This document shows positions 1 to 64,000 of a stretch of 64,000 nucleotides of DNA, in pieces. The stretch lies in NCBI GenBank assembly GCA_903875215.1, contig CAIQVH010000020.1:1-64000 (forward strand). The letters run 5' to 3'. Within the stretch, counting starts at the first letter, position 1. Each line of letters opens with the position of its first letter. The position numbers and the translations under genes are program-made. Source of the stretch: an uncultured Anaerolineae bacterium. Its GTDB lineage: Bacteria; Chloroflexota; Anaerolineae; Anaerolineales; Villigracilaceae. The notes under the pieces are model-generated. The model searched no databases and was not told the DNA's origin. It saw only the letters and a program-made list of their open reading frames with translations.

Positions 1-4
1 AGTC

Positions 5-457
5 TCAGCTGTCTTGAGCGAGATCAGCGAAGAGTGGCTCACCGGTAGAACATATTTGAATTTTCAAGGTTCTGATTAGCACTGTTATTTTTCTTAATGA
101 AGCACTTGATCTTGATCTTACAGAAAAACCCTTGCACAATCCGCCTTTGCCGCGATAAGAACCAACATACGTGAGCGTGGCGTATTCTCCAGCGGGGAGA
201 AAGTCCGTCAGCACGCCGTCGCCGCCAGCGAGAGCCTGGTCGAGCACAAATCCCACCTCAATATCCAGTTTGGTAGACATATCGGTGGTCAGGTAACGGA
301 TGATAGCCGGGCCGTGCGAAATCCCTTGCCGGGCAAGCCATTTGTTGACCTTTTCCCAGGCGCTGGACAGGGATTTCCCCAACGGAAACGGGACTTGCAG
401 CCGCACAGCGGCATAGGGGTGAGCTTCGCGGTGTTCGATTTTGGGCTGGGTGTTCAT
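5..457 (-). pseudogene. GyrI-like effector-binding domain protein, C-terminus replaced
   Basis: The first ~95 residues read as a GyrI/AraC effector-binding domain (small-molecule binding), with family-like stretches such as GFVLDQALAGGDGVLTDFLP and YATLTYVGSYRGKG. After that the sequence stops resembling the family and becomes Ser/Arg-rich and AT-richer up to a stop near the window edge. The conserved second half (acidic Tyr/Glu/Trp pocket) is missing. I chose the ATG at 457 because a longer reading upstream runs antisense through the DUF2277 gene. It is the last of a leftward gene string. It is probably a remnant joined to unrelated DNA; an assembly artefact at the edge cannot be excluded. 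Confidence 0.6.
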
Positions 458-470
458 TTGTGATTTCCTT

Positions 471-740
471 TCAGTTTGCAAAACGACGCGCGCTGCGGGC
501 TTTTGCCTTTTCGGCTTCCTGCTCGCGGTTTTTGGGCGTTGCAGATGTTTCAAGTTCCCTGAGCAGATTGCCAGAGATGGCCGCGACCGCATCCACGGCG
601 GCCTGGAATGCCGCTTCGTTCGCTTTGGATGGCCTGGCAAATCCGCTGATCTTGCGCACATATTGCAGCGCCGCCGCGCGGATTTCATCCTCCGTGGCGG
701 GCGGCTCAAAGTTGTGGAGGGGTTTGATGTTGCGGCACAT
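471..740 (-). CDS. DUF2277 family protein
   Basis: This 89-residue protein begins MCRNIKPLHNFEPPAT, the diagnostic DUF2277 opening, and continues with ATEDEIRAAALQYVRKISGF and SKANEAAF, all family hallmarks. Length is normal for the family and the gene looks intact. DUF2277 function is unknown. It lies 2 bases downstream of the deleted reductase remnant and upstream of the GyrI-like fragment, so the three were probably one transcription unit with the YdeI-type gene at 949-1401. Confidence 0.9.
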   Translation of the reverse strand: MCRNIKPLHNFEPPATEDEIRAAALQYVRKISGFARPSKANEAAFQAAVDAVAAISGNLLRELETSATPKNREQEAEKAKARSARRFAN

Positions 741-742
741 GG

Positions 743-952
743 CTAATCGCGCCTGGGTTCGTAATGGAGCACGATCATTCCGCAGTCAAAAGCTGTTGAT
801 TTGACCAATCTCAGGCGTTGCGGGCTGGTCAGAGCGGTGACATATTGGATGATCCCGGCATCCCAGTTCCGTGCCAGGAAATCCATCTCGCCGCTGGGGC
901 CGCCAACGATCCCGTCAACGCTCATTTGCACCTGTAGTTTTAGTTTTCTCAT
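743..952 (-). pseudogene. RibD/DHFR-type reductase with internal deletion
   Basis: Residues 1-~43 match the start of RibD C-terminal-domain (dihydrofolate-reductase-like) proteins (KLQVQMSVDGIVGGPSGEMD). Residues ~45-69 match their very end (LVKSTAFDCGMIVLHYEPRR). The roughly 110-120 residues that normally lie between, including the NADPH-binding core, are absent. The reading frame is nonetheless open across the joint (about TALTSP/QRLRLV). A 69-residue product cannot fold as this enzyme, so I call it a deletion pseudogene. Its start overlaps the end of the upstream YdeI-type gene by 4 bases. Confidence 0.75.
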
Positions 953-1401
953 GAGCCCTTCCCTGCCGTCAGCTTCTCGACGATGGCCGCAATCCGCCGG
1001 GTGCGGGTTTCGGCGGCTTTGGCAGATTCAACCTGCCGGACATATTCCTTGCGCATCGAAGGCGCGGAGGCCTCGAAAGCGGCCCGCGCTCCGAGCTTGG
1101 CCTCCAGCGCCACAGCCAGATCATCCGGCACATCCACTGTGCGCGGGGCCAGATCCAATTCCAGCGTGATCTCCACGCGATCCCCACCCTTGACGCCCGC
1201 AGCTTCGCGGTTGGCCTTGCTGAGCGGGATCATAAACACCCCGCCCATCACCGCCACGGTGCTGCGGTAACTGTAACCGGCCAATGAGACCACCACCGGC
1301 GGCCTTTTCGAACTACCCAGGGAGGCGATTACCTCCGCAGGGACTTCCAGCCCGGTATTGTTGCCATCCACCCAAACATTGGTTGCGTAGGTTGCTTTCA
1401 C
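949..1401 (-). CDS. YdeI/OmpD-associated, DUF1905-containing protein
   Basis: This 150-residue protein has an N-terminal DUF1905 half (WVDGNNTGLEVPAEVIASLG, KRPPVVVSLAGYSYRSTVA, FMIPLSKANREAAG) and a C-terminal YdeI helix region (VPDDLAVALEAKLGARAAFE, SMRKEYVRQVESAKAAETR, ending in RIAAIVEKL). The combination is common in small soluble proteins of unresolved biochemical role ('bacteriocin-protection' in some annotations). The start is a GTG at 1401 whose GTGA overlaps the stop of the upstream frameshifted gene, so translation is probably coupled. It looks intact, unlike most of its neighbours. Confidence 0.85.
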   Translation of the reverse strand: MKATYATNVWVDGNNTGLEVPAEVIASLGSSKRPPVVVSLAGYSYRSTVAVMGGVFMIPLSKANREAAGVKGGDRVEITLELDLAPRTVDVPDDLAVALEAKLGARAAFEASAPSMRKEYVRQVESAKAAETRTRRIAAIVEKLTAGKGS

Positions 1402-1606
1402 TCTGTATTCTCTTTCTTGAAGGATAGACCCCGGGCAGCCAGCGCTTCCTGGAGTTTTTTCAACGCGTTGGGCCCGATCCCGTGCAACTGGCGGATTTCT
1501 TTCGCCCTGTAGCCGGTAAACTGTTCCAGGAAGTGGATTCCAGCCCCGGCCAGGGCGCGCATGGCAGGCTGGGCCAGCCGGGGAGTTCGATTTCTTTATT
1601 TTCCAT
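1398..1606 (-). pseudogene. Helix-hairpin-helix (RNAP alpha-CTD-like) protein, frameshifted
   Basis: The N-terminus reads MENKEIELP in one frame. The rest of a recognisable domain (PAMRALAGAGIHFLEQF, then LHGIGPNALKKLQEALAARG and a stop) lies one frame over, with a stop codon just upstream in that frame. The GIGPxAL hairpin is typical of small alpha-CTD-like DNA-binding proteins. A single missing base near 1583-1590 separates the two parts. This is either a genuine frameshift or a sequencing error; its neighbours' decay favours the first. A second ATG at 1609 is also possible. Confidence 0.6.
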
Positions 1607-1779
1607 CATCAGCCAGTTGATTAAACATTTCGGACATAAACAGGTTGATTTTACCAGAATATTTGTTCTGAATCAGATTGTTGTGAAAGACTGAAACAGA
1701 AAGCAACAAAAGTCATAACGCGCCGCGCACGCGATGCAAATTAACTGTAAAAAGGCCCTGAAACAGACCCCCAAAACCC

Positions 1780-1810
1780 TTGACCTGGAGTCACCTCCAG
1801 GTGATACACT
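1780..1810 (+). promoter_or_regulatory. MerR-type promoter with 19-bp spacer and operator dyad
   Basis: A -35 element TTGACC (1780-1785) and a -10 element TACACT (1805-1810) are separated by 19 bases, the over-long spacing that MerR-family proteins correct by DNA untwisting. The spacer holds a perfect inverted repeat, ACCTGGAG (1783-1790) and CTCCAGGT (1795-1802), around TCAC. It lies 20 bases before the MerR gene, so autoregulation and control of the downstream reductases are expected. Confidence 0.85.
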
Positions 1811-1829
1811 GTTTTCACGAGGTGAAACG

Positions 1830-3190
<1,361 letters not shown>

Positions 3191-3197
3191 AGGAAAC

Positions 3198-3581
3198 ATG
3201 AAAAACGATCACCTGGAACAAGAAGTAATCGCTCTCTCAAAAGAGAAATGGGATTGGATGTCAGAGCGCAATGTTGAGACCCTGGACGCGCTTTTCCATG
3301 AAAAATCTGTCTTTGTCCACATGGGTGGATCGTGGGGCAAAGAGCGCGAAATGGAAATCATCAAGAGCGGCGGGATTCACTACAAAAAAGCGGATATTCA
3401 TGAAGTGTCGGTGAATATTATCGATCAGACCGCCATCCTGTTGAACCGGATCACATTGCTGGCGGTGGTCGGCGGCAACGAGGTGGTTAATCCGTTTATG
3501 GTGACAGAAGTTTATGTGCAGCAGGAGAACGGATGGAAGTTGGCCTCGCTCGCGTTCACAAAACTACTTACCCCCTCGTAG
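3198..3581 (+). CDS. NTF2-like (SnoaL/DUF4440-type) protein
   Basis: A 127-residue protein with the cone-shaped NTF2-like pattern: an N-terminal helix (EQEVIALSKEKWDWMSERNV), a small-loop element (LDALFHEKSVFVHMGG) and strands ending in VTEVYVQQENGWKLASLAFT. Family members are small enzymes or binding proteins, often of unknown substrate. The ATG at 3198 follows AGAGGAAAC and sits 7 bases after the reductase stop, so it is in the same operon. No catalytic assignment is possible. Confidence 0.8.
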   Translation: MKNDHLEQEVIALSKEKWDWMSERNVETLDALFHEKSVFVHMGGSWGKEREMEIIKSGGIHYKKADIHEVSVNIIDQTAILLNRITLLAVVGGNEVVNPFMVTEVYVQQENGWKLASLAFTKLLTPS

Positions 3582-3600
3582 GTCACGTTTATAACGTGAC
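3582..3600. promoter_or_regulatory. Perfect palindrome GTCACGTT-N3-AACGTGAC
   Basis: Two 8-base arms (3582-3589 and 3593-3600) flank TAT, directly after the NTF2-like stop and 43 bases before the second reductase. A related half-site (GTCACGCT) follows. It could be an operator or a small processing hairpin; there is no T-run, so it is not a typical terminator. Confidence 0.5.
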
Positions 3601-3627
3601 TGTCACGCTCAAAGCGCGACCTGCTAA

Positions 3628-4494
<867 letters not shown>

Positions 4495-4593
4495 TCAATA
4501 ATTTCGCCCGGTCAAGTCGTTGTTGGATACTTCTTCGTTACGGATAACACCTGCGAGATTTGCAAGTCTGGCTATCATTTATCCGATGTTAAT

Positions 4594-4629
4594 CGACAGC
4601 CCTGTGCACCGATAGGCGCAGGGCTGTCG
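4594..4629. terminator. Hairpin between convergent genes
   Basis: An 11-bp perfect stem (CGACAGCCCTG / CAGGGCTGTCG) with a 14-base loop lies in the 272-base gap between the rightward reductase and the leftward sulfoquinovosidase. There is no T-run on either side, so factor-independent termination is uncertain. The rest of this gap shows no gene I can support. Confidence 0.4.
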
Positions 4630-4766
4630 CCCGCAGGTTCATCGCGCCCCGCGGCCAGGCGCAGGCAGACGTGAAAGCGGGAGGCGTTGGATTATTTGTC
4701 AGGTGTCAGGGAGAACTGCGTTTTTAATTTACCCATCTACGGGGTTCGCAGGAACTCTTTCGTGTT

Positions 4767-6749
4767 TTACCTTAGGGCTCCAATAGTTTCGAATATCGAC
4801 TGGAAAGCTGACCCATCTCGATGGAAGACTGGCGGCTGCCCAAGCGGACACTCAACCACGTACGAACCAGCCGGGAACCTGTTCCCGCTAAACAGGTGAA
4901 TCCACTCGCCCTCGGGAATGTCCACTTTCAGACGGGTGAGACCGGGTTTCAGCACCGGGAAAACCAGCAGATCATCCCCCAGATACCAGGCATCTTTTTT
5001 ATTGCGCCAGCGTGGTTCGGAGTTGGTCAGGCAGAAGGGACGCATCATGGCCAGCCCCGTGCGCTGGGCTTCGGTGGATACATGTTTCAAGTAGGGGGCC
5101 AGGGCGGCGTGCATCTTTGTTGCGCGCACAAAGGCGCGGATGGTTTCGGCATTCGTCCAGGGTTGGGCGTTGTTCCAGGGCTGGTTGCCCTCGTGGGTGC
5201 GTAGGATCGGTGAAAAGGCGTTGGCTTCGCTCCAGCGGGCGAGAAGTTCCGGCGAGCGTTTGTACCAGCCAAGCGTAGTATATCCGCCTGCGTCCGAGTG
5301 ATAATACTGGATGCCCGACAGGCAGGCGCTCAAGCTGCCCGTCACCGCTGAGGGAAAGCCATCGTGCTCGTCCCAACCGACAAGTTGGTCGCCGCCCCAC
5401 TGGTTGTTATACCAGCGGTTCTGACCGGTATAACCCGAACGATGGAAAACCAGTGTCTCATTTTGCAACCCGGCGGTTTCGACAGCCTCGCGGTTGATCT
5501 GCGCCCACAAACGTGGATAAATATTGTGTAAGTCTTGGCCCATCCGCCCATCGGCGAAACGATGGGATTCAATCACATCCTCGCCGTAATCGGCCATCCA
5601 GCCACGCAGACCCAAATCGAGCAGGTTTTTCTGGATGATTTCCCTGTACCAGGCACAGGCCTCCGGGTTGGTCGGGTCGAGCATGCCGACGGTGAATTCG
5701 GAGATCAGCCTGAATGTGACTCCCCCAGACTGGTCCTTCACCAGGTAGCCGCGCTCTTTGGCGGTCTTGAATTGTTCCCCCTCTGTATTGAAATAAGGGT
5801 TGAGATACCCCAGCCAGCGGATGTTTTGTTGTTCGCGCTGCTCGATTTCCTCGGCCAGTTTGGGATATAAGTTTTCATCCACCTGCCAGTTCCAGAACAG
5901 ACGTTTGCCGGTCGGCGTCATGCGGATGCCCTGCCAATCCTGCGTCCAGACGCCGGTCAGCGCGGCCCCGGCTTCGAGCAGTTTATCAAGGGTTTCACTG
6001 ACGAAAGGCAGCCCACCCTGGATGCCGAGAATACCACCTTCAAAGGCCCAATCGGGTGGGGCGGGTTGGATGCCGCTGTGCTGAACCTGCCGTTTAAGCA
6101 GTTCCACCAGGCTGGAAGCGGCGAAACAATGCAGGCGGGCGTTCCCTAAAAACTCGAGAAGATGCTCGTCTTTGGCGTGGAAATCCAGCAGGGAGTAGTT
6201 GCCGCTTTCGAGCAGATAGCCCGCGCCGCGAGTGGTGAGAAACGTCGGCTGCGGATTGTAGGTCGTCCAGTAATCGCCACCCGCCCCGGCGATTAAATCT
6301 GCCAGAATGGTGGCGAGGTGGCGTTTGTTGCGGCCTATCCCGGCTTCGCACGTCCAGATCGGAAAGCGCCGTCCGCGCAGGTTCAGGTGCGAGAATTGCA
6401 TCCCGCCGCCGTAGACGGCTTCATCAGGTGCGGCGGGCAGGCTCAGGCGGGCGAAGTTGAAACCGTCGGGAAGAGTCAGGTCCAGGGTCACGCCGTCCGC
6501 TTGCGGGTCGAGCTTAAGCGTCAGGGACAAGTCTCCGTTGAAGAAACGGATAGCGTTTTCGCTCAGTTCAAAGCCGGGGAGCGGCGTCCAATCCAAAACT
6601 TTGTTGTTAACCGGGTGTTGGCCAGTGCGCGAGGTGTAATGGAAATCGGCCCTCGCCAGAGTCAACATGGGATGCTCGGAAGTATGGCGCAGAAGTTCGC
6701 TTGCGCCGCTTCGCAGGCTGAAACCGTTGGCGAGTAGTTCGATTTTCAT
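4767..6749 (-). CDS. yihQ: Sulfoquinovosidase, GH31 (YihQ family)
   Basis: A 660-residue GH31 retaining alpha-glycosidase that releases sulfoquinovose from sulfolipid-derived glycosides such as sulfoquinovosyl glycerol. The nucleophile is Asp387 (GWMADYGED) and the acid/base Asp454 (WGGDQ). Their 67-residue spacing equals that of E. coli YihQ (405/472). The three sulfonate-binding residues of YihQ (Arg301, Trp304, Tyr508) map at the same offsets onto Arg283 and Trp286 (TGKRLFWNW) and Tyr490 (GGYTT). No signal peptide is seen, so it acts in the cytoplasm after uptake. Its ATGA start overlaps the transporter stop by 4 bases. Longer readings upstream lie inside the transporter gene and are not used. 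Confidence 0.93.
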   Translation of the reverse strand: MKIELLANGFSLRSGASELLRHTSEHPMLTLARADFHYTSRTGQHPVNNKVLDWTPLPGFELSENAIRFFNGDLSLTLKLDPQADGVTLDLTLPDGFNFARLSLPAAPDEAVYGGGMQFSHLNLRGRRFPIWTCEAGIGRNKRHLATILADLIAGAGGDYWTTYNPQPTFLTTRGAGYLLESGNYSLLDFHAKDEHLLEFLGNARLHCFAASSLVELLKRQVQHSGIQPAPPDWAFEGGILGIQGGLPFVSETLDKLLEAGAALTGVWTQDWQGIRMTPTGKRLFWNWQVDENLYPKLAEEIEQREQQNIRWLGYLNPYFNTEGEQFKTAKERGYLVKDQSGGVTFRLISEFTVGMLDPTNPEACAWYREIIQKNLLDLGLRGWMADYGEDVIESHRFADGRMGQDLHNIYPRLWAQINREAVETAGLQNETLVFHRSGYTGQNRWYNNQWGGDQLVGWDEHDGFPSAVTGSLSACLSGIQYYHSDAGGYTTLGWYKRSPELLARWSEANAFSPILRTHEGNQPWNNAQPWTNAETIRAFVRATKMHAALAPYLKHVSTEAQRTGLAMMRPFCLTNSEPRWRNKKDAWYLGDDLLVFPVLKPGLTRLKVDIPEGEWIHLFSGNRFPAGSYVVECPLGQPPVFHRDGSAFQSIFETIGALR

Positions 6750-8179
6750 TTTTGGTTGGGGCGCACAAAGACCGCGGCGATTGAGGAGAGCAGGAACATG
6801 ACGCCAAACATTGACATCAACAATACGTAGCCGGACGAATCGGCGATCGCGCCGCCGATGTACGCACCGATGGCCCCCGCACCGGCTCCCGCGATGTTCT
6901 GCAGTCCCAGGAATTCCCCCGAGCGTTCCTTGGGGATGATGTCGGTGCTCAGCGCCCACGAAGCCACGCTGAAAATGGCATAGGCCATGCCGATAAAGAT
7001 GGCGGCCACGTACATCAGCGTTTGTGTTGGGCCGAGCACCAAGACAGCGACGCCCAGCGCGCCAATAAAACCACTCGAAACGGTCAGCAGGCGGCGGTCG
7101 ACGCGGTCACACAGCCAGCCCGCCAGGATGCCAAAAAAGATCACGCACACGCCCAGCACCAGCGGCAGAGTCCCGGCCAGACCGGCGGCTTGTTTGCCGG
7201 GCAGGTTGAATTTTTCCTGGACGAAATACAGCAAAAAGACGCCGACGTTGTTGATGGCGACCAGTGCTGCCAACCGGTTGATGACCAGCCAGGTGAAGGG
7301 CCGGTTCTGGCTGGCGGAAGCGCCCAGGTGGATATACAAGCTGGTAAAGACGCCCGCCACGACGGCTACGGCCATGGCTGCGACGCCCAAAATGCCAAAG
7401 CTGAGACGGTTATCCGTTGGCAGGAGCGGGATGGTGGCTTTGACGAGTTGTCCCAGCCCCAGGATGATGCCGGTGAAAGCGCCGGTCATCACCAGCAGGC
7501 TGACAAAGGGTTTCCAGTTCAGGGTGGGGGCCGTCTTGTCCCCGTTGGGGGATTCGAGTGGTTTTTCCTTCACTAACATCGCCAGCCCCATGCAGACCAA
7601 CATGGCGGCGCAGGTAATCAGCAGCCCGGCCAGGATGTTGCCTTTTTGGACGATGGGCGCAATCACCAGCCCAAAGATGACCAGCGGCAAGGGCACCTCC
7701 AGCAGGGTTTTGACACCTGAAGCGATGCCGCGCTTTTCCTGTGGAATCAAGTCGGGGATAAAGCCCTGCGTGGCGGCCTGTGACATGTTGGTGGAGGCCA
7801 TCGAAAGCAGGTAAATGGTGAAGAGAACGTAATAACCCGTCATGCCCTGCAAACCGGCCACCCAGGCCAGGCTCAGAATCAGCACCACTTCCAAAAAGGT
7901 TCCAATCAGGATGAATGGGCGGCGGCGTCCCCAGCGCAGGCGGGAATGGTCCGACAGGATGCCGAACAGCGCCTGGAGCAACACCGCTGCCATCAGGCCC
8001 CACAGGCGGATGAAGCCAAAATAGGTTCCCTTCTGCGCTTCACCCACAAAGCCTTGCACGAGCAGCGGAATGAGCAATCCGGCCAACACCTGCGAGCGCA
8101 AGGTTAATGCAAACCAGGTCGTGTTAATGAAAAGATAGGTGTACCAGCGAACGGAAGGTGGGTTGGGTTGGGTGATCAT
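6746..8179 (-). CDS. MFS sugar transporter, probable sulfoquinovoside importer
   Basis: A 477-residue, roughly 12-segment major-facilitator protein with the loop signature GILSDHSRLRWGRRRPFI after segment 2 and its second-half echo GWLCDRVDRRLL. It is most like the SLC45/glycoside-symporter-type MFS families. The start at 8179 has an ideal ribosome site (GAAGGAG). Because it is translationally coupled to the sulfoquinovosidase, I infer that it imports sulfoquinovose or its glyceryl glycoside. The substrate is inferred from context only. Confidence 0.85.
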   Translation of the reverse strand: MITQPNPPSVRWYTYLFINTTWFALTLRSQVLAGLLIPLLVQGFVGEAQKGTYFGFIRLWGLMAAVLLQALFGILSDHSRLRWGRRRPFILIGTFLEVVLILSLAWVAGLQGMTGYYVLFTIYLLSMASTNMSQAATQGFIPDLIPQEKRGIASGVKTLLEVPLPLVIFGLVIAPIVQKGNILAGLLITCAAMLVCMGLAMLVKEKPLESPNGDKTAPTLNWKPFVSLLVMTGAFTGIILGLGQLVKATIPLLPTDNRLSFGILGVAAMAVAVVAGVFTSLYIHLGASASQNRPFTWLVINRLAALVAINNVGVFLLYFVQEKFNLPGKQAAGLAGTLPLVLGVCVIFFGILAGWLCDRVDRRLLTVSSGFIGALGVAVLVLGPTQTLMYVAAIFIGMAYAIFSVASWALSTDIIPKERSGEFLGLQNIAGAGAGAIGAYIGGAIADSSGYVLLMSMFGVMFLLSSIAAVFVRPNQK

Positions 8180-8289
8180 GATTTCTCCTTCGGGAAGGGA
8201 TTTTAGGCGTGAGGACGGTGAAAGCCTGACCAGATTGGCGGGGCGCTTTCTGACAAGATTGGCAGCATAATTGGGGCAATTTATCAAGA

Positions 8290-8305
8290 CGCAATAATAA
8301 TTGCG
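8290..8305. promoter_or_regulatory. Candidate ROK operator palindrome
   Basis: A perfect inverted repeat CGCAAT-AATA-ATTGCG lies just downstream of the leftward promoter -10, at about +5 to +20 of the transporter transcript. Repressor binding here would block that transcript. The divergent ROK regulator is the obvious candidate. Confidence 0.5.
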
Positions 8306-8308
8306 ATA

Positions 8309-8337
8309 ATTATATGGCGTGACCGGGTCTTTGTACA
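8309..8337 (-). promoter_or_regulatory. Sigma-70 promoter for transporter-sulfoquinovosidase operon
   Basis: Reading leftward, TGTACA (8337-8332) and a perfect TATAAT (8314-8309) are 17 bases apart, 130 bases before the transporter start. The operator-like palindrome lies immediately downstream. Confidence 0.65.
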
Positions 8338-8513
8338 GTCATCGTTTTACGCCGGGGTGATGTTGAACCCTTATTTTTGCTCAGTAACCGCCATTTAACA
8401 TAATTTTCGGGCAATCTCTGCGCAGTTTCAGGGAAAATGGTGTATGGTATTATTCATATTCGCACTGCGGTGCCCATTATTTGAAGTTGATGCAAAGCGC
8501 TCTGGGAAGTGCG

Positions 8514-8542
8514 TTGACATTTGTTTTGCTCGACTGTATACT
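8514..8542 (+). promoter_or_regulatory. Consensus sigma-70 promoter for ROK regulator operon
   Basis: TTGACA (8514-8519) and TATACT (8537-8542) with exactly 17 bases between give a near-perfect housekeeping promoter 43 bases before the ROK start. The 404-base divergent region 8180-8584 otherwise holds only the leftward promoter and its palindrome; I see no gene in it. Confidence 0.8.
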
Positions 8543-8584
8543 TATTTGCTAAAGATGAAAAAGTAATTGTGTTGGAGATTGGAC

Positions 8585-9838
8585 ATGCCGAAGCTAAGTT
8601 TTCAGGGTAGCAACATCAACCTGGTGAAATTGCACAATTTGCAGGTCGTCCTGCTCAGTCTTTTGCATGAGTCACATTTATCGCGCGTTCAGCTGGCTCA
8701 AAAAACCAACCTTTCTAGCACCACCATTACTAATTTAATCGCGGAATTAATCGACCAGGGCATCGTTTCTGAACTCGAAGAAACAACGCTGGAACCTGGC
8801 GAGCTGCGCCCGGTGGGGCGTCCGCGTACCAGTATCCAGCTTGAACCAAACGCCAGGTTTGTTGTTGGGGTGCATATTGGTGTTGGGCTCTTTCGCGTGG
8901 GCATTTCCAATATTTATAATGAAATGCTGAATAACCAGGTGGTCGATTTTGCCGTGGGGCTGCCCGCCGAACAGGTTTTGGCGCAAATTGTAACTACGAT
9001 TGAAACCATCATCCTGGCCAGCGGGGTAGAGCGCAGCAAAATCCTGGGGGTTGGCGTGGGAGCCTCGGGTCTGGTCGATTTTCACAGCGGCGTAAATTTA
9101 CTGGCCCCCAATCTGAATTGGCGAGATGTTCCATTGCGCGATGATTTACAGCAGGCTCTCAATCTATCGGTTGTAGTTGATAACAACGTGCGCACGATGG
9201 CCCTTGGTGAAACTTATTTTGGGGCCGGCCGCGGCGTTGATTCACTGGCTTTTGTCTATGGGCGGACCGGCGTGGGCGCCGGTTTGATTTTTAAGGGGCA
9301 GGTTTTTCGTGGCAGCACCACAGGCGCAGGCGAAATTGGGCATACAACCATCCTGCTGCGCGGTGGCGAGCTTTGCCGGTGCGGGAATCGCGGTTGCCTG
9401 GAGACCTTGATTTCCGAAGAAGCCATTTTGCGCCAGGCTGACCAGATTGCCCGGCTGTATCCACAGGGGATTCTGGCCCAAACTTTATCCGAGAAAGATG
9501 ATATTTCCCCCATCGAGCGAGTATTCCGGGCGGGACGTGCTGGGGATGAGACCGTCCGCGCCATGTTAGAAGACCGCGCTTTTTATCTTGGAGTGGCCCT
9601 GACAGGTCTCGTCAACCTGTTCAATCCCGAACTGATTCTTTTGGGGGGCATTTTTTCGCGCGGGCAGGATTTTTTCCTGGAGCCGGTCATTCAAGCGGTC
9701 AGCCAGATGTCCTTTGGCGGGATGGGTAAGCGTGTTCGGATTGAAGCAACCAGCTTTGGCTGGAAAGCTGGGGTTCTGGGCGCGTCTGCCCTGGCATTGA
9801 TGCATTTTTTCTATCAACCGGAATCTCCCAATCTTTAA
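8585..9838 (+). CDS. ROK family transcriptional repressor
   Basis: A 417-residue ROK protein. Residues ~10-70 form a winged HTH (LSRVQLAQKTNLSSTTITNL). The sugar-kinase-like domain follows, with the ROK zinc motif CRCGNRGCLE, DNNVRTMALGE and the second-half motif GVALTGLVNLFNPELILLGG. An N-terminal HTH marks it as a repressor, not a kinase. The start is ATG 8585 after GGAGA. It is divergent from the importer-sulfoquinovosidase pair and leads the catabolic genes, so it probably senses sulfoquinovose or an intermediate and controls both arms. Confidence 0.9.
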   Translation: MPKLSFQGSNINLVKLHNLQVVLLSLLHESHLSRVQLAQKTNLSSTTITNLIAELIDQGIVSELEETTLEPGELRPVGRPRTSIQLEPNARFVVGVHIGVGLFRVGISNIYNEMLNNQVVDFAVGLPAEQVLAQIVTTIETIILASGVERSKILGVGVGASGLVDFHSGVNLLAPNLNWRDVPLRDDLQQALNLSVVVDNNVRTMALGETYFGAGRGVDSLAFVYGRTGVGAGLIFKGQVFRGSTTGAGEIGHTTILLRGGELCRCGNRGCLETLISEEAILRQADQIARLYPQGILAQTLSEKDDISPIERVFRAGRAGDETVRAMLEDRAFYLGVALTGLVNLFNPELILLGGIFSRGQDFFLEPVIQAVSQMSFGGMGKRVRIEATSFGWKAGVLGASALALMHFFYQPESPNL

Positions 9839-9848
9839 AGAGGCACAC

Positions 9849-11201
9849 GTGGAAGCTCTACGAATTGCATTTTTCCCTTTGATCCGGACTACTTTTGATG
9901 TTTCGCTCGCTGAAACGATGATTGCTGAGGCGCGCCAGTCCCTTTTGGCAGCTGGATTTCAGTTGGTTGGCCCCGCTCAGGGCCTGACCGATGTAGCCGC
10001 CGCTCAAGCCGCTGCCGCGGAACTCGCTTCCACTCCCGTTGATCTGATCCTGATTTTTCAGGCCACTTTCGCTGACAGTACCATGACAGTAGCCCTGACC
10101 GAAAACGCCGATGCCCCGATCTTTTTGTGGGCTGTCCCCGAACCCTGGACGGGTGGCCGTTTACGTCTAAACTCCCTTTGCGGTATCAACCTGGCTGGTC
10201 ATGCTCTCACCCTGCGCCTGCAAAAATACGATTATGCCTACGCCGCGCCCACCGATACCGCCGTGATCCAGCAAATCCGCATGCTGGCCTCAGCCGCCCG
10301 CCTGCGCCATCGCCTGAAAACTGCACATTTGGGCGTGGTGGGCGAACATCCGGTCGGGATGGATTCCTGTCATCTGGATGAAATCAAACTGCACGAGCTT
10401 TTCGGGATAAATGTACTGCGGATTGAACTGACCGAAGTCTTTACCCGCGCCCGCGCCATCTCTGCGGCGACGATAACCCAAACCCGCGCCCGGCTCGACC
10501 TCCGTTTGGATAACCTCGCCACGCTGGAACAGGCTCCGCTAAACGGCACCCTGAGCGTGTACAACGCCCTGAAAGAAATCGCCGCAGAAAACAAACTGGA
10601 CGGTCTGGCTGTGCGCTGTTGGCCGGAATTTTTCACTGAAATGGGCTGCGCGGCCTGCGGGGCCATGTCGATGCTCAGTGACGGCTTTGGCGATTCCGCG
10701 CCGCTGCCATGCAGTTGCGAAGCCGATATTAATGGCACTGTCACGCAGTTGATGCTGCAAACCCTGGCCGACGCCCCGGCCTTTGGCACAGACATGGTGG
10801 CTGTCGATTTTGAAAAAGATACCATGGCGCTCTGGCACTGTGGGCTGGCGCCTTTCTCCATGGCTGATCCGGCCGTCCAGGCGCATGGAGGGATTCATTC
10901 CAATCGCCGTGTTCCATTGGTCATGGAATTTCCGCTAAAACCCGGGCTTGTCACCGTTGTCCGTCTTAGCCAGGCTACAGGTGAGTTAAGGCTGGTGCTG
11001 GCCCAGGGTGAAATGCTTTCATCGCCCAAGCCTTTTAGCGGCACATCTGGCACTCTGCGGCTCTCCGGCCCGGTGCGTAACTTCCTGGACATCCTGATGA
11101 AGGAGGGCCTGGAACATCACGTTTCTCTGGTTTATGGCGATTACATTAAAGAATTACAGGCTTTTGCCCGTCTGGTGGGCCTGCCTGTCTTGAATTGCTG
11201 A
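9849..11201 (+). CDS. L-fucose isomerase-like protein, probable sulfoquinovose isomerase
   Basis: A 450-residue member of the fucose/arabinose isomerase-like fold. The N-terminal domains are Rossmann-like (DLILIFQATFADSTM; FLWAVPEPWTGGRLRLNSLC). The C-terminal region carries likely metal ligands (CWPEFFTEMGCAACGAMSML, PCSCEADINGTV, FEKDTMALWHCGLAP). Sulfo-transaldolase clusters use an isomerase of this broad family to turn sulfoquinovose into 6-deoxy-6-sulfofructose. The role here is inferred from its place between a sulfoquinovosidase/ROK and a transaldolase. It starts at GTG 9849, 10 bases after the ROK stop. Confidence 0.75.
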   Translation: MEALRIAFFPLIRTTFDVSLAETMIAEARQSLLAAGFQLVGPAQGLTDVAAAQAAAAELASTPVDLILIFQATFADSTMTVALTENADAPIFLWAVPEPWTGGRLRLNSLCGINLAGHALTLRLQKYDYAYAAPTDTAVIQQIRMLASAARLRHRLKTAHLGVVGEHPVGMDSCHLDEIKLHELFGINVLRIELTEVFTRARAISAATITQTRARLDLRLDNLATLEQAPLNGTLSVYNALKEIAAENKLDGLAVRCWPEFFTEMGCAACGAMSMLSDGFGDSAPLPCSCEADINGTVTQLMLQTLADAPAFGTDMVAVDFEKDTMALWHCGLAPFSMADPAVQAHGGIHSNRRVPLVMEFPLKPGLVTVVRLSQATGELRLVLAQGEMLSSPKPFSGTSGTLRLSGPVRNFLDILMKEGLEHHVSLVYGDYIKELQAFARLVGLPVLNC

Positions 11202-11383
11202 CCGAAGGCAGCCGTCCGGTACACGAGTCAACCCAAAGCGGGCCTCGACCAGGAGCAGGTTGGGGCCTCTGGGTCGCTTCGAAACGGGATGCAGTTGCCG
11301 GGTCTGGATTTTAGGTTTTACTTCTCAGGAAAATTGGAAAAGGTTCCGTTGTGAGAATCCAAGTCTAATCAAAGGAGATTGTT

Positions 11384-12052
11384 ATGCAGTTTTTTCTGGA
11401 TAGCGCCATCACAAGTGAAATTGAATATGCCCTCGAGACGATCAACATCGACGGGATTACCACGAACCCGCGGCATGTGCAGGTTTCGGGCAAGCCCTTC
11501 CTGACGGTTATCCGCGAGATTGCCAGGCTGGTCGAAGGGACGGAGAAGACTGTTTCGGTGGAAGTCAACCCGCATTTTATGACGTATGCCGAGATGATGC
11601 CCGAAGCTGAAAAGTTGGCGGCGATTTCTCCCAATTTCGTGATCAAGTTGCAGTGTGTCGAGCCGTCTTTCAAGGTGATCGAGGCGCTGGCCAGGAAAGA
11701 TATTCGCACGAATTGCACGCTGATTTTTTCGCCGATGCAGGCGTTACAGGCCATGCGCTCGGGCGCGTATTTCATTTCCCCGTTTATTGGCTGGAAGGAA
11801 AGCAACGGCGAAGATGTGCGGGGTTTTATCGACGATATTGTGACGATGCGCGACAACTATGGTTTTGACTCTGAAATCATCGTTGCCGCAGTGCGCAATG
11901 CCCGCCAGATTGTGGACATGGCCGTGCTGGGCGCGGATATTGTCACCGCCGGGCTGTCGGTTTATCAGGAAGGTGTGCAGCATCCGTATACGCAGGAAGG
12001 GATTCAAAAATTTACCCAGTTCTGGGATAAGACACCCTATGATGAAGCCTGA
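11384..12052 (+). CDS. Fsa-type transaldolase, probable 6-deoxy-6-sulfofructose transaldolase
   Basis: A 222-residue class I aldolase/transaldolase of the FSA/TalC size class. It begins MQFFLDSA and has the TTNPRH loop. Lys88 (NFVIKLQC) sits where the Schiff-base lysine lies. TNCTLIFSPMQALQAMRSGA and FISPFIGWKES form the phosphate/sulfonate-end loops and differ from standard FSA. The expected reaction transfers dihydroxyacetone from sulfofructose to glyceraldehyde 3-phosphate, giving fructose 6-phosphate and 3-sulfolactaldehyde. It has a strong ribosome site (AAAGGAG). The sulfosugar role is inferred from context. Confidence 0.82.
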   Translation: MQFFLDSAITSEIEYALETINIDGITTNPRHVQVSGKPFLTVIREIARLVEGTEKTVSVEVNPHFMTYAEMMPEAEKLAAISPNFVIKLQCVEPSFKVIEALARKDIRTNCTLIFSPMQALQAMRSGAYFISPFIGWKESNGEDVRGFIDDIVTMRDNYGFDSEIIVAAVRNARQIVDMAVLGADIVTAGLSVYQEGVQHPYTQEGIQKFTQFWDKTPYDEA

Positions 12053-12069
12053 GGTGGTGGGAGTGCGCA

Positions 12070-12798
12070 ATGAATGAGGTTGTAAGCGCCGGTTTCATCG
12101 CCGCGGTAATTTTCTTTGCCGTCATTACACAGGGAATCAGTGGTTTTGGCATGGCGCTGGTCACGATGGCGATTTTGCCCAGCATCCTGGGCTTGCGCGT
12201 GGCTGCCCCTCTGGTTGCGCTGATTGCGATTTGCATTGAAGCGGTCATTCTATTCCGAAATTGGCGGTCGCTCACCTTTCGGGATATTTGGCTGGCAATT
12301 GCCGCTTCGTTCATCAGCATTCCAATTGGCGTTCAGTTTCTGAAGGGGTTGGATAATGTCTGGGGCTTGCGCATCTTAGGAATCATCATTGCGCTTTATG
12401 CGCTTTACGCGCTTTCTGGTTTCCACCTCCCCAAAATGACTCATCCGTTTTGGCAGGCCCTGGCCGGGCTGATCAGCGGCTTGATGGGAGGCGCTTTTAA
12501 TACTCCCGGGCCGGCCATGATTATTTATGCCGATACCCAAAAATGGGAACCCGCTCGTTTTCGTGGCAATTTGCAGGGTTATTTCATCATCAGCAGCGTG
12601 CAGGTGATTTTTAATCATGCCGTTTCTGGTAACTTCAGCCCGGTTGTTTTGGGCTGGTTTGGGAAAATAGCCCTGCCCGCCCTGATTGCTGGATTGATCG
12701 CGGGATCCTTGCTTGAACGGCGCCTGCCAGCGCAAGGCTTTAGAAAATTCGTCTTAATTTTATTGCTGGTCACCAGCTTTAGAATGGCATTTGTATGA
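12070..12798 (+). CDS. TauE/SafE family sulfonate/anion exporter
   Basis: A 242-residue membrane protein with about 7-8 hydrophobic segments and the TauE/SafE pattern (VITQGISGFGMALVTMAILP, then the repeat ALAGLISGLMGGAFNTPGPA). The family exports sulfite or C2-C3 sulfonates. In known sulfoglycolytic clusters such a protein ejects sulfolactate or dihydroxypropanesulfonate. Placement between the transaldolase and the pseudo-peptidase fits sulfolactate export. Its stop overlaps the next start by 4 bases (ATGA). Confidence 0.85.
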   Translation: MNEVVSAGFIAAVIFFAVITQGISGFGMALVTMAILPSILGLRVAAPLVALIAICIEAVILFRNWRSLTFRDIWLAIAASFISIPIGVQFLKGLDNVWGLRILGIIIALYALYALSGFHLPKMTHPFWQALAGLISGLMGGAFNTPGPAMIIYADTQKWEPARFRGNLQGYFIISSVQVIFNHAVSGNFSPVVLGWFGKIALPALIAGLIAGSLLERRLPAQGFRKFVLILLLVTSFRMAFV

Positions 12799-13895
12799 AC
12801 ACTGAATTTCTGATCAAGCGAAAAAAATTTTTGGAACTGTTGGACAAGCATGGAGCGCAGGCTCTACTCTTGCGCCGTGTGAGCAGTTTTGCCTGGGCCA
12901 CCTGCGGCGCGCCCTCCTACGTCAATACCGCCATCACTGAAGGCGCAGCCTCGCTGCTGGTGACGCGCGACCGCTGCTTTCTGGCGACCAATAACATCGA
13001 AGCTCCGCGCCTCGAGCAGGAATGTGGTTTGGCGGAACAGGGCTGGGAATTCCGCATTTCGCACTGGACCAGTCCGATGGACGAGCTGAATAAACTCACC
13101 GCCGGGCTGAACCTGATCTCAGATGTCCCCTTTGGCAGCGCGAAGGATGTCAGCGCGGAGATATCCCGGCTGCGGGCAGGGCTGACGCCCGCTGAAGGCA
13201 AACGCCTCCGGCAGCTTGGGCGGTTGTGCGCTCAGGCCATGGATGCCTCCGCCCGGGCTGTCCGCCCGCAAATGACGGAGTACGAAATCGCCGCTTTGCT
13301 GGGAGGAGAAGCCCAACAGCGCGGCGTCCAGCCGATTGTCAACCTGATTGCCACCGACGAGCGCATCTACCGCTTCCGCCACCCGCTGCCGACTGAGAAA
13401 AAACTGGAAAAGTATGCCCTGTTGGTGCTGACCGGCCGCCGCTGGGGGCTGGTTTGCTCCATTTCGCGCCTCGTCCACTTTGGGCCGATCCCCGCGGACG
13501 TGCAGAAACGCATCGATGCCACCGCGCGAGTCAATGCCATGCTGATTGCCCACACTCGCCCTGGCCGCTCGCTCGATGATGTTTTCCAGCTCGGACTGCA
13601 TGAATATGCTGCCACCGGTTTCCCCGACGAGTGGCGCTTCCACCACCAGGGCGGCGCCATCGGCTACGAGCCGCGTGAGTTCCTGGGTTTGCCTGGTTCC
13701 GCGGATGTGGTTTCAGTGGGTCAGGCTTACGCCTGGAATCCAACCATCGCTGGGGCTAAAATGGAAGACACTATCCTGGTTGGTGAAAAGTCCAATGAAA
13801 TTTTGACCGCCATTCCCCATTGGCCGGTCATTTCGATTATCATCGCTGAACAGGATGTCGAAATCAGCTGCCCGATGGCGCTTGAAATCAATTAA
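12795..13895 (+). CDS. M24 (Xaa-Pro peptidase/creatinase) family protein lacking metal ligands
   Basis: A 366-residue two-domain protein: a creatinase-like N-terminal domain (~1-130) and an M24 pita-bread domain (~140-366). Four of the five usual metal ligands seem lost. The first Asp region reads LLVLTGRRW, the second CSISR, the GHGIG histidine position reads GGAIG, and the EPG glutamate position reads AWNPT. Only the final Glu (MEDTILVGE) remains. It should therefore not be a metallopeptidase. It may be a pseudoenzyme, a ligand-binding subunit or an enzyme of different chemistry. It is coupled to the exporter gene. Similar proteins occur in other sugar operons, but I know no defined role. 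Confidence 0.75.
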   Translation: MNTEFLIKRKKFLELLDKHGAQALLLRRVSSFAWATCGAPSYVNTAITEGAASLLVTRDRCFLATNNIEAPRLEQECGLAEQGWEFRISHWTSPMDELNKLTAGLNLISDVPFGSAKDVSAEISRLRAGLTPAEGKRLRQLGRLCAQAMDASARAVRPQMTEYEIAALLGGEAQQRGVQPIVNLIATDERIYRFRHPLPTEKKLEKYALLVLTGRRWGLVCSISRLVHFGPIPADVQKRIDATARVNAMLIAHTRPGRSLDDVFQLGLHEYAATGFPDEWRFHHQGGAIGYEPREFLGLPGSADVVSVGQAYAWNPTIAGAKMEDTILVGEKSNEILTAIPHWPVISIIIAEQDVEISCPMALEIN

Positions 13896-13938
13896 CAATT
13901 CAGCCATGTCCTTGCGAATGAGCTTACACCTGTGTGCA

Positions 13939-14000
13939 GCAAACTCCCATTAAAAGGGGAAACTTGGCTGAAAAGCCATCACCGTTTTAGCGGAGGTTGC
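13939..14000 (+). promoter_or_regulatory. Candidate Moco/tungsten-cofactor (moco-motif) riboswitch
   Basis: An outer stem (GCAAACTCC, 13939-13947, with GGAGGTTGC, 13992-14000; one mismatch) encloses a CCC/GGGG pairing, AAGGGGAAA, a small GGCT-GAAA-AGCC hairpin, and ATCACCG followed by a CCG-TTTTAG-CGG hairpin. From memory the GGGAAA...ATCACCG arrangement resembles the moco RNA motif, which controls Mo- and W-enzyme genes. It lies 28 bases before the AOR start. A covariance-model search (Rfam MOCO_RNA_motif) would settle it. Confidence 0.5.
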
Positions 14001-14028
14001 TTATGGATAGAATAAATGGAGACCCCCC

Positions 14029-15936
14029 ATGACATTCGGCAGTACTGCTAAAATTTTACGGGTTAATCTCTCCACCAGCGTGCTGGAAGTGGAAACCCTG
14101 AGCGAGGACTTTTACCGACTCTACCCCGGCGGCAAGGCATTGGCAGGCTACATTCTGCTGAATGAACTTCCCGCGCACACCGAACCCTTTGCGCCTGAAA
14201 ATGTGCTCGTAATCGCCAACGGCCTGCTGACCGGCGCGCCGGTCTCCACCGCCACACGTTACGTTGTCTCGGCGCGCTCCCCGCTGACAGGCGGCTACGG
14301 TGAATCGGAAGCGGGCGGCTTTTGGGGGCCGGAACTGAAAATGGCTGGGTTCGAAGCCATCATCATCAAAGGGCGCGCGCCGCAGCCGGTGTATCTCTGG
14401 ATTCAGGATGGAGTCGCCGAAATCCGCCCGGCGGAGCACTTATGGGGGCGCACCACCGCCGAAGCGCAGCAAGCCATCCGCGCCGATTTGGGTGATGAAA
14501 AAATCCGCGTATTGCAAATTGGCATTGCCGGTGAAAACCTGGTGCGCTATGCCGGTCTGACCAACGATCTGCGCCATTTTAATGGCCGCACAGGCATGGG
14601 CGCGGTCATGGGTTCCAAAAACCTGCGCGCCATTGCGGTGCGCGGCAGCCAGCGTTACCAGTCGCTGGCGCATGACCCTGAAACGCTGCTGACCCTGGGC
14701 CGTAAACTGTCCAAAAGTATGCGCGAACACCCCGCCAGTTGGGATTTGCAGGTGCGCGGCACGCCCGGTTTGGTGGAGCCGCTCAATGCGGGTGGCATCC
14801 TGCCCACCCGAAACTTCCGCCAGGGCGCGTTTGAAGGCGTGGATGAGGTCAAGTGGGAAGCCTACGAGCAGCAATTGCTTACTGCGCGGCGCAGTTGTTA
14901 CGCCTGCGCCATCCGTTGCAAGCGCGAAGTCAATGTCAACGGCCAGCCTTCGCCTTACGGTGGCCCGGAATACGAAACCCTCGGCGCGTTTGGCCCCAAC
15001 TGCGGCATCAGCGATTTGCAGGCTATCGCCAAAGCCAACGAGCTCTGCAACGCCTATGTGCTCGATAGCATTTCTGCCGGGGTGACAATTGCCTTTGCAA
15101 TGGAATGTTTTGAACATGGCCTGATTGGCCTGAACGACACCGGCGGCATCGACCTGCGCTTTGGCAACGCTGAAGCCATGCTCACCATCCTGGAGCAAAT
15201 TGCCCGCCGCGAAGGCCTCGGCGACCTGTTGGCCGAGGGCAGCAAACGCGCCGCAGAGAAAATCGGCGGCGACGCGCACTTCTTTGCCATCCAGGTCAAG
15301 GGGCAGGAACTCGCCATGCACGAACCGCGCGGCAAGTACAATGTCGGTATGGGCTACGCCATCTCCGAAATTGGCGCCGACCATCTGGTGGTGGCGCACG
15401 ACCCGGCTTTTGCCAACCCGGAAGCCATCCAGTTCAAAAGCGCCGCTCCCCTGGGAATTACCGTGGCCCAACCGCCCCGGCTGCTGAACGCCGAAAAAAT
15501 GAAGCATTTCTACATTTTGGAAAGATGGGGCAGCATGGAAAAAACGACGGGTTACTGCTTCTTTGGCCCCGCGCCGCGCTCCTTCATCCACCCCGACGAC
15601 GTACTCCTGTCTTTGAATGCGGCTACCGGCTGGAACCTGACCCTCGACGACCTGCTCCAAATTGGCGAACGTGGCACGAACCTGGCTCGAATTTTCAATC
15701 TGCGCGAGGGCTTTACTCGCCAGGATGACACTCTGCCCGAACGCATTTTTCAGGGCCTGGAAAACGGCCCCTTGCAGGGGCTGGGTCTGCCGCGCGAGGA
15801 ATTTGAACAAGCCCTGACGCTTTTATACACTCTGAAGGGCTGGGACCCCCAAACCGGGGTTCCTGGCCGCGAGCGGCTTGAGTCGCTTTCACTTGGCTGG
15901 GCTGCCGACATGCTCCCTGTTCAAACCCGCAATTAG
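14029..15936 (+). CDS. Tungsten-type aldehyde:ferredoxin oxidoreductase (AOR family)
   Basis: A 635-residue AOR family protein, which oxidises aldehydes to acids with ferredoxin using a W (or Mo) bis-pterin. Visible are the N-terminal domain (ILRVNLSTSVLEVETLSEDF, YPGGKALAGY), cofactor loops (GAPVSTATRYVVSARSPLTG, NGRTGMGAVMGSKNLRAIAV) and the [4Fe-4S] ligands Cys290, Cys293, Cys297 (CYACAIRC) and probably Cys510 (GYCFFG). Length is near the usual 600-630. Placement at the end of the sulfosugar genes suggests 3-sulfolactaldehyde as substrate, giving sulfolactate and reduced ferredoxin. That substrate is my inference; members also accept many other aldehydes. Confidence 0.92.
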   Translation: MTFGSTAKILRVNLSTSVLEVETLSEDFYRLYPGGKALAGYILLNELPAHTEPFAPENVLVIANGLLTGAPVSTATRYVVSARSPLTGGYGESEAGGFWGPELKMAGFEAIIIKGRAPQPVYLWIQDGVAEIRPAEHLWGRTTAEAQQAIRADLGDEKIRVLQIGIAGENLVRYAGLTNDLRHFNGRTGMGAVMGSKNLRAIAVRGSQRYQSLAHDPETLLTLGRKLSKSMREHPASWDLQVRGTPGLVEPLNAGGILPTRNFRQGAFEGVDEVKWEAYEQQLLTARRSCYACAIRCKREVNVNGQPSPYGGPEYETLGAFGPNCGISDLQAIAKANELCNAYVLDSISAGVTIAFAMECFEHGLIGLNDTGGIDLRFGNAEAMLTILEQIARREGLGDLLAEGSKRAAEKIGGDAHFFAIQVKGQELAMHEPRGKYNVGMGYAISEIGADHLVVAHDPAFANPEAIQFKSAAPLGITVAQPPRLLNAEKMKHFYILERWGSMEKTTGYCFFGPAPRSFIHPDDVLLSLNAATGWNLTLDDLLQIGERGTNLARIFNLREGFTRQDDTLPERIFQGLENGPLQGLGLPREEFEQALTLLYTLKGWDPQTGVPGRERLESLSLGWAADMLPVQTRN

Positions 15937-15946
15937 CAGCGGGTTT
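15923..15946. terminator. Hairpin across the AOR stop codon
   Basis: AAACCCGC and GCGGGTTT (8 bp, loop AATTAGCA) straddle the AOR stop. There is no T-run. It could attenuate or protect the transcript between AOR and the MoaD-like gene. Confidence 0.35.
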
Positions 15947-16024
15947 ACAACCTCATGAAATCCAGATGCTTTTCGCCCTGGTGGCCTTCGGGCATAAACC
16001 CTACCCGCCAGAGAGGATAAAGTT

Positions 16025-16255
16025 ATGAAACTCTACGCAGGCGGTCAGCTCGATTTTTACTTACTGCAGCACCGTAGCTGGGTGGAACTTGAACTAAAAG
16101 AACCAACCCGGCTCAGCGCACTGCTGGTCGAGTTGGGGATTCCGCTGGCGGAAGTCCATCTGGTTGTGCTTAATGGTCAGTTGGTGGATTTGCAGGAGGT
16201 CTTTGTCTGCGGGCAGGATGAAGTCAAATTGTATCCGGCGGTCAATGGAGGCTAG
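16025..16255 (+). CDS. MoaD/ThiS-like sulfur-carrier protein
   Basis: A 76-residue beta-grasp protein ending in the diagnostic Gly-Gly (YPAVNGG), the tail adenylated and thiocarboxylated in MoaD/ThiS proteins. The core reads RLSALLVELGIPLAEVHLVV. The ribosome site is GAGAGGA. No thiamine genes are nearby. Adjacency to an AOR suggests a dedicated sulfur carrier for its pterin dithiolene, a pairing seen in other W-enzyme loci. No MoaE or MoeB partner lies in the window. Confidence 0.8.
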   Translation: MKLYAGGQLDFYLLQHRSWVELELKEPTRLSALLVELGIPLAEVHLVVLNGQLVDLQEVFVCGQDEVKLYPAVNGG

Positions 16256-16547
16256 CTCTGCGACCAATGGATTATTCAACCGCGCTTCCCGACTTGATGA
16301 CTTGCAGGAATGCTCTGGCAGCAGGGCATTAAGACTCAAGAACTTTGACCCCGACCTTCTGCCGGCGAATCTCATTTCAAAACTCAGCACTCGAGTAGCT
16401 TGATTTCGCCATGGAATTGGGGAGATCTACAAACAGGGTGATTCGAATGCGCTTTCCATTGACCGTCAGGGTCAAAATCGTCTGGTCTTTCATCGAAAAC
16501 ACGCCAGCTTCGATAGCCTTTTTCAGGTCTGCCAGGTTGGCCCGCGC

Positions 16548-17012
16548 TTATTCTTTCAGCGCAAACTCGCAGGCGGGATGATTCTCGACGCAGGCGGCCA
16601 ATTCCACAGCGCTGACACCCGGCTGCATCCCGGCGATCAGTTTTGCGCCGGGTTCCGCTTCCAGCACCTGCCAGGCCTCCGTTTTGCCGAAAAAGCCCGG
16701 CCCTTCCAGCGCCGCGGCCTGTTCGTCATTCGGGTGGACTTGCAGCGAAAGCCATTGGGCACAATCCAACAGCTTGACCAGTACCGGGAAGCGCGTCCCG
16801 GTCTGTGCAACGGCGCGCCGCCCCAGAAACGCCGCGCCACTTTCGGCGGCGATATCTGCCAGCGTGCGGCCCGCATAAGGTCCGGAGGCGATGCGATTGC
16901 CTTGATACACAATCCAGGCCTCAGCCGTGGGGACAATCTCAGGGCACAGGCGCGCGCCGCCCCAGACATATTCGCGGTATTCCGGGATCAGGGAAACTGG
17001 TTGTTTGATCAT
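16548..17012 (-). pseudogene. Truncated class I mannose-6-phosphate isomerase (ManA)
   Basis: The 154 residues match the N-terminal half of short (Bacillus-type, ~315 residue) mannose-6-phosphate isomerases: YVWGGARL, FPVLVKLLDCAQWLSLQVHP with metal ligands QVHPND, and GKTEAWQVL. The stop after CEFALKE removes the second half, including the remaining metal histidine and the catalytic arginine. Downstream in the same frame (to 16377) runs a coding-like stretch (AIEAGVFSMKDQTILTLTVN) that I do not recognise; it may be debris from a second gene. I call this a remnant. The flanking gaps 16256-16547 and 17013-17304 hold no gene I can support. Confidence 0.7.
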
Positions 17013-17304
17013 TTTTTCATCTCCATTTTTATCACCTGGCGGCGCGGATTGACGTGCGCTCGAAGCCTGCAGTTTGGCTGGACGAGGCGGAAGGATACTC
17101 GATGCGAGACGGCGTGTCATCGGGTGGTTTCCCGGCTGTCGGCACTTGTTGCGGCTTAAATGATACTTTTTTGATACTTTTTTGGGCGAAAATGGCGATC
17201 TAAACGCGGTCATCTGACATATAATATTTTTCGTTTCCGGGTTTTACCGGCGGCAAGACCGGTCTGAAGCGCATCTTATTACCGTTGAAAAAGATCATAA
17301 AAAC

Positions 17305-20300
17305 ATGAAGCAATTCTTCCGCAGTTGGCTTATTTTGAGTATCCTGGCAACCCTGGTGATCAGCCTGCCGCAAGCCGCGCAGGCCCAGTCCCTGTCCACG
17401 CCGCCGCAGATCAATGGCTTCTTCACCCCGGATAGCATTTACCCCTCGCAGGTTTCGCGCCTAACGATCAATGTTTTCAATCCCGACAGCAGCAATCTGA
17501 CCGACACGAAGTGGACCGTCCATCTGCCGGATGACCTGGTGGTGGTCAACCCGAAAAATCTGCTGGTATCGGGCTGCGGCAGCGGCTATAGCATCACGGC
17601 TGTCCCCGGCGCGAATAGCATTTCCCTCAGCGGCGCCACGGTGGCCGGGACGAGCAACCCGGTCAACCCAGGCACCTGCTCGGTGACGGTCAGCGTAACT
17701 TCCTTTGCAGTGGGCAATCACACCAATACCATCGACCATAAATCTGCCGAGAACTCGGCCAGTTTAAATGGCAGCCCGGTCTCCTATCAATACGACGCCC
17801 AGATCACGCTGCTCGTCCTGCCGATGAGCAAACCGTCCGTCACCAAAAGCTTTACGCCCGCCATTGTCCAGGCCGGGGAAACCAGCCTGATGGAAATTGA
17901 CATCATAAACAACGATGCCAACGTGGCGCTGACGCAGGTGGCGCTGACCGACAATCCGCTGCCCACGCCGCTCGTGGTAGCTGCGACGCCCGGTGTTGCG
18001 CTGACCAATTGCGGCGCGGGCGCGCTCTCCGGCTCGACGGACGCTGGCGTGAACTGGCATACCGTCGCGGCGGGAGATACTTCGCTGCAACTAACCGGCG
18101 CCAGCGTGGCGGTCGGGAAAACCTGTCAGATCAAGGTCAATATCAGCTCGGCCTCCACCGGCGCCTATACCAATACCATTCAGCCGAGCGACCTGAGCAC
18201 CTATCAAAAGGTGACCATCCCCTCAAATGTCAGCGCCAAGCTGACGGTCAAAAATGTGGCCATCAGCAAGTCCTTCAGCCCGGTCAATGTTCAGGCCGGG
18301 GGCACCAGCCTGGCAACGATCACCCTGACCAACCCGGATGCGACGTATGATCTGACCAACGCCCACTTCACGGATACGCTGCCCACCAACCTGACGGTGG
18401 TGTCCGGCTCCGGCAATCTCAGCGGGACCGGTTGCCTGGGGGCGGTGGATACTTCCGTTGCGGGAGCCATCACGTTCAACGGCGGCACCATACCCGCCGG
18501 GGGGACCTGTACCATCACCGCCACTGTCACCTCCGCAACGCCTGCCACTTACACCAACACACTCAGCTGCACTGCCGGAGACCTGAGTTTTGACAAAAAT
18601 GGCACACCTGCCACACCAGGCTGCGCCGATGCCAGCGCCACGCTGACGGTCTATCCCACCGCCGAGGGCGTCTACGCCGTGAAAAGCTTCAGCCCGGTGG
18701 ATATTGCCCCCGGCGCAACCACCACCCTGACGATTAAAGTGACCGCCCCGGCGGATACAGATCTGCTCAATTTCACCGTCACCGACAACCTGCCCGCCAA
18801 TGTGACGGTCTACTCCACCCCGGCCGCCACGCAGAATCAATGCGGCCCGGGCACTTTTGCCCCGGCGGCGAACGCTACCACGATTTCCTTGACCGGCGGC
18901 ACTCTGCTGGCAACGAAAACCTGTACGCTGACGGTGCAGGTCACTTCAAGCACTTATGGCGACCACACCAACACCATCCTTAAGACAGACATTACCAATA
19001 CCCAAAACCGCTCCATCCCAAGCGCCATCTCCGCCGTGTTCAACGTGCGCGACATTTCAGTCAGCAAAAGCTTTGCCAGCAGCTCGGTCGGCAAAAACGG
19101 CATCACGCGCCTGACGCTGACGCTGACCAACTCCAATTCCGTGCCGCTGACGGACCTGACCTTTACCGATACTTTGCCCGGCACCATTACCGATGGCTTG
19201 ATCCTGGCCACGCCCGTCAGCCTGGCCAATACCTGCGGCGGAACGGTCACGGCGGATGCTGGAACGCAAGCCATCAGCCTGAGCGGCGGCTCGTTGAGCA
19301 AGAACAGCAGCTGCGCCATCAGCGTCGATGTGCAGGGCACCAGTTCTTCCAACCCGGTCGTCATCAAGACATACACCAACACCATCCCGATTGGCGCAGT
19401 GACCGGAAAGGCGAATGGCACCACCGACACCCAGAACTGGCACGCCGCCAGCGCCGCCCTGAGCGTGACCACGCCGGAATTCCGCATCAACAAGAAATTC
19501 GACCCGATCCTGGTGACAGGGGATACCGCCTCGACCATGATCATCACCCTGGTCAACCCGGGCAGCAGCCCGCTGACTGAAATCAGCTTTACCGATACCT
19601 TTCCGGCGAACATGCTGCTGGCCAGCCCGCCCAATCCAACCGTCGGCAGCTGCGGCGGAGCGATCACGGCCACCGCCGGTGACAGCACCTTCACCTTCAG
19701 CGGCGGAGCGCTGGCTGGCGGCGCCAGCTGCACCCTGACCATCCAGGCCAAATTGGATGTGACCGGCAACCGCATCAACACCATCGCCGCTGGCGCCGTC
19801 TCCACGCGGCAGGGCGCCACCAATTCCCAACCCACCAGCGCCACGCTGACCAATCTTTCCAGTATCGACCTGACGAAAAAATTCAGCCCCAACCCGGTCT
19901 CGCCGGGGGATGTCTCGCAGCTGACCCTGACCTTCAAGAAGGTCGGCATCGGAATCGGGCTGAGCGGGCTGGGCGTATCTGACACCCTGAGCGGCGGCCT
20001 GACGATTGCCAGCTCCCCGGCGCCGGTCAACACCTGCGGCGGGACGCTCTCCGCGCCCGCCGGGGGCACCCTGATCCAGCTCAGCGGCGGCGTGATGGGC
20101 ATCAGCACCACCACCTGCAGCATTACCGTCAGCGTGGCGGTTGGCCTGACGGGGCTGCACAGCTATCCAAACTGCATCGCCCCTGGCTCGGTCAGCACGA
20201 GCGAAGGCTACACCAACGTCATGGAAGCCTGCGATACGCTTGGCACCATCTTTGACCCGCCATCCGGCATCAAAACCTTCAACGCCGCCGGTTTGCCGGA

Positions 20301-21252
20301 ACTGGAATGGACGATGGTCTGGATCAACAGCAGCAATTCCGCCGCCATCAACGCCCAGATCACCGATCCGATCCCGGCGGGTACGACCTACGTCGCTGGC
20401 AGCATCACCTGCGAGGCGCGCGGCAGCTCTACAACCACCACCTGCGCCATGACCGGCGGAAACGTCTTCTGGCAGGGCACAATCGGCCCGGATTACGGCG
20501 CCGCGGATGAAGCCGGAGCCGCCAATGAAGTCGTCATCGTGTTCCACGTCTCAGTGCCGGAGAGCATCAATCAGATCAATAACCAGGCCACCTCGCTGAC
20601 CGATACCGACGGCGACGACGACTTCACGGATGAGACCTCCCCGGTCGCGGCAGGGCTCTCCAATGCGGCGCTGTGGGATCGCTTCGATCCGAATTCCATT
20701 TCATCCGATAGCACCGATGGCGCAACAAAAGTAAAGATATTGCCCAAAACAGGTTTTGCGCCCAACGTTGTGACGCCACTTGCCGAACAACCGGCGGATT
20801 ATCGCTACGTTTCTCTAGGTGACCTGTGGCTGGAAATCCCGGCCCTCGACGTCACCATGAACATTGTCGGGGTGCCGCAAATCGGGGACAGTTGGGATGT
20901 CAGCTGGCTGTGGGATCAAGCCGGCTGGCTGCAGGGTACCGCTTTCCCGAGCTGGCAGGGCAACAGCGTCCTGACAGGTCATGTCAGCCTGTCGAGCGGA
21001 CTGCCCGGGCCTTTTGTCGACTTGCAAAAACTAAAATGGGGTGACCAGATCATCATCCATGCTTATGGACAGCAATATCGCTACGAGGTGCGTTCGGTGA
21101 AATTTGTCAGCCCCTACGCCACCTCGGTGCTGGCGCATAAATCCCAACCCTGGATTACGCTGCTGACCTGTAAAGAATTCGATCCGGCCTCCGGCGCGTA
21201 CAGGTTGAGAACAGCCGTTCAGGCGGTATTTATCAGCGCCAGCTCTGATTAG
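17305..21252 (+). CDS. Secreted DUF11-repeat surface protein with LPKTG motif and fused C-terminal sortase
   Basis: 1315 residues. A Sec signal peptide (residues ~1-28, ending QAAQA) leads about eight DUF11-like Ig-type repeats of ~110-130 residues, each opening like KSFSPxxVxxGxTS and containing FTDTLP, CGGxxTA, LSGG and YTNTI. A Ser/Asp-rich linker then carries LPKTGF (Leu1146-Phe1151). The last ~150 residues are a sortase: His1226 (LTGHVSL), Cys1289 (TLLTC) and Arg1302 (YRLRTAV). Together with the distinct LEIPALDVTMNIVGVP entry strand this matches class E/D-like sortases. So one polypeptide carries stalk, sorting signal and sortase. There is no hydrophobic tail after the sortase. Confidence 0.88.
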   Translation: MKQFFRSWLILSILATLVISLPQAAQAQSLSTPPQINGFFTPDSIYPSQVSRLTINVFNPDSSNLTDTKWTVHLPDDLVVVNPKNLLVSGCGSGYSITAVPGANSISLSGATVAGTSNPVNPGTCSVTVSVTSFAVGNHTNTIDHKSAENSASLNGSPVSYQYDAQITLLVLPMSKPSVTKSFTPAIVQAGETSLMEIDIINNDANVALTQVALTDNPLPTPLVVAATPGVALTNCGAGALSGSTDAGVNWHTVAAGDTSLQLTGASVAVGKTCQIKVNISSASTGAYTNTIQPSDLSTYQKVTIPSNVSAKLTVKNVAISKSFSPVNVQAGGTSLATITLTNPDATYDLTNAHFTDTLPTNLTVVSGSGNLSGTGCLGAVDTSVAGAITFNGGTIPAGGTCTITATVTSATPATYTNTLSCTAGDLSFDKNGTPATPGCADASATLTVYPTAEGVYAVKSFSPVDIAPGATTTLTIKVTAPADTDLLNFTVTDNLPANVTVYSTPAATQNQCGPGTFAPAANATTISLTGGTLLATKTCTLTVQVTSSTYGDHTNTILKTDITNTQNRSIPSAISAVFNVRDISVSKSFASSSVGKNGITRLTLTLTNSNSVPLTDLTFTDTLPGTITDGLILATPVSLANTCGGTVTADAGTQAISLSGGSLSKNSSCAISVDVQGTSSSNPVVIKTYTNTIPIGAVTGKANGTTDTQNWHAASAALSVTTPEFRINKKFDPILVTGDTASTMIITLVNPGSSPLTEISFTDTFPANMLLASPPNPTVGSCGGAITATAGDSTFTFSGGALAGGASCTLTIQAKLDVTGNRINTIAAGAVSTRQGATNSQPTSATLTNLSSIDLTKKFSPNPVSPGDVSQLTLTFKKVGIGIGLSGLGVSDTLSGGLTIASSPAPVNTCGGTLSAPAGGTLIQLSGGVMGISTTTCSITVSVAVGLTGLHSYPNCIAPGSVSTSEGYTNVMEACDTLGTIFDPPSGIKTFNAAGLPELEWTMVWINSSNSAAINAQITDPIPAGTTYVAGSITCEARGSSTTTTCAMTGGNVFWQGTIGPDYGAADEAGAANEVVIVFHVSVPESINQINNQATSLTDTDGDDDFTDETSPVAAGLSNAALWDRFDPNSISSDSTDGATKVKILPKTGFAPNVVTPLAEQPADYRYVSLGDLWLEIPALDVTMNIVGVPQIGDSWDVSWLWDQAGWLQGTAFPSWQGNSVLTGHVSLSSGLPGPFVDLQKLKWGDQIIIHAYGQQYRYEVRSVKFVSPYATSVLAHKSQPWITLLTCKEFDPASGAYRLRTAVQAVFISASSD

Positions 21253-21470
21253 CGCCCCTGGTTTGCCTCACTAATCAGAGCAGCCCATCGTCAGCGACAA
21301 GCGTAACCATCGATGTGCAAGGTATTGGCTTACGGTTTACTTACAGAACGATCTTGAAATGTTGACCTTGGTATAGCTGTGCTACACTGCTTACAACAAA
21401 TATTACTCGTCGATGCAAAGCCGTCCAGGTTTCGGCGCTCGGTGATAAGACGTAATACTTTTTACTGCTG

Positions 21471-21509
21471 GCGGGGAGATGTTAAATCGGATTCTCCCCG
21501 CTTTTTCTT
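21471..21509 (+). terminator. Rho-independent terminator
   Basis: A GCGGGGAGA / TCTCCCCGC stem with a 13-base loop is followed by TTTTTCTTT, 219 bases after the surface-protein stop. It probably ends that transcript. The gap 21253-21470 shows nothing else I can support. Confidence 0.75.
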
Positions 21510-21534
21510 TATATCATGCCCCGGCACAGACGAA

Positions 21535-21849
21535 TTGAATTTATATTACGCTTCTGCCCTGTTTTTTTCTACATTTCTTTCAGTGACGGTTGCGTTCACA
21601 GCCTGGCGTCGTCGCCTGGCGCCAGGGGCAACCGGGCTGGCTTTGTTCGCGCTCTCGAATGCCGTCTGGGCGTTTGCCTATGCCATCCATTGGTGTGCTG
21701 CCGAGCCCACCGCCCAACGTTTCTGGTTGGATGCAACCTATCTGGGGGTGATTGCCGGGCCTTTCTCCATCATTGTTTTTACCCTCCAATTTACGCGCCG
21801 CTTGCGCCGTCACCTGTGCCGTCGGATGCGCTACCTCCTAAAACTATAG
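21535..21849 (+). pseudogene. N-terminal fragment of a 7TM-type sensor histidine kinase
   Basis: About 100 residues match the start of the His-kinase N-terminal 7TM domain: a first membrane segment (YYASALFFSTFLSVTVAF), then AWRRRLAPGATGLALFALSN, AVWAFAYAIHW, FWLDATYLGVIAGPF and VFTLQFTRR. The protein stops after ~105 residues and three segments; the remaining segments, PAS and kinase domains are gone. The break coincides with the start of an AT-rich segment (~21,840), so insertion or recombination there probably truncated the gene. A TTG at 21535 is the likely original start. Confidence 0.65.
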
Positions 21850-22138
21850 CGGTAGAGGTTGAAAATTCATATGGGCAACAATTACCATCCCTGTTGCATA
21901 CATAATATCCCGCGCCACATTGCTGATCACCACAACCTAAAGGGTAGGTTGAGTCAAAGCTCCTACAATCATGGCCGCAGGCGTTGATATAGGGTGGATT
22001 GTTACAAAAGTAGTTGTAACAATCCCAATTTGAACACTGGCAGACTTGAGCCTTTGAAATAGTAGTTCCGACAGTGAACACGAACACTACCCCGATTACT
22101 ATGGAAGTTACAAATTTAACGGCAGATACAATACGCAT
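21791..22138 (-). CDS. Cys-rich secreted protein, 3' end fused to foreign sequence
   Basis: 115 residues with a clear signal peptide (VKFVTSIVIGVVFVFTVGTT, cleavage near SKA-QV). A compact Cys-rich domain follows with 11 cysteines in ~55 residues (QCSNWDCYNYFC, GHDCRSF, CGDQQCGAGYYVC, NCC), suggesting disulfide-bonded export. The final ~17 residues (Gly/Ser/Asp) are read antisense through the kinase fragment, so the natural C-terminus may have been lost at the island boundary. It is AT-rich unlike the surroundings. I do not recognise the family. Confidence 0.55.
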   Translation of the reverse strand: MRIVSAVKFVTSIVIGVVFVFTVGTTISKAQVCQCSNWDCYNYFCNNPPYINACGHDCRSFDSTYPLGCGDQQCGAGYYVCNRDGNCCPYEFSTSTAIVLGGSASDGTGDGASGA

Positions 22139-22278
22139 TTAGTTTGTAATAAACAAGATGTACTTATTTGTACCATTCAAAAGAAGCGGGTGCAACTATC
22201 CTTACCCTTTTTGTTTAACTCCCCTTGCCACATATGCGGTTGCGGCATGTAGGCATTATGGCGTAACAATTATCCGGG

Positions 22279-22836
22279 TCATTTTGGTCTCCCGTCACAC
22301 CCAGTTAGATATCTTTGGAATGGCCATGTTTCTTTATGGTTCGGATCAAAATTGGGGAGTGTTAAAGGTTGGTAGTCCGGTGGAACTACTATAGCATATG
22401 CTACACAATCTCCGGGATTATGAAATGGCTTTCTAAGAATTTTATCCGGATCAAAAGGTGTGGTAAGGTTTTTTTTGAGTGCATTGTAGTAGGTTGTGTC
22501 GAATAATGCTTCTTCAGGAATATAGTATTCTTTATTCAGGAAAGTTTCCGGAGTACATAAGTTAACTTTTATCTCCGGAGTAGGAGTGGGAGTTTCTGTG
22601 GGTGTTTGTGTTGGTGTAGGACTCGGTGTGGGAGTGCCGGTTGGCCTGGGTTTATCGGTAGGTTTTGGTGTGGGAGTGCTGTCCCGATTGTCAACTTTGC
22701 CCCCGGGTGTTCCTGGAGCCACACCTACGCAAGCTTCAAGAAATGTATCTGCTGCCAACGACGCCCCAACCAATGTAGCAAATTTCAAAAAATCTCTTCT
22801 CCTTATTTGGTGCTCGCTCGCGTGTTCATCACTCAT
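22279..22836 (-). CDS. Tat-exported lipoprotein-like protein of unknown function
   Basis: 185 residues. The N-terminus has a twin-arginine signal (RRRDFLKFATLVGASLAA) leading to a lipobox-like LEACVG. Then comes a ~50-residue Pro/Thr linker (repeats of PTPTQTPTETPTPT). A ~90-residue C-terminal domain holds three Cys (NLCTPETF, GDCVAYAIVV, TGCDGRP). Such linkers are typical of surface proteins in Chloroflexota. It shares orientation and AT-richness with the Cys-rich gene 140 bases away, so the two may have arrived together. The function is not recognisable. Confidence 0.65.
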   Translation of the reverse strand: MSDEHASEHQIRRRDFLKFATLVGASLAADTFLEACVGVAPGTPGGKVDNRDSTPTPKPTDKPRPTGTPTPSPTPTQTPTETPTPTPEIKVNLCTPETFLNKEYYIPEEALFDTTYYNALKKNLTTPFDPDKILRKPFHNPGDCVAYAIVVPPDYQPLTLPNFDPNHKETWPFQRYLTGCDGRPK

Positions 22837-23012
22837 AATGTATATTATGGGATGTTGTACACCTCTTGTTAAGTTGTATCAGTCTGCATATTTTTACCAA
22901 ATACGTAAAAAAACAATCAATGCCCGCCGTGTCCTGACAATGTTTGTCTGGGCGAGGGCATTAAGACCGCCTACCCCCATCGCGCCGAAAGGCCATCCGG
23001 TGAAAAGCGGTA

Positions 23013-23055
23013 TACGACAAAAGTCGTATCAAAGAAACAAGCCAGCCCTTACACT
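23013..23055 (+). promoter_or_regulatory. Crp/Fnr-type box with class II promoter
   Basis: The perfect box TACGAC-AAAA-GTCGTA (23013-23028; 7-bp arms if flanking A/T are counted) is centred 29.5 bases before a -10 TACACT (23050-23055), placing it at about -41.5. That is the geometry of Crp/Fnr class II activation. The same box and spacing recur at 27513-27555. Confidence 0.65.
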
Positions 23056-23078
23056 TGTACAGGCTGGCTTGTTTCTTT
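23031..23078. repeat. 17-bp perfect inverted repeat
   Basis: AAAGAAACAAGCCAGCC and GGCTGGCTTGTTTCTTT form a 17-bp stem with a 14-base loop, followed by two more T. On upstream transcripts it would act as a terminator. The putative -10 and start site lie in the loop, so transcripts from the local promoter would escape it. The gap 22837-23012 holds no supported gene. Confidence 0.7.
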
Positions 23079-23126
23079 TTTCACAATCAAACCGCGTCTG
23101 GCGCGGATAAAAAAAGGAGAATGAAC

Positions 23127-23924
23127 ATGAAAAACAATACCAAACTTGGGGTGGTGCTGGCAATCCTCGGCCTCCTGGCAGGGCTGCTGACCTTCTACCT
23201 GCTGGCCTGGCAATACAACCTGGTGATTGATGTCAAAACTGCCGCGGGGCGCACCGATGAAGCCACCTCGGTAACCATTGTCTATGCCGTGCTGGGCTGG
23301 CTGGGCATCGCCGCCGGCGGGATTTGGGCGGCTGTGCTGTATGGGTTTGTCCGCAAGGAAAGCTGGGCCTGGTTCTGGGGCGCCGTGGCCGCATCCATTC
23401 AACTGCTGGTGGGTTTCTTCCCGGCCGTCCCGGCCATGGATAGTCACCTGCCTGGGCCGACGTTGATTGTTTTTGGGGTCGCCGCTGTGCTGTGGTTTGG
23501 CATGCTCATGATCGGCGGGGTGGCGGGCAAAGTCATCACCCTGACCTTCTTTGCCGGGATTGCCTACGTCCTGACTTTCATGGATGGCGTTGCGCCGATA
23601 TCCAAGTACACCACCTCGCACGATAATCCCTTCTGGAATGGCATGTACGTCATGTCGCAGCAGGTCAGCTGGTGGGGCGCGTGGGCCTGGGCGGTTTACA
23701 TCTTCGCCACCTTCAAGAAGAAGAGTTGGGCCATCCCGGTGGGCATTTTCGGCGCGGCCATGTCGATGATGGCGGGTTACCCGCTCGGGCTGCACAATGC
23801 CATCTATGAAGTTCACCGCTTCTCGATGTTCCTGCCTGCCCCGCTGCTGAGCACCATCCTGCTGGTGGTCATCCTGCTGCCCTCCACCCAGAAAATGCTC
23901 ACAGACTGGAACAACTCCAAATAA
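23127..23924 (+). CDS. Multi-pass membrane protein of unknown function
   Basis: 265 residues with about seven to eight hydrophobic segments (for example KLGVVLAILGLLAGLLTFYL, TIVYAVLGWLGIAAGGIWAA, VSWWGAWAWAVYIFATF) and a C-terminal LLSTILLVVILLPSTQKML. I do not recognise the family. A conserved-looking extracytoplasmic stretch with HDNPFWNGMY and a His-containing helix (GLHNAIYEVHRF) could bind metal or heme. I chose ATG 23127, 8 bases after AAGGAGA; an ATG 6 bases upstream is too close. It is probably the direct target of the Crp/Fnr box upstream. Confidence 0.7.
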   Translation: MKNNTKLGVVLAILGLLAGLLTFYLLAWQYNLVIDVKTAAGRTDEATSVTIVYAVLGWLGIAAGGIWAAVLYGFVRKESWAWFWGAVAASIQLLVGFFPAVPAMDSHLPGPTLIVFGVAAVLWFGMLMIGGVAGKVITLTFFAGIAYVLTFMDGVAPISKYTTSHDNPFWNGMYVMSQQVSWWGAWAWAVYIFATFKKKSWAIPVGIFGAAMSMMAGYPLGLHNAIYEVHRFSMFLPAPLLSTILLVVILLPSTQKMLTDWNNSK

Positions 23925-23933
23925 TCCCTGCGC

Positions 23934-24027
23934 AGCCCAGTCATGCCCGTTGACCAGGACAGTTTCACCGATCCGTAACTCAGGATGAAACGGTTCTTCA
24001 AATCATCGCGCATGACTGGGCTTTTTC
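23934..24027 (+). terminator. Long-stem structured terminator
   Basis: AGCCCAGTCATGC (23934-23946) pairs perfectly with GCATGACTGGGCT (24010-24022), followed by TTTTTC. The 63-base interior forms a second hairpin (GTTTC...ATCC / GGATGAAAC). The two-level structure is more elaborate than a plain terminator and could be regulatory. Confidence 0.6.
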
Positions 24028-24101
24028 GGGCAGTCCCTCCGCCCTGGCCCGGATGTTTTGCGATGGACGATTTAAGATTTTTCACCCCCGAGGAGCCGAT
24101 C

Positions 24102-24974
24102 ATGACTTTCCAAACCACTATCAAAAATCTAAAATCGAAAATTCGCATGTATTGGACACTGACGAAAAGCCTCCAAACCGGGCTGCTGCTCGCCACCGGG
24201 CTGGCCGGTTACATGAGCGCCCGTTGTCCGGTGTTCAACATCGCCACACTGGCGGGAGTGACGCTCAGCCTGTTCCTGGCAATTGCCGGCAGCACCGTCC
24301 TGAATATGTGGTGGGATCGCGACATCGACACCCGCATGCTCCGCACGCAAAAACGTCCGCTCTGCACCGGCGAACTTTCTCCCAACGAGGCGCTGCGCCT
24401 GGGACTGGTTCTCGCGCTGGCCGGGGTGAGCCTGGCCGTGGCGCTGGACGCCCTGTACGGGTTGATTGTTTTCGCTGGCCTGTTTTTCGATTTTGCGATC
24501 TATACGATCTGGCTCAAACGCCGCACCTGCTGGGGCATCCTGTGGGGTGGGATTTCAGGCGGCATGCCCATCCTGGCCGGGCGGGCGCTGGGCATTGGTT
24601 CGATTGACGGAATTGGGATTTTGCTCTGTCTCGGGATTTTATTCTGGATCCCCACCCACATCCTGACCTACAGCATGAAATACTTCGACGATTACCGCGC
24701 CGCCGGCATCCCAACTTTTTCATCAACCTATGGTTTTAACGCCACGCGGGTTACAATTGCCGTATCCAATGTGTTTTCCTCGCTGGCGATGGGCCTGGCA
24801 GCCTGGAAACTCGGCGTGACCGTGCTGCATCTTGGCGGGCTGGCGCTGCTTTCGCTGATCCTGATGACGCTGGCCGTGATCAGCGTTTTCAAACCCACCG
24901 AAAAGATGAATTTTGGCCTGTTCAAATATGCCTCGATCTACATGCTTCTTGCGATGGCCCTGATGGTATTCTGA
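24102..24974 (+). CDS. UbiA-superfamily prenyltransferase (CtaB/CyoE-like)
   Basis: A 290-residue integral membrane protein with the two Asp-rich UbiA motifs. The first is NMWWDRDIDTRMLRTQKRPL, matching protoheme IX farnesyltransferase (N-x-x-x-D-x-x-x-D). The second is YSMKYFDDYRAAGIPTF, where CtaB has DYxxAGVPM. About eight membrane segments follow the usual plan, so heme O synthesis or a related prenylation is likely, though no terminal oxidase genes are nearby. ATG 24102 follows GAGGAG. It overlaps the next gene through TGATG. Confidence 0.8.
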   Translation: MTFQTTIKNLKSKIRMYWTLTKSLQTGLLLATGLAGYMSARCPVFNIATLAGVTLSLFLAIAGSTVLNMWWDRDIDTRMLRTQKRPLCTGELSPNEALRLGLVLALAGVSLAVALDALYGLIVFAGLFFDFAIYTIWLKRRTCWGILWGGISGGMPILAGRALGIGSIDGIGILLCLGILFWIPTHILTYSMKYFDDYRAAGIPTFSSTYGFNATRVTIAVSNVFSSLAMGLAAWKLGVTVLHLGGLALLSLILMTLAVISVFKPTEKMNFGLFKYASIYMLLAMALMVF

Positions 24975-25474
24975 TGAATGAACTATTGCATAAACTGTTG
25001 AACCAATTCCCCTTCCTGCCCGCCGATAAATCGATCCCCAGCCTGCTGGCCTGGGGGCGTGGCGAAATGAAAAAAAGCCGCTTCAAGATTTGGCTGCGCA
25101 CATTTCTTTTCATCCAGTTTTCGGCCATCTTTAGCGTCTACTTCTTCCGCGACATCGCTGCCGGGCATTTCCACTGGGAATGGGTTGGGCTGATTTACCT
25201 GCTGTGTTTCCCCGTTGGCATGTTGATGAGCCGCATCGTCCCCATGCGGGCGGATGCGGAAACCCGCGCCGTGCTCCTGTCTATGGACTTTGTTTACCTC
25301 ATCCTGATCTGGGTGCTCGTGATCGCCAAGCTGATCGCCTCGCTGTACCCGGCCTGGGTTTTCCTGGCGGATATTTGCATGGCCGTCATCCTGGGCATCA
25401 TGTCCGGGCGGCTGGGCGGGATTTGCCTGCGGGTGCGCAGCCTGAAACTTGCGGCGGGGTTTCTCAGCCAGTAA
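24974..25474 (+). CDS. Four-segment membrane protein of unknown function
   Basis: 166 residues, starting at the A of the prenyltransferase stop (TGATG coupling). A soluble N-terminus of ~40 residues is followed by four hydrophobic helices (FLFIQFSAIFSVYFF, WVGLIYLLCFPVGMLMSRI, SMDFVYLILIWVLVIAKLIA, WVFLADICMAVILGIMSG). I do not recognise the family. Tight coupling suggests a joint role with the prenyltransferase. Confidence 0.7.
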   Translation: MNELLHKLLNQFPFLPADKSIPSLLAWGRGEMKKSRFKIWLRTFLFIQFSAIFSVYFFRDIAAGHFHWEWVGLIYLLCFPVGMLMSRIVPMRADAETRAVLLSMDFVYLILIWVLVIAKLIASLYPAWVFLADICMAVILGIMSGRLGGICLRVRSLKLAAGFLSQ

Positions 25475-25477
25475 GGT

Positions 25478-26185
25478 TCAAGCTTTCCCGCGCTCGACCA
25501 ATTTTTGCGGGTTGAGAATGATGATCTGGCTGCGTTCCATTTTCAGGATGCCCTCGGCCTCGAGCGCGTTCAAACTGCGACTTAAAACATCCCGCACCGT
25601 TCCCAGGCGGACAGCCATTTCATCGAGGGTTGTCCACGGGCGGCGCGGGATGATTAATTGTCCATCCTTCAGTTCGGTGTGTTCCAGCAGTGTGTGCGCA
25701 ATCCGCGCCTGGACGTTGCGCAGGCCGAGGTCTTCCACCAACTGGATGTAATACACAGCCCTGCTGCTCAAGTGATCCAGGCAGGCCAGCGATAGCGCAG
25801 GGTGGCGTTTCACCAGATCGATCAGTGCCTGACCTGAAACGGCCCAGGTATTGACTTTTTCAAGGGCAATCACTGTTACCGGGTAATTTGCCCCGCTGAA
25901 AACAGCCTCCGCGCCGACGGTTTCGCCATCTTTCAGGAACAGGGCGGCCTGTTCACGCCCGTCGCTGGCAGTGCGGACGCCTTTCACCCAGCCTTTTTCC
26001 ACAAACCAGACATATTCACCGAGTTCGCCTTCCAGGCAGATGACCTGCCCGGCAGTATAACTGCGCGGAATCATTTGGCGCGCCAGGGCGTCGGCGGTAT
26101 CGGCTGGCAGGGAGGCAAAATGCCGCGAAACGGCGAGAACCTGCCGGGCGAGAGAGAAATCGGAAGTGGTAGTTGAGGCAGGCAT
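25478..26185 (-). CDS. Crp/Fnr family transcriptional regulator
   Basis: 235 residues. The N-terminal cyclic-nucleotide-type beta-barrel (QVICLEGELGEYVWFVEKGW, then DGETVGAEAVFSGANYPVTV) is followed by the dimer helix (LDHLSSRAVYYIQLVEDLGL) and a winged HTH (LDEMAVRLGTVRDVLSRSLN). There is no Fnr-type Cys cluster, so it is not an iron-sulfur oxygen sensor. It is last of a three-gene operon whose divergent promoter region carries the TACGAC-N4-GTCGTA box, so it probably regulates itself. ATG 26185 overlaps the preceding stop; a TTG at 26188 is also possible. Confidence 0.88.
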   Translation of the reverse strand: MPASTTTSDFSLARQVLAVSRHFASLPADTADALARQMIPRSYTAGQVICLEGELGEYVWFVEKGWVKGVRTASDGREQAALFLKDGETVGAEAVFSGANYPVTVIALEKVNTWAVSGQALIDLVKRHPALSLACLDHLSSRAVYYIQLVEDLGLRNVQARIAHTLLEHTELKDGQLIIPRRPWTTLDEMAVRLGTVRDVLSRSLNALEAEGILKMERSQIIILNPQKLVERGKA

Positions 26186-26784
26186 CAATTTTCTTCCAGC
26201 AGCTTGAAGGCCACCCGGCGGTTCCGGCCCTGCCCGAAAACGAGCGCGAACCAGGCGCGGGTCAGGCCATCTACTGCGAGGCTGGTTTCAAGGCCGCCAA
26301 GATAGATGGGGCGCAGGCCAATTTCGGAGATAAGGCGGTCGGCTGCGGGGCGGGAGGGGGCGTGTCCGCAGTAGAACAGGTCGATTTGCTGGCCGTTAAT
26401 TTGCGGGTTGGCAAAATTCTCCCATCCAAGGGTGCTGAAAGCCCGCACAAGGTGAGCCTGCGGGGCTTGCGCAGCCAGGATTTCGAGATTGTTCATTACC
26501 GGGCTGCGAGGATTGTTGGTGGCATCGATGACGATTTTACCGGCCAGGCTGCTGCCATGCTGGGCCGCAAAATCAGCCACGCCGGAGCCGGGCAGGGATA
26601 ACAGCACGACATCGGCGTCAGCGATGGATTCTGCAACGGATGTGAGCCTGCCCAGGCTGGAAAGCCCGGCATGTTTGGGGTCAACGGGGTTGCGCACACC
26701 AAACGTGATGCGATGACCGGCCTCCGCCCATTTCTTGCCGAGTGTGCCGCCGATATTGCCTGCGCCGATGATAGAAATGTTCAT
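26185..26784 (-). CDS. F420-dependent NADP reductase-like (NAD(P)-binding) protein
   Basis: A 199-residue Rossmann protein starting MNISIIGAGNIGGTLGKKWA and continuing ADVVLLSLPGSGVADF and KIVIDATNNP, as in NADPH-dependent F420 reductase-like and coenzyme-binding families. Many bacterial members work without F420 and reduce other substrates, and no F420 biosynthesis genes are in the window. The start at 26784 has a good ribosome site (AAAGGGAG). It lies between the channel and the Crp/Fnr gene, in one operon. Confidence 0.82.
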   Translation of the reverse strand: MNISIIGAGNIGGTLGKKWAEAGHRITFGVRNPVDPKHAGLSSLGRLTSVAESIADADVVLLSLPGSGVADFAAQHGSSLAGKIVIDATNNPRSPVMNNLEILAAQAPQAHLVRAFSTLGWENFANPQINGQQIDLFYCGHAPSRPAADRLISEIGLRPIYLGGLETSLAVDGLTRAWFALVFGQGRNRRVAFKLLEEN

Positions 26785-26797
26785 GTTTCGCTCCCTT

Positions 26798-27466
26798 TTA
26801 TTTGCTTGTGTATAGCGCCACCAGGCGCGACATAACGATGGTGATAAACAGCACCCCGGCAATCATCTCTAGGTTGGCAATGGAGCGCCCCCACCAGGAG
26901 ATGGGCAAAATGTCCCCGTAGCCGGAGGAGGTCAGGGTGGTGTATGAAAAATAAACCAGTTGCTGCCACTGCGCCGGGGCATCGGGAAAACTCCCGTCGC
27001 GGAAAGAGCCGGGAATCATGACATCCAAAAGCCCATAAACCGGGACAAAGAGCGCCCCGAGGAGCAGGTACAGCGCCACAGCCGCGTAAAGTACATCGCG
27101 GGTGATGGTTTTGGCGACCACCAGGAATCGCCCCAAAATCCAGACCAACATGCCGAGGTAGGGGATGAGCGCAAGGTAGGTGATAACCGCCGTCCAGGTG
27201 GCGGTGGGGTTGGCGGCATAGGCCAGGCTGGCAGCCAGGTAAATTGCGCCCGTGACAGCCATGAAAATGGTGTGGAAACGGGAATCGCGCCCCAGCAGGA
27301 CGCCCACAACAAGCATCGAGACATACAGGATTTCATACAAAACGAGCGCGAGTGTGCCATAGGCCGTGACGGGGTAGGCAAACTGCACCAGCACAACCAG
27401 CGCCAGCAGGTAGATGACTTTTCCTTCAACAGAATGTTCGAGGGCAAGGTCTTGTTTTTGGGTCAT
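26798..27466 (-). CDS. Two-pore-helix potassium-type ion channel
   Basis: 222 residues with six or so hydrophobic segments. The pore loop reads FSYTTLTSSGYGDILP, matching the K+-channel filter T-x-G-Y-G-D except that Ser-Gly replaces the usual Val/Ile-Gly start. The last helix (NLEMIAGVLFITIVMSRLVA) matches Ion_trans_2. There is no regulatory RCK domain. It heads the operon with the reductase and the Crp/Fnr regulator, transcribed away from the ABC exporter, with the palindromic box between them. Confidence 0.82.
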   Translation of the reverse strand: MTQKQDLALEHSVEGKVIYLLALVVLVQFAYPVTAYGTLALVLYEILYVSMLVVGVLLGRDSRFHTIFMAVTGAIYLAASLAYAANPTATWTAVITYLALIPYLGMLVWILGRFLVVAKTITRDVLYAAVALYLLLGALFVPVYGLLDVMIPGSFRDGSFPDAPAQWQQLVYFSYTTLTSSGYGDILPISWWGRSIANLEMIAGVLFITIVMSRLVALYTSK

Positions 27467-27512
27467 ACGCCAAAGATTTTACCCCGAACTTGCGAAAACG
27501 AAAGCTGATAAA

Positions 27513-27555
27513 TACGACATTAGTCGTACAGAAATACTCCGCCCGGTTTTATCCT
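27513..27555 (+). promoter_or_regulatory. Crp/Fnr-type box with class II promoter (second copy)
   Basis: TACGAC-ATTA-GTCGTA (27513-27528) lies 37 bases (start to start) before a -10-like TATCCT (27550-27555), exactly as at 23013-23055. It sits in the 138-base divergent region between the channel-reductase-Crp/Fnr operon and the ABC-2 exporter, and could control both. Confidence 0.65.
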
Positions 27556-27604
27556 TACCAGCGCGGGAACCTCCCGCGATTTTTTTTGTCCAATGGAGTA
27601 GCTA

Positions 27605-28732
27605 ATGAATTCCCGTCTCCTCTCGATCATCCGCAAAGAGTTTATCCAGATCTGGCGCGACCCGCGCACCCTGATGATTGTGCTGGTCATCCCCATCCTG
27701 CAATTGTTCCTGCTGGGGTATGCCGCCACCAACGATGTGCGCAACATCCCGCTGGCCGTCTACGACCAGTCCTCCGGCCCCGAATCGCGCGCTCTGCTCG
27801 AAGCCTACCGCGCCGCCGATTATTTCAAAGTGGCGTTTGCGGTCAGTTCGGAAGCCGAAATGCGTCAGATTGTTGAAAGCGGCCAGGCCAAAGCGGGATT
27901 GATCATCCCGCCCGACTATGCCCGGCAACTGAAAAAGGGTACCGCGCAGGTGGCCTTTGTCCTCGACGGCTCCGACCCGACGGTGGCTTCCACCTCCCTC
28001 TCCGCTGCCCAGCTGATTGGTCAGCGCCACGCCACCAATATCCTTTCTGAAAAACTGGCCCGCTCCGGGCAGGGCTTCTCCGTTCACATACCGGTGGAAA
28101 TCCGCACCACGGTCTGGTTCAACCCCGACCTGGCGAGTTCCTACTTCATGATCCCCGGCGTGATTGGCATGGTGCTTTCGGCCCTGACCGCCATGCTGAC
28201 CGCCACCGCCGTGGTGCGCGAGCGCGAGCGCGGCACCATCGAGCAGCTGATTGTCACGCCCATCCGCTCGTGGGAGCTGATTGTCGGCAAACTCGTCCCC
28301 TACACCATCCTGTCACTCTTCAACATGCTCGAAGTGCTGGCGCTCGGCCATTGGTGGTTTGGCGTGCCGATTCAGGGCAGCCTGGTGCAGGTCATCGTCA
28401 TCTCGGCGCTTTTCCTGATTTCCGGCCTGGGCATTGGCCTGTTCGCCTCGACCATCGCCAACACCCAGCAGGAAGCCATGCTGACAGTCTGGATGACGCT
28501 GCTGCCGAGCATCTTTCTCTCGGGCTTTTTCTTCCCGATCAGCGCCATGCCCGCCGCCCTGCAAGCCATCTCCTACGCCATCCCGCTGCGCTACTACCTG
28601 GTGCTGATCCGCGCCCTGATGATCAAAGGCGTCGGCCCCAGCGTGCTATGGAGCGAAGTCCTTTCGCTGATCGCCTTTGCCGTCGTCATCATGAGCGCCG
28701 CCACCCTGCGCTTCAAGAAACGCCTTGATTAA
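27605..28732 (+). CDS. ABC-2 type transporter permease (YbhR/YhiI-like)
   Basis: 375 residues. The YbhR/DrrB-type pattern is clear: N-terminal RKEFIQIWRDPRTL and a first membrane helix (LMIVLVIPILQLFLLGYAAT). A ~140-residue external domain follows, then five C-terminal helices including the ABC-2 motif VRERERGTIEQLIVTPIRSW and LLPSIFLSGFFFPISAMP. It forms the membrane channel of a tripartite-like exporter with the HlyD protein and the two ATPases downstream. The ribosome site is GGAG. Substrate unknown; homologues export drugs, dyes or toxins. Confidence 0.88.
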   Translation: MNSRLLSIIRKEFIQIWRDPRTLMIVLVIPILQLFLLGYAATNDVRNIPLAVYDQSSGPESRALLEAYRAADYFKVAFAVSSEAEMRQIVESGQAKAGLIIPPDYARQLKKGTAQVAFVLDGSDPTVASTSLSAAQLIGQRHATNILSEKLARSGQGFSVHIPVEIRTTVWFNPDLASSYFMIPGVIGMVLSALTAMLTATAVVRERERGTIEQLIVTPIRSWELIVGKLVPYTILSLFNMLEVLALGHWWFGVPIQGSLVQVIVISALFLISGLGIGLFASTIANTQQEAMLTVWMTLLPSIFLSGFFFPISAMPAALQAISYAIPLRYYLVLIRALMIKGVGPSVLWSEVLSLIAFAVVIMSAATLRFKKRLD

Positions 28733-28770
28733 CCCAATTACCAATCACCATTTACCAAAGGAACAATCCC

Positions 28771-30114
28771 ATGCAAACCAAACGCCCTCAAATCCTGGTC
28801 GTCATCCTGCTCCTCGCCGCCCTGGCCGCGGCTGGCTACTACGCCTATAACACCTATTTCGTCGCCTCCGCTGCCAGTGGCGCGCTAAGCGCCTCCGGCA
28901 CGGTCGAAGCCGCGGAAGTATTGATCGCCCCGGAACTCTCGGGCCGGGTGACCGAAGTGCGGGTCAGCGAAGGCGACCAGGTCAACGCCGGGGATGTGCT
29001 CTTCCGCCTCGACGATACCCTGCTTCAGGCCCAGCGCAAAGTCGCTGCCGCCGCGCTGGATACCGCCAAAGCAGCCGCCTCCACCGCTGAATCCGCTGCC
29101 GCGACTGCCCAATCCCAATATGATCTGACCCTGACCGCCGCCCTGGCTGAACAAAAAGCCACCCGCGCCGCCGACTGGACGGCGCCCGCCCCGACCGAAT
29201 TCGTCCAACCCGGCTGGTATTTTGAAAAACCCGAGCAGCTGGCTTCCGCCCAGAACGAAGTGACCGCCGCCAGTTCCGCGCTGGATGCAATGCGCGCCAG
29301 GCTGGCCGTGGTGGAAGAAAAAGCCACCAGCGGTGATTTCATCGCCGCCGAAAAGCGCCTGATGGATGCCCGTTCCGCCTTCGAAGTGGCCCAAACCGTG
29401 CTCGCCGCCAGTGCCTCGGCTGACCAGTCCCTGAAAGATTCGGCCCAGGCCAGCTACGACGATGCCCTGACCGAACTGAACGATGCCCAAAAAGCCTACG
29501 ATGACGCCTCCACCACCAGCGGCGCCGCTGATGTCCTGACCGCCCGCGCCGATCTGCGCGTGGCCCAGGAACGTTTCGATACCGCCCAGGACAAAGTCCG
29601 TGCGCTGGAAACCGGCAGCCAATCGCCCAAAGTCACCGCCGCTCAAAAGGTTCTCAACCAGTCCCAGGCTGCTGCCGTGCAGGCCAAAGCCGCCGTCGCC
29701 CAGGCCGAAGCCAGCCTGGCCCTGATCGACACCCAGATCGGCAAACTGACCATCACCGCCCCGGCGGATGGCTTTATCCTGACTCGTGCCATTGAGCCCG
29801 GCGAAGTGGTCATGCCCGGCTCCAGCCTGCTGACCCTGGCCCGCCTGAGCGACCTGACCATCACCGTCTACATCCCCGAAGACCGCTACGGCGAACTGTC
29901 CCTCGGACAGGCTGCTGATGTGACGGTAGATTCCTTCCCCGGCGCAACCTTCAGCGGCACTGTCAGCTATATCTCTGCCCAGGCCGAATTCACCCCGCGC
30001 AACGTCCAGACCAGCGCCGGACGCAAAACCACTGTCTTCGCCATCAAACTCTCCCTTGGCGATGCCGGCGGCAAGCTCAAACCCGGCATGCCGGCGGACG
30101 TTTTATTCAAGTAA
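28771..30114 (+). CDS. HlyD-family membrane-fusion/adaptor protein
   Basis: 447 residues. An N-terminal membrane anchor (ILVVILLLAALAAAGYYAY) is followed by split lipoyl halves (IAPELSGRVTEVRVSEGDQV and LTITAPADGFILTRAIEPGE), a long Ala-rich coiled-coil hairpin (residues ~85-310) and a C-terminal beta-barrel. This is the YbhG-type partner of YbhR/YbhF exporters. In an organism probably lacking a Gram-negative outer membrane its partner is unclear. It lies 38 bases after the permease. Confidence 0.88.
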   Translation: MQTKRPQILVVILLLAALAAAGYYAYNTYFVASAASGALSASGTVEAAEVLIAPELSGRVTEVRVSEGDQVNAGDVLFRLDDTLLQAQRKVAAAALDTAKAAASTAESAAATAQSQYDLTLTAALAEQKATRAADWTAPAPTEFVQPGWYFEKPEQLASAQNEVTAASSALDAMRARLAVVEEKATSGDFIAAEKRLMDARSAFEVAQTVLAASASADQSLKDSAQASYDDALTELNDAQKAYDDASTTSGAADVLTARADLRVAQERFDTAQDKVRALETGSQSPKVTAAQKVLNQSQAAAVQAKAAVAQAEASLALIDTQIGKLTITAPADGFILTRAIEPGEVVMPGSSLLTLARLSDLTITVYIPEDRYGELSLGQAADVTVDSFPGATFSGTVSYISAQAEFTPRNVQTSAGRKTTVFAIKLSLGDAGGKLKPGMPADVLFK

Positions 30115-30132
30115 AAAGCGGCCCCCTCCCGG

Positions 30133-30248
30133 CCTCCCCCAAATATCCGGGGTTTGGATATTTGGGGGAGGGAAACCCACTTTCCCGCAACGTTTTGCTC
30201 CTTCCCCATTTTTGCTCTTAAAAATGGGGGAAGGCGGGGAAGGGGGCG
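30133..30248. repeat. G/C-tract palindromic repeat, double hairpin
   Basis: A perfect 16-bp stem (CCTCCCCCAAATATCC / GGATATTTGGGGGAGG, loop GGGGTTT) is followed by a second hairpin built on CCTTCCCCATTTTT / AAAAATGGGGGAAGG. It fills the gap between the HlyD and ATPase genes. Its CCTCCCCCAA/TTGGGGGAGG module recurs at 40110-40140, which puts it in the same repeat family as the other C-tract elements in this window. Confidence 0.75.
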
Positions 30249-30296
30249 GTGAGTAAGCCTGAAATCACTGAAATCTACCCACAATGGACCTTCAAC

Positions 30297-31316
30297 ATGA
30301 ACCCTGAAACTCCCCTGGTTGTCGCCAGCAACCTGCACAAATCTTTTGGCGAAGTCAACGCCGTCAACGGCGTGAACCTGAACATCGCCGCCGGTGAAAT
30401 TTACGGGCTGGTCGGCTCGGATGGGGCGGGCAAAACCACCACCATGCGGATGCTGGTTGGGGCGCTGCTGCCCACCAGCGGCGAGGCCAGCATCTGCGGT
30501 GACAGCGTCAAAACCCAGGTGGAGCGCGCCCGCTCCCACATGGGCTACCTTTCACAGCGCTTTTCGCTCTACGAAGACCTGACCGTGCTCGAAAATATCC
30601 GCTTTTTCGCCGAAATGCGCGGACTCAAGCCTGATGAGTGGCTGCCGCGTTCGCTGGAAATCCTCGAATTTGTCGGGCTGGCGAAATTCAAAGACCGCCG
30701 CGCCGGGCAACTTTCGGGCGGGATGAAGCAAAAACTCGGGCTGGCCTCGGCCCTCGTCAGCCGCCCGCGCGTGCTGCTGCTCGACGAACCCACCACCGGC
30801 GTCGACCCGGTCACCCGGCAGGATTTCTGGCAGTTGATCATTAAACTCGTTTCCCTCACCCCCGGCCCCTCCCCCGTGGGGGAAGGGGAGCAATCCCCCT
30901 CTCCCACCGGGAGAGGGGTTAGGGGTGAGGGCGTCTCCGTCATCATCTCCACCCCCTACATGGATGAAGCCGCCCGCTGTCACCGCATCGGCTTCATGCA
31001 AAAGGGCGAAATTATCATGGAAGGCACGCCCGGTCAGCTGCGGCACCTGCTCAACCAGCGTATTCTCGAACTGCGCGGCAGTCCGCTGCCCCTGCTCAAA
31101 AGCCTGAGCGCCCAGACGGAAAATGTGGAAGATGTGCGCGCCTTTGGCGACCGCCTGCACCTGCGCGTCCGGGAGGGACAATCTGAATCGGTCATCCATG
31201 ACCTGGAGCGGGTCATCCCGGCGGGCGGCGGCAATTTCCTCGGCGCGCGCGCCATTCCCTCCTCGCTGGAGGATGTCTTTATCTACTTATCGGAGCGCGA
31301 ACATGAACCCGCCTGA
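30297..31316 (+). CDS. ABC transporter ATPase (YbhF N-half-like) with in-frame palindromic insertion
   Basis: A 339-residue ATPase: Walker A GSDGAGKTT, signature LSGGMKQKLG and Walker B VLLLDEPTTGVDP. Between Walker B and the switch region lies a 26-residue low-complexity insert (Leu187-Gly212, LTPGPSPVGEGEQSPSPTGR then GVRGEG) encoded by a palindromic repeat. The switch histidine is replaced by Pro (IISTPYMDEA), as degenerate sites occur in the first NBD of YbhF/RbbA proteins. So it may be a catalytically weak half paired with the ATPase downstream. A GTG at 30249 next to a G-rich tract would add 16 residues. It overlaps the next gene by 14 bases. Confidence 0.85.
   Translation: MNPETPLVVASNLHKSFGEVNAVNGVNLNIAAGEIYGLVGSDGAGKTTTMRMLVGALLPTSGEASICGDSVKTQVERARSHMGYLSQRFSLYEDLTVLENIRFFAEMRGLKPDEWLPRSLEILEFVGLAKFKDRRAGQLSGGMKQKLGLASALVSRPRVLLLDEPTTGVDPVTRQDFWQLIIKLVSLTPGPSPVGEGEQSPSPTGRGVRGEGVSVIISTPYMDEAARCHRIGFMQKGEIIMEGTPGQLRHLLNQRILELRGSPLPLLKSLSAQTENVEDVRAFGDRLHLRVREGQSESVIHDLERVIPAGGGNFLGARAIPSSLEDVFIYLSEREHEPA
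30853..30931. repeat. Palindromic repeat copy inside the ABC ATPase gene
   Basis: Outer arms CCCTCACCCC (30853-30862) and GGGGTGAGGG (30922-30931) enclose two inner hairpins (CCCCTCCCCC/GGGGAAGGGG-like and CCCCTCTCCC/GGGAGAGGGG), a cloverleaf-like fold. About 78 bases are inserted without breaking the frame, flanked by similar GTTTCC / GTCTCC. Relatives lie at 38601, 40146 and 41307. Confidence 0.85.
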
Positions 31317-32220
31317 ACCCGTCATTTTGGTTGACCAGCTTACCCGCCGCTTTGGCGATTTCGTGGCCGTCAACGCCGTTTCGTTTGCAGTCCAACCCGG
31401 TGAAATCATCGGCTACCTGGGGCCAAACGGTTCCGGCAAGACCACCACGTTCCGCATGTTGCTGGGGCTGTTGACCCCCTCGCAGGGGCGCGCCTCGGTG
31501 CTGGGCTACGATGTTTATCGCCAGGCCGAGCAGGTGCGCGCGCGCGTCGGCTATATGTCGCAAAAGTTCGCCATCTATGATGATTTGACCGTCTGGGAGA
31601 ATCTCCAGTTTTACGGCGGCATCTATGGGATTACGGACAAGGCCCGCATCACCGAAACCGCCGCGCTGGTTGGGCTGGATGACCAGAAAAATGTTCTCAC
31701 CCGTGATCTATCCGTGGGCTGGCGGCAGCGCCTGGCGCTGGGGATTGCCCTCGTTCACAACCCCCGCCTGTTATTTTTGGATGAACCCACCAGCGGAGTC
31801 GACCCGACTGCGCGCCGCGCCTTTTGGGACTTGATCTACGGCCTGGCCGAAAGCGGCGTGACGATTTTGGTCACCACGCACTACATGGACGAGGCCGAAT
31901 ACTGTCACCGCGTGGGCATGATGCGCGATGGCAACCTGCTGGCCCTCGATACCCCGCTGGCGCTGAAAGAGCAGTTCGTGCCGGGCAAGGTCTGGGAGTT
32001 TTATGCCGAACCGCTGCTGGATGGCCTGCACGCGCTGGCCGATCTTCCGGGGGTGCACCGCGCCGGTTTATCGGGTGACCACCTGCGGGTGATTGCTGAA
32101 TCCAGCCTGGGGGAGGATGAATTCCGCAGAACGCTGGATCAGGCCGGGGTGCAGTTAAGTTCCATCCAAATGGGTGAACCAACGCTGGAGGATGTTTTTC
32201 TTAATCTGGCCAGGAATTGA
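31303..32220 (+). CDS. ABC transporter ATPase (YbhF C-half-like)
   Basis: A 305-residue ATPase with all motifs intact: Walker A GPNGSGKTTT, signature LSVGWRQRLALG, Walker B LLFLDEPTSGVDPT and switch His TTHYMDEAEYC. It has the C-terminal DUF4162-like tail typical of ABC-2 exporters. It pairs with the preceding ATPase; together they correspond to the two halves of YbhF, encoded here separately with a 14-base overlap. It probably supplies the active ATP site for the YbhR-like permease. Confidence 0.88.
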   Translation: MNPPEPVILVDQLTRRFGDFVAVNAVSFAVQPGEIIGYLGPNGSGKTTTFRMLLGLLTPSQGRASVLGYDVYRQAEQVRARVGYMSQKFAIYDDLTVWENLQFYGGIYGITDKARITETAALVGLDDQKNVLTRDLSVGWRQRLALGIALVHNPRLLFLDEPTSGVDPTARRAFWDLIYGLAESGVTILVTTHYMDEAEYCHRVGMMRDGNLLALDTPLALKEQFVPGKVWEFYAEPLLDGLHALADLPGVHRAGLSGDHLRVIAESSLGEDEFRRTLDQAGVQLSSIQMGEPTLEDVFLNLARN

Positions 32221-32275
32221 GCCAGATGGTCTTGCTCGAGTTACCAGCGGAAGGGAAGATCCTCCACAGGTTGTG

Positions 32276-32332
32276 AGTAACTGCTCAGCTTCAACGAGCG
32301 GAAAACGCGCCCGACTGGGCAGTTACTTTTTT
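32276..32332 (+). terminator. Rho-independent terminator of the exporter operon
   Basis: AGTAACTGCTCAG pairs with CTGGGCAGTTACT (13 bp including one G-U), followed by a run of six T (32327-32332), 56 bases after the last ATPase. Confidence 0.85.
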
Positions 32333-32632
32333 GTATCGATCGGTCAGCAGGGATGCGGTGATGTTTTCAGCCGCGAAGAGACCAACCAGTTGCCAGGTTG
32401 GGTGACTGGCAAGAGCGGCATGCCTTTTTTCTGAAGGTGGATTTACGTGCTTTCAAGGGGTCGAAAAGGGGCAATGCCATCATAAAACCATTCACCATTT
32501 ATCAAATAACCTTCCCCGCATCAAATGTCAAAAACGGGCTTTACAAAATCTTTATCTCATCTTATAACAAGGTGTACAAATAAAAATTACAATCCGATCG
32601 TATCCAATCAATCTATTTCACGGAGAGCCCGC
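32333..32632. other. Intergenic region without recognisable gene
   Basis: This 300-base stretch becomes AT-rich near 32,500-32,610 and probably contains the promoter of the polyferredoxin operon. I found no consensus -35/-10 pair or conserved ORF. Upstream in-frame readings of the next gene start here but lack a ribosome site. Confidence 0.4.
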
Positions 32633-33487
32633 ATGATCAAACTGTTTGGCAAACAAATTCGTATTTTCCGCCCCAGGAGCATCTGGATCCGCAAAGTTGT
32701 CCAGTGGTTCTTCTTTGCCTTCATCGCCCTGATCTCCATCAACCATACCCTGGTTGAAAGTGGGAGCGGTATTCCCTTCCTGGCGAGCGCCTCGCTTCAT
32801 GCTTTGTGTCCCTTTGGCGGCGTGGAGACGTTGTACACCTTCATCGCCAGCGGCGTGCTGGTCAAGAAGGTGCATGATGCCTCGCTGGTATTGATGGGCA
32901 TTGGCATTTTCCTGGCCGTACTCTTTGGCCCCGCTTTTTGCGGCTGGATTTGCCCGCTGGGCACCATCCAGGAATTTGTCTCTGGTTTTGGCAGGAAGAT
33001 TTTTCGCCGCCGCTTCAACCAATTTGTGCCCTTCAAACTGGATCAGGTTTTGCGCTATGCCCGCTACGCGGTGCTGGCCTGGGTGATCTATGTCACTGCC
33101 ACCAGCAGCACGCTCATTTTTGAAGCCTACGACCCCTATTTTGCCCTGTTCAATTTCTGGAGCGCGGAAGTTGCCCCCACCGCACTCGCCATTCTCGGCA
33201 TTACCCTGGTGCTATCGTTCTTTGTCGAACGCCCCTGGTGCAAATATGCCTGCCCGTATGGCGCTTTCCTGGGCGTCTTCAACCTGTTCCGCATCTTCAG
33301 CATCAAACGCGCCGAATCCACCTGCAAAGCTGATGGCGCTTGCTCCATCATGTGCCCGATGAATATCCAGGTCGACACCAAAACCGTTGTGCGCGATCAC
33401 CAGTGCATCTCCTGCCTCGAATGCACCTCCGAAGCGATCTGCCCCGTTGCCAAAACCGTTATCTTCACCAGTGGAAGTGTGAAATGA
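32633..33487 (+). CDS. NapH/RnfB-like polyferredoxin membrane protein
   Basis: 284 residues. Four or five membrane segments carry the NapH/NosR-type cysteine motifs (FCGWICPLGTIQEF and WCKYACPYGAFLG). A C-terminal cytoplasmic pair of [4Fe-4S] motifs follows (CKADGACSIMCPMN and CISCLECTSEAICP). Such proteins pass electrons between quinone and soluble or periplasmic redox partners. ATG 32633 follows CGGAGAG. Its stop overlaps the next gene (ATGA), so the two form a unit; the electron acceptor is unknown. Confidence 0.85.
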   Translation: MIKLFGKQIRIFRPRSIWIRKVVQWFFFAFIALISINHTLVESGSGIPFLASASLHALCPFGGVETLYTFIASGVLVKKVHDASLVLMGIGIFLAVLFGPAFCGWICPLGTIQEFVSGFGRKIFRRRFNQFVPFKLDQVLRYARYAVLAWVIYVTATSSTLIFEAYDPYFALFNFWSAEVAPTALAILGITLVLSFFVERPWCKYACPYGAFLGVFNLFRIFSIKRAESTCKADGACSIMCPMNIQVDTKTVVRDHQCISCLECTSEAICPVAKTVIFTSGSVK

Positions 33488-34257
33488 CCCTCAACTCCAA
33501 AACCCTTGCTGCCCTGCTGGTTGTCATCCTGTTTGGCGGGATCATGGCCTCCTCCGCCCTGGGCTGGTGGACAACCGAATCGACCAAAGAACCTGTCAAA
33601 TTCACCGAAGGTGAGTATGCCGGGCAGGCCAACCCCGCAGACATTCGCGGTTCCTACACCTTTGGTGATGTCGCCAACTCCTTCGATATAACCCCCGCTG
33701 TCCTGGCGCAAGCCTTTGGCATCACCGAAGGCGACCCGGCGGCATTCTCCCTCAAAGAATTGGAGACCATCTACGCCGACAGCCCGCTCGAGATCGGCAC
33801 CGGTTCTGTGCGCCTCTTTGTAGCCTTCTACACCGGCCTGCCCTATGACCTGGCCGCTGCCGAAGAAACCTACCTGCCCCAGGCCGCCGCGGATGTCCTG
33901 CTCGAAAAAGGCAGCCTCGACGCTGAACGTCTCGCCTTTTTGGAGACACACACCGTCACCCCGGGCATGGAAGTCACCACGCCTGAAGCGCCCTCCACAC
34001 CCGAAGCCGCTACCACTCCCGCAGCTGATGCCACCGAGCACACCACCGCCACGGTCGCACCATACATCATCAAGGGCAAAACCACCTTTGCCGACCTGCT
34101 CAGTTGGGGCGTGCCACAAGCAGAGATTGAAAAGCTGATTGGCGCAGCGCTCCCTGACCCTGCCATGCTGATTAAAGATTACGCAACCGCAAAAAGCCTC
34201 GATTTTGAAGTGCTCAAACCCGCTCTGCAGGCCGAGGTAGATAAAGTTAAGAAGTAA
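33484..34257 (+). CDS. Membrane-anchored partner of polyferredoxin, unknown function
   Basis: 257 residues with an N-terminal signal/anchor (LAALLVVILFGGIMASSALG) and an outside domain. Two copies of a short motif appear: IRGSYTFGDVANSFDITPAV near residue 55 and IIKGKTTFADLLSWGVPQAE near 200, separated by a Thr/Pro/Ala linker. Similar IKGxxTFxD repeats accompany NapH-like proteins in other anaerobes. No redox cysteines are present. Start is the ATG overlapping the previous stop. Confidence 0.7.
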   Translation: MTLNSKTLAALLVVILFGGIMASSALGWWTTESTKEPVKFTEGEYAGQANPADIRGSYTFGDVANSFDITPAVLAQAFGITEGDPAAFSLKELETIYADSPLEIGTGSVRLFVAFYTGLPYDLAAAEETYLPQAAADVLLEKGSLDAERLAFLETHTVTPGMEVTTPEAPSTPEAATTPAADATEHTTATVAPYIIKGKTTFADLLSWGVPQAEIEKLIGAALPDPAMLIKDYATAKSLDFEVLKPALQAEVDKVKK

Positions 34258-34273
34258 ACACAAAATATTCCCA

Positions 34274-34334
34274 CACTCAACAGGGAGAATCTGCCCGGTT
34301 TTCTTGTGAGCCGACTCCCTGTTGAGTGCTTTTA
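34274..34334 (+). terminator. Long-stem terminator
   Basis: CACTCAACAGGGAG (34274-34287) and CTCCCTGTTGAGTG (34315-34328) form a 14-bp perfect stem with a 27-base loop, followed by CTTTTACTTT. It ends the polyferredoxin unit. Confidence 0.7.
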
Positions 34335-34465
34335 CTTTCCTCTTCGGCTGACGCACAACCAGGCCTCGATCAGCTCTACTGCCTGGAAACTCCATAAGAA
34401 AGACAGCAATAATCAGGAATCATGTCACATTTGTCCAGGCCACAGGGGGATGAAAAAATATATTC

Positions 34466-34873
34466 ATGAACACGAATATGAGCGTGAGGATCTCTGAAAT
34501 TTCAGACCCAATCTCGAGCCTGTTGCAGGTGCTTGGTTCCCCGGCGCGAATTGCCATCCTGATAGCCATTGGGCGTGGCGCAGCCTGTGTCTGTCACCTG
34601 GAAGCCATCCTGGGTTGGCGGCAAGCTTACATTTCCCAGCACCTCATGGTGCTGCGCAAGGCTGAAATTCTGCAAGACAGTCGCGAGGGGCGTTATGTCT
34701 TTTACCGTCTGAAGGATGAAGCCATGCTGACCCTGGTGCGTGCTGCGGCTCGTGTGAGTGGTCTCGACCCGGCAGCCGTGGACCGTCTGGCAAATCCAGA
34801 CCCGGGTCCTAATTGCGCATGTCCGCACTGTGCAGCGCCTGTGATTCTCATGGAAAGTCTGAAAAACCTATGA
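34466..34873 (+). CDS. ArsR/SmtB family metalloregulator
   Basis: A 135-residue winged-helix repressor (LLQVLGSPARIAILIAIGRG; HLEAILGWRQAYISQHLMVL; REGRYVFYRLKDEAMLTLV). A Cys pair in the sensing helix (ACVCHLEAIL) and a C-terminal CACPHCAAP give it thiol metal or metalloid ligands. It is translationally coupled (ATGA) to the permease, so it probably represses this efflux operon until metal or an organo-arsenical binds. ATG 34478 is an alternative start. Confidence 0.88.
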   Translation: MNTNMSVRISEISDPISSLLQVLGSPARIAILIAIGRGAACVCHLEAILGWRQAYISQHLMVLRKAEILQDSREGRYVFYRLKDEAMLTLVRAAARVSGLDPAAVDRLANPDPGPNCACPHCAAPVILMESLKNL

Positions 34874-35907
34874 CAACCCGACCTTTTGCTTCATTCTTTC
34901 GACACCCCGTCGTCAACGTGGGGTTGGCAACCGCATTCTGGCTGGTTGCCTACCAATCTATCCAATCGCTGGCTGACTGGATTTCTTACGAACTGCTGGG
35001 ACTGGCTCGTGATTCGCGCCTGGGCGAGTCGTTGGCTTTTTTCCTCTACGACGTGCCCAAAATCCTCCTGCTGCTCTCTGCGATGATCTTCCTGATTTCC
35101 ATTTTACGCACATTCTTTAGCCCTGAACAAACCCGTGCCTGGTTGGGAGGCAAACGCGAGGGGTTGGGAAATATCTTGGCAGCCTTGCTGGGGATCGTGA
35201 CCCCGTTTTGCTCCTGTTCGGCGGTGCCGTTGTTTATCGGGTTTGTCGAGTCTGGCATCCCACTGGGCGTAACCTTTTCTTTTCTGATCGCTGCGCCGAC
35301 GATTAACGAAGTTGCGGTAGTGATGTTATTCGGCTTGTTTGGCTGGAAAATTGCCGGGATCTACATTCTCTCCGGGCTGGTGATTGCAATTGTGACCGGG
35401 ATGATTATTGGAAGACTCAAGATGGAGCGCTATGTCGAGGATTTTGTCTGGCAAATTCATGGCGCAGGTGCAGGTGTTATTGAGAAATTAACCTGGTCTG
35501 ACCGCCTCGGACGTGCCTGGGCAGCGGTCCAGGATATTTTGAGCAAGGTCTGGTTGTACGTCATGGCGGGTATTGCCGTTGGTGCCGGGATTCATGGCTA
35601 TGTTCCAGAGAGCGCCCTGGCTGGCATTCTGGGCAAGCAAGCCTGGTGGTCGGTGCCAGCGGCGGTATTGCTCGGCATTCCTCTGTACTCCAACGCTGCG
35701 GGAATTATCCCCATTGTGAGTGCGTTGATGGAAAAAGGCGCGGCTCTTGGCACGGTATTGGCCTTTATGATGTCCGTGGTCGGACTGAGCCTGCCCGAAA
35801 TGATTATCCTGCGCCGGGTGCTGAAACCACAGTTGATCGGGGTTTTCATCGGCGTGATCGCCATAGCCATTATTCTTACCGGCTATTTGTTCAATATCAT
35901 CATGTAA
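34870..35907 (+). CDS. DUF318/ArsP-type permease
   Basis: 345 residues and about eight to ten membrane segments with the diagnostic permease motif TPFCSCSAVPLFIGFVESGI and its second-half counterpart around AAVLLGIPLYSNAAGIIPIV. The family (UPF0718) includes ArsP, which expels trivalent organo-arsenicals; other members' substrates are unknown. The Cys pair in CSC is the likely metalloid site. It is flanked by its ArsR-type regulator and a thioredoxin-like partner, a common trio. Confidence 0.85.
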   Translation: MTTRPFASFFRHPVVNVGLATAFWLVAYQSIQSLADWISYELLGLARDSRLGESLAFFLYDVPKILLLLSAMIFLISILRTFFSPEQTRAWLGGKREGLGNILAALLGIVTPFCSCSAVPLFIGFVESGIPLGVTFSFLIAAPTINEVAVVMLFGLFGWKIAGIYILSGLVIAIVTGMIIGRLKMERYVEDFVWQIHGAGAGVIEKLTWSDRLGRAWAAVQDILSKVWLYVMAGIAVGAGIHGYVPESALAGILGKQAWWSVPAAVLLGIPLYSNAAGIIPIVSALMEKGAALGTVLAFMMSVVGLSLPEMIILRRVLKPQLIGVFIGVIAIAIILTGYLFNIIM

Positions 35908-35922
35908 CCCAAGGAGATAAAC

Positions 35923-36174
35923 ATGCTTAGCGTCAAAGTTCTCGGTTCTGGTTGCGCCAATTGCAAACGGCTTGAGCAAATTGCCCGCAAGGTGGTTGCC
36001 GACATGGCCCTTGAAGCCGAAATCCTTAAAGTCACCGAATATCCCGAAATCATGAAATACAACATCCTCTCTACGCCCGGATTGGTTGTCAATGAAAAGC
36101 TGGTCAGCGCGGGGCGGATTCCGAGCGAAGCGGAGGTCACCACCTGGCTTACGAATGCCCTGGAAGCAGTTTGA
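35923..36174 (+). CDS. Thioredoxin-fold redox-active disulfide protein
   Basis: 83 residues with a thioredoxin fold and active site GCANCKR near the N-terminus, a cis-Pro region [12 protein letters not shown], and the 'redox-active disulfide protein 2' length. It occurs next to DUF318 permeases in many bacteria and may reduce or hand over the transported species. It starts 15 bases after the permease with a strong ribosome site (AAGGAG). Confidence 0.88.
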
Positions 36175-36325
36175 TATTATCAGGCTGCAAGCCTTTCTTG
36201 CACTCTCCCGTATCCGGCTCAGCCAGGCATCCATTGCATGACGAGCCCGGTGGCAGAGATTGGGTAACCGTAGAATTGAAAAAATCACTCTGTCAAATGC
36301 GCTGAATTGCGGTAAGATAGACAGC

Positions 36326-36490
36326 GTAGTTTGTGACCTTGATAACTAAATATGTCAGCCGGGGTATCTACTACCCCCGGATGGGAAGTTTAAAGGCGAA
36401 GCCGGTAGCTTGAAAGAGCGCAGTCCGGCACTGTCGCGCAACTGTAGGGTCACATTTGTGACCGAGTCAGGTCGCCCGCCCCGGCTGCTT
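36326..36490 (+). ncRNA. Cobalamin riboswitch
   Basis: The core elements are visible: ATGGGAAGTTTAAAGGCGAA, the B12-box region CCGGCACTGTCGCGCAACTG (about 36425-36444), a GGGTCACA...TGTGACC stem, and the closing GAGTCAGGTCGCCCGCCCCG. An earlier CCGGGGTA...TACCCCCGG hairpin precedes it. It lies in the 451-base gap 36175-36625 ahead of the corrinoid uptake genes. Adenosylcobalamin binding should favour the downstream terminator. Confidence 0.93.
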
Positions 36491-36553
36491 TTCCACATAT
36501 CCTCGCAGAAAGGAGGTGGGAACCCGGCTGATTATTTTTCACCCGTTTCCCCT

Positions 36554-36579
36554 CCCCTGTCCGCGTGACAGGGGTTTTT
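36554..36579 (+). terminator. Intrinsic terminator of the cobalamin riboswitch
   Basis: CCCCTGTC-CGCGT-GACAGGGG (8-bp stem) followed by TTTTT lies between the aptamer and the btuF-like gene, the expected expression platform. The intervening AAAGGAGGTGGGAACCCGGC could take part in an anti-terminator. Confidence 0.88.
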
Positions 36580-36625
36580 GATTCTCGCCCCAACGCCAAA
36601 TTACCCTAAATAAGGATACCCATTC

Positions 36626-37543
36626 ATGCGTCTGAAAATTTTTCTCGCCTTGAGCCTTTTCGCCCTGCTGGTTTCTGCCTGTGCCCCGGCAGCCCCCGCC
36701 CCGCAGCCTTTTTCCGTAACTGATATGCGCGGCACCGCTTTTGACTTTTCCCAGCCCGTCCAGAAAATCATCTCGCTGGCCCCGGCCAACACCGAAATCC
36801 TGTTCGCCATCGGCGCCGGGAAGCAGATGGTGGGCCGTGACAGTCTCTCTGACTATCCCGAAGAAGCTAAAACCGTAGCCGACATCGGTGGCGGGTTTGG
36901 CGCGCTGAACACTGAACTGATCGTGGCTGCCCAGCCCGACCTGATCGTGGCGGGCGACCTGACTCCCGCTGAACAGATCAAAACCCTGGAAGACCTGGGC
37001 CTAAAGGTTTTTGTGCTGCGCAACCCGGCCAACCTGACCGAAATGTACGAAAACCTGACCATGATGGCAAAAATCACCGGCCACGAGCAGGAAACCGCCA
37101 CCCTGGTAGCCTCGCTCCAGGCGCGCGAAAAAGCCGTCAATGACAAGCTGGCGGGCCTCACAGAGCGTCCGCAGGTGCTTTACGAGCTAGATGGCACCGA
37201 CCCCAACGCTCCCTGGGTTCCCGGCCCCGGCACATTTGTCGATACAATCATCAAGCAGGCCGGTGGCGACAGCATCAGCGCCAGCCTGGATGGCGCCTGG
37301 GTGCAGATGTCCATCGAAGCGATCATCCAGAAAGACCCCGCCATGATCATCCTGGGAGATTTCACCTGGGGTGGCGTGACGCCTGAGATGGTGGCCCAGC
37401 GCACCGGTTGGGACGCGCTGAGCGCCGTCAAAAATAATCAGGTTTACACCTTCGATGACAACCTGATCAGCCGCCCCGGCCCGCGCATGGTCGATGGCCT
37501 GGAAGCCATGGCGAAACTCCTGCACCCCGAATTGTTCAAATAA
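36626..37543 (+). CDS. btuF: Corrinoid ABC transporter substrate-binding lipoprotein
   Basis: 305 residues. A lipoprotein signal (ALSLFALLVSACAPA) leads a two-lobed helical-backbone binding protein of the BtuF/FhuD type (KIISLAPANTEILFAIGAGK; DYPEEAKTVADIGGGFGALN; LIVAAQPDLIVAGD). Sequence alone does not separate cobalamin from heme or siderophore. The upstream cobalamin riboswitch and downstream cob genes make it a corrinoid receptor. Confidence 0.9.
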   Translation: MRLKIFLALSLFALLVSACAPAAPAPQPFSVTDMRGTAFDFSQPVQKIISLAPANTEILFAIGAGKQMVGRDSLSDYPEEAKTVADIGGGFGALNTELIVAAQPDLIVAGDLTPAEQIKTLEDLGLKVFVLRNPANLTEMYENLTMMAKITGHEQETATLVASLQAREKAVNDKLAGLTERPQVLYELDGTDPNAPWVPGPGTFVDTIIKQAGGDSISASLDGAWVQMSIEAIIQKDPAMIILGDFTWGGVTPEMVAQRTGWDALSAVKNNQVYTFDDNLISRPGPRMVDGLEAMAKLLHPELFK

Positions 37544-37575
37544 ACAACCAGACGAGAGTGTGTCGCACTCCCGAT

Positions 37576-38598
37576 ATGGAACGTATGAAACCATCCCCGC
37601 GCGTTTACTGGATCATCTTCCTGCTGCTGGCAGCCACTTTCGTGTTGAGCATCACTGTCGGGGCGGTGAATATCCCGCTGGAGCGGCTGGCCGCCATTTT
37701 AACGGGACGCGCCGGGGACGCCGAAAATGCCACTTTCGCGGCCATCCTGCTGAAGATCCGCCTGCCCCATGCGGTTTTAATCCTGCTGACGGGCGCGGCT
37801 CTCTCTGGCAGCGGCGCGGCTTATCAGGGGCTTTTCCGCAACCCGCTGGCCGACCCGTACCTGATTGGCGTGGCCTCCGGCGCGGCGCTGGGCGCGGTTT
37901 TTGCGATGTCGATCCAGTGGCCGGATTCGTTGCTGGGATATTACGCCATCCCAATCGCGGCCTTCCTGGGCTCCGCCCTGACCGTTTTTACCGTTTACGA
38001 GCTGGCGCGCGTCGGGAAGGTGGTTCCGGCCACGACCATGATCCTGGCGGGGGTGGCGGTCAGCTCTTTTGCTTCGGCGCTGACCTCGTTCATGATGCTG
38101 CGCTCCACCGCCGAACTGCACCGCGCGCTCTCCTGGCTGATGGGCGGCGGCACGCTGGGCGGCTGGCCGCCGGTTCTGGCCAGCCTGCCATACATCGCGC
38201 TCGGCCTGGGCGTGCTGCTGACTTCGGGACACGTGCTCAATGTGCTGCAATTTGGCGACGAGCAGGCCCACAGCCTGGGGCTGAACGTGGAAAGGGTGAA
38301 ACTCTGGCTGATCCTGGCCGCTTCGCTGGCGACTGCTGCGGCGGTCTCGTTTTCGGGCGTGATCGGCTTTCTCGGGCTGATCGTGCCGCATGTTGTCCGC
38401 ATCCTGTGGGGCGCGGATTACCGTCACACCCTGCCGCTGTCGGTTTTGGGCGGCGCGAGTGTGCTGCTGGCCGCTGATACGCTGGCGCGGGTGGTGCTCG
38501 CGCCGCAGGTGCTGCCGGTGGGCATCATCACCACACTGGCGGGTGCGCCGTTCTTCCTGTGGCTGCTCAGGAGTACCCGCAACCAGCTATTTGGATAA
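37576..38598 (+). CDS. btuC: Corrinoid ABC transporter permease
   Basis: About 340 residues with ten predicted membrane helices. FecCD/BtuC motifs are clear: LPHAVLILLTGAALSGSGAA, YQGLFRNPLADPYLIGVASG, and the coupling region GFLGLIVPHVVRILWGADYR. I start at ATG 37576; a GTG at 37558 and an ATG at 37585 are alternatives. It is followed by a palindromic repeat and then the ATPase. Confidence 0.92.
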   Translation: MERMKPSPRVYWIIFLLLAATFVLSITVGAVNIPLERLAAILTGRAGDAENATFAAILLKIRLPHAVLILLTGAALSGSGAAYQGLFRNPLADPYLIGVASGAALGAVFAMSIQWPDSLLGYYAIPIAAFLGSALTVFTVYELARVGKVVPATTMILAGVAVSSFASALTSFMMLRSTAELHRALSWLMGGGTLGGWPPVLASLPYIALGLGVLLTSGHVLNVLQFGDEQAHSLGLNVERVKLWLILAASLATAAAVSFSGVIGFLGLIVPHVVRILWGADYRHTLPLSVLGGASVLLAADTLARVVLAPQVLPVGIITTLAGAPFFLWLLRSTRNQLFG

Positions 38599-38600
38599 GT

Positions 38601-38712
38601 CCCTCACCCCTACCCCCTCTCCCAGGGGGAGAGGGGAACGCCCCATACTCTATCTCCCAAAGGGAGATGGAGAGCTCCCTTCCCCCGCCGGGGGAAGGGC
38701 CGGGGATGAGGG
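38601..38712. repeat. Palindromic C-tract repeat copy
   Basis: It begins CCCTCACCCC and ends GGGGATGAGGG, with inner hairpins CCCCCTCTCCC/GGGAGAGGGG, CATCTCCC-like and CTTCCCCCGCC/GGGGGAAGGG. Located between btuC and btuD, it ends 6 bases before the btuD ribosome site. Confidence 0.85.
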
Positions 38713-38728
38713 CAAACAGGAGATTGCC

Positions 38729-39571
38729 ATGCTAGAGATCCAATCGCTTTCCGTTGCTTATCGTGAGCGCCTGGCGCTGCGCGAGATTACACTGTCGGTG
38801 CGCGCCGGGGAAGTGCTGGCGCTGATCGGCCCAAACGGGGCCGGGAAATCGACGCTGATCCGCGTGGCCAGCGGGATGATTCCGCTGAAAGCCGGGCAGA
38901 TCCGCCTGAACCAGCGCGAAATCTCCGGCCTGACCGCGGCGGAACGCGCCCGGATGCTGGCCGTTGTGCCACAGACGCACAACCTGCCGCCCACTTTCAG
39001 CGTGTACCAGACTGTTTTATTGGGACGCACGCCCTATCTCGGCTGGCTGGGTCAGGCCGGGAGCAGCGATCATGCTCTCGTAGCCGAAGCGCTCGAACAG
39101 GCGGGCATCTCCGAACTATCCGCCCGATTAATCGGCGAACTTTCCGGCGGTGAACAGCAAAAAGTCCTGCTGGCGCGCGCGCTGGCCCAATCCACGCCCA
39201 TCCTGCTGCTGGATGAGCCCACCAACCATCTCGACCTGCGTCACCAGACCAATTTCCTGAGCCTGGTGCGCAAACTGGCTGTGGAAAAGGGCCTGGCGGT
39301 GCTGGTGGCGCTGCACGACCTGAACCTGGCCTCGCTCTTCGCCGACCGGGTGGCGCTGCTCTCGAATGGGCGCTTGCAGGCGCTCGGCTCCCCCGAACAG
39401 GTTTTCAGCCCCGAAATCCTTTCCCCGGTCTATGGCGTTGGGCTGCGGGTGATCTCGCATCCCGAATATGGCACGCCGCTGGTGCTGCCCGATGGCCCCG
39501 CCGCTGATTTTGCCCCGCAGGGGCGCGGCTACATGCTGTCTGCCGAGCCGATGGTGCGCCTGCATGTCTGA
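38729..39571 (+). CDS. btuD: Corrinoid ABC transporter ATPase
   Basis: A 280-residue FepC/BtuD-type ATPase: Walker [10 protein letters not shown], the Q-loop region VPQTHNLP, signature [13 protein letters not shown], Walker [13 protein letters not shown] and switch ALHDLNLA. The last ~45 residues extend past the usual end and contain [17 protein letters not shown] 38729 follows ACAGGAG; longer readings cross the palindromic repeat and are rejected. It overlaps the adenosyltransferase gene by 8 bases. Confidence 0.93.
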
Positions 39572-40091
39572 GCGCAAGGGGCTGATCATCGTCCACACCG
39601 GCGATGGCAAGGGCAAAACCACCGCCGCGCTGGGCATGTTGCTGCGCGCCTGGGGACGTGGCATGGCGCTGTGCGTCATCCAGTTTATGAAGGCCGAAAC
39701 CGGGCAGTGGGGCGAGGTCAAAGCCGCCAAAAAGCTCGGCATCGAGTGGCACAGCCTGGGCGACGGCTTTACCTGGATATCCAAAGACCTGGACGAAAGC
39801 GCCGAAAAATCGCGCCAGGCCTGGGCGCTGGCCCAACAAAAAATCTCCAGCGATGCTTACGATTTGATCCTGCTGGATGAATTCACCTACCCCCTGCAAT
39901 TCGGCTGGATCGACACCCTGGAAATGCTCTCCTGGCTGGAAATGAACAAACCGCCCCGGCTGCACCTCGTCATCACCGGGCGTGGCGCCCCGCCCGAACT
40001 GCTCGAAAAAGCCGATCTCGTCACCGAAATGCGCCTCGTCCGCCACCCCTACGACCAGGGCATCCTGGCCCAGCCGGGGATTGAGTTTTAA
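39564..40091 (+). CDS. cobO: Cob(I)yrinic acid a,c-diamide adenosyltransferase (CobA/BtuR type)
   Basis: A 175-residue P-loop protein with [20 protein letters not shown] at the start, [28 protein letters not shown] and [20 protein letters not shown]. It adenosylates corrinoids after import, making the AdoCbi or AdoCbl forms used by the later enzymes and sensed by the riboswitch. It overlaps btuD by 8 bases. Confidence 0.93.
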
Positions 40092-40109
40092 TTCGCCGCC
40101 CCCTCCCAA

Positions 40110-40224
40110 CCTCCCCCAAAATCCCCGGTGTTGGGGGAGGAGCATCCCTCACCCCAACCCTCTCCCGCAGGGAGAGGGGCTATAAGTTCCCTTTCCCCAC
40201 TGGGGGAAGGGTTAGGGATGAGGG
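40110..40224. repeat. Palindromic C-tract repeat copy, two modules
   Basis: The first module is a hairpin CCTCCCCCAA (40110-40119) / TTGGGGGAGG (40131-40140). The second runs from CCCTCACCCC (40146) to GGGATGAGGG (40224) with inner CCCTCTCCC/GGGAGAGGG and CTTTCCCC/GGGGGAAGG hairpins. It lies between cobO and cobT. Confidence 0.85.
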
Positions 40225-40247
40225 AGATTCTCTTTTAGGATTTCTCC

Positions 40248-41300
40248 ATGTCTCTCACTCATCTTCTCGCCCGAATCCAGCCCCTCGACGCTGAATCTAT
40301 GTCCGTCGCCCGTGCCCGCCAGGATGTGTTGACCAAACCCCAGGGCAGCCTCGGACGCCTGGAAGCGCTCTCCATCCAGGTAGCGGGCATCACCCGCCAG
40401 CCGCGGCCCAAAATCCAGCACAAAGTTGTCACCGTCATGGCCGGGGATCACGGCGTGGTCGCCGAGGGCGTCAGCGCCTACCCACAGGAAGTCACCCCGC
40501 AGATGGTGTTGAACTTCCTCATTGGCGGCGCGGCCATCAATGTGCTGACTCGTCTTGTTGGCGCGCGTGTCATCATCGTGGATATGGGCGTGGCCGTGAC
40601 GATGGACCCGCACCCGCAGCTGATCGTCCGCAAAATTGCGCCCGGCACCGCCAATATCGCCACCGGCCCGGCCATGACGCGCCAACAAGCTGAAGCCTGC
40701 CTCCTGGCTGGCGCGGAAATCGTCGAAGCTGAAATTGCAAATGGACTCGACCTGCTCGCCACCGGCGATATGGGCATCGGTAATACCACACCGTCCGCTG
40801 CCATCGCAGCTGCCGTTACCGGTAAATCCGTCCGCGAAATTGCCGGGCGCGGCACCGGTGTGGATGACGAAGGCCTGAAACGCAAAATCTCTGCCATCGA
40901 ACGCGCCTTGCAAGTCAATCAGCCCAACCCGGCCGATGGGCTGGACCTGCTCGCCAAAGTGGGCGGATTCGAGATTGGCGGGCTGGCCGGGGCCATCCTG
41001 GCGGCGGCTGCCAATCACCGCCCGGTCGTCATTGACGGATTCATCTCCACCGCCGCCGCCATCATCGCCGTGACGCTCAACCCGCAGGTCAAAGATTACC
41101 TGATCGCCGCGCACACCTCGCAGGAACTTGGCCACCGTCTGATGACCGAATGGCTGGGCCTGACCCCGCTGCTCGACCTGCAAATGCGCCTGGGCGAAGG
41201 CACCGGAGCGGCCCTGGCCATGTCTATCATCGAAGCCTCCTGCAAGGTGCTGGATGAAATGGCCACCTTTGGCGAAGCTGGCGTCAGCGAAAAAGAATGA
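40248..41300 (+). CDS. cobT: Nicotinate-nucleotide:dimethylbenzimidazole phosphoribosyltransferase
   Basis: A 350-residue CobT: KPQGSLGRLEALSIQVAGI, MAGDHGVVAEGVSAYPQEVT, the GDMGIGNTTPSAAI loop and the catalytic-Glu region MRLGEGTGAALAMS near the C-terminus. It activates the lower-ligand base to its riboside phosphate for attachment to the corrin. The start follows the palindromic repeat by 23 bases. Confidence 0.95.
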   Translation: MSLTHLLARIQPLDAESMSVARARQDVLTKPQGSLGRLEALSIQVAGITRQPRPKIQHKVVTVMAGDHGVVAEGVSAYPQEVTPQMVLNFLIGGAAINVLTRLVGARVIIVDMGVAVTMDPHPQLIVRKIAPGTANIATGPAMTRQQAEACLLAGAEIVEAEIANGLDLLATGDMGIGNTTPSAAIAAAVTGKSVREIAGRGTGVDDEGLKRKISAIERALQVNQPNPADGLDLLAKVGGFEIGGLAGAILAAAANHRPVVIDGFISTAAAIIAVTLNPQVKDYLIAAHTSQELGHRLMTEWLGLTPLLDLQMRLGEGTGAALAMSIIEASCKVLDEMATFGEAGVSEKE

Positions 41301-41306
41301 AAGCGC

Positions 41307-41389
41307 CCCTCACCCCGGCCCTCCCCCGAAGGGGGAGGGGGAACTTCAAGCTCCCTTCCCCCGCCGGGGGGAAGGGCTGGGGATGAGGG
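41307..41389. repeat. Palindromic C-tract repeat copy
   Basis: It runs from CCCTCACCCC to GGGGATGAGGG with inner hairpins CCCTCCCCC-GAA-GGGGGAGGG and CCCTTCCCCC-GCC-GGGGGGAAGGG. It lies between cobT and cobS. Confidence 0.87.
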
Positions 41390-41404
41390 AGAGAATAACC
41401 AACC

Positions 41405-42121
41405 ATGAAATTCCTCCGCGTCGCCTTCACCCTGCTCACCACCATCCCCGTCCCCGCCGAATGGCAGCCCGGCGATAGCGGCCGCGCCGCGGGCTGGTAT
41501 CCGCTCGTTGGGCTGGTGATCGGCCTGCTGGTGGCCGCCACGCACGCCCTGGCGGGCACAATCTTCCCGCCGCTGGTCACAGCCGCGCTGGCGCTCTTCG
41601 CCTGGGTGGCGCTGACCGGCGGCCTGCACCTCGATGGCCTGTCTGACTGCTGCGACGGCCTGCTGCACGCCTCCAACCCCGAAAAACGCCTGCAAATCAT
41701 GAAAGACTCGCACATTGGCGCTTTCGGCGCGATCGGCCTGGGGCTGGCGCTGCTGCTCAAATTCGTTGCGCTGGCCTCGCTCGCCCCCGAGCGCGCCGCG
41801 CCCGCCATATTGCTGGCGGCCAGCCTGGGACGCTGGGCCATCCTGCCAGCCGGGTTCCAGCCCCTCGCGCGTCCCGGCGGCCTCGGAGCCGATTTTGCCT
41901 CCGGGCTGGCGAAAAGCTCCCTCATAACGGGAGCCATCCTCCCCCTGGCGCTGGCCGCACTCCTCGGGCTGAACGGCCTCCTCGCCCTCGTCATCCCCCT
42001 GATCGGCGTTTTCGGCCTGCTGCGCTTCGCCCGCGCCCGCATCGGCGGCGTCACCGGCGATGTCTTCGGCCTGCTGGTTGAAACCACCGAAATCCTGACC
42101 CTGCTTACCCTGACCGCATGA
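41405..42121 (+). CDS. cobS: Adenosylcobinamide-GDP ribazoletransferase (cobalamin synthase)
   Basis: A 238-residue membrane enzyme with the CobS motif [19 protein letters not shown] (metal-binding Asp cluster), [19 protein letters not shown] and [10 protein letters not shown]. It joins AdoCbi-GDP with alpha-ribazole (phosphate) at the membrane. Its stop overlaps the CbiR-CobU start by 4 bases (ATGA). Confidence 0.93.
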
Positions 42122-43455
42122 AAAATCTCCCCTTCCGCCTCGGCACCTCCTCCTACATCATCCCCGATGACATCCTGCCCAACGCCCGCTACCTGGCGGG
42201 CAAAGTCCGCGACATCGAACTCGTCCTGTTTGAAGTCGATGACGGCCCCAACAACCTGCCTTCTCAAGAAATTTTGGATGAATTGGGAAAACTGGCCTCA
42301 GTCTTTGATCTGACCTTTACCGTTCACCTGCCCCTCGACCTGAAACTGGCTGAAGATGGCTCCACCCGTGACGCCTCGCTGGTCAAGGCAAAACGAGTGA
42401 TTGATACCACCCGACAGTTAAACCCCTGGGCCTACGTCCTGCACCTGGATGGCCGCGAAGTGCGCCACTCCACCGACCCCGACATGCTGCGCCGCTGGCA
42501 GGATCAGGCCGTGCGCGCGCTGGAAGTGGTGGCCGAATGGGCCGGCGGCCCCGAAAAACTGGCCGTCGAAAACCTGGAAGGCTACCCGCCCGACTTCAAC
42601 CAGCCTGTGCTCGATCGGATTCCGGTCAGCCGCTGTGTGGATGTCGGCCACCTGTGGCTGGATGGCGTGCCCGTGCTGCCCTATCTCGAAAAAGCCCTGC
42701 CACGCACACGTGTCATCCACATGCACGGCATCGCCGAGCGCGACCACGCTTCCCTCAGCCACGTCCCGCCCGCCGAGCTGGATGCCGTGTTCCGCAAGTT
42801 GCTTCCCGATTATCGCGGCGTGCTCACACTGGAAATTTTCTCTGAACCCGATTTTCTCTCCTCGCTCGAAGCCCTCCAGGCCAGCCTGGCGCGGATTTCT
42901 GTCCCCCAATCTCCCCTGACCTTTCTCCTGGGCGGCGCGCGCAGCGGGAAAAGTTCCTACGCCCAGGAATTGGCGTCCAAAAACGGCGGCAGCGTGCTCT
43001 ACGTCGCCACCGCCACCGCCGGGGATGACGAGATGAAGGCGCGTATCGATGCCCATCGCGCCGAACGCCCCTCCGGGTGGCGCACGCTCGAAGTGCCGTT
43101 AAATGTCGGGGAGGCCATCCAAAAATCCCTGGAAGAATCTCCCGCCGATGTGATTCTGCTCGATTGCATGACCCTGCTGGCCACCAACGTCATCCTGCAA
43201 CTGCCCGAAACCGCCACGGAGCGCCAAGCCTCGGCTGCGCTGCTGGCCGAAGTGGATGCGCTGCTGGCCTGCCGCGCCGCCTCCAACGCGCATTGGATCA
43301 TCGTCTCCAACGAAGTTGGGCTGGGGCTTGTGCCGCCCTACCCGCTGGGGCGCACCTACCGCGACGCGCTGGGCCGCGCCAACCAAAAGCTGGCCGCCGC
43401 CGCCACTGAAACGCTTTTCCTGGTGGCCGGGCGGCCGCTGGCGTTGCCGCATTGA
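42118..43455 (+). CDS. cbiR-cobU: CbiR-CobU fusion: cobamide remodelling domain plus AdoCbi kinase/guanylyltransferase
   Basis: 445 residues. Residues ~1-262 are a TIM-barrel of the AP-endonuclease-2/sugar-isomerase fold resembling CbiR ([52 protein letters not shown] with likely metal Glu, [22 protein letters not shown]). Residues ~268-445 are CobU with P-loop GGARSGKS (272-279), [30 protein letters not shown] and NEVGLGLVP. CbiR opens foreign cobamides, and CobU activates the freed cobinamide (phosphate) with GTP. The fusion would link dismantling directly to rebuilding. No frameshift separates the domains. Confidence 0.88.
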
Positions 43456-43473
43456 ACGGTTCTTCGCCGGGAA

Positions 43474-43989
43474 TTAATCCCTCTCGCCCAGCGCCGCCAG
43501 ATGTTTGGGCGCCAGTATCCATTCGAGCGTGGCGCGCCGTTCGTGTGTCAGGTTCTCTGCGCTCAAATGGCAGACCCCACCCTTTTTCATATTAATCAAG
43601 AGCCCGGCGTCTCCGGCGACCAGCAGGCTGATCAGCGCGCTCAGGTTGGGCTCATGCCCCACCACGGCCAGGCTGTCCAGGCTGGGAAAATGCTCATTAA
43701 TCTCTCCAATCAGCGCATCCGGCGCGCCCATCGGCGTCAGGTTTTCGCTGATCGTGGCCTGGCCGCGACTGGGCTTTAGCACTTTCGCCAGGATTTGCCC
43801 GGTTTCAACGGCGCGCACATACGGGCTGGTGATGATCAAATCCAGGCGCACTTCAAGTTCTTTCAAGCCGCGCGCAATCTTGAGCATTTTTTCGCGCCCC
43901 TTTTCTGTTAAAGGTCGCAAACTGTCGTCTTCGTAACCGGGGGTGCCGGGTTCCACGGCAATGGCATGGCGGATGATGTAGATTTCCAT
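43474..43989 (-). CDS. sixA: SixA-like phosphohistidine phosphatase
   Basis: A 171-residue histidine phosphatase: the RHG-type motif IYIIRHAIAV at the start, then LRPLTEKGREKMLKIARGLK, LIITSPYVRAVETGQIL and the second histidine VVGHEPNLSAL. Length and wording fit SixA rather than CobC, although it lies beside cobalamin genes. It is transcribed toward the cbiR-cobU gene and has its own promoter region shared with the divergent PadR gene. Confidence 0.88.
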   Translation of the reverse strand: MEIYIIRHAIAVEPGTPGYEDDSLRPLTEKGREKMLKIARGLKELEVRLDLIITSPYVRAVETGQILAKVLKPSRGQATISENLTPMGAPDALIGEINEHFPSLDSLAVVGHEPNLSALISLLVAGDAGLLINMKKGGVCHLSAENLTHERRATLEWILAPKHLAALGERD

Positions 43990-44188
43990 GTTTTAAGCTC
44001 CTGTTCTCGTTCTTAAGTGTAACCGAAAAAAAAGGTCGCTGGTCATGTTACGACTTGTGGGTTAACATTGTTGGAAAGGTTTGTTAACATTTGGAAAACG
44101 TTAGTCAGCGTCTGGCTGGATTGATATCCAGCGCAGTTGAGCGGGGTCTGGCCGGGTTGGAACCTGCCCGCGCTGCATGGGTTTTTCC

Positions 44189-44229
44189 TTGCTCAAATTC
44201 ACACAACTTGATACACTCATCCAATGAGT
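44189..44229 (+). promoter_or_regulatory. PadR promoter with overlapping ACTCAT-N3-ATGAGT operator
   Basis: TTGCTC (44189-44194) and TACACT (44212-44217) are 17 bases apart. A perfect palindrome ACTCAT-CCA-ATGAGT (44215-44229) overlaps the -10 and covers the expected start site. Related palindromes follow the -10 of the modA promoter and the second padR promoter. The rest of the 234-base gap 43990-44223 shows nothing I can support. Confidence 0.75.
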
Positions 44230-44799
44230 AAGACTGAACCAGTGAGTGAAAAAATGGCAGAACATAAAGCACATCATATTGGTACGCTTTCGCCCGAAAT
44301 GGCGCTGCTGGGTTTGCTCTTTGGCGAGCCGGGGCACGGCTACGACCTGCACCGCAAGGTGGTCAGTGACCTGGGGCAGGTCTGGCATCTCAGCCAGAGT
44401 CAGGCCTATTCGATTTTGAAGCGGCTCGAAGCGCAGGGCGATATTTCAGTGGAGGAAATTCTTCAGGAAAAGCTGCCAGCGCGCCAGCTGCTGAGTCTGA
44501 CTGCCCAGGGGCGTCAACGCTTTTTGGATTGGCTCTCAGCTCCCAGCGGCGGCAGCACCCGCGCCATCCGCATGGAATTTGTCACACGCCTGTACTTTCT
44601 GAGCCAGTATCAGCCTGAAAAATTGACGGAGGCCTTTCAACTGCAAAAGGCCGAGGCGCTGAGTCATATTGAACGGCTGGAAATTGCGCGCAGCGAACTG
44701 CCCGATGAGCAAATCTACAACCGCATGAGCCTGGATTTGCGTCTGAAACAGTTAACTACCGTGCTGGAATGGCTGGACGAGTGCCAGAAGAATTTTTAG
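44224..44799 (+). CDS. PadR family transcriptional regulator
   Basis: 191 residues as read from ATG 44224. The PadR winged helix is clear (LLGLLFGEPGHGYDLHRKVV; LGQVWHLSQSQAYSILKRLE; LTAQGRQRFLDWLSAPSGG) with a C-terminal dimerisation helix. ATG 44224 would fall at or next to the predicted transcription start, implying a leaderless mRNA; ATG 44254 (MAEHKAHH) with a weak GAGTGA site is the alternative. The operator overlaps its own promoter, so autorepression is likely. It precedes trmO and the molybdate transporter. Confidence 0.88.
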   Translation: MSKTEPVSEKMAEHKAHHIGTLSPEMALLGLLFGEPGHGYDLHRKVVSDLGQVWHLSQSQAYSILKRLEAQGDISVEEILQEKLPARQLLSLTAQGRQRFLDWLSAPSGGSTRAIRMEFVTRLYFLSQYQPEKLTEAFQLQKAEALSHIERLEIARSELPDEQIYNRMSLDLRLKQLTTVLEWLDECQKNF

Positions 44800-44819
44800 C
44801 CGCCACAGGAGACGCCACA

Positions 44820-45266
44820 ATGGAATTTATCATGAAACCAATCGGGGTGATCCATACGCCCTTCAAAGAAGCAGCCGGGATGCCGATCCAGTCTGCACGT
44901 TCCAGCGCGGTGGGGGAGATCGAGGTTTTCCCGGAATATGTCGCCGGGTTGGAAAGCATTGATGAACTGTCTGACCTGATCCTGATCTACGTTTTCCATG
45001 AAGCCCTCAACAGCCCAGACTTGATGGTCAAACCGTTCCTGGATGACCGGGAACATGGAATTTTCGCCACCCGCTATTTCAAACGCCCCAATCCAATCGG
45101 GATTTCGATCGTTCGTTTGCTCGAGAGAAGCGGATCGCGGCTGAAAATCCAGCAGGTCGATATGCTGGATGGCACGCCGCTGCTGGATATCAAACCGTAT
45201 GTGCCCGAATTTGATGTCCGCACGGTGGAAAAGCTCGGCTGGTACGGCACGCGCGCGCATCCATAA
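44820..45266 (+). CDS. trmO: TrmO/TsaA-type tRNA t6A37 methyltransferase family protein
   Basis: 148 residues in the TsaA/TrmO (YaeB) beta-barrel family: MKPIGVIHTPFKEAAGMPIQ, GEIEVFPEYVAGLESIDELS, DLILIYVFH, IFATRYFKRPNPIGISIVRL, VDMLDGTPLLDIKPYVPEFD. It is short, lacking the C-terminal domain of E. coli TrmO. Short members often sit in molybdate or metal loci, so a role other than tRNA methylation is possible. It has an AGGAG ribosome site and is in the PadR operon. Confidence 0.85.
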   Translation: MEFIMKPIGVIHTPFKEAAGMPIQSARSSAVGEIEVFPEYVAGLESIDELSDLILIYVFHEALNSPDLMVKPFLDDREHGIFATRYFKRPNPIGISIVRLLERSGSRLKIQQVDMLDGTPLLDIKPYVPEFDVRTVEKLGWYGTRAHP

Positions 45267-45350
45267 AACCGGATAGAGCACCGCTCAATCAACAACTTCC
45301 CCATATTTTTCAAAAAAAGGTTTTTCCTGTCAGGATAGCTCATTGCTATC

Positions 45351-45411
45351 TTGCTTTAAATTGTGCATCTTGATATACTTACTCAAAGAGTATTACTCAT
45401 CGAGTGAGTAA
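45351..45411 (+). promoter_or_regulatory. modA promoter with PadR-type operators
   Basis: TTGCTT (45351-45356) and TATACT (45374-45379), spacer 17, are followed by ACTC-AAA-GAGT (45381-45391) and the perfect TTACTCA-TCGAG-TGAGTAA (45393-45411). The match to the padR operators indicates that the molybdate transporter is in the PadR regulon. Confidence 0.75.
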
Positions 45412-45465
45412 TTGTTGACCGATTTTTTGGAAATGAAGGATCTGAAACAGAAAAGGAGAAAAATC

Positions 45466-46281
45466 ATGAAATCCAAAATCTTTGCATTGTTAATGTTGAT
45501 CGTCCTGCTGACCAGTGCGGCCTGTACGCCACAGGCCACTCCCACTGCCGAGCCACCGGCTCCCAAAACATTGACCGTTTTGGCCGCCGCTTCCCTGACA
45601 GAATCTTTTACTGAGTTGGGAAAAGCGTTTGAAGCCCAGAATCCCGGCGTGACGGTTGTGTTCAGCTTTGCCGGTTCCCAACAGCTGGCCCAGCAGCTCG
45701 ATCAGGGCGCGGAAGCCGATGTTTTCGCCAGCGCCAGCAAAAAATACATGGACGCGGCGGTGACCTCCAAACGCGTCAGTGCTGACTCTGCCCAACCTTT
45801 CGTTAAGAATCGACTGGTTGTCATCTTCCCCAAGGATAATCCGGCGGGCATTAAGGAACTCAAGGATTTATCCAAGGCCGGTCTCAAGCTGGATTTGGGC
45901 GATAAAGCTGTCCCCTGCGGCCAGTATGCGCTGGATTTTCTGGATAAAGCCATCAAAGACTCGGGGTTTGATGCAACGTACAAAGACAGCGTCATCAAGA
46001 ATGTCGTCTCGTATGAAGACAATGTCAAAGCGATCATCACCAAGGTCAGCATGGGTGAAGCGGATGCCGGGATCGTTTACGTCACGGATGTCACCGCAGC
46101 CGTGGCCGATAAACTTGGAACGTTGGACATCCCCGATGCGCTCAACACCATTGCCTCGTATCCGATTGCGCCTGTCGCGGATAGCAAGAACGCCGACCTG
46201 GCCAAAGCCTTCGTCGCTTTTATCTTGTCTGCGGATGGGCAGGCTGTTCTGGCAAAATATGGCTTTTTGCCAGTAAAATAG
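45466..46281 (+). CDS. modA: Molybdate (or tungstate) ABC transporter substrate-binding lipoprotein
   Basis: A 271-residue ModA: lipoprotein signal (LLMLIVLLTSAACTP), LTVLAAASLTESFTELGKAF, VVFSFAGSQQLAQQLDQGAE, DVFASASKKYMDAAV, VPCGQYALDFLDKA and EADAGIVYVTDV, all typical. Mo and W selectivity cannot be read from the sequence. ATG 45466 follows AAAGGAG; an upstream in-frame ATG lacks a site. It supplies oxyanion for the AOR and MOP enzymes encoded here. Confidence 0.93.
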   Translation: MKSKIFALLMLIVLLTSAACTPQATPTAEPPAPKTLTVLAAASLTESFTELGKAFEAQNPGVTVVFSFAGSQQLAQQLDQGAEADVFASASKKYMDAAVTSKRVSADSAQPFVKNRLVVIFPKDNPAGIKELKDLSKAGLKLDLGDKAVPCGQYALDFLDKAIKDSGFDATYKDSVIKNVVSYEDNVKAIITKVSMGEADAGIVYVTDVTAAVADKLGTLDIPDALNTIASYPIAPVADSKNADLAKAFVAFILSADGQAVLAKYGFLPVK

Positions 46282-46285
46282 CTGC

Positions 46286-47107
46286 ATGCGTTTGCGCCGC
46301 TCCTCCATTCACCGCATTGTTACGCCAAACAGCCAGTCAGACTGGCTGTTTGTTCTCCCTGGACTGCTGCTTGTCCTTTTGCTGGGATTACCGCTGCTGG
46401 CGCTTTTTCTGCGTGCGGCAAACCCGGATTTTCTGAACTATGCCACTTCGGAAACTGCGCTGGCGGCGCTTAAGCTCAGCCTGGTGACCAGCCTGATCAG
46501 CCTGGCCATTTCCCTGCTGATTGGTACGCCGCTGGCCTACATCCTGGCGCGTTGGGAATTTTCGGGCCGCGCGGCACTGGAATTGCTGATCGACCTGCCG
46601 GTCGTCCTACCGCCCTCGGTGGCTGGCCTGGCGCTGCTGATCGCCTTCGGGCGACGGGGTTTGTTCGGCAGCTGGCTGTCCGCCCTGGGGATTCAGCTGC
46701 CCTTTACCACGGCGGCAGTCGTCATCGCCCAGACGTTTGTCTCCGCGCCGCTCTTTGTCCGCTCGGCCCGGATTGGCTTTGCCGCCATCGATCCACAGTT
46801 GGAGGAAGCCGCGCACGTCGAAGGCGCCACCCAGGTGCAGATGTTCACCCAGGTCATGTTTCCGCTGGCCGGGCGGGCGCTAATCAGCGGCGCGATTTTG
46901 GCCTGGACGCGCGCCTTGGGCGAATTCGGCGCGACGATTCTGTTTGCTGGCAACCTGGAAGGGGTGACTCAGACCATGCCGCTGGCAATTTACCTTGGCT
47001 TTGAGCGCAACCTGGATGTGGCGGTCGTGCTTTCAGTCGTACTGGTTCTGGTTTCGCTGATTCTGCTGGGGGTAATGAGAAAACTTGACGAGAGTCAGCC
47101 CCGGTAG
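46286..47107 (+). CDS. modB: Molybdate ABC transporter permease
   Basis: A 273-residue, five- to six-helix permease with the EAA loop EEAAHVEGATQVQMFTQVMF and ModB pattern LIDLPVVLPPSVAGLALLIA, ALGEFGATILFAGN and LPLLALF at the start. It begins 4 bases after the modA stop. No modC ATPase follows; the 161-base gap to the next gene has no ORF for one, so an ATPase must come from elsewhere. Confidence 0.92.
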   Translation: MRLRRSSIHRIVTPNSQSDWLFVLPGLLLVLLLGLPLLALFLRAANPDFLNYATSETALAALKLSLVTSLISLAISLLIGTPLAYILARWEFSGRAALELLIDLPVVLPPSVAGLALLIAFGRRGLFGSWLSALGIQLPFTTAAVVIAQTFVSAPLFVRSARIGFAAIDPQLEEAAHVEGATQVQMFTQVMFPLAGRALISGAILAWTRALGEFGATILFAGNLEGVTQTMPLAIYLGFERNLDVAVVLSVVLVLVSLILLGVMRKLDESQPR

Positions 47108-47268
47108 AACGGGCCTCATCCAAGAAACATCCAATGGGGGATGAAACGCCTGAAGTTGCCCATTTGCGCATTCTGACTTGAGAACTCCCTGTAAAATGTA
47201 TCAAATGTAGCGTTACAATTGTGTAAACTTGACTCGATTCATAATCTGTTCAACAAAGGAGAAAAACG

Positions 47269-48708
47269 ATGGAACACAAGCTGTGGATCAATGGTCAGTG
47301 GGTGGACAGCAGGGGCGGAGGCACCATGTCTGTCGAAAATCCGGCTACCGGGAAAAAGATTGCCGAAGTGGTCGATGCCAGCGCCGAAGATGTCAACCTG
47401 GCGGTGGCGGCGGCCAAAACGGCCTTCTACGATGGGCGCTGGTCGCGATTGGTACCTTCGGAACGCTCCAAGGTGCTCTGGAAACTGGCAGATTTGCTCG
47501 AACAGCGCCAGGAGGAGTTTGCCCGGCTGGAATCGGAGAATACCGGCAAGCCATATAAGTACGTCAGCCTGGGCGCTGATTTGATGTTTTCGATCGACAA
47601 CTTGCGTTTCTTTGCCGGGGCGGCGCGCGATACGCACGGCAACCATGCCGGGGAATATTTCCCGGGCTACACCTCGCTTTATCGGCGCGACCCGGTCGGT
47701 GTGGTTGGGCAGATTGCGCCCTGGAACTATCCGCTGATGATGGGCATCTGGAAAATTGGCCCGGCGCTGGCGGCGGGCTGCACGACTGTGTTCAAACCGG
47801 CTTCCATCACGCCGCTCACCAGCCTGCTGCTGGCGGATATCATCAAGGAAGCGGGTGTTCCGGATGGCGTGGTCAACATTATCACCGGGCGCAGCGCCGG
47901 TCGACTGCTGGTGGAGCATCCCGATATCCGCATGATCAGCGTGACCGGTTCGACGGAAGTCGGCCAATCCATCATGCGGACGGCGGCCAATACCATCAAG
48001 CGCGTTCACCTGGAACTGGGCGGCAAGGCCCCGGTACTGGTCTTTGACGATGCGGATGTGGAACTGGTGGCCGCCAAAGTGGCGTTGGCTGGCACGATCA
48101 ACACCGGACAGGATTGCACCGCCGCGACACGCGTCTATGTGGCGGAAGGATTGCGCAAAAAGGTCGAGGAAGCGCTGGTTGCAGCCGTGCGCGGCACCAA
48201 GATTGGCGATCCGTTTGACGACGATACGCAGATCGGGCCGATGATTTCGAGCGGACAGCGTGAATCGGTCAGCGGTTTCGTGGAACGTGCCCGTGCGACG
48301 GGAGCCAAAATCCTGACCGGCGGCGGTGTCCCGAAGGGTTTCGATCAGGGTTATTACTACGAGCCAACCATCATTGCCGATGCCGACCAGAAATCAGAAA
48401 TCATTCAGCAGGAAGTTTTTGGTCCGGTCATCACGATCAACTCCTTCAAGGAAGAGGAAGAAGCCATCAACCTGGGCAACGATGTTGTCTTTGGGTTGGC
48501 ATCGTCGGTGTTTACCAAGGACGTGGCGCGCGCGATGCGCGTCTCGGCCCGGCTGGAATTTGGCACCGTTTGGGTCAATGATCATATTCCGCTGGCTTCC
48601 GAAGCGCCGCATGGCGGCTTCAAGCAGTCCGGCTTTGGCAAGGATTTATCGGCTGAGGCGGTGGGCGATTATCTCGTTACCAAGCACGTTATGATCGGTC
48701 TGGCTTAA
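47269..48708 (+). CDS. NAD(P)-dependent aldehyde dehydrogenase (betaine/aminobutyraldehyde type)
   Basis: 479 residues. ALDH landmarks are all present: APWNYPLMMGIWKIGPALAA, KPASITPLTSL, GSTEVGQSI, catalytic Glu in HLELGGKAPVLV, catalytic Cys in NTGQDCTAATRVYV, and EVFGPVITI. It is most like PatD/YdcW and betaine aldehyde dehydrogenases. The role in this context is open: it lies between modAB and the Mo-dependent aldehyde oxidoreductase but has its own leader, with an AAAGGAG ribosome site. Confidence 0.88.
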   Translation: MEHKLWINGQWVDSRGGGTMSVENPATGKKIAEVVDASAEDVNLAVAAAKTAFYDGRWSRLVPSERSKVLWKLADLLEQRQEEFARLESENTGKPYKYVSLGADLMFSIDNLRFFAGAARDTHGNHAGEYFPGYTSLYRRDPVGVVGQIAPWNYPLMMGIWKIGPALAAGCTTVFKPASITPLTSLLLADIIKEAGVPDGVVNIITGRSAGRLLVEHPDIRMISVTGSTEVGQSIMRTAANTIKRVHLELGGKAPVLVFDDADVELVAAKVALAGTINTGQDCTAATRVYVAEGLRKKVEEALVAAVRGTKIGDPFDDDTQIGPMISSGQRESVSGFVERARATGAKILTGGGVPKGFDQGYYYEPTIIADADQKSEIIQQEVFGPVITINSFKEEEEAINLGNDVVFGLASSVFTKDVARAMRVSARLEFGTVWVNDHIPLASEAPHGGFKQSGFGKDLSAEAVGDYLVTKHVMIGLA

Positions 48709-48712
48709 ATTC

Positions 48713-48749
48713 AAAGGCCGGGGACTGCACAAGTCCCCGGCCTTTTTTT
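48713..48749. terminator. Strong bidirectional terminator
   Basis: AAAGGCCGGGGACT / AGTCCCCGGCCTTT, a 14-bp perfect stem with loop GCACA and T-runs on the + side (and A on the other), lies between the convergent aldehyde dehydrogenase and second padR genes. Confidence 0.92.
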
Positions 48750-48754
48750 CAAGA

Positions 48755-49288
48755 TTATAAATTTTCCTGATAGGAATCCAGCCAGGCGAGGGTGGCCTCG
48801 ATTTGGCCGATGCGATACTGGCGAATCAAGCTGCGATAAGAGCCCGGTGCGACGTTTTCCGCGGAAAACGTATCCAACCATTCCTGACAGGTGTTGCGCT
48901 GCAAGGTCAGTAAAGCGCGGGCTTTTTCCGGGTCATCCTGGCGTGCAAAATACAACTTGGCCATAAATTCCTGGCGCATCAGCCGCGGCATATTGACGGG
49001 GGAAAGCAGCCATTTCTGAAAAGCGGTTTGCCCCTCATGAGTGAGATGAAATACCCGGCGGGGTGGGCGGGCGGCTTCCTGCGGTTGCAACACGCCCCAA
49101 ATGCAACCATCATCTTCCAGTTTGGCGAGCAGCGCGTATAACTGGCTCTGCTTCAGATGCCAGATTGGCCCCAAACCTTCAGGGTTCGAGAGCATCAGAT
49201 GAATCTGATATCCATGCTGAGGCCCCTGCCGTAAAAAACCCAGCAGCGCCAGTTCAATTCCGGGGGGACGTCTTACCATTGGGCACAT
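48755..49288 (-). CDS. PadR family transcriptional regulator (second copy)
   Basis: 177 residues: PadR winged helix (IELALLGFLRQGPQHGYQIH; GPIWHLKQSQLYALLAKLED; HLTHEGQTAFQKWL) and a C-terminal dimer helix ending IEATLAWLDSYQENL, closely echoing the end of the first PadR (LTTVLEWLDECQKNF). So the two are paralogues. It is divergent from the molybdenum aldehyde oxidoreductase and its promoter has the same type of operator. ATG 49279 (MVRRPP) is an alternative start. Confidence 0.88.
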   Translation of the reverse strand: MCPMVRRPPGIELALLGFLRQGPQHGYQIHLMLSNPEGLGPIWHLKQSQLYALLAKLEDDGCIWGVLQPQEAARPPRRVFHLTHEGQTAFQKWLLSPVNMPRLMRQEFMAKLYFARQDDPEKARALLTLQRNTCQEWLDTFSAENVAPGSYRSLIRQYRIGQIEATLAWLDSYQENL

Positions 49289-49308
49289 GTCAGATCGAAT
49301 TCTCCTTG

Positions 49309-49348
49309 CTCAATAAATGAGTATACACAAAATGACGTCACGATTCAA
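49309..49348 (-). promoter_or_regulatory. Second padR promoter with CTCA-N5-TGAG operator
   Basis: Leftward TTGAAT (49348-49343) and TATACT (49325-49320), spacer 17, are followed by ACTCA-TTTAT-TGAG, overlapping the -10 as in the first padR gene. Confidence 0.7.
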
Positions 49349-49399
49349 TGTGACGTTTGTAATGAAACAATTGAAACAACAAATAGGCTGTGCTAATAT
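49335..49399 (+). promoter_or_regulatory. Promoter and upstream dyad of the Mo aldehyde oxidoreductase operon
   Basis: TTGAAA (49371-49376) and TAATAT (49394-49399) have a 17-base spacer. Upstream lies a dyad ACGTCAC-N8-GTGACGT (49335-49356), which overlaps the leftward padR -35 region. A hairpin GGAGAATT/AATTCTCC (49409-49441) lies in the leader. Confidence 0.65.
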
Positions 49400-49501
49400 T
49401 CTTCTTGTGGAGAATTCACAGGATTTGCTCGAAAATTCTCCATGCCAGCCATTGTCCATCAAAAGCACCACTCAAACTCGGAAAGGATATTCGGAGGAAC
49501 T

Positions 49502-52231
49502 ATGTTGAAGAAATCGCTCGTCATAAATGGGGTTAACAAATCACTGATTATTGACCCCGAAGCCAGCCTGGCTGATGTATTGCGCAAGCAACTGCTCCTG
49601 ACCGGCACGAAAGTTTCGTGCAATGATGGACATTGTGGCGCCTGCTCGGTCGTCGTGGATGGCAAACTCACCCTGGCCTGTGTGACCAAGATGAGCAAGG
49701 TTGCGGATGGCGCGGCCGTCATCACCGTGGAAGGCATCGGCACCCCGGAAAAGATGCACCCAATCCAGGTGGCCTTTGCCGTCTATGGAGCTGCACAGTG
49801 CGGTTTCTGCACCCCCGGCATGGTTGTTTCGGCCTATGCCCTGTTGACCAGTAACCCCAATCCAACCCGTGAACAGGTTCGCGACTGGCTGACCAAGCAC
49901 CACAACGCCTGCCGCTGCACCGGTTACAAACCGATCGTGGATGGCATCATGGAAGCCGGTAAAGTCATGCGCGGCGAGATGAAGCTCGAGGATTTGGAAT
50001 ACAAACTCCCCGCCGATGGCAAAATCTGGGGCGGCAAATATCCGCGCCCAACCGCGACTGCCAAAGTCACCGGCACGCTCGATTTCGGTCAGGATCTGGG
50101 CCTGAAAATGCCCGCCGACACCCTGCAGCTGGCACTGGTGCAGGCCAAGGTTTCGCACGCCAATATTCTCTCGATTGACACATCCGAAGCCGAGAAAATG
50201 CCCGGCGTCTTCAAAGTCGTCACTCACAAGGATGTCAAAGGCAAGAATCGCATCACTGGTCTGATCACCTTCCCGACCAACAAGGGAGATGGCTGGGATC
50301 GCCCGATTCTGTGCGACACCAAGGTCTTCCAGTATGGCGACGCGATTGCCATTGTCTGCGCTGATACCATTGAGCAGGCCAAAGCCGCCGCTGAAAAAGT
50401 CAAAGTGGAATTGGAAGAACTGCCCGCCTATATGAGCGCCCCGGCTGCCATGGCCGACGACGCCATCGAAATCCACCCCGGCACCCCCAACGTTTATTTC
50501 GAACAGAAAATCGCCAAGGGTCCCGACACCAAAGACATCATGGAATCGGCGCCCTATGTCGTCAGCGACAGTTTCTACCTCCAGCGCCAGCCCCATCTGA
50601 CGATTGAATCGGACATGGGCTTTGCCTATTACGATGAACAGGGCCGCCTGACCATTCACTCCAAATCGATCGGCCTGTACCTGCACCTGTACATGATTGC
50701 CCCAGGCCTGGGCGTTGAACCCGATAAACTGCGCCTGGTGCAGAACCCGGCCGGCGGCACCTTCGGCTACAAGTTCAGCCCGACCATGGAAGCCCTGCTC
50801 GGCGCGGCCTGCATCGCCACCGGACACCCGGTTTACCTGGAATACGATTATCAGCAGTACATGCAGTACACCGGCAAACGCTCGCCGTTCTGGCTGGATA
50901 TCAAGATGGCCGCCGACAAAGATGGCAAGATCATCGCCATGGAACACGATTACATCGTCGATCACGGCCCCTACTCCGAATTTGGCGATCTTCTGACCCT
51001 GCGCGGCGCGCAGTACATCGGCGCGGGCTACAACATCCCCAGCATTCGGGGCCGCGGCCGCACTGTCGCCACCAACCATGTTTGGGGCTCGGCCTTCCGT
51101 GCTTATGGTTCCCCGCAGTCCTTCCTGGCTTCTGAAAGCCTGGTGGATGAACTTGCTGAGAAAATGGGCATGGATCCGCTCGAATTCCGCTATATCAACG
51201 CTTATCGCCCCGGTTCCACCACCCCCACCGGACAGGATCCCGAAGTTTATTCCCTGCCCGAAATGCTGGAAAAACTGCGCCCGATCTACAAGGAAGCCAA
51301 AGAAAAAGCCGCCCGTGAATCGACTCCCGAAAACAAGAAGGGTGTCGGCGTCACGATCGGTATCTACGGCTGCGGTCTGGACGGTGTGGACGGCGCTGAA
51401 GCTGACGTTGAATTGACCAAAGACGGCGTGACCGTTTACAACACCTGGCAGGATCACGGCCAGGGCGCGGATATGGGTACCTTGGGCACCGCCCACGAAG
51501 CCCTGCGCCCGCTCGGCATCGCCCCCAGCCAGATCAAACTGGTGATGAACGATACCGGCCTGGTCCCCAACAGCGGTCCCTCGGGCGGCAGTCGCAGCCA
51601 GGTTGTGACCGGCAATGCCATCAAGAACGGCTGCGAACAACTGATCGCCGCCATGACCAAACCGGATGGCAGCTTCCGCACTTACGATGAAATGGTCGCC
51701 GCTGGCGCCCAACTGCGCTACACCGGCAAATGGGCTGCTTCGATGAACTCCAACTGCGATGCGAACGGTCAGGGTAACCCCTTTGCCGTCTACATGTACG
51801 GCGCCTTCCTGGCCGAAGTCAACGTCAACACCAAGAGCGGCAAGACTACGGTCGAAGGCATGACGGTCATGGCCGACATCGGCAAGATTAACAACAAGCT
51901 GGTTGTTGATGGTCAAATTTACGGTGGTGTGGCCCAGGGTATCGGCCTGGCGCTCTCCGAGGACTTCGAGGACATCGACAAGCACAGCACCATGCTGGGC
52001 GCCGGTATCCCGTATGCCAAGGATATCCCCGACAAGTTCGACATCCACTACTTTGAGAATGCCCGCGAACACGGCCCGTTTGGCGCTGCTGGCGTCGGCG
52101 AACTGCCGCTGACCTCGCCGCATGTGGCGGTGATTAACGCCATCTACAACGCGACCGGTGTGCGCATCCGCCATCTGCCCGCCCGCCCCGACAAGGTGTT
52201 GGCTGGCCTGAAGGCCCTGCAGCCCGCGTAA
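49502..52231 (+). CDS. mop: Molybdenum aldehyde oxidoreductase (MOP type, xanthine oxidase family)
   Basis: A 909-residue single-chain enzyme, nearly the length of Desulfovibrio gigas MOP (907). The N-terminal [2Fe-2S] domains are C-x4-C-x2-C (CNDGHCGAC) with a fourth Cys (LAC), and CGFCTPGMV...CRCTGYKP. The Mo domains follow (VQNPAGGTFGYKFSPTMEAL; RGRGRTVATNHVWGSAFRAY; GGSRSQVVTGNAIKNGC), ending with the catalytic Glu867 in GVGELPLTSP. There is no FAD domain, so electrons leave through an external carrier. It oxidises an aldehyde to an acid in the cytoplasm; the substrate is unknown. ATG 49502 has the strong site GGAGG. Confidence 0.93.
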   Translation: MLKKSLVINGVNKSLIIDPEASLADVLRKQLLLTGTKVSCNDGHCGACSVVVDGKLTLACVTKMSKVADGAAVITVEGIGTPEKMHPIQVAFAVYGAAQCGFCTPGMVVSAYALLTSNPNPTREQVRDWLTKHHNACRCTGYKPIVDGIMEAGKVMRGEMKLEDLEYKLPADGKIWGGKYPRPTATAKVTGTLDFGQDLGLKMPADTLQLALVQAKVSHANILSIDTSEAEKMPGVFKVVTHKDVKGKNRITGLITFPTNKGDGWDRPILCDTKVFQYGDAIAIVCADTIEQAKAAAEKVKVELEELPAYMSAPAAMADDAIEIHPGTPNVYFEQKIAKGPDTKDIMESAPYVVSDSFYLQRQPHLTIESDMGFAYYDEQGRLTIHSKSIGLYLHLYMIAPGLGVEPDKLRLVQNPAGGTFGYKFSPTMEALLGAACIATGHPVYLEYDYQQYMQYTGKRSPFWLDIKMAADKDGKIIAMEHDYIVDHGPYSEFGDLLTLRGAQYIGAGYNIPSIRGRGRTVATNHVWGSAFRAYGSPQSFLASESLVDELAEKMGMDPLEFRYINAYRPGSTTPTGQDPEVYSLPEMLEKLRPIYKEAKEKAARESTPENKKGVGVTIGIYGCGLDGVDGAEADVELTKDGVTVYNTWQDHGQGADMGTLGTAHEALRPLGIAPSQIKLVMNDTGLVPNSGPSGGSRSQVVTGNAIKNGCEQLIAAMTKPDGSFRTYDEMVAAGAQLRYTGKWAASMNSNCDANGQGNPFAVYMYGAFLAEVNVNTKSGKTTVEGMTVMADIGKINNKLVVDGQIYGGVAQGIGLALSEDFEDIDKHSTMLGAGIPYAKDIPDKFDIHYFENAREHGPFGAAGVGELPLTSPHVAVINAIYNATGVRIRHLPARPDKVLAGLKALQPA

Positions 52232-52242
52232 CCTTTTCTACC

Positions 52243-52277
52243 AAGGGGAGCGTTCGTCAAGGGCGCTCCCCTTTTTT
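52243..52277 (+). terminator. Rho-independent terminator after mop
   Basis: AAGGGGAGCG / CGCTCCCCTT with an 11-base loop and six T, 11 bases after the stop. It would limit read-through into the accessory genes. Confidence 0.9.
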
Positions 52278-52310
52278 ATCCACTTGTACGCTTGAAGTCA
52301 GACCTTTTTT

Positions 52311-52398
52311 GTACACGGATTACGCGGATAACACGGAATCTCACGGATTTTTTAAGAATAATCCGCGTAAATCCGTTCAATTCGTGAAATCCGTGTAC
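52311..52398. repeat. Long imperfect hairpin of ACACGGATT units
   Basis: GTACACGGATT and AATCCGTGTAC close an 88-base imperfect palindrome built from repeated (A)CACGGAT(T) words (TACACGGAT, ACACGGAATC, TCACGGATT). A very similar element lies at 57604-57698. It is the main content of the 223-base gap between mop and the next gene. Confidence 0.8.
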
Positions 52399-52454
52399 GA
52401 TTTTAGGTTTTGAAATCATACGCACATTGACCGACTTTGATGGATAATTAATCC

Positions 52455-54818
52455 ATGGATCAAAAACAACTGCGCGAACAGGAAAATCGTTGTATCCAGG
52501 AACAGGCTCCAGCCTGCACTGCCGCTTGCCCGGCGCATGTGGATGTGCGTGGACTGGCAGCGGAAATCGCCAAAGGGGATTTCGCCGCCGCGTATAATTT
52601 GTACCGCAAGGCGGTGCCGTTCCCGGGGATTATCAGCCGGATCTGTCCACAGCCGTGCCAGAGCACTTGCTTACGGAAGGATTTAGGCGGCTCGATCGAA
52701 ATCGCCGCGCTGGAACGGGCCGCGCTAGAATTTGGTTCCGCGGAGGCGGAAGCCATCAAGGCGCTGCCTAAAAAATCGAAAACGGTGGCCGTTATCGGCG
52801 CGGGCATTAGCGGATTAACCGTCGCGCACGATTTGGCGCGCAAAGGCTGGGGCGTGGTAATCTACGAGGCCAGCGACCGGCTAGGCGGCGGATTGTGGCA
52901 GAGTCCGCCTGATTTGCTGCCGCGCGATGTTCTTGTCAACGACCTGAAGGTGATCGAGACATTGGCTATCGAAGTCCGCCTGAATTCAAGTGTGGGACAC
53001 ACTGGCGGCAACGGGCACAGCACCTTCCTGGCGCGGCTGTGCGAAGAATATGATGCCGTCTTTCTCGGGATTGGCGCTCATTCCACGGACATACCCGATC
53101 TACAGCTGAATGCCAACGGCCAGGTGCAGGTCGATCCGCTCACCTTTCAAACCAGCCTCGAAAAAGTCTTTGCCGGAGGCGATGTATTAAGAGTATCCGT
53201 TCAGGCTCCCGAGCGGGAAATCAGGCGTTCAGCGGTTTTATCCATTTCGGATGGACGCCGCGCCGCCACTTCGATCGACCGCTTCCTGCAAAAAGTCTCG
53301 CTGACGGCCTCGCGCAGCAACGAAGGATCCTACGAAACCCGTCTGTACACCAACACGAGCGAAATCCAGCCGCAAACAGCGCTGCTTGAAACCGACCTTT
53401 CCACGCGCTATGCTCGCGAAGTGGCCGAAACCGAGGCGGCGCGCTGTATCCAGTGCGAGTGCCTGGAGTGTGTCAAAAACTGTGAATATCTCAGCCATTA
53501 CAAGGGCTATCCCAAGAAATACATCCGTGAGGCATACAACAATCTTTCGATTGTGATGGGCACGCGCCATTCGAATCAGTTTATCAATTCCTGCGCGCTG
53601 TGCGGATTGTGCGCCGAAATCTGTCCGACGGATGTGGATATGGGCGCGGTCTGCCACGAAGCGCGTGTGACGATGGTGGAGCAGAAGCGCATGCCCGCCT
53701 CGGCGCATGATTTCGCGCTGCGGGATATGGCTTTTTCCAACGGAGAGAAGTTTGCGCTGGCCAGGAACGCCCCCGTCACCGGTGTGTCGGAATACGTGTT
53801 TTTCCCCGGCTGCCAATTGAGCGGTTCGTCGCCAGAGCATGTCGAAAAAGCCTACGCTTTCCTGCGCGAGAATCTCCCCAACGTGGGGCTGATGCTGCGC
53901 TGCTGCGGCGCTCCCGCCGATTGGGCCGGTCGCCAGGAAGTTTTTGCCAATTCACAGGCGGAATTCCGCGCGGAGTATGAGAAACTGGGCAAGCCGAAGG
54001 TGGTGCTGGCCTGTTCGAGCTGCTATCAGGTGTTCCAGAAACACTACCCGGATGTGGAGATTGTCTCGCTCTGGGAGTTGTATGACCAACATGGCCTGGG
54101 GCAGGCTTCAGGGCGGGTTTTTCCAGATAAAATAACGGTACATGACCCGTGCTCGACTCGCTACGAAAACGGAATCCAGGATTCAGTGCGGAACATCCTA
54201 AAAAAATTGGGCTGTGAAGTGGAAGAATTGGTCAACAGTCGCGAAAAAACCGAGTGCTGTTCGTATGGCGGCGTGATGTGGCTGGCGAATAAACCGGTGG
54301 CTGAAAAAATGGTGCAGCGCCGCATTAACGAAAGCCCGCTCGATTATGTGACGTACTGCGCCATGTGCCGCGACTTTTTTGCGCGGCGCGGCAAACGCAC
54401 GCTGCACCTGCTGGATTTGATGTACGGTGTTTCGACAGGCTCAACACAGGCTCCCCCTGTCGGCTTTTCTCAGCGCCACGAGAACCGCGCGCGGTTGAAA
54501 GAAAAACTTTTGCGAGAATTATGGAGTGAAACCATGCCCGAAGGCGCCGCTTTTGAGTCGATCCGATTGATTTTGCCTGATGACGTGCAAAAAATGGTTG
54601 AAGACCGCCTGATTCTGGTCGAAGACATTCAAAAAGTGCTTGAATATGCCGAACGCACCGGCAAGCGCATGTTCAACGCCGCCAGCGGGCATTACCTGGC
54701 CTACTACAAGCCCACCAGCGTCACCTATTGGGTCGAGTACACGCCGATGGATGGCGCGTTTTTGGTGCACCGCGCCTACAGTCACCGCATGGAAATCGGC
54801 ATGGGAGCGCAAAAATGA
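52455..54818 (+). CDS. FAD/Fe-S oxidoreductase (GltD-like plus HdrB/GlpC-like cysteine domains)
   Basis: 787 residues. The N-terminal Fer4_20 domain (PACTAACPAHVDVRG; ICPQPCQSTCLRKD) is followed by an FAD domain (VIGAGISGLTVAHDLARKGW, truncated relative to GltD). Two ferredoxin-like clusters come next (CIQCECLECVKNC; CALCGLCAEICPTDVDMG), then two CCG-type domains (FFPGCQLSG...CCGAPADW...CSSCY; HDPCSTRY...CCSYGGVMW) and a ~90-residue tail (YYKPTSVTYWVEY). It looks like an electron hub, perhaps taking electrons from MOP. It resembles the DVU_1558-type neighbour of MOP in Desulfovibrio (from memory). It overlaps the next start (ATGA). Confidence 0.82.
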   Translation: MDQKQLREQENRCIQEQAPACTAACPAHVDVRGLAAEIAKGDFAAAYNLYRKAVPFPGIISRICPQPCQSTCLRKDLGGSIEIAALERAALEFGSAEAEAIKALPKKSKTVAVIGAGISGLTVAHDLARKGWGVVIYEASDRLGGGLWQSPPDLLPRDVLVNDLKVIETLAIEVRLNSSVGHTGGNGHSTFLARLCEEYDAVFLGIGAHSTDIPDLQLNANGQVQVDPLTFQTSLEKVFAGGDVLRVSVQAPEREIRRSAVLSISDGRRAATSIDRFLQKVSLTASRSNEGSYETRLYTNTSEIQPQTALLETDLSTRYAREVAETEAARCIQCECLECVKNCEYLSHYKGYPKKYIREAYNNLSIVMGTRHSNQFINSCALCGLCAEICPTDVDMGAVCHEARVTMVEQKRMPASAHDFALRDMAFSNGEKFALARNAPVTGVSEYVFFPGCQLSGSSPEHVEKAYAFLRENLPNVGLMLRCCGAPADWAGRQEVFANSQAEFRAEYEKLGKPKVVLACSSCYQVFQKHYPDVEIVSLWELYDQHGLGQASGRVFPDKITVHDPCSTRYENGIQDSVRNILKKLGCEVEELVNSREKTECCSYGGVMWLANKPVAEKMVQRRINESPLDYVTYCAMCRDFFARRGKRTLHLLDLMYGVSTGSTQAPPVGFSQRHENRARLKEKLLRELWSETMPEGAAFESIRLILPDDVQKMVEDRLILVEDIQKVLEYAERTGKRMFNAASGHYLAYYKPTSVTYWVEYTPMDGAFLVHRAYSHRMEIGMGAQK

Positions 54819-55027
54819 GCCAATACGTTGATCTTTCCGCTTATCAGGGCTGGGCTTGCGCCGATTGTGGCCAGCCGCTCGTGCCCGGCAGTGTGGATGT
54901 TTCCTACCTGGGCAACTCCTTCCCGGTGGAACTGCTCAAATGTCCCGGCTGCGGCCTGGTTTTCGTTCCCGAAGAGCTGGCGCTCGGCAAAATGGTCGAA
55001 GTGGAAAAGGCCCTGGAGGATAAGTAG
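54815..55027 (+). CDS. Small zinc-ribbon-like CxxC redox protein (DVU_1557-like)
   Basis: 70 residues with two CxxC pairs (WACADCGQPL and LLKCPGCGLVFV) and the ending ALGKMVEVEKALEDK. It should bind zinc or iron rubredoxin-style. The pattern matches my recollection of the DVU_1557 'redox protein' family found only in this type of locus. It overlaps both neighbours (ATGA before, TAGTG after), so it is strictly co-translated. Confidence 0.8.
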   Translation: MSQYVDLSAYQGWACADCGQPLVPGSVDVSYLGNSFPVELLKCPGCGLVFVPEELALGKMVEVEKALEDK

Positions 55028-55701
55028 TGGCGGTTCCGCTGTACGAGCATCCGGTTTGGGAAAGCCTGCCGGATCAAGTCATGCGTCCCGGCGGCCTGAT
55101 TCTCACGGAACGGGCTTTTTCATTCGCTGAATTGGCTTCCGGCTCCCGGGTGCTGGATTTGGGCTGCGGGCTGGGTGCCACACTGCGGCATCTCTCCGCG
55201 GATTACGGGCTGGCCGCTTTCGGGGTGGACGTTTCATCCCCGTTGCTGGGGCGGGCTGACCGCGATGATAAGGTGGCGTTCGTCCAGGCGCGGAGCGAGC
55301 AATTGCCGCTGGCAAGTGAAAGCATAGGTGCGGTCATTTCGGAGTGTACGCTCTCGTTGTTTGAGATGGAGTCGGCGCTGCGGGAAGTTGTTCGGGTGTT
55401 GAAACCGGGCGGCTGGTTCATCGTCAGTGATTTATACGTCCGCAATGTGGATGGAATCGCGGCGCTGCGGCAACTCCCGGCGGGGACGAGCATCGGCGCG
55501 GCGATGGCACAGGAAGAAATCGAGGCCAAAATTGCGGCCTGCGGGCTGGACATCGTGACCTGGCAGGATTGCTCGGAGCATTTGAAGGCTTTCCCGTTTT
55601 GTAGGCTGTCCACGGCGGCGGAGGTCAATCCGTTTGACCTGGTCATCGCGGCGGGGAAGGCGAAGTTGGGTTATTACGTGATGGTGGCGAGAAAATCTTA
55701 A
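55027..55701 (+). CDS. SAM-dependent methyltransferase (TrsM/DVU_1556-like)
   Basis: A 224-residue class I methyltransferase: motif I VLDLGCGLGATLRHL, motif II-like FGVDVSSPLLGRA, ISECTLSLFEMESAL, and motif VLKPGGWFIVSDLYV. The start is the GTG sharing one base with the previous stop (TAGTG). Its substrate is unknown; family neighbours suggest it modifies a product or intermediate of the radical SAM protein in the same operon. Confidence 0.82.
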   Translation: MAVPLYEHPVWESLPDQVMRPGGLILTERAFSFAELASGSRVLDLGCGLGATLRHLSADYGLAAFGVDVSSPLLGRADRDDKVAFVQARSEQLPLASESIGAVISECTLSLFEMESALREVVRVLKPGGWFIVSDLYVRNVDGIAALRQLPAGTSIGAAMAQEEIEAKIAACGLDIVTWQDCSEHLKAFPFCRLSTAAEVNPFDLVIAAGKAKLGYYVMVARKS

Positions 55702-55779
55702 ACACGAAGGACACGAAGTACACAAAGGGAAAATAAATATAACCGGTTTTCCTTCGTGACCTTGGTGCCCTTTGTGTTT
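55700..55779. repeat. Imperfect inverted repeat of CACGAAGG words
   Basis: AAACACGAAGGACACGAAG and CTTGGTGCCCTTTGTGTTT are 16 of 19 complementary and fill the 92-base gap before the C-GCAxxG-C-C gene. It is similar in design to the ACACGGATT hairpins flanking this operon. Confidence 0.6.
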
Positions 55780-55793
55780 AGAAAGGTTTTTTT

Positions 55794-56243
55794 ATGGATA
55801 ACGAACTCGAACAATTAATGGTGTTACGCCGCCAGGGATTTTATTGCAGCCAGATCCTGATGCTGCAAGGCCTGGAACAGATGGGCAAAAGCAACCCGGA
55901 GCTGATTCGCGCGATGCATGGGCTGGCGGGCGGGTTGGGTTTTTCAGGCGAGTTGTGCGGCGCGCTGACGGGCGGCGCATCCCTGTTGGGGCTGTATGCT
56001 GGAAAAGGCGAAGCCGATCAGCCCGAAGACCCGCGTCTCGATTTCATGATCATGGATCTGGTCAAATGGTTCAAGACGGAATATGCTGAACAGTTTGGCG
56101 GTATTCGCTGCGAGGAAATTTTGGCCGGAAACAGCCAGAACCAGGTCACACGCTGTCCAATCCTGGTGACGGGCGTGCTCCAGAAGGTCAAGGAATTATT
56201 AGTGGAAAACGGCTATGACCTTTCGGGGCTGGAAAATGAGTGA
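55794..56243 (+). CDS. C-GCAxxG-C-C family protein (DVU_1555-like)
   Basis: 149 residues of the C_GCAxxG_C_C type: Cys in FYCSQILMLQ, the core LCGALTGGASLLGLY, then IRCEEILAG and VTRCPILVTG, giving the family's spaced cysteines. Such proteins are thought to hold a redox cofactor or metal and often accompany electron-transfer or radical enzymes. The biochemical role is unknown. It overlaps the radical SAM gene by 8 bases. Confidence 0.82.
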   Translation: MDNELEQLMVLRRQGFYCSQILMLQGLEQMGKSNPELIRAMHGLAGGLGFSGELCGALTGGASLLGLYAGKGEADQPEDPRLDFMIMDLVKWFKTEYAEQFGGIRCEEILAGNSQNQVTRCPILVTGVLQKVKELLVENGYDLSGLENE

Positions 56244-57597
56244 AACTTTATCAATAACAGAAAGTGTCTGCCCTGAGTGTTTGAATCGCATCCCTGCTGC
56301 GCGGGTGCAATATGGCGAGGATATCTATCTCGAAAAGGAATGCCCCGCACACGGGCAGTTCAAAACCATCATCTGGCGCGGAAGCCCGGCTTTTAGCGGC
56401 TGGGTGCGGCCAAAAACCCCTTCTTTCCCTAAAAATCCGTTCACTGAAGTGCGGCAGGGCTGTCCGTTTGACTGCGGATTGTGCCCCGAGCATGAGCAGC
56501 AATCCTGTTGCGTGCTGCTCGAAGTGACCCAGCGCTGCGATTTGCATTGCCCGGTCTGCTTTGCGGATGCGGCTCATTGTCCTCCTCCTGACCTGACGCA
56601 CGTTGAAATCCGTGCCTGGTACCAGCGTTTGCTGGAGGCGGGCGGACCCTTCAACATCCAGCTTTCGGGCGGCGAACCGTGCGTCCGTGACGATTTGGCG
56701 GAAATCATCCGCATTGGGCGTTCGTATGGCTTTACCTTCTTCCAGTTAAACACCAACGGCTTGCGGATTGCCCGCGATTTGGCCTATCTTTCCGAACTCA
56801 AGGAAGCCGGGCTTTCGACGGTGTTCCTGCAATTTGACGGCACGCGCGATGAGATTTTTCGCACCATCCGTGGGCGGGAACTGCTCGAAAAGAAAATGGC
56901 AGTCATCGAAAACTGCGCCCGGCTTGACATCGGCGTGGTGCTGGTGCCGACGTTGGTGCCGGGCGTCAACACCGACAATATTGGCGATATTCTGAAACTG
57001 GCGCTGGCTCACATGCCGACGGTGCGCGGTGTGCACTTCCAGCCGGTTAGCTATTTTGGCCGCTACCCGGAGACTCCCACCGATGAAATGCGGATCACCA
57101 TCCCGGAAGTGATTTGCGCCATTGCAACCCAGACCGGCGGCCTGATTCCCGCTTCGACGCTGTGTCCGCCCGGTGGGGAGAATGCGCTGTGCTCCTTCCA
57201 CGGAAACTACGTGCTGATGCCGGATGGCGCGCTCAAGCCGCTCACCCGCCACAAAGGTGAATCCTGCTGCCAGCCGGTTCCGGCAGCGGAGGGCGCCCTC
57301 CGCTCGCGGGAGTTCGTCGCGGAGCATTGGTCAACGCCAGCGACGAGCCTTTCCGTACTCAGTGGGCCGAGCTTTGGCGAGTGGGATGTCTTTCTCGAAC
57401 GCAAGCGCACCCACACCTTTTGCGTCTCCGGGATGGCCTTTCAGGACGCCTGGACCCTCGACCTTGAGCGCCTGCGTGACTGCTACATCCACACCGCCAG
57501 CCCGGATGGGCGGCTGGTGCCGTTCTGCGCGTACAACCTGACGAACCGGAACGGGAAGGCGCTTTACCGTCAAACGAATGTCGTTGCGAATGCGTAG
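56236..57597 (+). CDS. Radical SAM protein (TrsS-like, COG1964 type)
   Basis: 453 residues. The N-terminus has a CPECLNRIPA zinc-knuckle-like start and the signature GCPFDCGLCPEHEQQSCCVL. The radical SAM motif CDLHCPVCFADA (CxxxCxxC) follows, then GGEPCVRDD and a C-terminal Cys-rich stretch (LCPPGGENALCSF). The arrangement matches the group containing tetraether-lipid-synthase-like enzymes and TrsS, whose members sometimes carry selenocysteine; here all are Cys codons. The reaction is unknown. Start is ATG 56236 inside the end of the preceding gene. Confidence 0.85.
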   Translation: MSETLSITESVCPECLNRIPAARVQYGEDIYLEKECPAHGQFKTIIWRGSPAFSGWVRPKTPSFPKNPFTEVRQGCPFDCGLCPEHEQQSCCVLLEVTQRCDLHCPVCFADAAHCPPPDLTHVEIRAWYQRLLEAGGPFNIQLSGGEPCVRDDLAEIIRIGRSYGFTFFQLNTNGLRIARDLAYLSELKEAGLSTVFLQFDGTRDEIFRTIRGRELLEKKMAVIENCARLDIGVVLVPTLVPGVNTDNIGDILKLALAHMPTVRGVHFQPVSYFGRYPETPTDEMRITIPEVICAIATQTGGLIPASTLCPPGGENALCSFHGNYVLMPDGALKPLTRHKGESCCQPVPAAEGALRSREFVAEHWSTPATSLSVLSGPSFGEWDVFLERKRTHTFCVSGMAFQDAWTLDLERLRDCYIHTASPDGRLVPFCAYNLTNRNGKALYRQTNVVANA

Positions 57598-57603
57598 GAT
57601 TGG

Positions 57604-57698
57604 GGACACGGATTTGACGGATTACACGGAAAAACACGGATTTTTTAAGCTTTAATGCTCTATCCGTGTTCATCCGTAAATCCGTGTAATCCGTGTCC
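57604..57698. repeat. Long imperfect hairpin of ACACGGATT units (second copy)
   Basis: GGACACGGATT and AATCCGTGTCC close a 95-base palindrome of ACACGGAT words. It mirrors the element at 52311-52398 and shares the central ACGGATTTTTTAAG segment with it. It lies between the radical SAM and ligase genes. Confidence 0.82.
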
Positions 57699-57735
57699 AA
57701 AAATTCTTTGCCTGACAATATCCAAATCATCGACA

Positions 57736-58992
57736 ATGAAACTTACCCCCCTTGACCCCTGGATTAAGCAAAAAACATCTGCCAGCGAGTTGGCTGATTG
57801 GCAATTGTTGAAATTGAATGAAACCCTGGCCCTGGCGCGAGGCAAAAGCCCTTTTTACCGGAAACTTCTGGCAGGAATGCCGGAGAAACTCACCAGCCTG
57901 GATGATTTTTCCCGTTTTCCGTTTACCACGCCGGAGGATGTGCGCGCGAATCCGCTGCGGTTGGTGTGCGTCTCGCAAGATGAGATTCAACGCGTGGTGA
58001 CGCTGCAAAGTTCGGGGACGACGGGCGAGCCGAAGCGGATTTATTTCACGGCGGAGGATCAGGAACTGACGATCGACTTTTTCGGGGTGGGTATGTCCAC
58101 GCTGACGGAGCCGGGGGAGCGGGTGCTGATTTTTCTGCCCGGGGAGACGCCCGGCAGTGTGGGCGATTTGCTGCGGCTGGGATTGGCGCGGCAGGGACGG
58201 ATTCCGCTGCCGTATGGGCCGGTGCGTGACCCGCATCATGCGCTCGAAACGATAGAAAGCCAGCAGGTGGATTGCCTGGTTGGGTCGCCGACGCAGATTT
58301 TGGGGCTGGCGCGGCGCTGGAATCCGTGCGGCAAGGCGCCGCGCACTGTGCTGCTCTCGACGGATTACGTCCCGGCGGCGATTGTGCGCGAATTGGAGCG
58401 GATTTGGGGCTGCCAGGTGTTCAATCACTACGGCGCCACCGAGATGGGCTTGGGCGGCGGCGTGGAGTGTGAAGCGCATCTCGGTTATCACCTGCGCGAA
58501 GCGGATTTGTACTTTGAGATTGTCCACCCTGAAAGCGGGGAACCGCTGCCGGAGGGCGAATATGGCGAGGTGGTCTTTACCACGCTGACGCGGCGCGGAA
58601 TGCCGCTCATCCGCTACCGCATGGGCGACCGGAGCCGGTTTTTGCCGGGAAAATGTCCGTGTGAAAGCAGTCTTCGGACGCTGGAAAAAGTCCGGGGGCG
58701 GTTTAGTGGGTTTGTGTCAGCGGGCGGTGAAACTCTGAAGCTGCCGGATTTTGACGAGGCGTTGTTTCCCATTCCGGGGCTGCTCAATTTTTCAGTAACG
58801 GTAACAGGCGACGGGGCGGAAGCGTCCCTGCTCGTCGAAACGCAGATGCTGACCAGCGAGGATTCCACCAGTTTGGTGGAGCAGGCGCTGCGGGGCGTTT
58901 CATCCATAAAAACAACGGTGAAGTGTCACCATAATCCAAACGAAGTTGGGAATTTACTCAAAAGAGTGCTCAAGCGAGGTCAAGATGCGTGA
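57736..58992 (+). CDS. AMP-forming acyl-CoA synthetase-like ligase (DVU_1553-like)
   Basis: 418 residues with the ANL motifs: TLQSSGTTGEPKRIYFT (P-loop), FNHYGATEMGLGGG, YRMGDRSRFL and a shortened C-terminal domain. It is closest to phenylacetate-CoA-ligase-like enzymes (no lid Lys in an obvious place, and only ~90 residues after YRMGD). It could activate the acid made by MOP or an intermediate of the radical SAM pathway. ATG 57736 follows the hairpin repeat; its end overlaps xdhC by 8 bases. Confidence 0.83.
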   Translation: MKLTPLDPWIKQKTSASELADWQLLKLNETLALARGKSPFYRKLLAGMPEKLTSLDDFSRFPFTTPEDVRANPLRLVCVSQDEIQRVVTLQSSGTTGEPKRIYFTAEDQELTIDFFGVGMSTLTEPGERVLIFLPGETPGSVGDLLRLGLARQGRIPLPYGPVRDPHHALETIESQQVDCLVGSPTQILGLARRWNPCGKAPRTVLLSTDYVPAAIVRELERIWGCQVFNHYGATEMGLGGGVECEAHLGYHLREADLYFEIVHPESGEPLPEGEYGEVVFTTLTRRGMPLIRYRMGDRSRFLPGKCPCESSLRTLEKVRGRFSGFVSAGGETLKLPDFDEALFPIPGLLNFSVTVTGDGAEASLLVETQMLTSEDSTSLVEQALRGVSSIKTTVKCHHNPNEVGNLLKRVLKRGQDA

Positions 58993-60049
58993 AGTTTTTG
59001 CGGAAGTTGAAGCCTGGCGCGCCGCCGGGAAGCCGGTGGCAATTGCCACGAATGTCAAGCGTGAAGGCTCGTCGCTGCGCCCGCTGGGCGCCAAGATGGC
59101 GATGACGAAATCGCAGGAGATTGCCGGGTCGGTGACGGGCGGCTGTATCGAGGGCGTGGTGTACGAGGAAGCGCAGGGCGTGATGAAAAGCGGTACGCCG
59201 AAACTGCTGCATTATGGCGTGGTGGGTGACGAAAATCCGTGGGAAGTGGGGCTGAGCTGCGGCGGCTCGCTGGATGTGTTTGTCGAAACGCTGGATGCGC
59301 CGGGCTGGCGCGAGATTTATCCGGCGCTGAAAACCTGCCTGGAGCAGGGACAGCTGGCGGCGGTGGCGACGGTCATCGCCGGGCCGGGCCTGGGAAACAA
59401 GTTGATGCTCTGGCCGGACGGGCGCACGCTCGGCAGCCTGGGCAGCGCGGCGCTGGATGGGCAGGCTGCCGAGTGGATGCAGGCGCAGATCGCCGTGCAG
59501 GAAACCACCTGGAAGGCGTTTACGCTGGCGGGCGAAACGGTGGATGTGTTTGTGGACGTGTTCGCGCCGGTCTCGCGCATGGTGGTGATTGGCGCGGTGC
59601 ATATTGCCATCCCGCTGGTGACGCTGGCCCATGCGCTTGGCTATCGCACGATTGTGATTGACCCGCGCGAGGCCTTTGCCACCCGTGAGCGCTTCCCGCA
59701 CGTCGACGAGTTGCTGACCGATTGGCCGTCTGTGGCGCTGGAAGCCCTACGCCCGGATGAAGGCACGTATATCGCTGTCATCAGCCATGATGAAAAACTG
59801 GATAATCCGGCGCTGGCGGTGGCGCTGAAAAGCCCGGCGCGCTACGTCGGCGTGCTGGGGACGCGCAAAAAAATCCCGCTGCGGTTTGCAGCGCTGCGGG
59901 AACTGGGCGTGACGGATGAGCAGTTGGGGCGCCTGCGCGCGCCCATCGGGATGAATATCGGCGCGGTGCTGCCGGATGAGATTGCGCTGTCGATTCTGGC
60001 CGAGATGGTTTCGGCTAAACACGGGAAATTGGGGATTGGTAATTCGTAA
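58985..60049 (+). CDS. xdhC: XdhC/CoxI family molybdoenzyme maturation protein
   Basis: A 354-residue XdhC: VAIATNVKREGSSLRPLGAK (Moco-binding N-domain), GSVTGGCIEGVVYEEAQ, VGLSCGGSLDVFVE, then a Rossmann C-domain (VVIGAVHIAIPLVTLAHALG, with Ala-Val where GxG usually lies) and VGVLGTRKKIPLRFAALREL plus RLRAPIGMNIGA. XdhC proteins bind Moco and promote its sulfuration for xanthine-oxidase-family enzymes, so it should mature the MOP enzyme at the start of this island. Confidence 0.9.
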   Translation: MREVFAEVEAWRAAGKPVAIATNVKREGSSLRPLGAKMAMTKSQEIAGSVTGGCIEGVVYEEAQGVMKSGTPKLLHYGVVGDENPWEVGLSCGGSLDVFVETLDAPGWREIYPALKTCLEQGQLAAVATVIAGPGLGNKLMLWPDGRTLGSLGSAALDGQAAEWMQAQIAVQETTWKAFTLAGETVDVFVDVFAPVSRMVVIGAVHIAIPLVTLAHALGYRTIVIDPREAFATRERFPHVDELLTDWPSVALEALRPDEGTYIAVISHDEKLDNPALAVALKSPARYVGVLGTRKKIPLRFAALRELGVTDEQLGRLRAPIGMNIGAVLPDEIALSILAEMVSAKHGKLGIGNS

Positions 60050-60057
60050 TTGGGAGT

Positions 60058-61152
60058 TCAGGAAACCCAAGAAATCATGCCGGTTTGGGTGGTATCGTAG
60101 CCGCCCAGGTTGTGGATGGCGGCTTTGGCTTGGGGTGAGTCCAGCCAGCCTTTGAGCGCCTGTACGGTGTCCATCTCCCATGTTTCTGCGGGGATGACCA
60201 GATCGTAGCGCTCAGTTGTCAGCAGTTTGAAATCCAGTCCGAATGAGAGCGCCGCCGTTTCCACGCCCAGGCCCACATCCGCCTGGCCCTTGCTGATGGC
60301 GCGCGCCACTTCGGAATGAGTCATTTTTTCGTCGGAATAGCCGGAGATGGCGGATGGGTCGAGGCCAGCGCGCTGCAGCTGGGCATCCAGCCAGACGCGC
60401 GTCCCGGAGCCTGGCTGCCGATTAACGAAACGGATTCCAGCCCGGGCCAGATCCGTCAAATCACTCACCCCGAGCGGATTTCCCGGCGCGAGAATCAAGC
60501 CTACCCGGCGCTGCGCCAGCGTCAACAGCGCCACCTTTTGCCCCGGTAATAATTTCTGCACAAAGGGTTCGTTGTACGTATCGGTATTCTCATCCCACAG
60601 GTGACAGCCTGCCAGGTCGGCTTTTTTCTCAGCCAGGGCAATCAGCCCGCCCAGGCTGCCGGTGAAAGAGAGTTGCAGGGTAAAGCCCTCGGTCACTTCG
60701 TGGTAATGGGCGGCGATCAACGCCATAGCCGGGTCGTGACTGCCGACAAAGCGTAAAACATCGGGCGCGGGCTGCTCCGGTTCGCTGGAGAAAGTCCGCC
60801 AGCGGTCGAGCGCAACGCGGATGGATTGCTCCACTTCATCGGGAGTGTACCCAGCTGTCATGATTTCCAGTAAAAAAGCCTCGGTGCGATTGAAGAGCGT
60901 CGCCCGTCGCAGCGGAGTTTGATTCTGCTCCGGCAGCGTATCCACCACCTTGGTGCCCTGGCCAACGTGGCTGACCACCAATCCCTGGCGGGCCAGTTCC
61001 TGATAAGCGCGCATGATCGTGCCGGTGGTGCAATCCCACTGCTCGGTCAGTTTGCGCATGGCGGGCAGGGGATCGCCCGGTTTGAGCATCCCCGAGAGAA
61101 TCTCAGCGCGTATTGATTCGACGATTTGTTGGTAGAGATGGGCCTGGTCCAT
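60058..61152 (-). CDS. GntR-type regulator with molybdate-binding PBP-like domain
   Basis: 364 residues. Residues 1-~75 are a GntR winged helix (QQIVESIRAEILSGMLKPGD; CTTGTIMRAYQELARQGLV). Residues ~130-364 are a periplasmic-binding-protein-like domain of the COG1910 type (RFVGSHDPAMALIAAHYHEV; GLIALAEKKADLAGCHLWDE; RFVNRQPGSGTRVWLDAQL; GQADVGLGVETAAL). That domain is used as a molybdate or tungstate sensor in other regulators. I infer a metal-oxyanion-responsive repressor of the Mo genes. The start at 61152 follows a helix-free AT stretch; longer readings lack a site. Confidence 0.85.
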   Translation of the reverse strand: MDQAHLYQQIVESIRAEILSGMLKPGDPLPAMRKLTEQWDCTTGTIMRAYQELARQGLVVSHVGQGTKVVDTLPEQNQTPLRRATLFNRTEAFLLEIMTAGYTPDEVEQSIRVALDRWRTFSSEPEQPAPDVLRFVGSHDPAMALIAAHYHEVTEGFTLQLSFTGSLGGLIALAEKKADLAGCHLWDENTDTYNEPFVQKLLPGQKVALLTLAQRRVGLILAPGNPLGVSDLTDLARAGIRFVNRQPGSGTRVWLDAQLQRAGLDPSAISGYSDEKMTHSEVARAISKGQADVGLGVETAALSFGLDFKLLTTERYDLVIPAETWEMDTVQALKGWLDSPQAKAAIHNLGGYDTTQTGMISWVS

Positions 61153-61392
61153 GCTTTGAGTATAGTGCGATGAAGCATAAATGGCAAGCACTGCTGCTGG
61201 GGCTGGTCCCGGCAGTGTGAGAGACCGTCTTTATTTTTCCGGTAAAACTTCGCGTAGTATTACGGCACTCGCAGTCGGATCCGGCCCAGGCGAGATTGGC
61301 GTACGTCACAGCGGGAGTTAAATGTTCTCGTTGGGGATTTTTCCGGCGGTACCTTATAATTGTAAGGAAAATTGCATTCAACGGAGGCGCGT

Positions 61393-62916
61393 ATGAATAC
61401 TTTGCTTGATAAACTGAAAATCCAGCCGGTCAATGCTGGTGCCTGCATCGGCCCGACTGGTTGGTTGATGGATCCGCTGGGCCGCGAGCTGATTTCGTAC
61501 AACCCGGCCACCGGCGAGGCTCTCGCCAGCGTCATCCAGGCCAGCGCGGAGACTTACCAGACCGTGGCGGCAGCGGCGCAGGAGACGTTTCTTCAATGGC
61601 GCACCGTCCCGGCGCCGAAACGCGGGGATGTGGTGCGAGATCTGGCCAATGCGTTGCGCGAAATGCAGGAACCGCTCGGTGACCTGGTCACTGTCGAAAT
61701 GGGGAAAATCCGGGCGGAGGGACATGGCGAGGTGCAGGAAATGATTGATATCTGTGATTTCGCCGTCGGCCAGTCGCGCATGCTTTACGGGTTGAGTATG
61801 CACTCCGAGCGGCCGTCGCATCGCATGTATGAGCAGTGGCATCCGTTGGGCATCCTGGGGCTGGTGACGGCTTTCAATTTCCCGGTGGCGGTCTGGTCGT
61901 GGAATGCAGCGCTGGCGGCCATTTGCGGCGATACGGTCATCTGGAAACCCTCTTCTTATACCCCGCTGACGGCGATTGCTGTGACCCATATTACCAATGC
62001 CGTGCTTGCGGATCACGGATTGAGCGGCATTTTCAACCTGGTGATTGGTTCGGGGCGCGATGTGGGTGAATTGCTGCTGAATGATAAACGCGTCCCGCTG
62101 GTTTCGTTTACCGGCTCGACGCAGATCGGCACCCATGTTGCCGAAGCCGTTTCACGCCGCTTCGGACGCACGATCCTGGAATTGGGCGGTAACAACGGCA
62201 TCATCGTCTCTGAGAAGGCCGATCTTGAGATGGCCACTCGCGCTATCTTGTTTGGCGCGGTGGGCACGGCCGGGCAGCGCTGCACCTCCACGCGTCGTAT
62301 TATCATGCATAAGTCCATTGCCGCAGAGTTGACCCGGCGCCTGGTAAGCGCCTACCGTCAGGTGCGCATTGGTGATCCGATTGAATCACAGACGCTGATG
62401 GGGCCGCTGGTGGTCAATACATCGCTGGAAGAAATGTTCGCAGCCATAGACCGGGCGGTGGCTGATGGGGGCGAAGTGGTGACGGGCGGGCATCCGCTGC
62501 CCGAGCTGGGGCCGAATTTTGTTGAACCGACCATCATTAAAATGCCTGCTCAGACCGAAATTGTGAAAACTGAAACTTTTGCACCCATTTTGTACCTGTT
62601 GGAATACGAATCGATGGAAGAAGCTCTCCGCCTGCACAATGAAGTGCCGCAGGGTCTTTCGAGTGCCCTGTTTACCGATTCGCTGCGCGAGGCTGAGATG
62701 TTCCTTTCGGCGGTTGGCTCGGATTGTGGGATTGCCAATATTAACATCGGTACATCCGGCGCGGAAATCGGCGGTGCGTTTGGTGGCGAGAAGGAGACCG
62801 GCGGCGGGCGCGAATCGGGCTCGGATGCCTGGAAAACCTACATGCGGCGGCAGACCAACACCATCAACTGGTCCAAGGACCTGCCGCTGGCGCAGGGTAT
62901 CAAGTTTGGCGAATAA
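61393..62916 (+). CDS. ALDH7-type aldehyde dehydrogenase (aminoadipate-semialdehyde-like)
   Basis: 507 residues most like antiquitin/ALDH7: LGILGLVTAFNFPVAVWSWN, KPSSYTPLTAIAV, FTGSTQIGTHVAEAV, catalytic Glu in LELGGNNGIIV, catalytic Cys in TAGQRCTSTRRIIM, and the ALDH7 C-terminal GGEKETGGGRESGSDAWK. ALDH7 enzymes oxidise alpha-aminoadipate semialdehyde in lysine catabolism and other aldehydes. ATG 61393 has CGGAGGCG upstream, and a TATAAT lies at 61355-61360. It is the fourth aldehyde-oxidising enzyme in the window. Confidence 0.9.
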   Translation: MNTLLDKLKIQPVNAGACIGPTGWLMDPLGRELISYNPATGEALASVIQASAETYQTVAAAAQETFLQWRTVPAPKRGDVVRDLANALREMQEPLGDLVTVEMGKIRAEGHGEVQEMIDICDFAVGQSRMLYGLSMHSERPSHRMYEQWHPLGILGLVTAFNFPVAVWSWNAALAAICGDTVIWKPSSYTPLTAIAVTHITNAVLADHGLSGIFNLVIGSGRDVGELLLNDKRVPLVSFTGSTQIGTHVAEAVSRRFGRTILELGGNNGIIVSEKADLEMATRAILFGAVGTAGQRCTSTRRIIMHKSIAAELTRRLVSAYRQVRIGDPIESQTLMGPLVVNTSLEEMFAAIDRAVADGGEVVTGGHPLPELGPNFVEPTIIKMPAQTEIVKTETFAPILYLLEYESMEEALRLHNEVPQGLSSALFTDSLREAEMFLSAVGSDCGIANINIGTSGAEIGGAFGGEKETGGGRESGSDAWKTYMRRQTNTINWSKDLPLAQGIKFGE

Positions 62917-62982
62917 TCGCCTGCGCAGACCGGCCCAATCAGTCTGCCGGGTTGGTCATCAACCTGAAAGAAGAAGGACTCT

Positions 62983-63621
62983 ATGCAACTGAACCCGCAT
63001 AGCAAATTGCTTTTTATTGGCGATTCGATCACGGATTGTGACCGTGAGCGTCCGGTCGGCGAAGGGAATGGGTTGGGCAGAGGGTATGTCAGCCTGGTGA
63101 ATGCCTGGCTGGCAGCTGCTGATCCGGCCCGGCCGATTCGCGTCCTGAATGTCGGCACCAGCGGAAACACTGTCCGTGATCTGGAAGCCCGCTGGCAGAC
63201 GGATGTTCTCGATCTGCATCCTCACTGGCTTTCCGTGATGATCGGCATTAACGATGTCTGGCGGCAGTTTGATTCGCCGCTGCAAACCGAGTCGCATGTT
63301 GGGTTGGAGGAATATAGCGCCACGCTGGAACGTCTCATCCGGGCCACCCGGCCCCGGCTGCAGGGTCTTGTACTCATGACCCCGTATTTCATTGAGACCA
63401 ATCTGGCGGATGCCATGCGCGCCCGTATGGATGCCTATGGGGCCGTTGTGGGCCAGCTGGCGGAGAAATACCAGGCCGTGATTGTCGATACGCAGGCCGC
63501 GTTTGATGGTGCCCTGCAATCGATGCATCCCATGTCACTGGCCTGGGATCGCATCCACCCCAATTTGACCGGACACATGCTCCTGGCGCGGGCTTTCCTG
63601 GCGGCGCTCGAGGCGGCCTGA
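62983..63621 (+). CDS. SGNH/GDSL-type hydrolase
   Basis: 212 residues with all SGNH blocks: I, FIGDSITDC (catalytic Ser); II, NVGTSGNTVRDLEARW (Gly); III, VMIGINDVWRQF (Asn); V, WDRIHPNLTGH (Asp and His). No signal peptide, so cytoplasmic. Members deacetylate carbohydrates or cleave esters. It follows the ALDH7-type gene by 66 bases with a GAAGAAGGA site and may be co-transcribed. Confidence 0.9.
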   Translation: MQLNPHSKLLFIGDSITDCDRERPVGEGNGLGRGYVSLVNAWLAAADPARPIRVLNVGTSGNTVRDLEARWQTDVLDLHPHWLSVMIGINDVWRQFDSPLQTESHVGLEEYSATLERLIRATRPRLQGLVLMTPYFIETNLADAMRARMDAYGAVVGQLAEKYQAVIVDTQAAFDGALQSMHPMSLAWDRIHPNLTGHMLLARAFLAALEAA

Positions 63622-63664
63622 AGAGCTGAAAAACCTCCTTTGGAACAACCCCGGCTGGAGCGGG

Positions 63665-63706
63665 GCACACTCTGCCGGGAGATTTCTTTTTCCCGGCAGA
63701 GTGTGC
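63665..63706. terminator. 16-bp perfect hairpin
   Basis: GCACACTCTGCCGGGA / TCCCGGCAGAGTGTGC with a T-rich 10-base loop lies 44 bases after the SGNH hydrolase. It has no T-run after the stem, so termination by this alone is uncertain. Confidence 0.6.
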
Positions 63707-63775
63707 ATGTCCCATACGGTGCTTTGCAATTATCTTGATAGATTCATGCAGGCCATGGGGTTATAAAATCGGCCC

Positions 63776-64000
63776 ATGAAAATTACCTTTCTGGGCACCC
63801 ACGGACAATTCAATATCGGCGACGAACTGTTGCTCGAAACTTTCCTCGCGCAGTTGGGCAAAGAGCACCACTATGCAGTCAACTCCTATGACCCGGATTT
63901 CACCCGCCAGGCGCTGCAACCACAATTCTCAGTGGAGACCTTTCACACCACTGGCGAACTGCGCCGCTTTCTTCACCATCTGTTGACCAGTGACCTGCTC
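63776..64000 (+). CDS. Polysaccharide pyruvyl transferase family protein (partial)
   Basis: The first 75 residues run off the window. The opening MKITFLGTHGQFNIGDELLL matches the polysaccharide pyruvyl transferase (CsaB/WcaK) fold, where the glycine-rich GxxxxGD segment lies after strand 1. Members add pyruvate ketals to cell-surface glycans, for instance for S-layer attachment, or act as related glycosyl enzymes. No firm assignment is possible from the fragment. Confidence 0.65.
   Translation, partial: MKITFLGTHGQFNIGDELLLETFLAQLGKEHHYAVNSYDPDFTRQALQPQFSVETFHTTGELRRFLHHLLTSDLL

Follow-up and report, generated by a model that had tools for sequence, protein, structure and literature searches.

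The window, a 64,000-nucleotide stretch of DNA from an uncultured Anaerolineae bacterium, carries eight genes between positions 49502 and 60049, all on the forward strand and all free of inner stops in a reading-frame check. They lie in the order MOP-FLAV-CXXC-MT-CGA-TrsS-LIG-XdhC, the usual order of the DVU_155x genes. With the chosen starts, FLAV and CXXC overlap by 4 nt, CXXC and MT by 1 nt, and CGA and TrsS as well as LIG and XdhC by 8 nt each, so the eight genes and four overlapping pairs of the first-pass annotation stand. Aldehyde dehydrogenases flank the cluster on either side within the window.

Table 1. Features of the cluster and its upstream region in the window.
Feature	Position	Strand	Description
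PadR-type regulator	48755..49288	-	divergent; Pfam PadR
Conserved upstream block	49299..49403		contains TGACGTCAC and GTGACGTTTGTAAT; matches in close relatives
MOP	49502..52231	+	Desulfovibrio gigas-type molybdenum aldehyde oxidoreductase; two [2Fe-2S] domains, Moco domains; NF045668
FLAV	52455..54818	+	flavoprotein; FAD domain, 4Fe-4S dicluster, CCG domains; NF045663, Pfam
CXXC	54815..55027	+	small two-CxxC protein, rubredoxin- or zinc-ribbon-like; DUF7479; NF045645, PF24292
MT	55027..55701	+	class I SAM-dependent methyltransferase, DVU_1556 family; GTG start; NF045667
CGA	55794..56243	+	C-GCAxxG-C-C protein, predicted split-Soret cytochrome fold, four invariant Cys; NF045669
TrsS	56236..57597	+	Tes-like radical SAM protein, ligands of four metal sites, Cys form; NF045646
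LIG	57736..58992	+	PaaK-like AMP-forming ligase, DVU_1553 family; chosen ATG start; NF045666
XdhC	58985..60049	+	XdhC-like factor of Moco maturation; both XdhC domains score over cut-off in Pfam

In NCBIfam the DVU_1551-1559 set of Desulfovibrio vulgaris consists of nine families (NF045645, NF045646 and NF045663-NF045669). Eight of them were matched, seven over the curated cut-off, and they stand in the order usual for the set. The nine were not all found over cut-off in one neighborhood: XdhC scored 209.9 bits against NF045664 (cut-off 350), and the MocA-like NTP transferase (NF045665) is absent from the cluster; its best match in the same genome lies on a different contig and scores 130.8 bits (cut-off 315). 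The host also differs and belongs, judging from its nearest relatives, to the Chloroflexota. Because NCBI models, named after DVU_1551-1557 and TrsS, cover these families, the gene set itself is already catalogued. A search of the literature collection used here found no described function or pathway for it, in agreement with the first-pass annotation; for TrsS, PMC13188914, in excerpt, cites a 2025 paper, PMC12013261.

MOP scored 1655 bits against NF045668 (cut-off 1100), which places it with the D. gigas-type enzymes, and shares its domain order with the D. gigas aldehyde oxidoreductase (1SIJ, 1VLB and others). The crystallised D. gigas enzyme has a 100% identical MOP in one genome, which encodes all eight genes in the order of the window; the window MOP is 67% identical to that MOP over 907 aligned columns. 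Together with the DVU names, this genome supports the link to Desulfovibrio drawn in the first-pass annotation. Purified from D. gigas and modelled over 907 residues (PMC3877041, PMC10223205, in excerpt), the D. gigas enzyme gave the first structure from the xanthine-oxidase family (PMC10223205, in excerpt). As described in excerpts of both papers, its cofactor is the ordinary pyranopterin cytidine dinucleotide and has no equatorial sulfido ligand; a modified cofactor on MOP, one of the earlier suggestions, is therefore disfavored. In vitro it oxidises aldehydes, and its electrons can reach hydrogenase through flavodoxin and cytochrome c3 (PMC10223205, in excerpt), whereas the cluster in the window has FLAV, CXXC and CGA instead.

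These three proteins all scored over their NCBIfam cut-offs: FLAV with 1041 bits (NF045663), CXXC with 104.8 bits (NF045645) and CGA with 161.5 bits (NF045669). Residues 18-211 and 198-396 of FLAV align with 101-290 and 425-629 of NfnB-like chains, leaving 291-424 uncovered, and by sequence alignment FLAV lacks the NAD(P)H-binding subdomain that flavoproteins of the NfnB/GltD type carry as an insertion in their FAD domain. In CXXC, which also matched PF24292, C15, C18, C43 and C46 each show a conservation of 90% or more across 37 rows. CGA is a member of the C-GCAxxG-C-C family (PF09719, 87.4 bits, cut-off 27) with Cys 18, 55, 106 and 121 invariant in 37 rows, and this four-Cys protein probably carries Fe-S. 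Its predicted fold resembles that of the split-Soret cytochrome c of D. desulfuricans 27774 (1H21; Z 10.8 over 133 residues, the profile match being weak at E 1.3e-4), which, going by its structure title, presumably has an iron centre. Unlike 1H21, CGA has no CxxCH haem motif, and it is shorter (149 residues against 240). The redox complex proposed earlier is plausible for FLAV, CXXC and CGA. At L121, where the cluster has no TrsS, CGA and CXXC also occur with a second MOP type.

TrsS scored 685.4 bits against NF045646 (cut-off 490) and is a member of that family, but its 348.1 bits against the tetraether lipid synthase (Tes) model NF045702 fall under the cut-off of 450. Its predicted structure superposes on Tes structure 7TOM with a Z of 44.2 at 2.0 Å over 396 residues (39% identity). 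With Tes, or GDGT-MAS (MJ0619, 7TOL, 7TOM), it shares this fold, the rubredoxin site C-x2-C-x20-C-x2-H, the N-terminal cluster motif C-x3-C-x2-C plus His, the SAM cluster and the Met ligand of the C-terminal cluster. The ligands of the rubredoxin site, N-cluster and SAM cluster and Met439 are present in all 38 TrsS rows (numbering from PMC9433317, in excerpt). TrsS differs from Tes in that Tyr459 occurs in none of the 38 rows (V, T, I and other residues take its place), Gly stands where Tes has the Cys preceding Met439, the two aligned stretches are 81 residues apart rather than 121, and the gene context includes MOP. In the excerpted Tes literature, Tyr459 is fully conserved among 1,000 archaeal homologues and the Y459F and Y459L enzymes remain active; the residue therefore marks the family rather than the chemistry. 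Tes acts on unactivated carbon, and a sulfur-carbon intermediate has been observed (PMC9433317, in excerpt). The window TrsS has no in-frame TGA that would point to a selenoprotein. In the loci compared, TGA codons inside TrsS matches lie C-terminally in four genes, where each nears its end; the others are in L111, where a lower-scoring tandem copy starts, and in L013, in a match that is spurious.

LIG scored 462.5 bits against NF045666, over the cut-off, matches PaaK structures (E 1.1e-40) and has conserved adenylation motifs; MT scored 184.4 bits against NF045667 (cut-off 155). In 73 of the 80 loci that we collected by TrsS similarity, LIG is found no more than 700 nt downstream of TrsS, and MT is missing in 4 of 50 well-flanked loci. 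The motifs leave room for the earlier idea that the product is carried to a CoA ester, but LIG tracks TrsS rather than MOP. The first-pass annotation had also suggested seeking a short peptide substrate nearby. Comparison with seven relatives found no conserved precursor gene for a RiPP or peptide-derived cofactor in the cluster gaps: the MOP-FLAV gap was matched over just 44 nt in one relative, the MT-CGA gap gave a 24-nt match elsewhere in that same locus (L005), and the TrsS-LIG gap had no match.

We surveyed the 80 loci and the genomes of two orders. The gene order of the window is found again in members of the Chloroflexota, Bacillota, Thermodesulfobacteriota and Campylobacterota, bearing out a set conserved across phyla, and judging by their names the hosts range over sulfate reducers, acetogens and Anaerolineae among others. 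Among 199 genomes from the order of a Desulfovibrio (G251), TrsS is encoded in 124 of 128 MOP genomes and MOP in 124 of 127 TrsS genomes, while 68 encode neither. In a Chloroflexota order (251 genomes), TrsS is found in eight of nine MOP genomes, MOP in all eight TrsS genomes and neither in 242. MOP and TrsS are nearly inseparable in both orders sampled, and the expected non-random co-occurrence holds for this pair (Fisher p 2.9e-44 and 2.6e-14, one per order, with related genomes treated as independent).

Physical linkage of the two is not required. In G458 the MOP-FLAV-CXXC-MT-CGA-LIG-XdhC-NTP cluster (L118) does not contain TrsS, which is encoded in a separate cluster (L065); of eight genomes without MOP at the fetched TrsS locus, six have a MOP over cut-off elsewhere. 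MOP and MT are both missing locally at three TrsS loci (L055, L065 and L081). Three genomes encode TrsS with no MOP over cut-off: G460 (best 779 bits), G464 (best 256 bits) and G121 (86% complete), which has a CGA-like protein, the C-terminal FLAV domain as a separate protein (L095), CXXC, MT and LIG. Conversely, a search of G261, which encodes MOP on a contig of 270 kb, gave no TrsS match at E<=1e-25. TrsS, LIG and MT look like a small-molecule module for which adjacency to MOP is not required. The neighbor clusters identified were NTP transferase, response regulator, MoeA-like, GntR and PadR regulators, DUF364, cysteine-desulfurase-like and ABC ATPase.

The clusters of selenium-dependent molybdenum hydroxylases of the EF2568 type, which we take to be a comparable system, have XdhC and a MocA-like NTP transferase in common with the gene set. 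Sporomusa-type loci also have an EF2568-like cysteine desulfurase under the model cut-off, and the copy in L046 is closest to TIGR01977/EF2568 (340.9 bits, cut-off 377). The window MOP is not itself a selenium-dependent molybdenum hydroxylase, as its 438.9 bits against TIGR03311 are under the cut-off of 830. XdhC, MocA-like and MoeA-like genes lie in the neighborhood of TrsS in sampled loci. In nine of the 80 loci a DUF3343-like gene directly precedes TrsS, with a cysteine-desulfurase-like gene ahead of it, which suggests sulfur or selenium supply.

From the gene order, module composition, co-occurrence, predicted folds and conserved ligands, we tentatively read this Anaerolineae member of the DVU_1551-1559 set as three joined modules in which a TrsS-LIG-MT pathway works with MOP, and give this close to an even chance. 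One module would be the D. gigas-type MOP with ordinary Mo cofactor and its redox partners: FLAV as an electron hub (FAD and Fe-S) that lacks an NAD(P)H site, CXXC as a rubredoxin-like protein, and CGA, probably an Fe-S protein. Moco maturation would be served by XdhC here and by MocA-like and MoeA-like proteins in other genomes. In the third, small-molecule module, TrsS is most likely Tes-like, its 5'-deoxyadenosyl radical abstracting hydrogen from an unactivated sp3 carbon. A sulfide of the Met-ligated C-terminal cluster would hold the carbon radical until it is coupled to carbon or leaves as a C-S product. LIG may turn a carboxylate of the same compound into the acyl-AMP or CoA form, MT may add a methyl, and MOP would run an aldehyde/carboxylate step, with FLAV, CXXC and CGA carrying electrons. 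The product, probably a metabolite, would be soluble and act in trans. This pathway is assembled from gene adjacency, and its substrate and product are putative. The absence of MT from the four loci, the three TrsS loci that lack MOP and MT, the TrsS genomes without MOP, G261 and L121 count against it. That the three enzymes make a diffusible substrate, cofactor or electron carrier by Tes-like carbon-radical chemistry, and that MOP exists to process this compound and not simple aldehydes, is possible but somewhat doubtful.

The same three enzymes could instead modify MOP or FLAV, CXXC and CGA, or load a cofactor into them. Such maturation would predict most of the same co-occurrence: D. gigas-type MOP seldom occurs without TrsS, and TrsS is present in all ten genomes that encode two or more MOP copies of >=60% identity (G277 is not counted, since its two pieces come from a single split gene). 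The neighboring Moco genes and the possible sulfur or selenium supply fit as well. We nevertheless consider it unlikely, given the ordinary cofactor of the D. gigas enzyme, the module without D. gigas-type MOP in G121 and a CoA-type ligase that would be unusual in maturation, although changes to FLAV, CXXC or CGA, for which no structure is known to us, may still occur. The genes might also form a catabolic operon, in which TrsS opens a hydrocarbon- or lipid-like compound anaerobically at an sp3 C-H, MOP oxidises the aldehyde and LIG makes the CoA ester. The Tes-type chemistry, the PaaK-like LIG, the flanking aldehyde dehydrogenases and the range of hosts are consistent with this. No beta-oxidation or ring-cleavage enzyme was found among the identified neighbor clusters (several others were antisense ORFs or unassigned), LIG tracks TrsS and not MOP, and MT is left without a role. 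Each of 122 genomes has a single TrsS at E<=1e-120, unlike a catabolic radiation, and the operon seems to us distinctly improbable.

In excerpts of PMC8941075, Zeng et al. propose branched GDGTs as a possible product of bacterial Tes homologues, and 456 of these homologues are put forward collectively as candidates for membrane-spanning lipid synthesis. The closeness of TrsS to Tes in fold and sequence would suit this role, but TrsS is under the Tes cut-off, lacks the Tes tyrosine (itself dispensable for activity in the Y459F and Y459L enzymes) and would leave the link to MOP and Moco genes unexplained. Moreover, all ten other Tes-like Chloroflexota genes that we retrieved have no MOP, FLAV, CXXC, CGA, LIG or XdhC over 25 bits nearby (two are on contigs under 6 kb). 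We judge lipid synthesis by TrsS very improbable. Least credible is an ordinary aldehyde oxidase among unrelated neighbors; the in vitro activity of the D. gigas enzyme agrees with it, but the order is conserved across phyla and co-occurrence is near-complete in two separate samples.

As one set of helper genes, with a Tes relative among them, almost always accompanies MOP in distant anaerobic bacteria, its real job in the cell is likely not yet known. In the sampled genomes the MOP gene lies within, and seldom leaves, a set that also includes genes for a Tes-like radical enzyme, a ligase and a methyltransferase, which points to a dedicated pathway and gives context to a group of bacterial Tes relatives. 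If the three enzymes do make a diffusible compound, one branch of the bacterial Tes homologues would make no lipid. The roles of this long-studied model enzyme and of TrsS become testable in D. vulgaris by gene deletion.

The block upstream of MOP was matched in six of seven close relatives searched, the seventh (L008) ending short of it, and its sequence is probably that of an operator or promoter. The divergent PadR-type gene probably regulates the cluster, and a PadR-like gene lies near TrsS in 13 of the 80 loci.

The eight genes of the cluster encode a Desulfovibrio gigas-type molybdenum aldehyde oxidoreductase (MOP), a flavo-Fe-S protein (FLAV), a small protein with two CxxC motifs (CXXC), a methyltransferase (MT), a C-GCAxxG-C-C protein (CGA), a Tes-like radical SAM protein (TrsS), an AMP-forming ligase (LIG), and the Moco maturation factor XdhC. 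The best match of each is a model of one curated NCBIfam set. Seven score over the curated cut-offs, while XdhC reaches 209.9 bits against a cut-off of 350. The cluster lacks the ninth family of the set, a MocA-like NTP transferase; the nearest gene in the same genome scores 130.8 bits against a cut-off of 315. In D. vulgaris Hildenborough the counterparts of MOP, LIG, and MT are DVU_1559, DVU_1553, and DVU_1556, and TrsS would be DVU_1554 from its position. As the first-pass annotation had it, four adjacent gene pairs overlap, by 4, 1, 8, and 8 nt. The gene set is already catalogued by NCBI. Within a limited literature search we found no described function or pathway for it in print, in line with the earlier view that its function is undescribed.

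Features of the cluster and its flanks
Feature	Coordinates	Strand	Remark
ModA/ModB, molybdate transporter	45412-47107		upstream of cluster
PadR regulator	48755-49288		divergent, facing cluster
Intergenic block with TGACGTCAC and GTGACGTTTGTAAT	49299-49403		conserved in close relatives
Eight-gene cluster	49502-60049	+
Hairpin-forming ACACGGATTACACGGA-type repeats	52311-52398 and 57606-57703		two intergenic gaps of cluster
GntR-type regulator with periplasmic-binding-like domain	60058-61191	-	after cluster

The ModA and ModB genes fit a molybdenum enzyme. An aldehyde dehydrogenase is also encoded in the upstream flank and a second one downstream. The GntR-type regulator aligns with the C-terminal region of a model for a molybdopterin biosynthesis protein, scoring 230.7 bits (below the cut-off), and molybdate or a related ligand may be the signal it senses. 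The hairpin repeats resemble dispersed palindromic repeats. A MIR408 match (32 bits, gathering score 64) coincides with one of them and was rejected; no riboswitch scored over gathering within 44000-64000. The gaps between the cluster genes hold no conserved short ORF that could code for a RiPP precursor, the peptide substrate proposed earlier as worth a search.

To survey the set, we scanned genome contigs with the TrsS of the window and kept the best 80 loci of 177 relatives. TrsS, being the query, is present in all 80 by construction; the other genes are not. Fifty loci are well flanked (8.5 kb or more upstream, 4 kb or more downstream). All 50 encode CGA and LIG, 49 CXXC, 48 FLAV, and 46 MT, with MOP in 38, XdhC in 31, the NTP transferase in 27, and a MoeA-like protein in 12. 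The 12 loci without MOP by threshold comprise five whose edge holds a fragment of MOP, one with a frameshifted MOP, one with a lower-scoring MOP, one with another MOP type, and four without any MOP in the locus. As named, the hosts are Chloroflexota, Bacillota, Thermodesulfobacteriota, Campylobacterota, Myxococcota, and Pseudomonadota, so among these best 80 of 177 loci the set is conserved across phyla as proposed. A quick tree of 80 TrsS sequences (79 loci and the window) has 10 phylum changes against a minimum possible of 5, suggesting that its history probably includes some transfer, misbinning, or paralogy.

Other genes recur in part of the 80 loci. A relative of the GntR-type regulator is present in 13. 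A DUF4213 and DUF364 protein ("putative heavy-metal chelation"), absent from the window, is encoded in 11 (L006, L017, L018, L021, L024, L025, L027, L028, L038, L045, and L057), with all copies except two directly before FLAV or LIG, and may be a further, optional member. Nine loci have a gene we take to be DUF3343-like directly before TrsS, itself preceded by a cysteine-desulfurase-like gene; the L046 copy of the DUF3343-like gene had no match in a family search. Sporomusa-type clusters share a conserved protein of some 90 residues, seen at L046 4378-4665 and in eight further loci of Bacillota; its gene usually lies between MT and an XdhC gene that is split. Its L046 copy matches nothing in Pfam or NCBIfam.

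We then examined how often MOP and TrsS occur together. The first sample was 199 genomes from the order of G251, a Desulfovibrio, presumably the Desulfovibrionales. With thresholds of E<=1e-120 for TrsS and at least 60% identity for MOP (weaker MOP matches, including the sole match of G296, were dropped before the count), TrsS was found in 122 genomes, MOP in 128, and both in 119. The two genes lie within 8 kb in 109 of the 119 pairs, 27 kb apart in one, and on separate contigs in nine. When the nine MOP-only genomes were searched again, five proved to have the cluster, their TrsS match being split and therefore missing the E threshold. In three others (G335, G337, and G339) MOP is on contigs of 3.7-7.5 kb with no TrsS at E<=1e-25. 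G261 is an unexplained exception to the tie: its contig with MOP is 270 kb long, and a search of the genome at E<=1e-25 finds no TrsS. Its MOP is of the D. gigas type (67% identity), with no cluster gene within the 19 kb fetched (L107). In the TrsS-only genomes (G325, G403, and G445) the cluster is at or near a contig end. TrsS genes are tandem or doubled at L111 in G445 and at L065. The corrected table has 124 genomes with both, three with TrsS only, four with MOP only, and 68 with neither (p 2.9e-44); the second search covered the MOP-only and TrsS-only genomes, the 68 standing as first counted. Among 251 genomes of a Chloroflexota order, that of G257, TrsS is encoded in eight, MOP in nine, both in eight, and neither in 242 (p 2.6e-14, or 2.2e-11 without G257 and G258, already known TrsS carriers). 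The MOP of G646, a genome of this order, is partial (2-855 of 905), and TrsS was not found there. MOP and TrsS thus co-occur beyond chance in both samples, as the earlier annotation supposed, with all these p values ignoring shared ancestry. When 251 Chloroflexota genomes were drawn evenly, two had TrsS above its cut-off and one had MOP above its own; the window's genome belongs to both counts.

The exceptions show what travels with what. Three loci (L055, L065, and L081) encode FLAV, CXXC, CGA, TrsS, and LIG without MOP or MT, and MOP is elsewhere in each genome. In the genome of L065, a further locus (L118) has the full set without TrsS. At L121, FLAV, CGA, and CXXC accompany a MOP of a second type, and TrsS, LIG, and MT are absent from the 20 kb fetched; the same genome has a TrsS locus (L047). 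No MOP over the cut-off is found in G121, G460, or G464, and the G121 locus (L095) is a minimal set of a CGA-like protein, a protein of about 90 residues that is just the C-terminal domain of FLAV, CXXC, MT, TrsS, and LIG. These exceptions lead us to read the set as a redox module (MOP, FLAV, CXXC, and CGA), a synthesis module (TrsS, LIG, and often MT), and a Moco module (XdhC, the NTP transferase, and the MoeA-like protein). At L113, L114, L115, and L116, MOP-like enzymes of a second clade (706-760 bits) adjoin a cysteine-desulfurase-like gene. Neither CXXC nor TrsS is next door, and FLAV-like matches are weak (58-67 bits) and confined to two of these loci.

The cluster can be tied to a purified enzyme. 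The window's MOP aligns end to end with two crystallised Desulfovibrio enzymes, 1SIJ/1VLB (DgAOR, from D. gigas) and 1DGJ. In genome G351, MOP is 100% identical to the D. gigas chain over 907 residues, and the locus order is MoeA-like-MOP-FLAV-CXXC-MT-CGA-TrsS-LIG-XdhC. Its proteins share 67% (MOP), 39% (FLAV), 56% (CXXC), 41% (MT), 41% (CGA), 48% (TrsS), 44% (LIG), and 29% (XdhC) identity with those of the window. According to portions of two reports, DgAOR isolated from D. gigas cells cultured with lactate and sulfate contains pyranopterin cytidine dinucleotide, and its structure, solved at 1.28 Å, has an oxo ligand where the sulfido ligand would be (PMC10223205, PMC3877041).

The two readings of the set given most weight are that TrsS, LIG, and MT make a small molecule acting in trans and that they mature MOP or its redox partners. 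A modified cofactor on MOP, raised in the first-pass annotation, was dropped as the leading idea given the ordinary cofactor in those portions of the DgAOR reports, which makes a stable unusual group on MOP unlikely; a labile one could still be carried. Maturation of MOP or its partners is on the whole rather improbable. MOP and TrsS are strictly tied but need not be physically linked, and the cofactor of MOP is an ordinary one; taken together, this favors a trans-acting product over MOP modification, and we tentatively hold to that product, at a little under even chances. XdhC is a loose end, as the family, in the part of one study that describes it, serves enzymes with an equatorial sulfur ligand (PMC2997495), and it is in the cluster despite the oxo ligand of DgAOR.

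The AlphaFold model of TrsS (pLDDT 89) matches the archaeal tetraether lipid synthase Tes (7TOM) with Z 44.2 and rmsd 2.0 Å over 396 residues at 39% identity; the next family is MoaA (Z 21.7). Invariant in 38 TrsS rows are the residues of the rubredoxin site (C12, C15, C36, and H39), the N cluster (C76, C80, C83, and H86), and the SAM cluster (C101, C105, and C108), along with M400, equivalent to Tes Met439. C319, C416, and C431 are likewise invariant and are likely the Cys ligands of a third cluster. Unlike these, Tes Tyr459 is kept in none of the 38 rows. The portions of the Tes work consulted describe a sulfur-carbon adduct that builds up at limiting SAM and an M439A variant that is still active, so retention of the Met says more about descent than about mechanism. 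No credible in-frame TGA for selenocysteine is present in the TrsS genes of the loci examined, the L111 and L013 rows being left aside.

One match of the CGA model (pLDDT 91.5) stands out: it aligns to split-Soret cytochrome c (1H21) over 133 residues with Z 10.8, and the runner-up reaches 3.7. For helical bundles a Z below about 13 may carry little meaning, so the predicted split-Soret type of fold rests on that gap and on a profile match (E 1.3e-4); Foldseek alone gives E 0.16. Four Cys are invariant in 37 CGA rows, and 1H21 reportedly shows a [2Fe-2S]-type EPR signal. The FAD and ferredoxin parts of FLAV match NfnB-like chains. FLAV, on the other hand, has nothing that aligns with the stretch of about 134 residues of those chains in which the NAD(P)H subdomain would be expected, so the label "pyridine nucleotide-disulfide oxidoreductase" should probably not be taken to mean NAD(P)H-linked. 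LIG is PaaK-like and conserves the SGT-G--KR, YG-TE, and C-terminal KR motifs, to which we presume catalytic roles.

As a control, we fetched 10 Tes-like, non-TrsS genes of Chloroflexota and their surroundings; for two of them the contig is shorter than 6 kb. No MOP, FLAV, CXXC, CGA, LIG, or XdhC scores above 25 bits near any of the 10, and by eye none has a Met at the M400 position. Four of the 10 (L125, L127, L130, and L132) adjoin a methyltransferase that is broadly of the MT type, scoring 121-129 bits against the MT profile, and the Tes-like/methyltransferase pair may therefore be older than the link to MOP.
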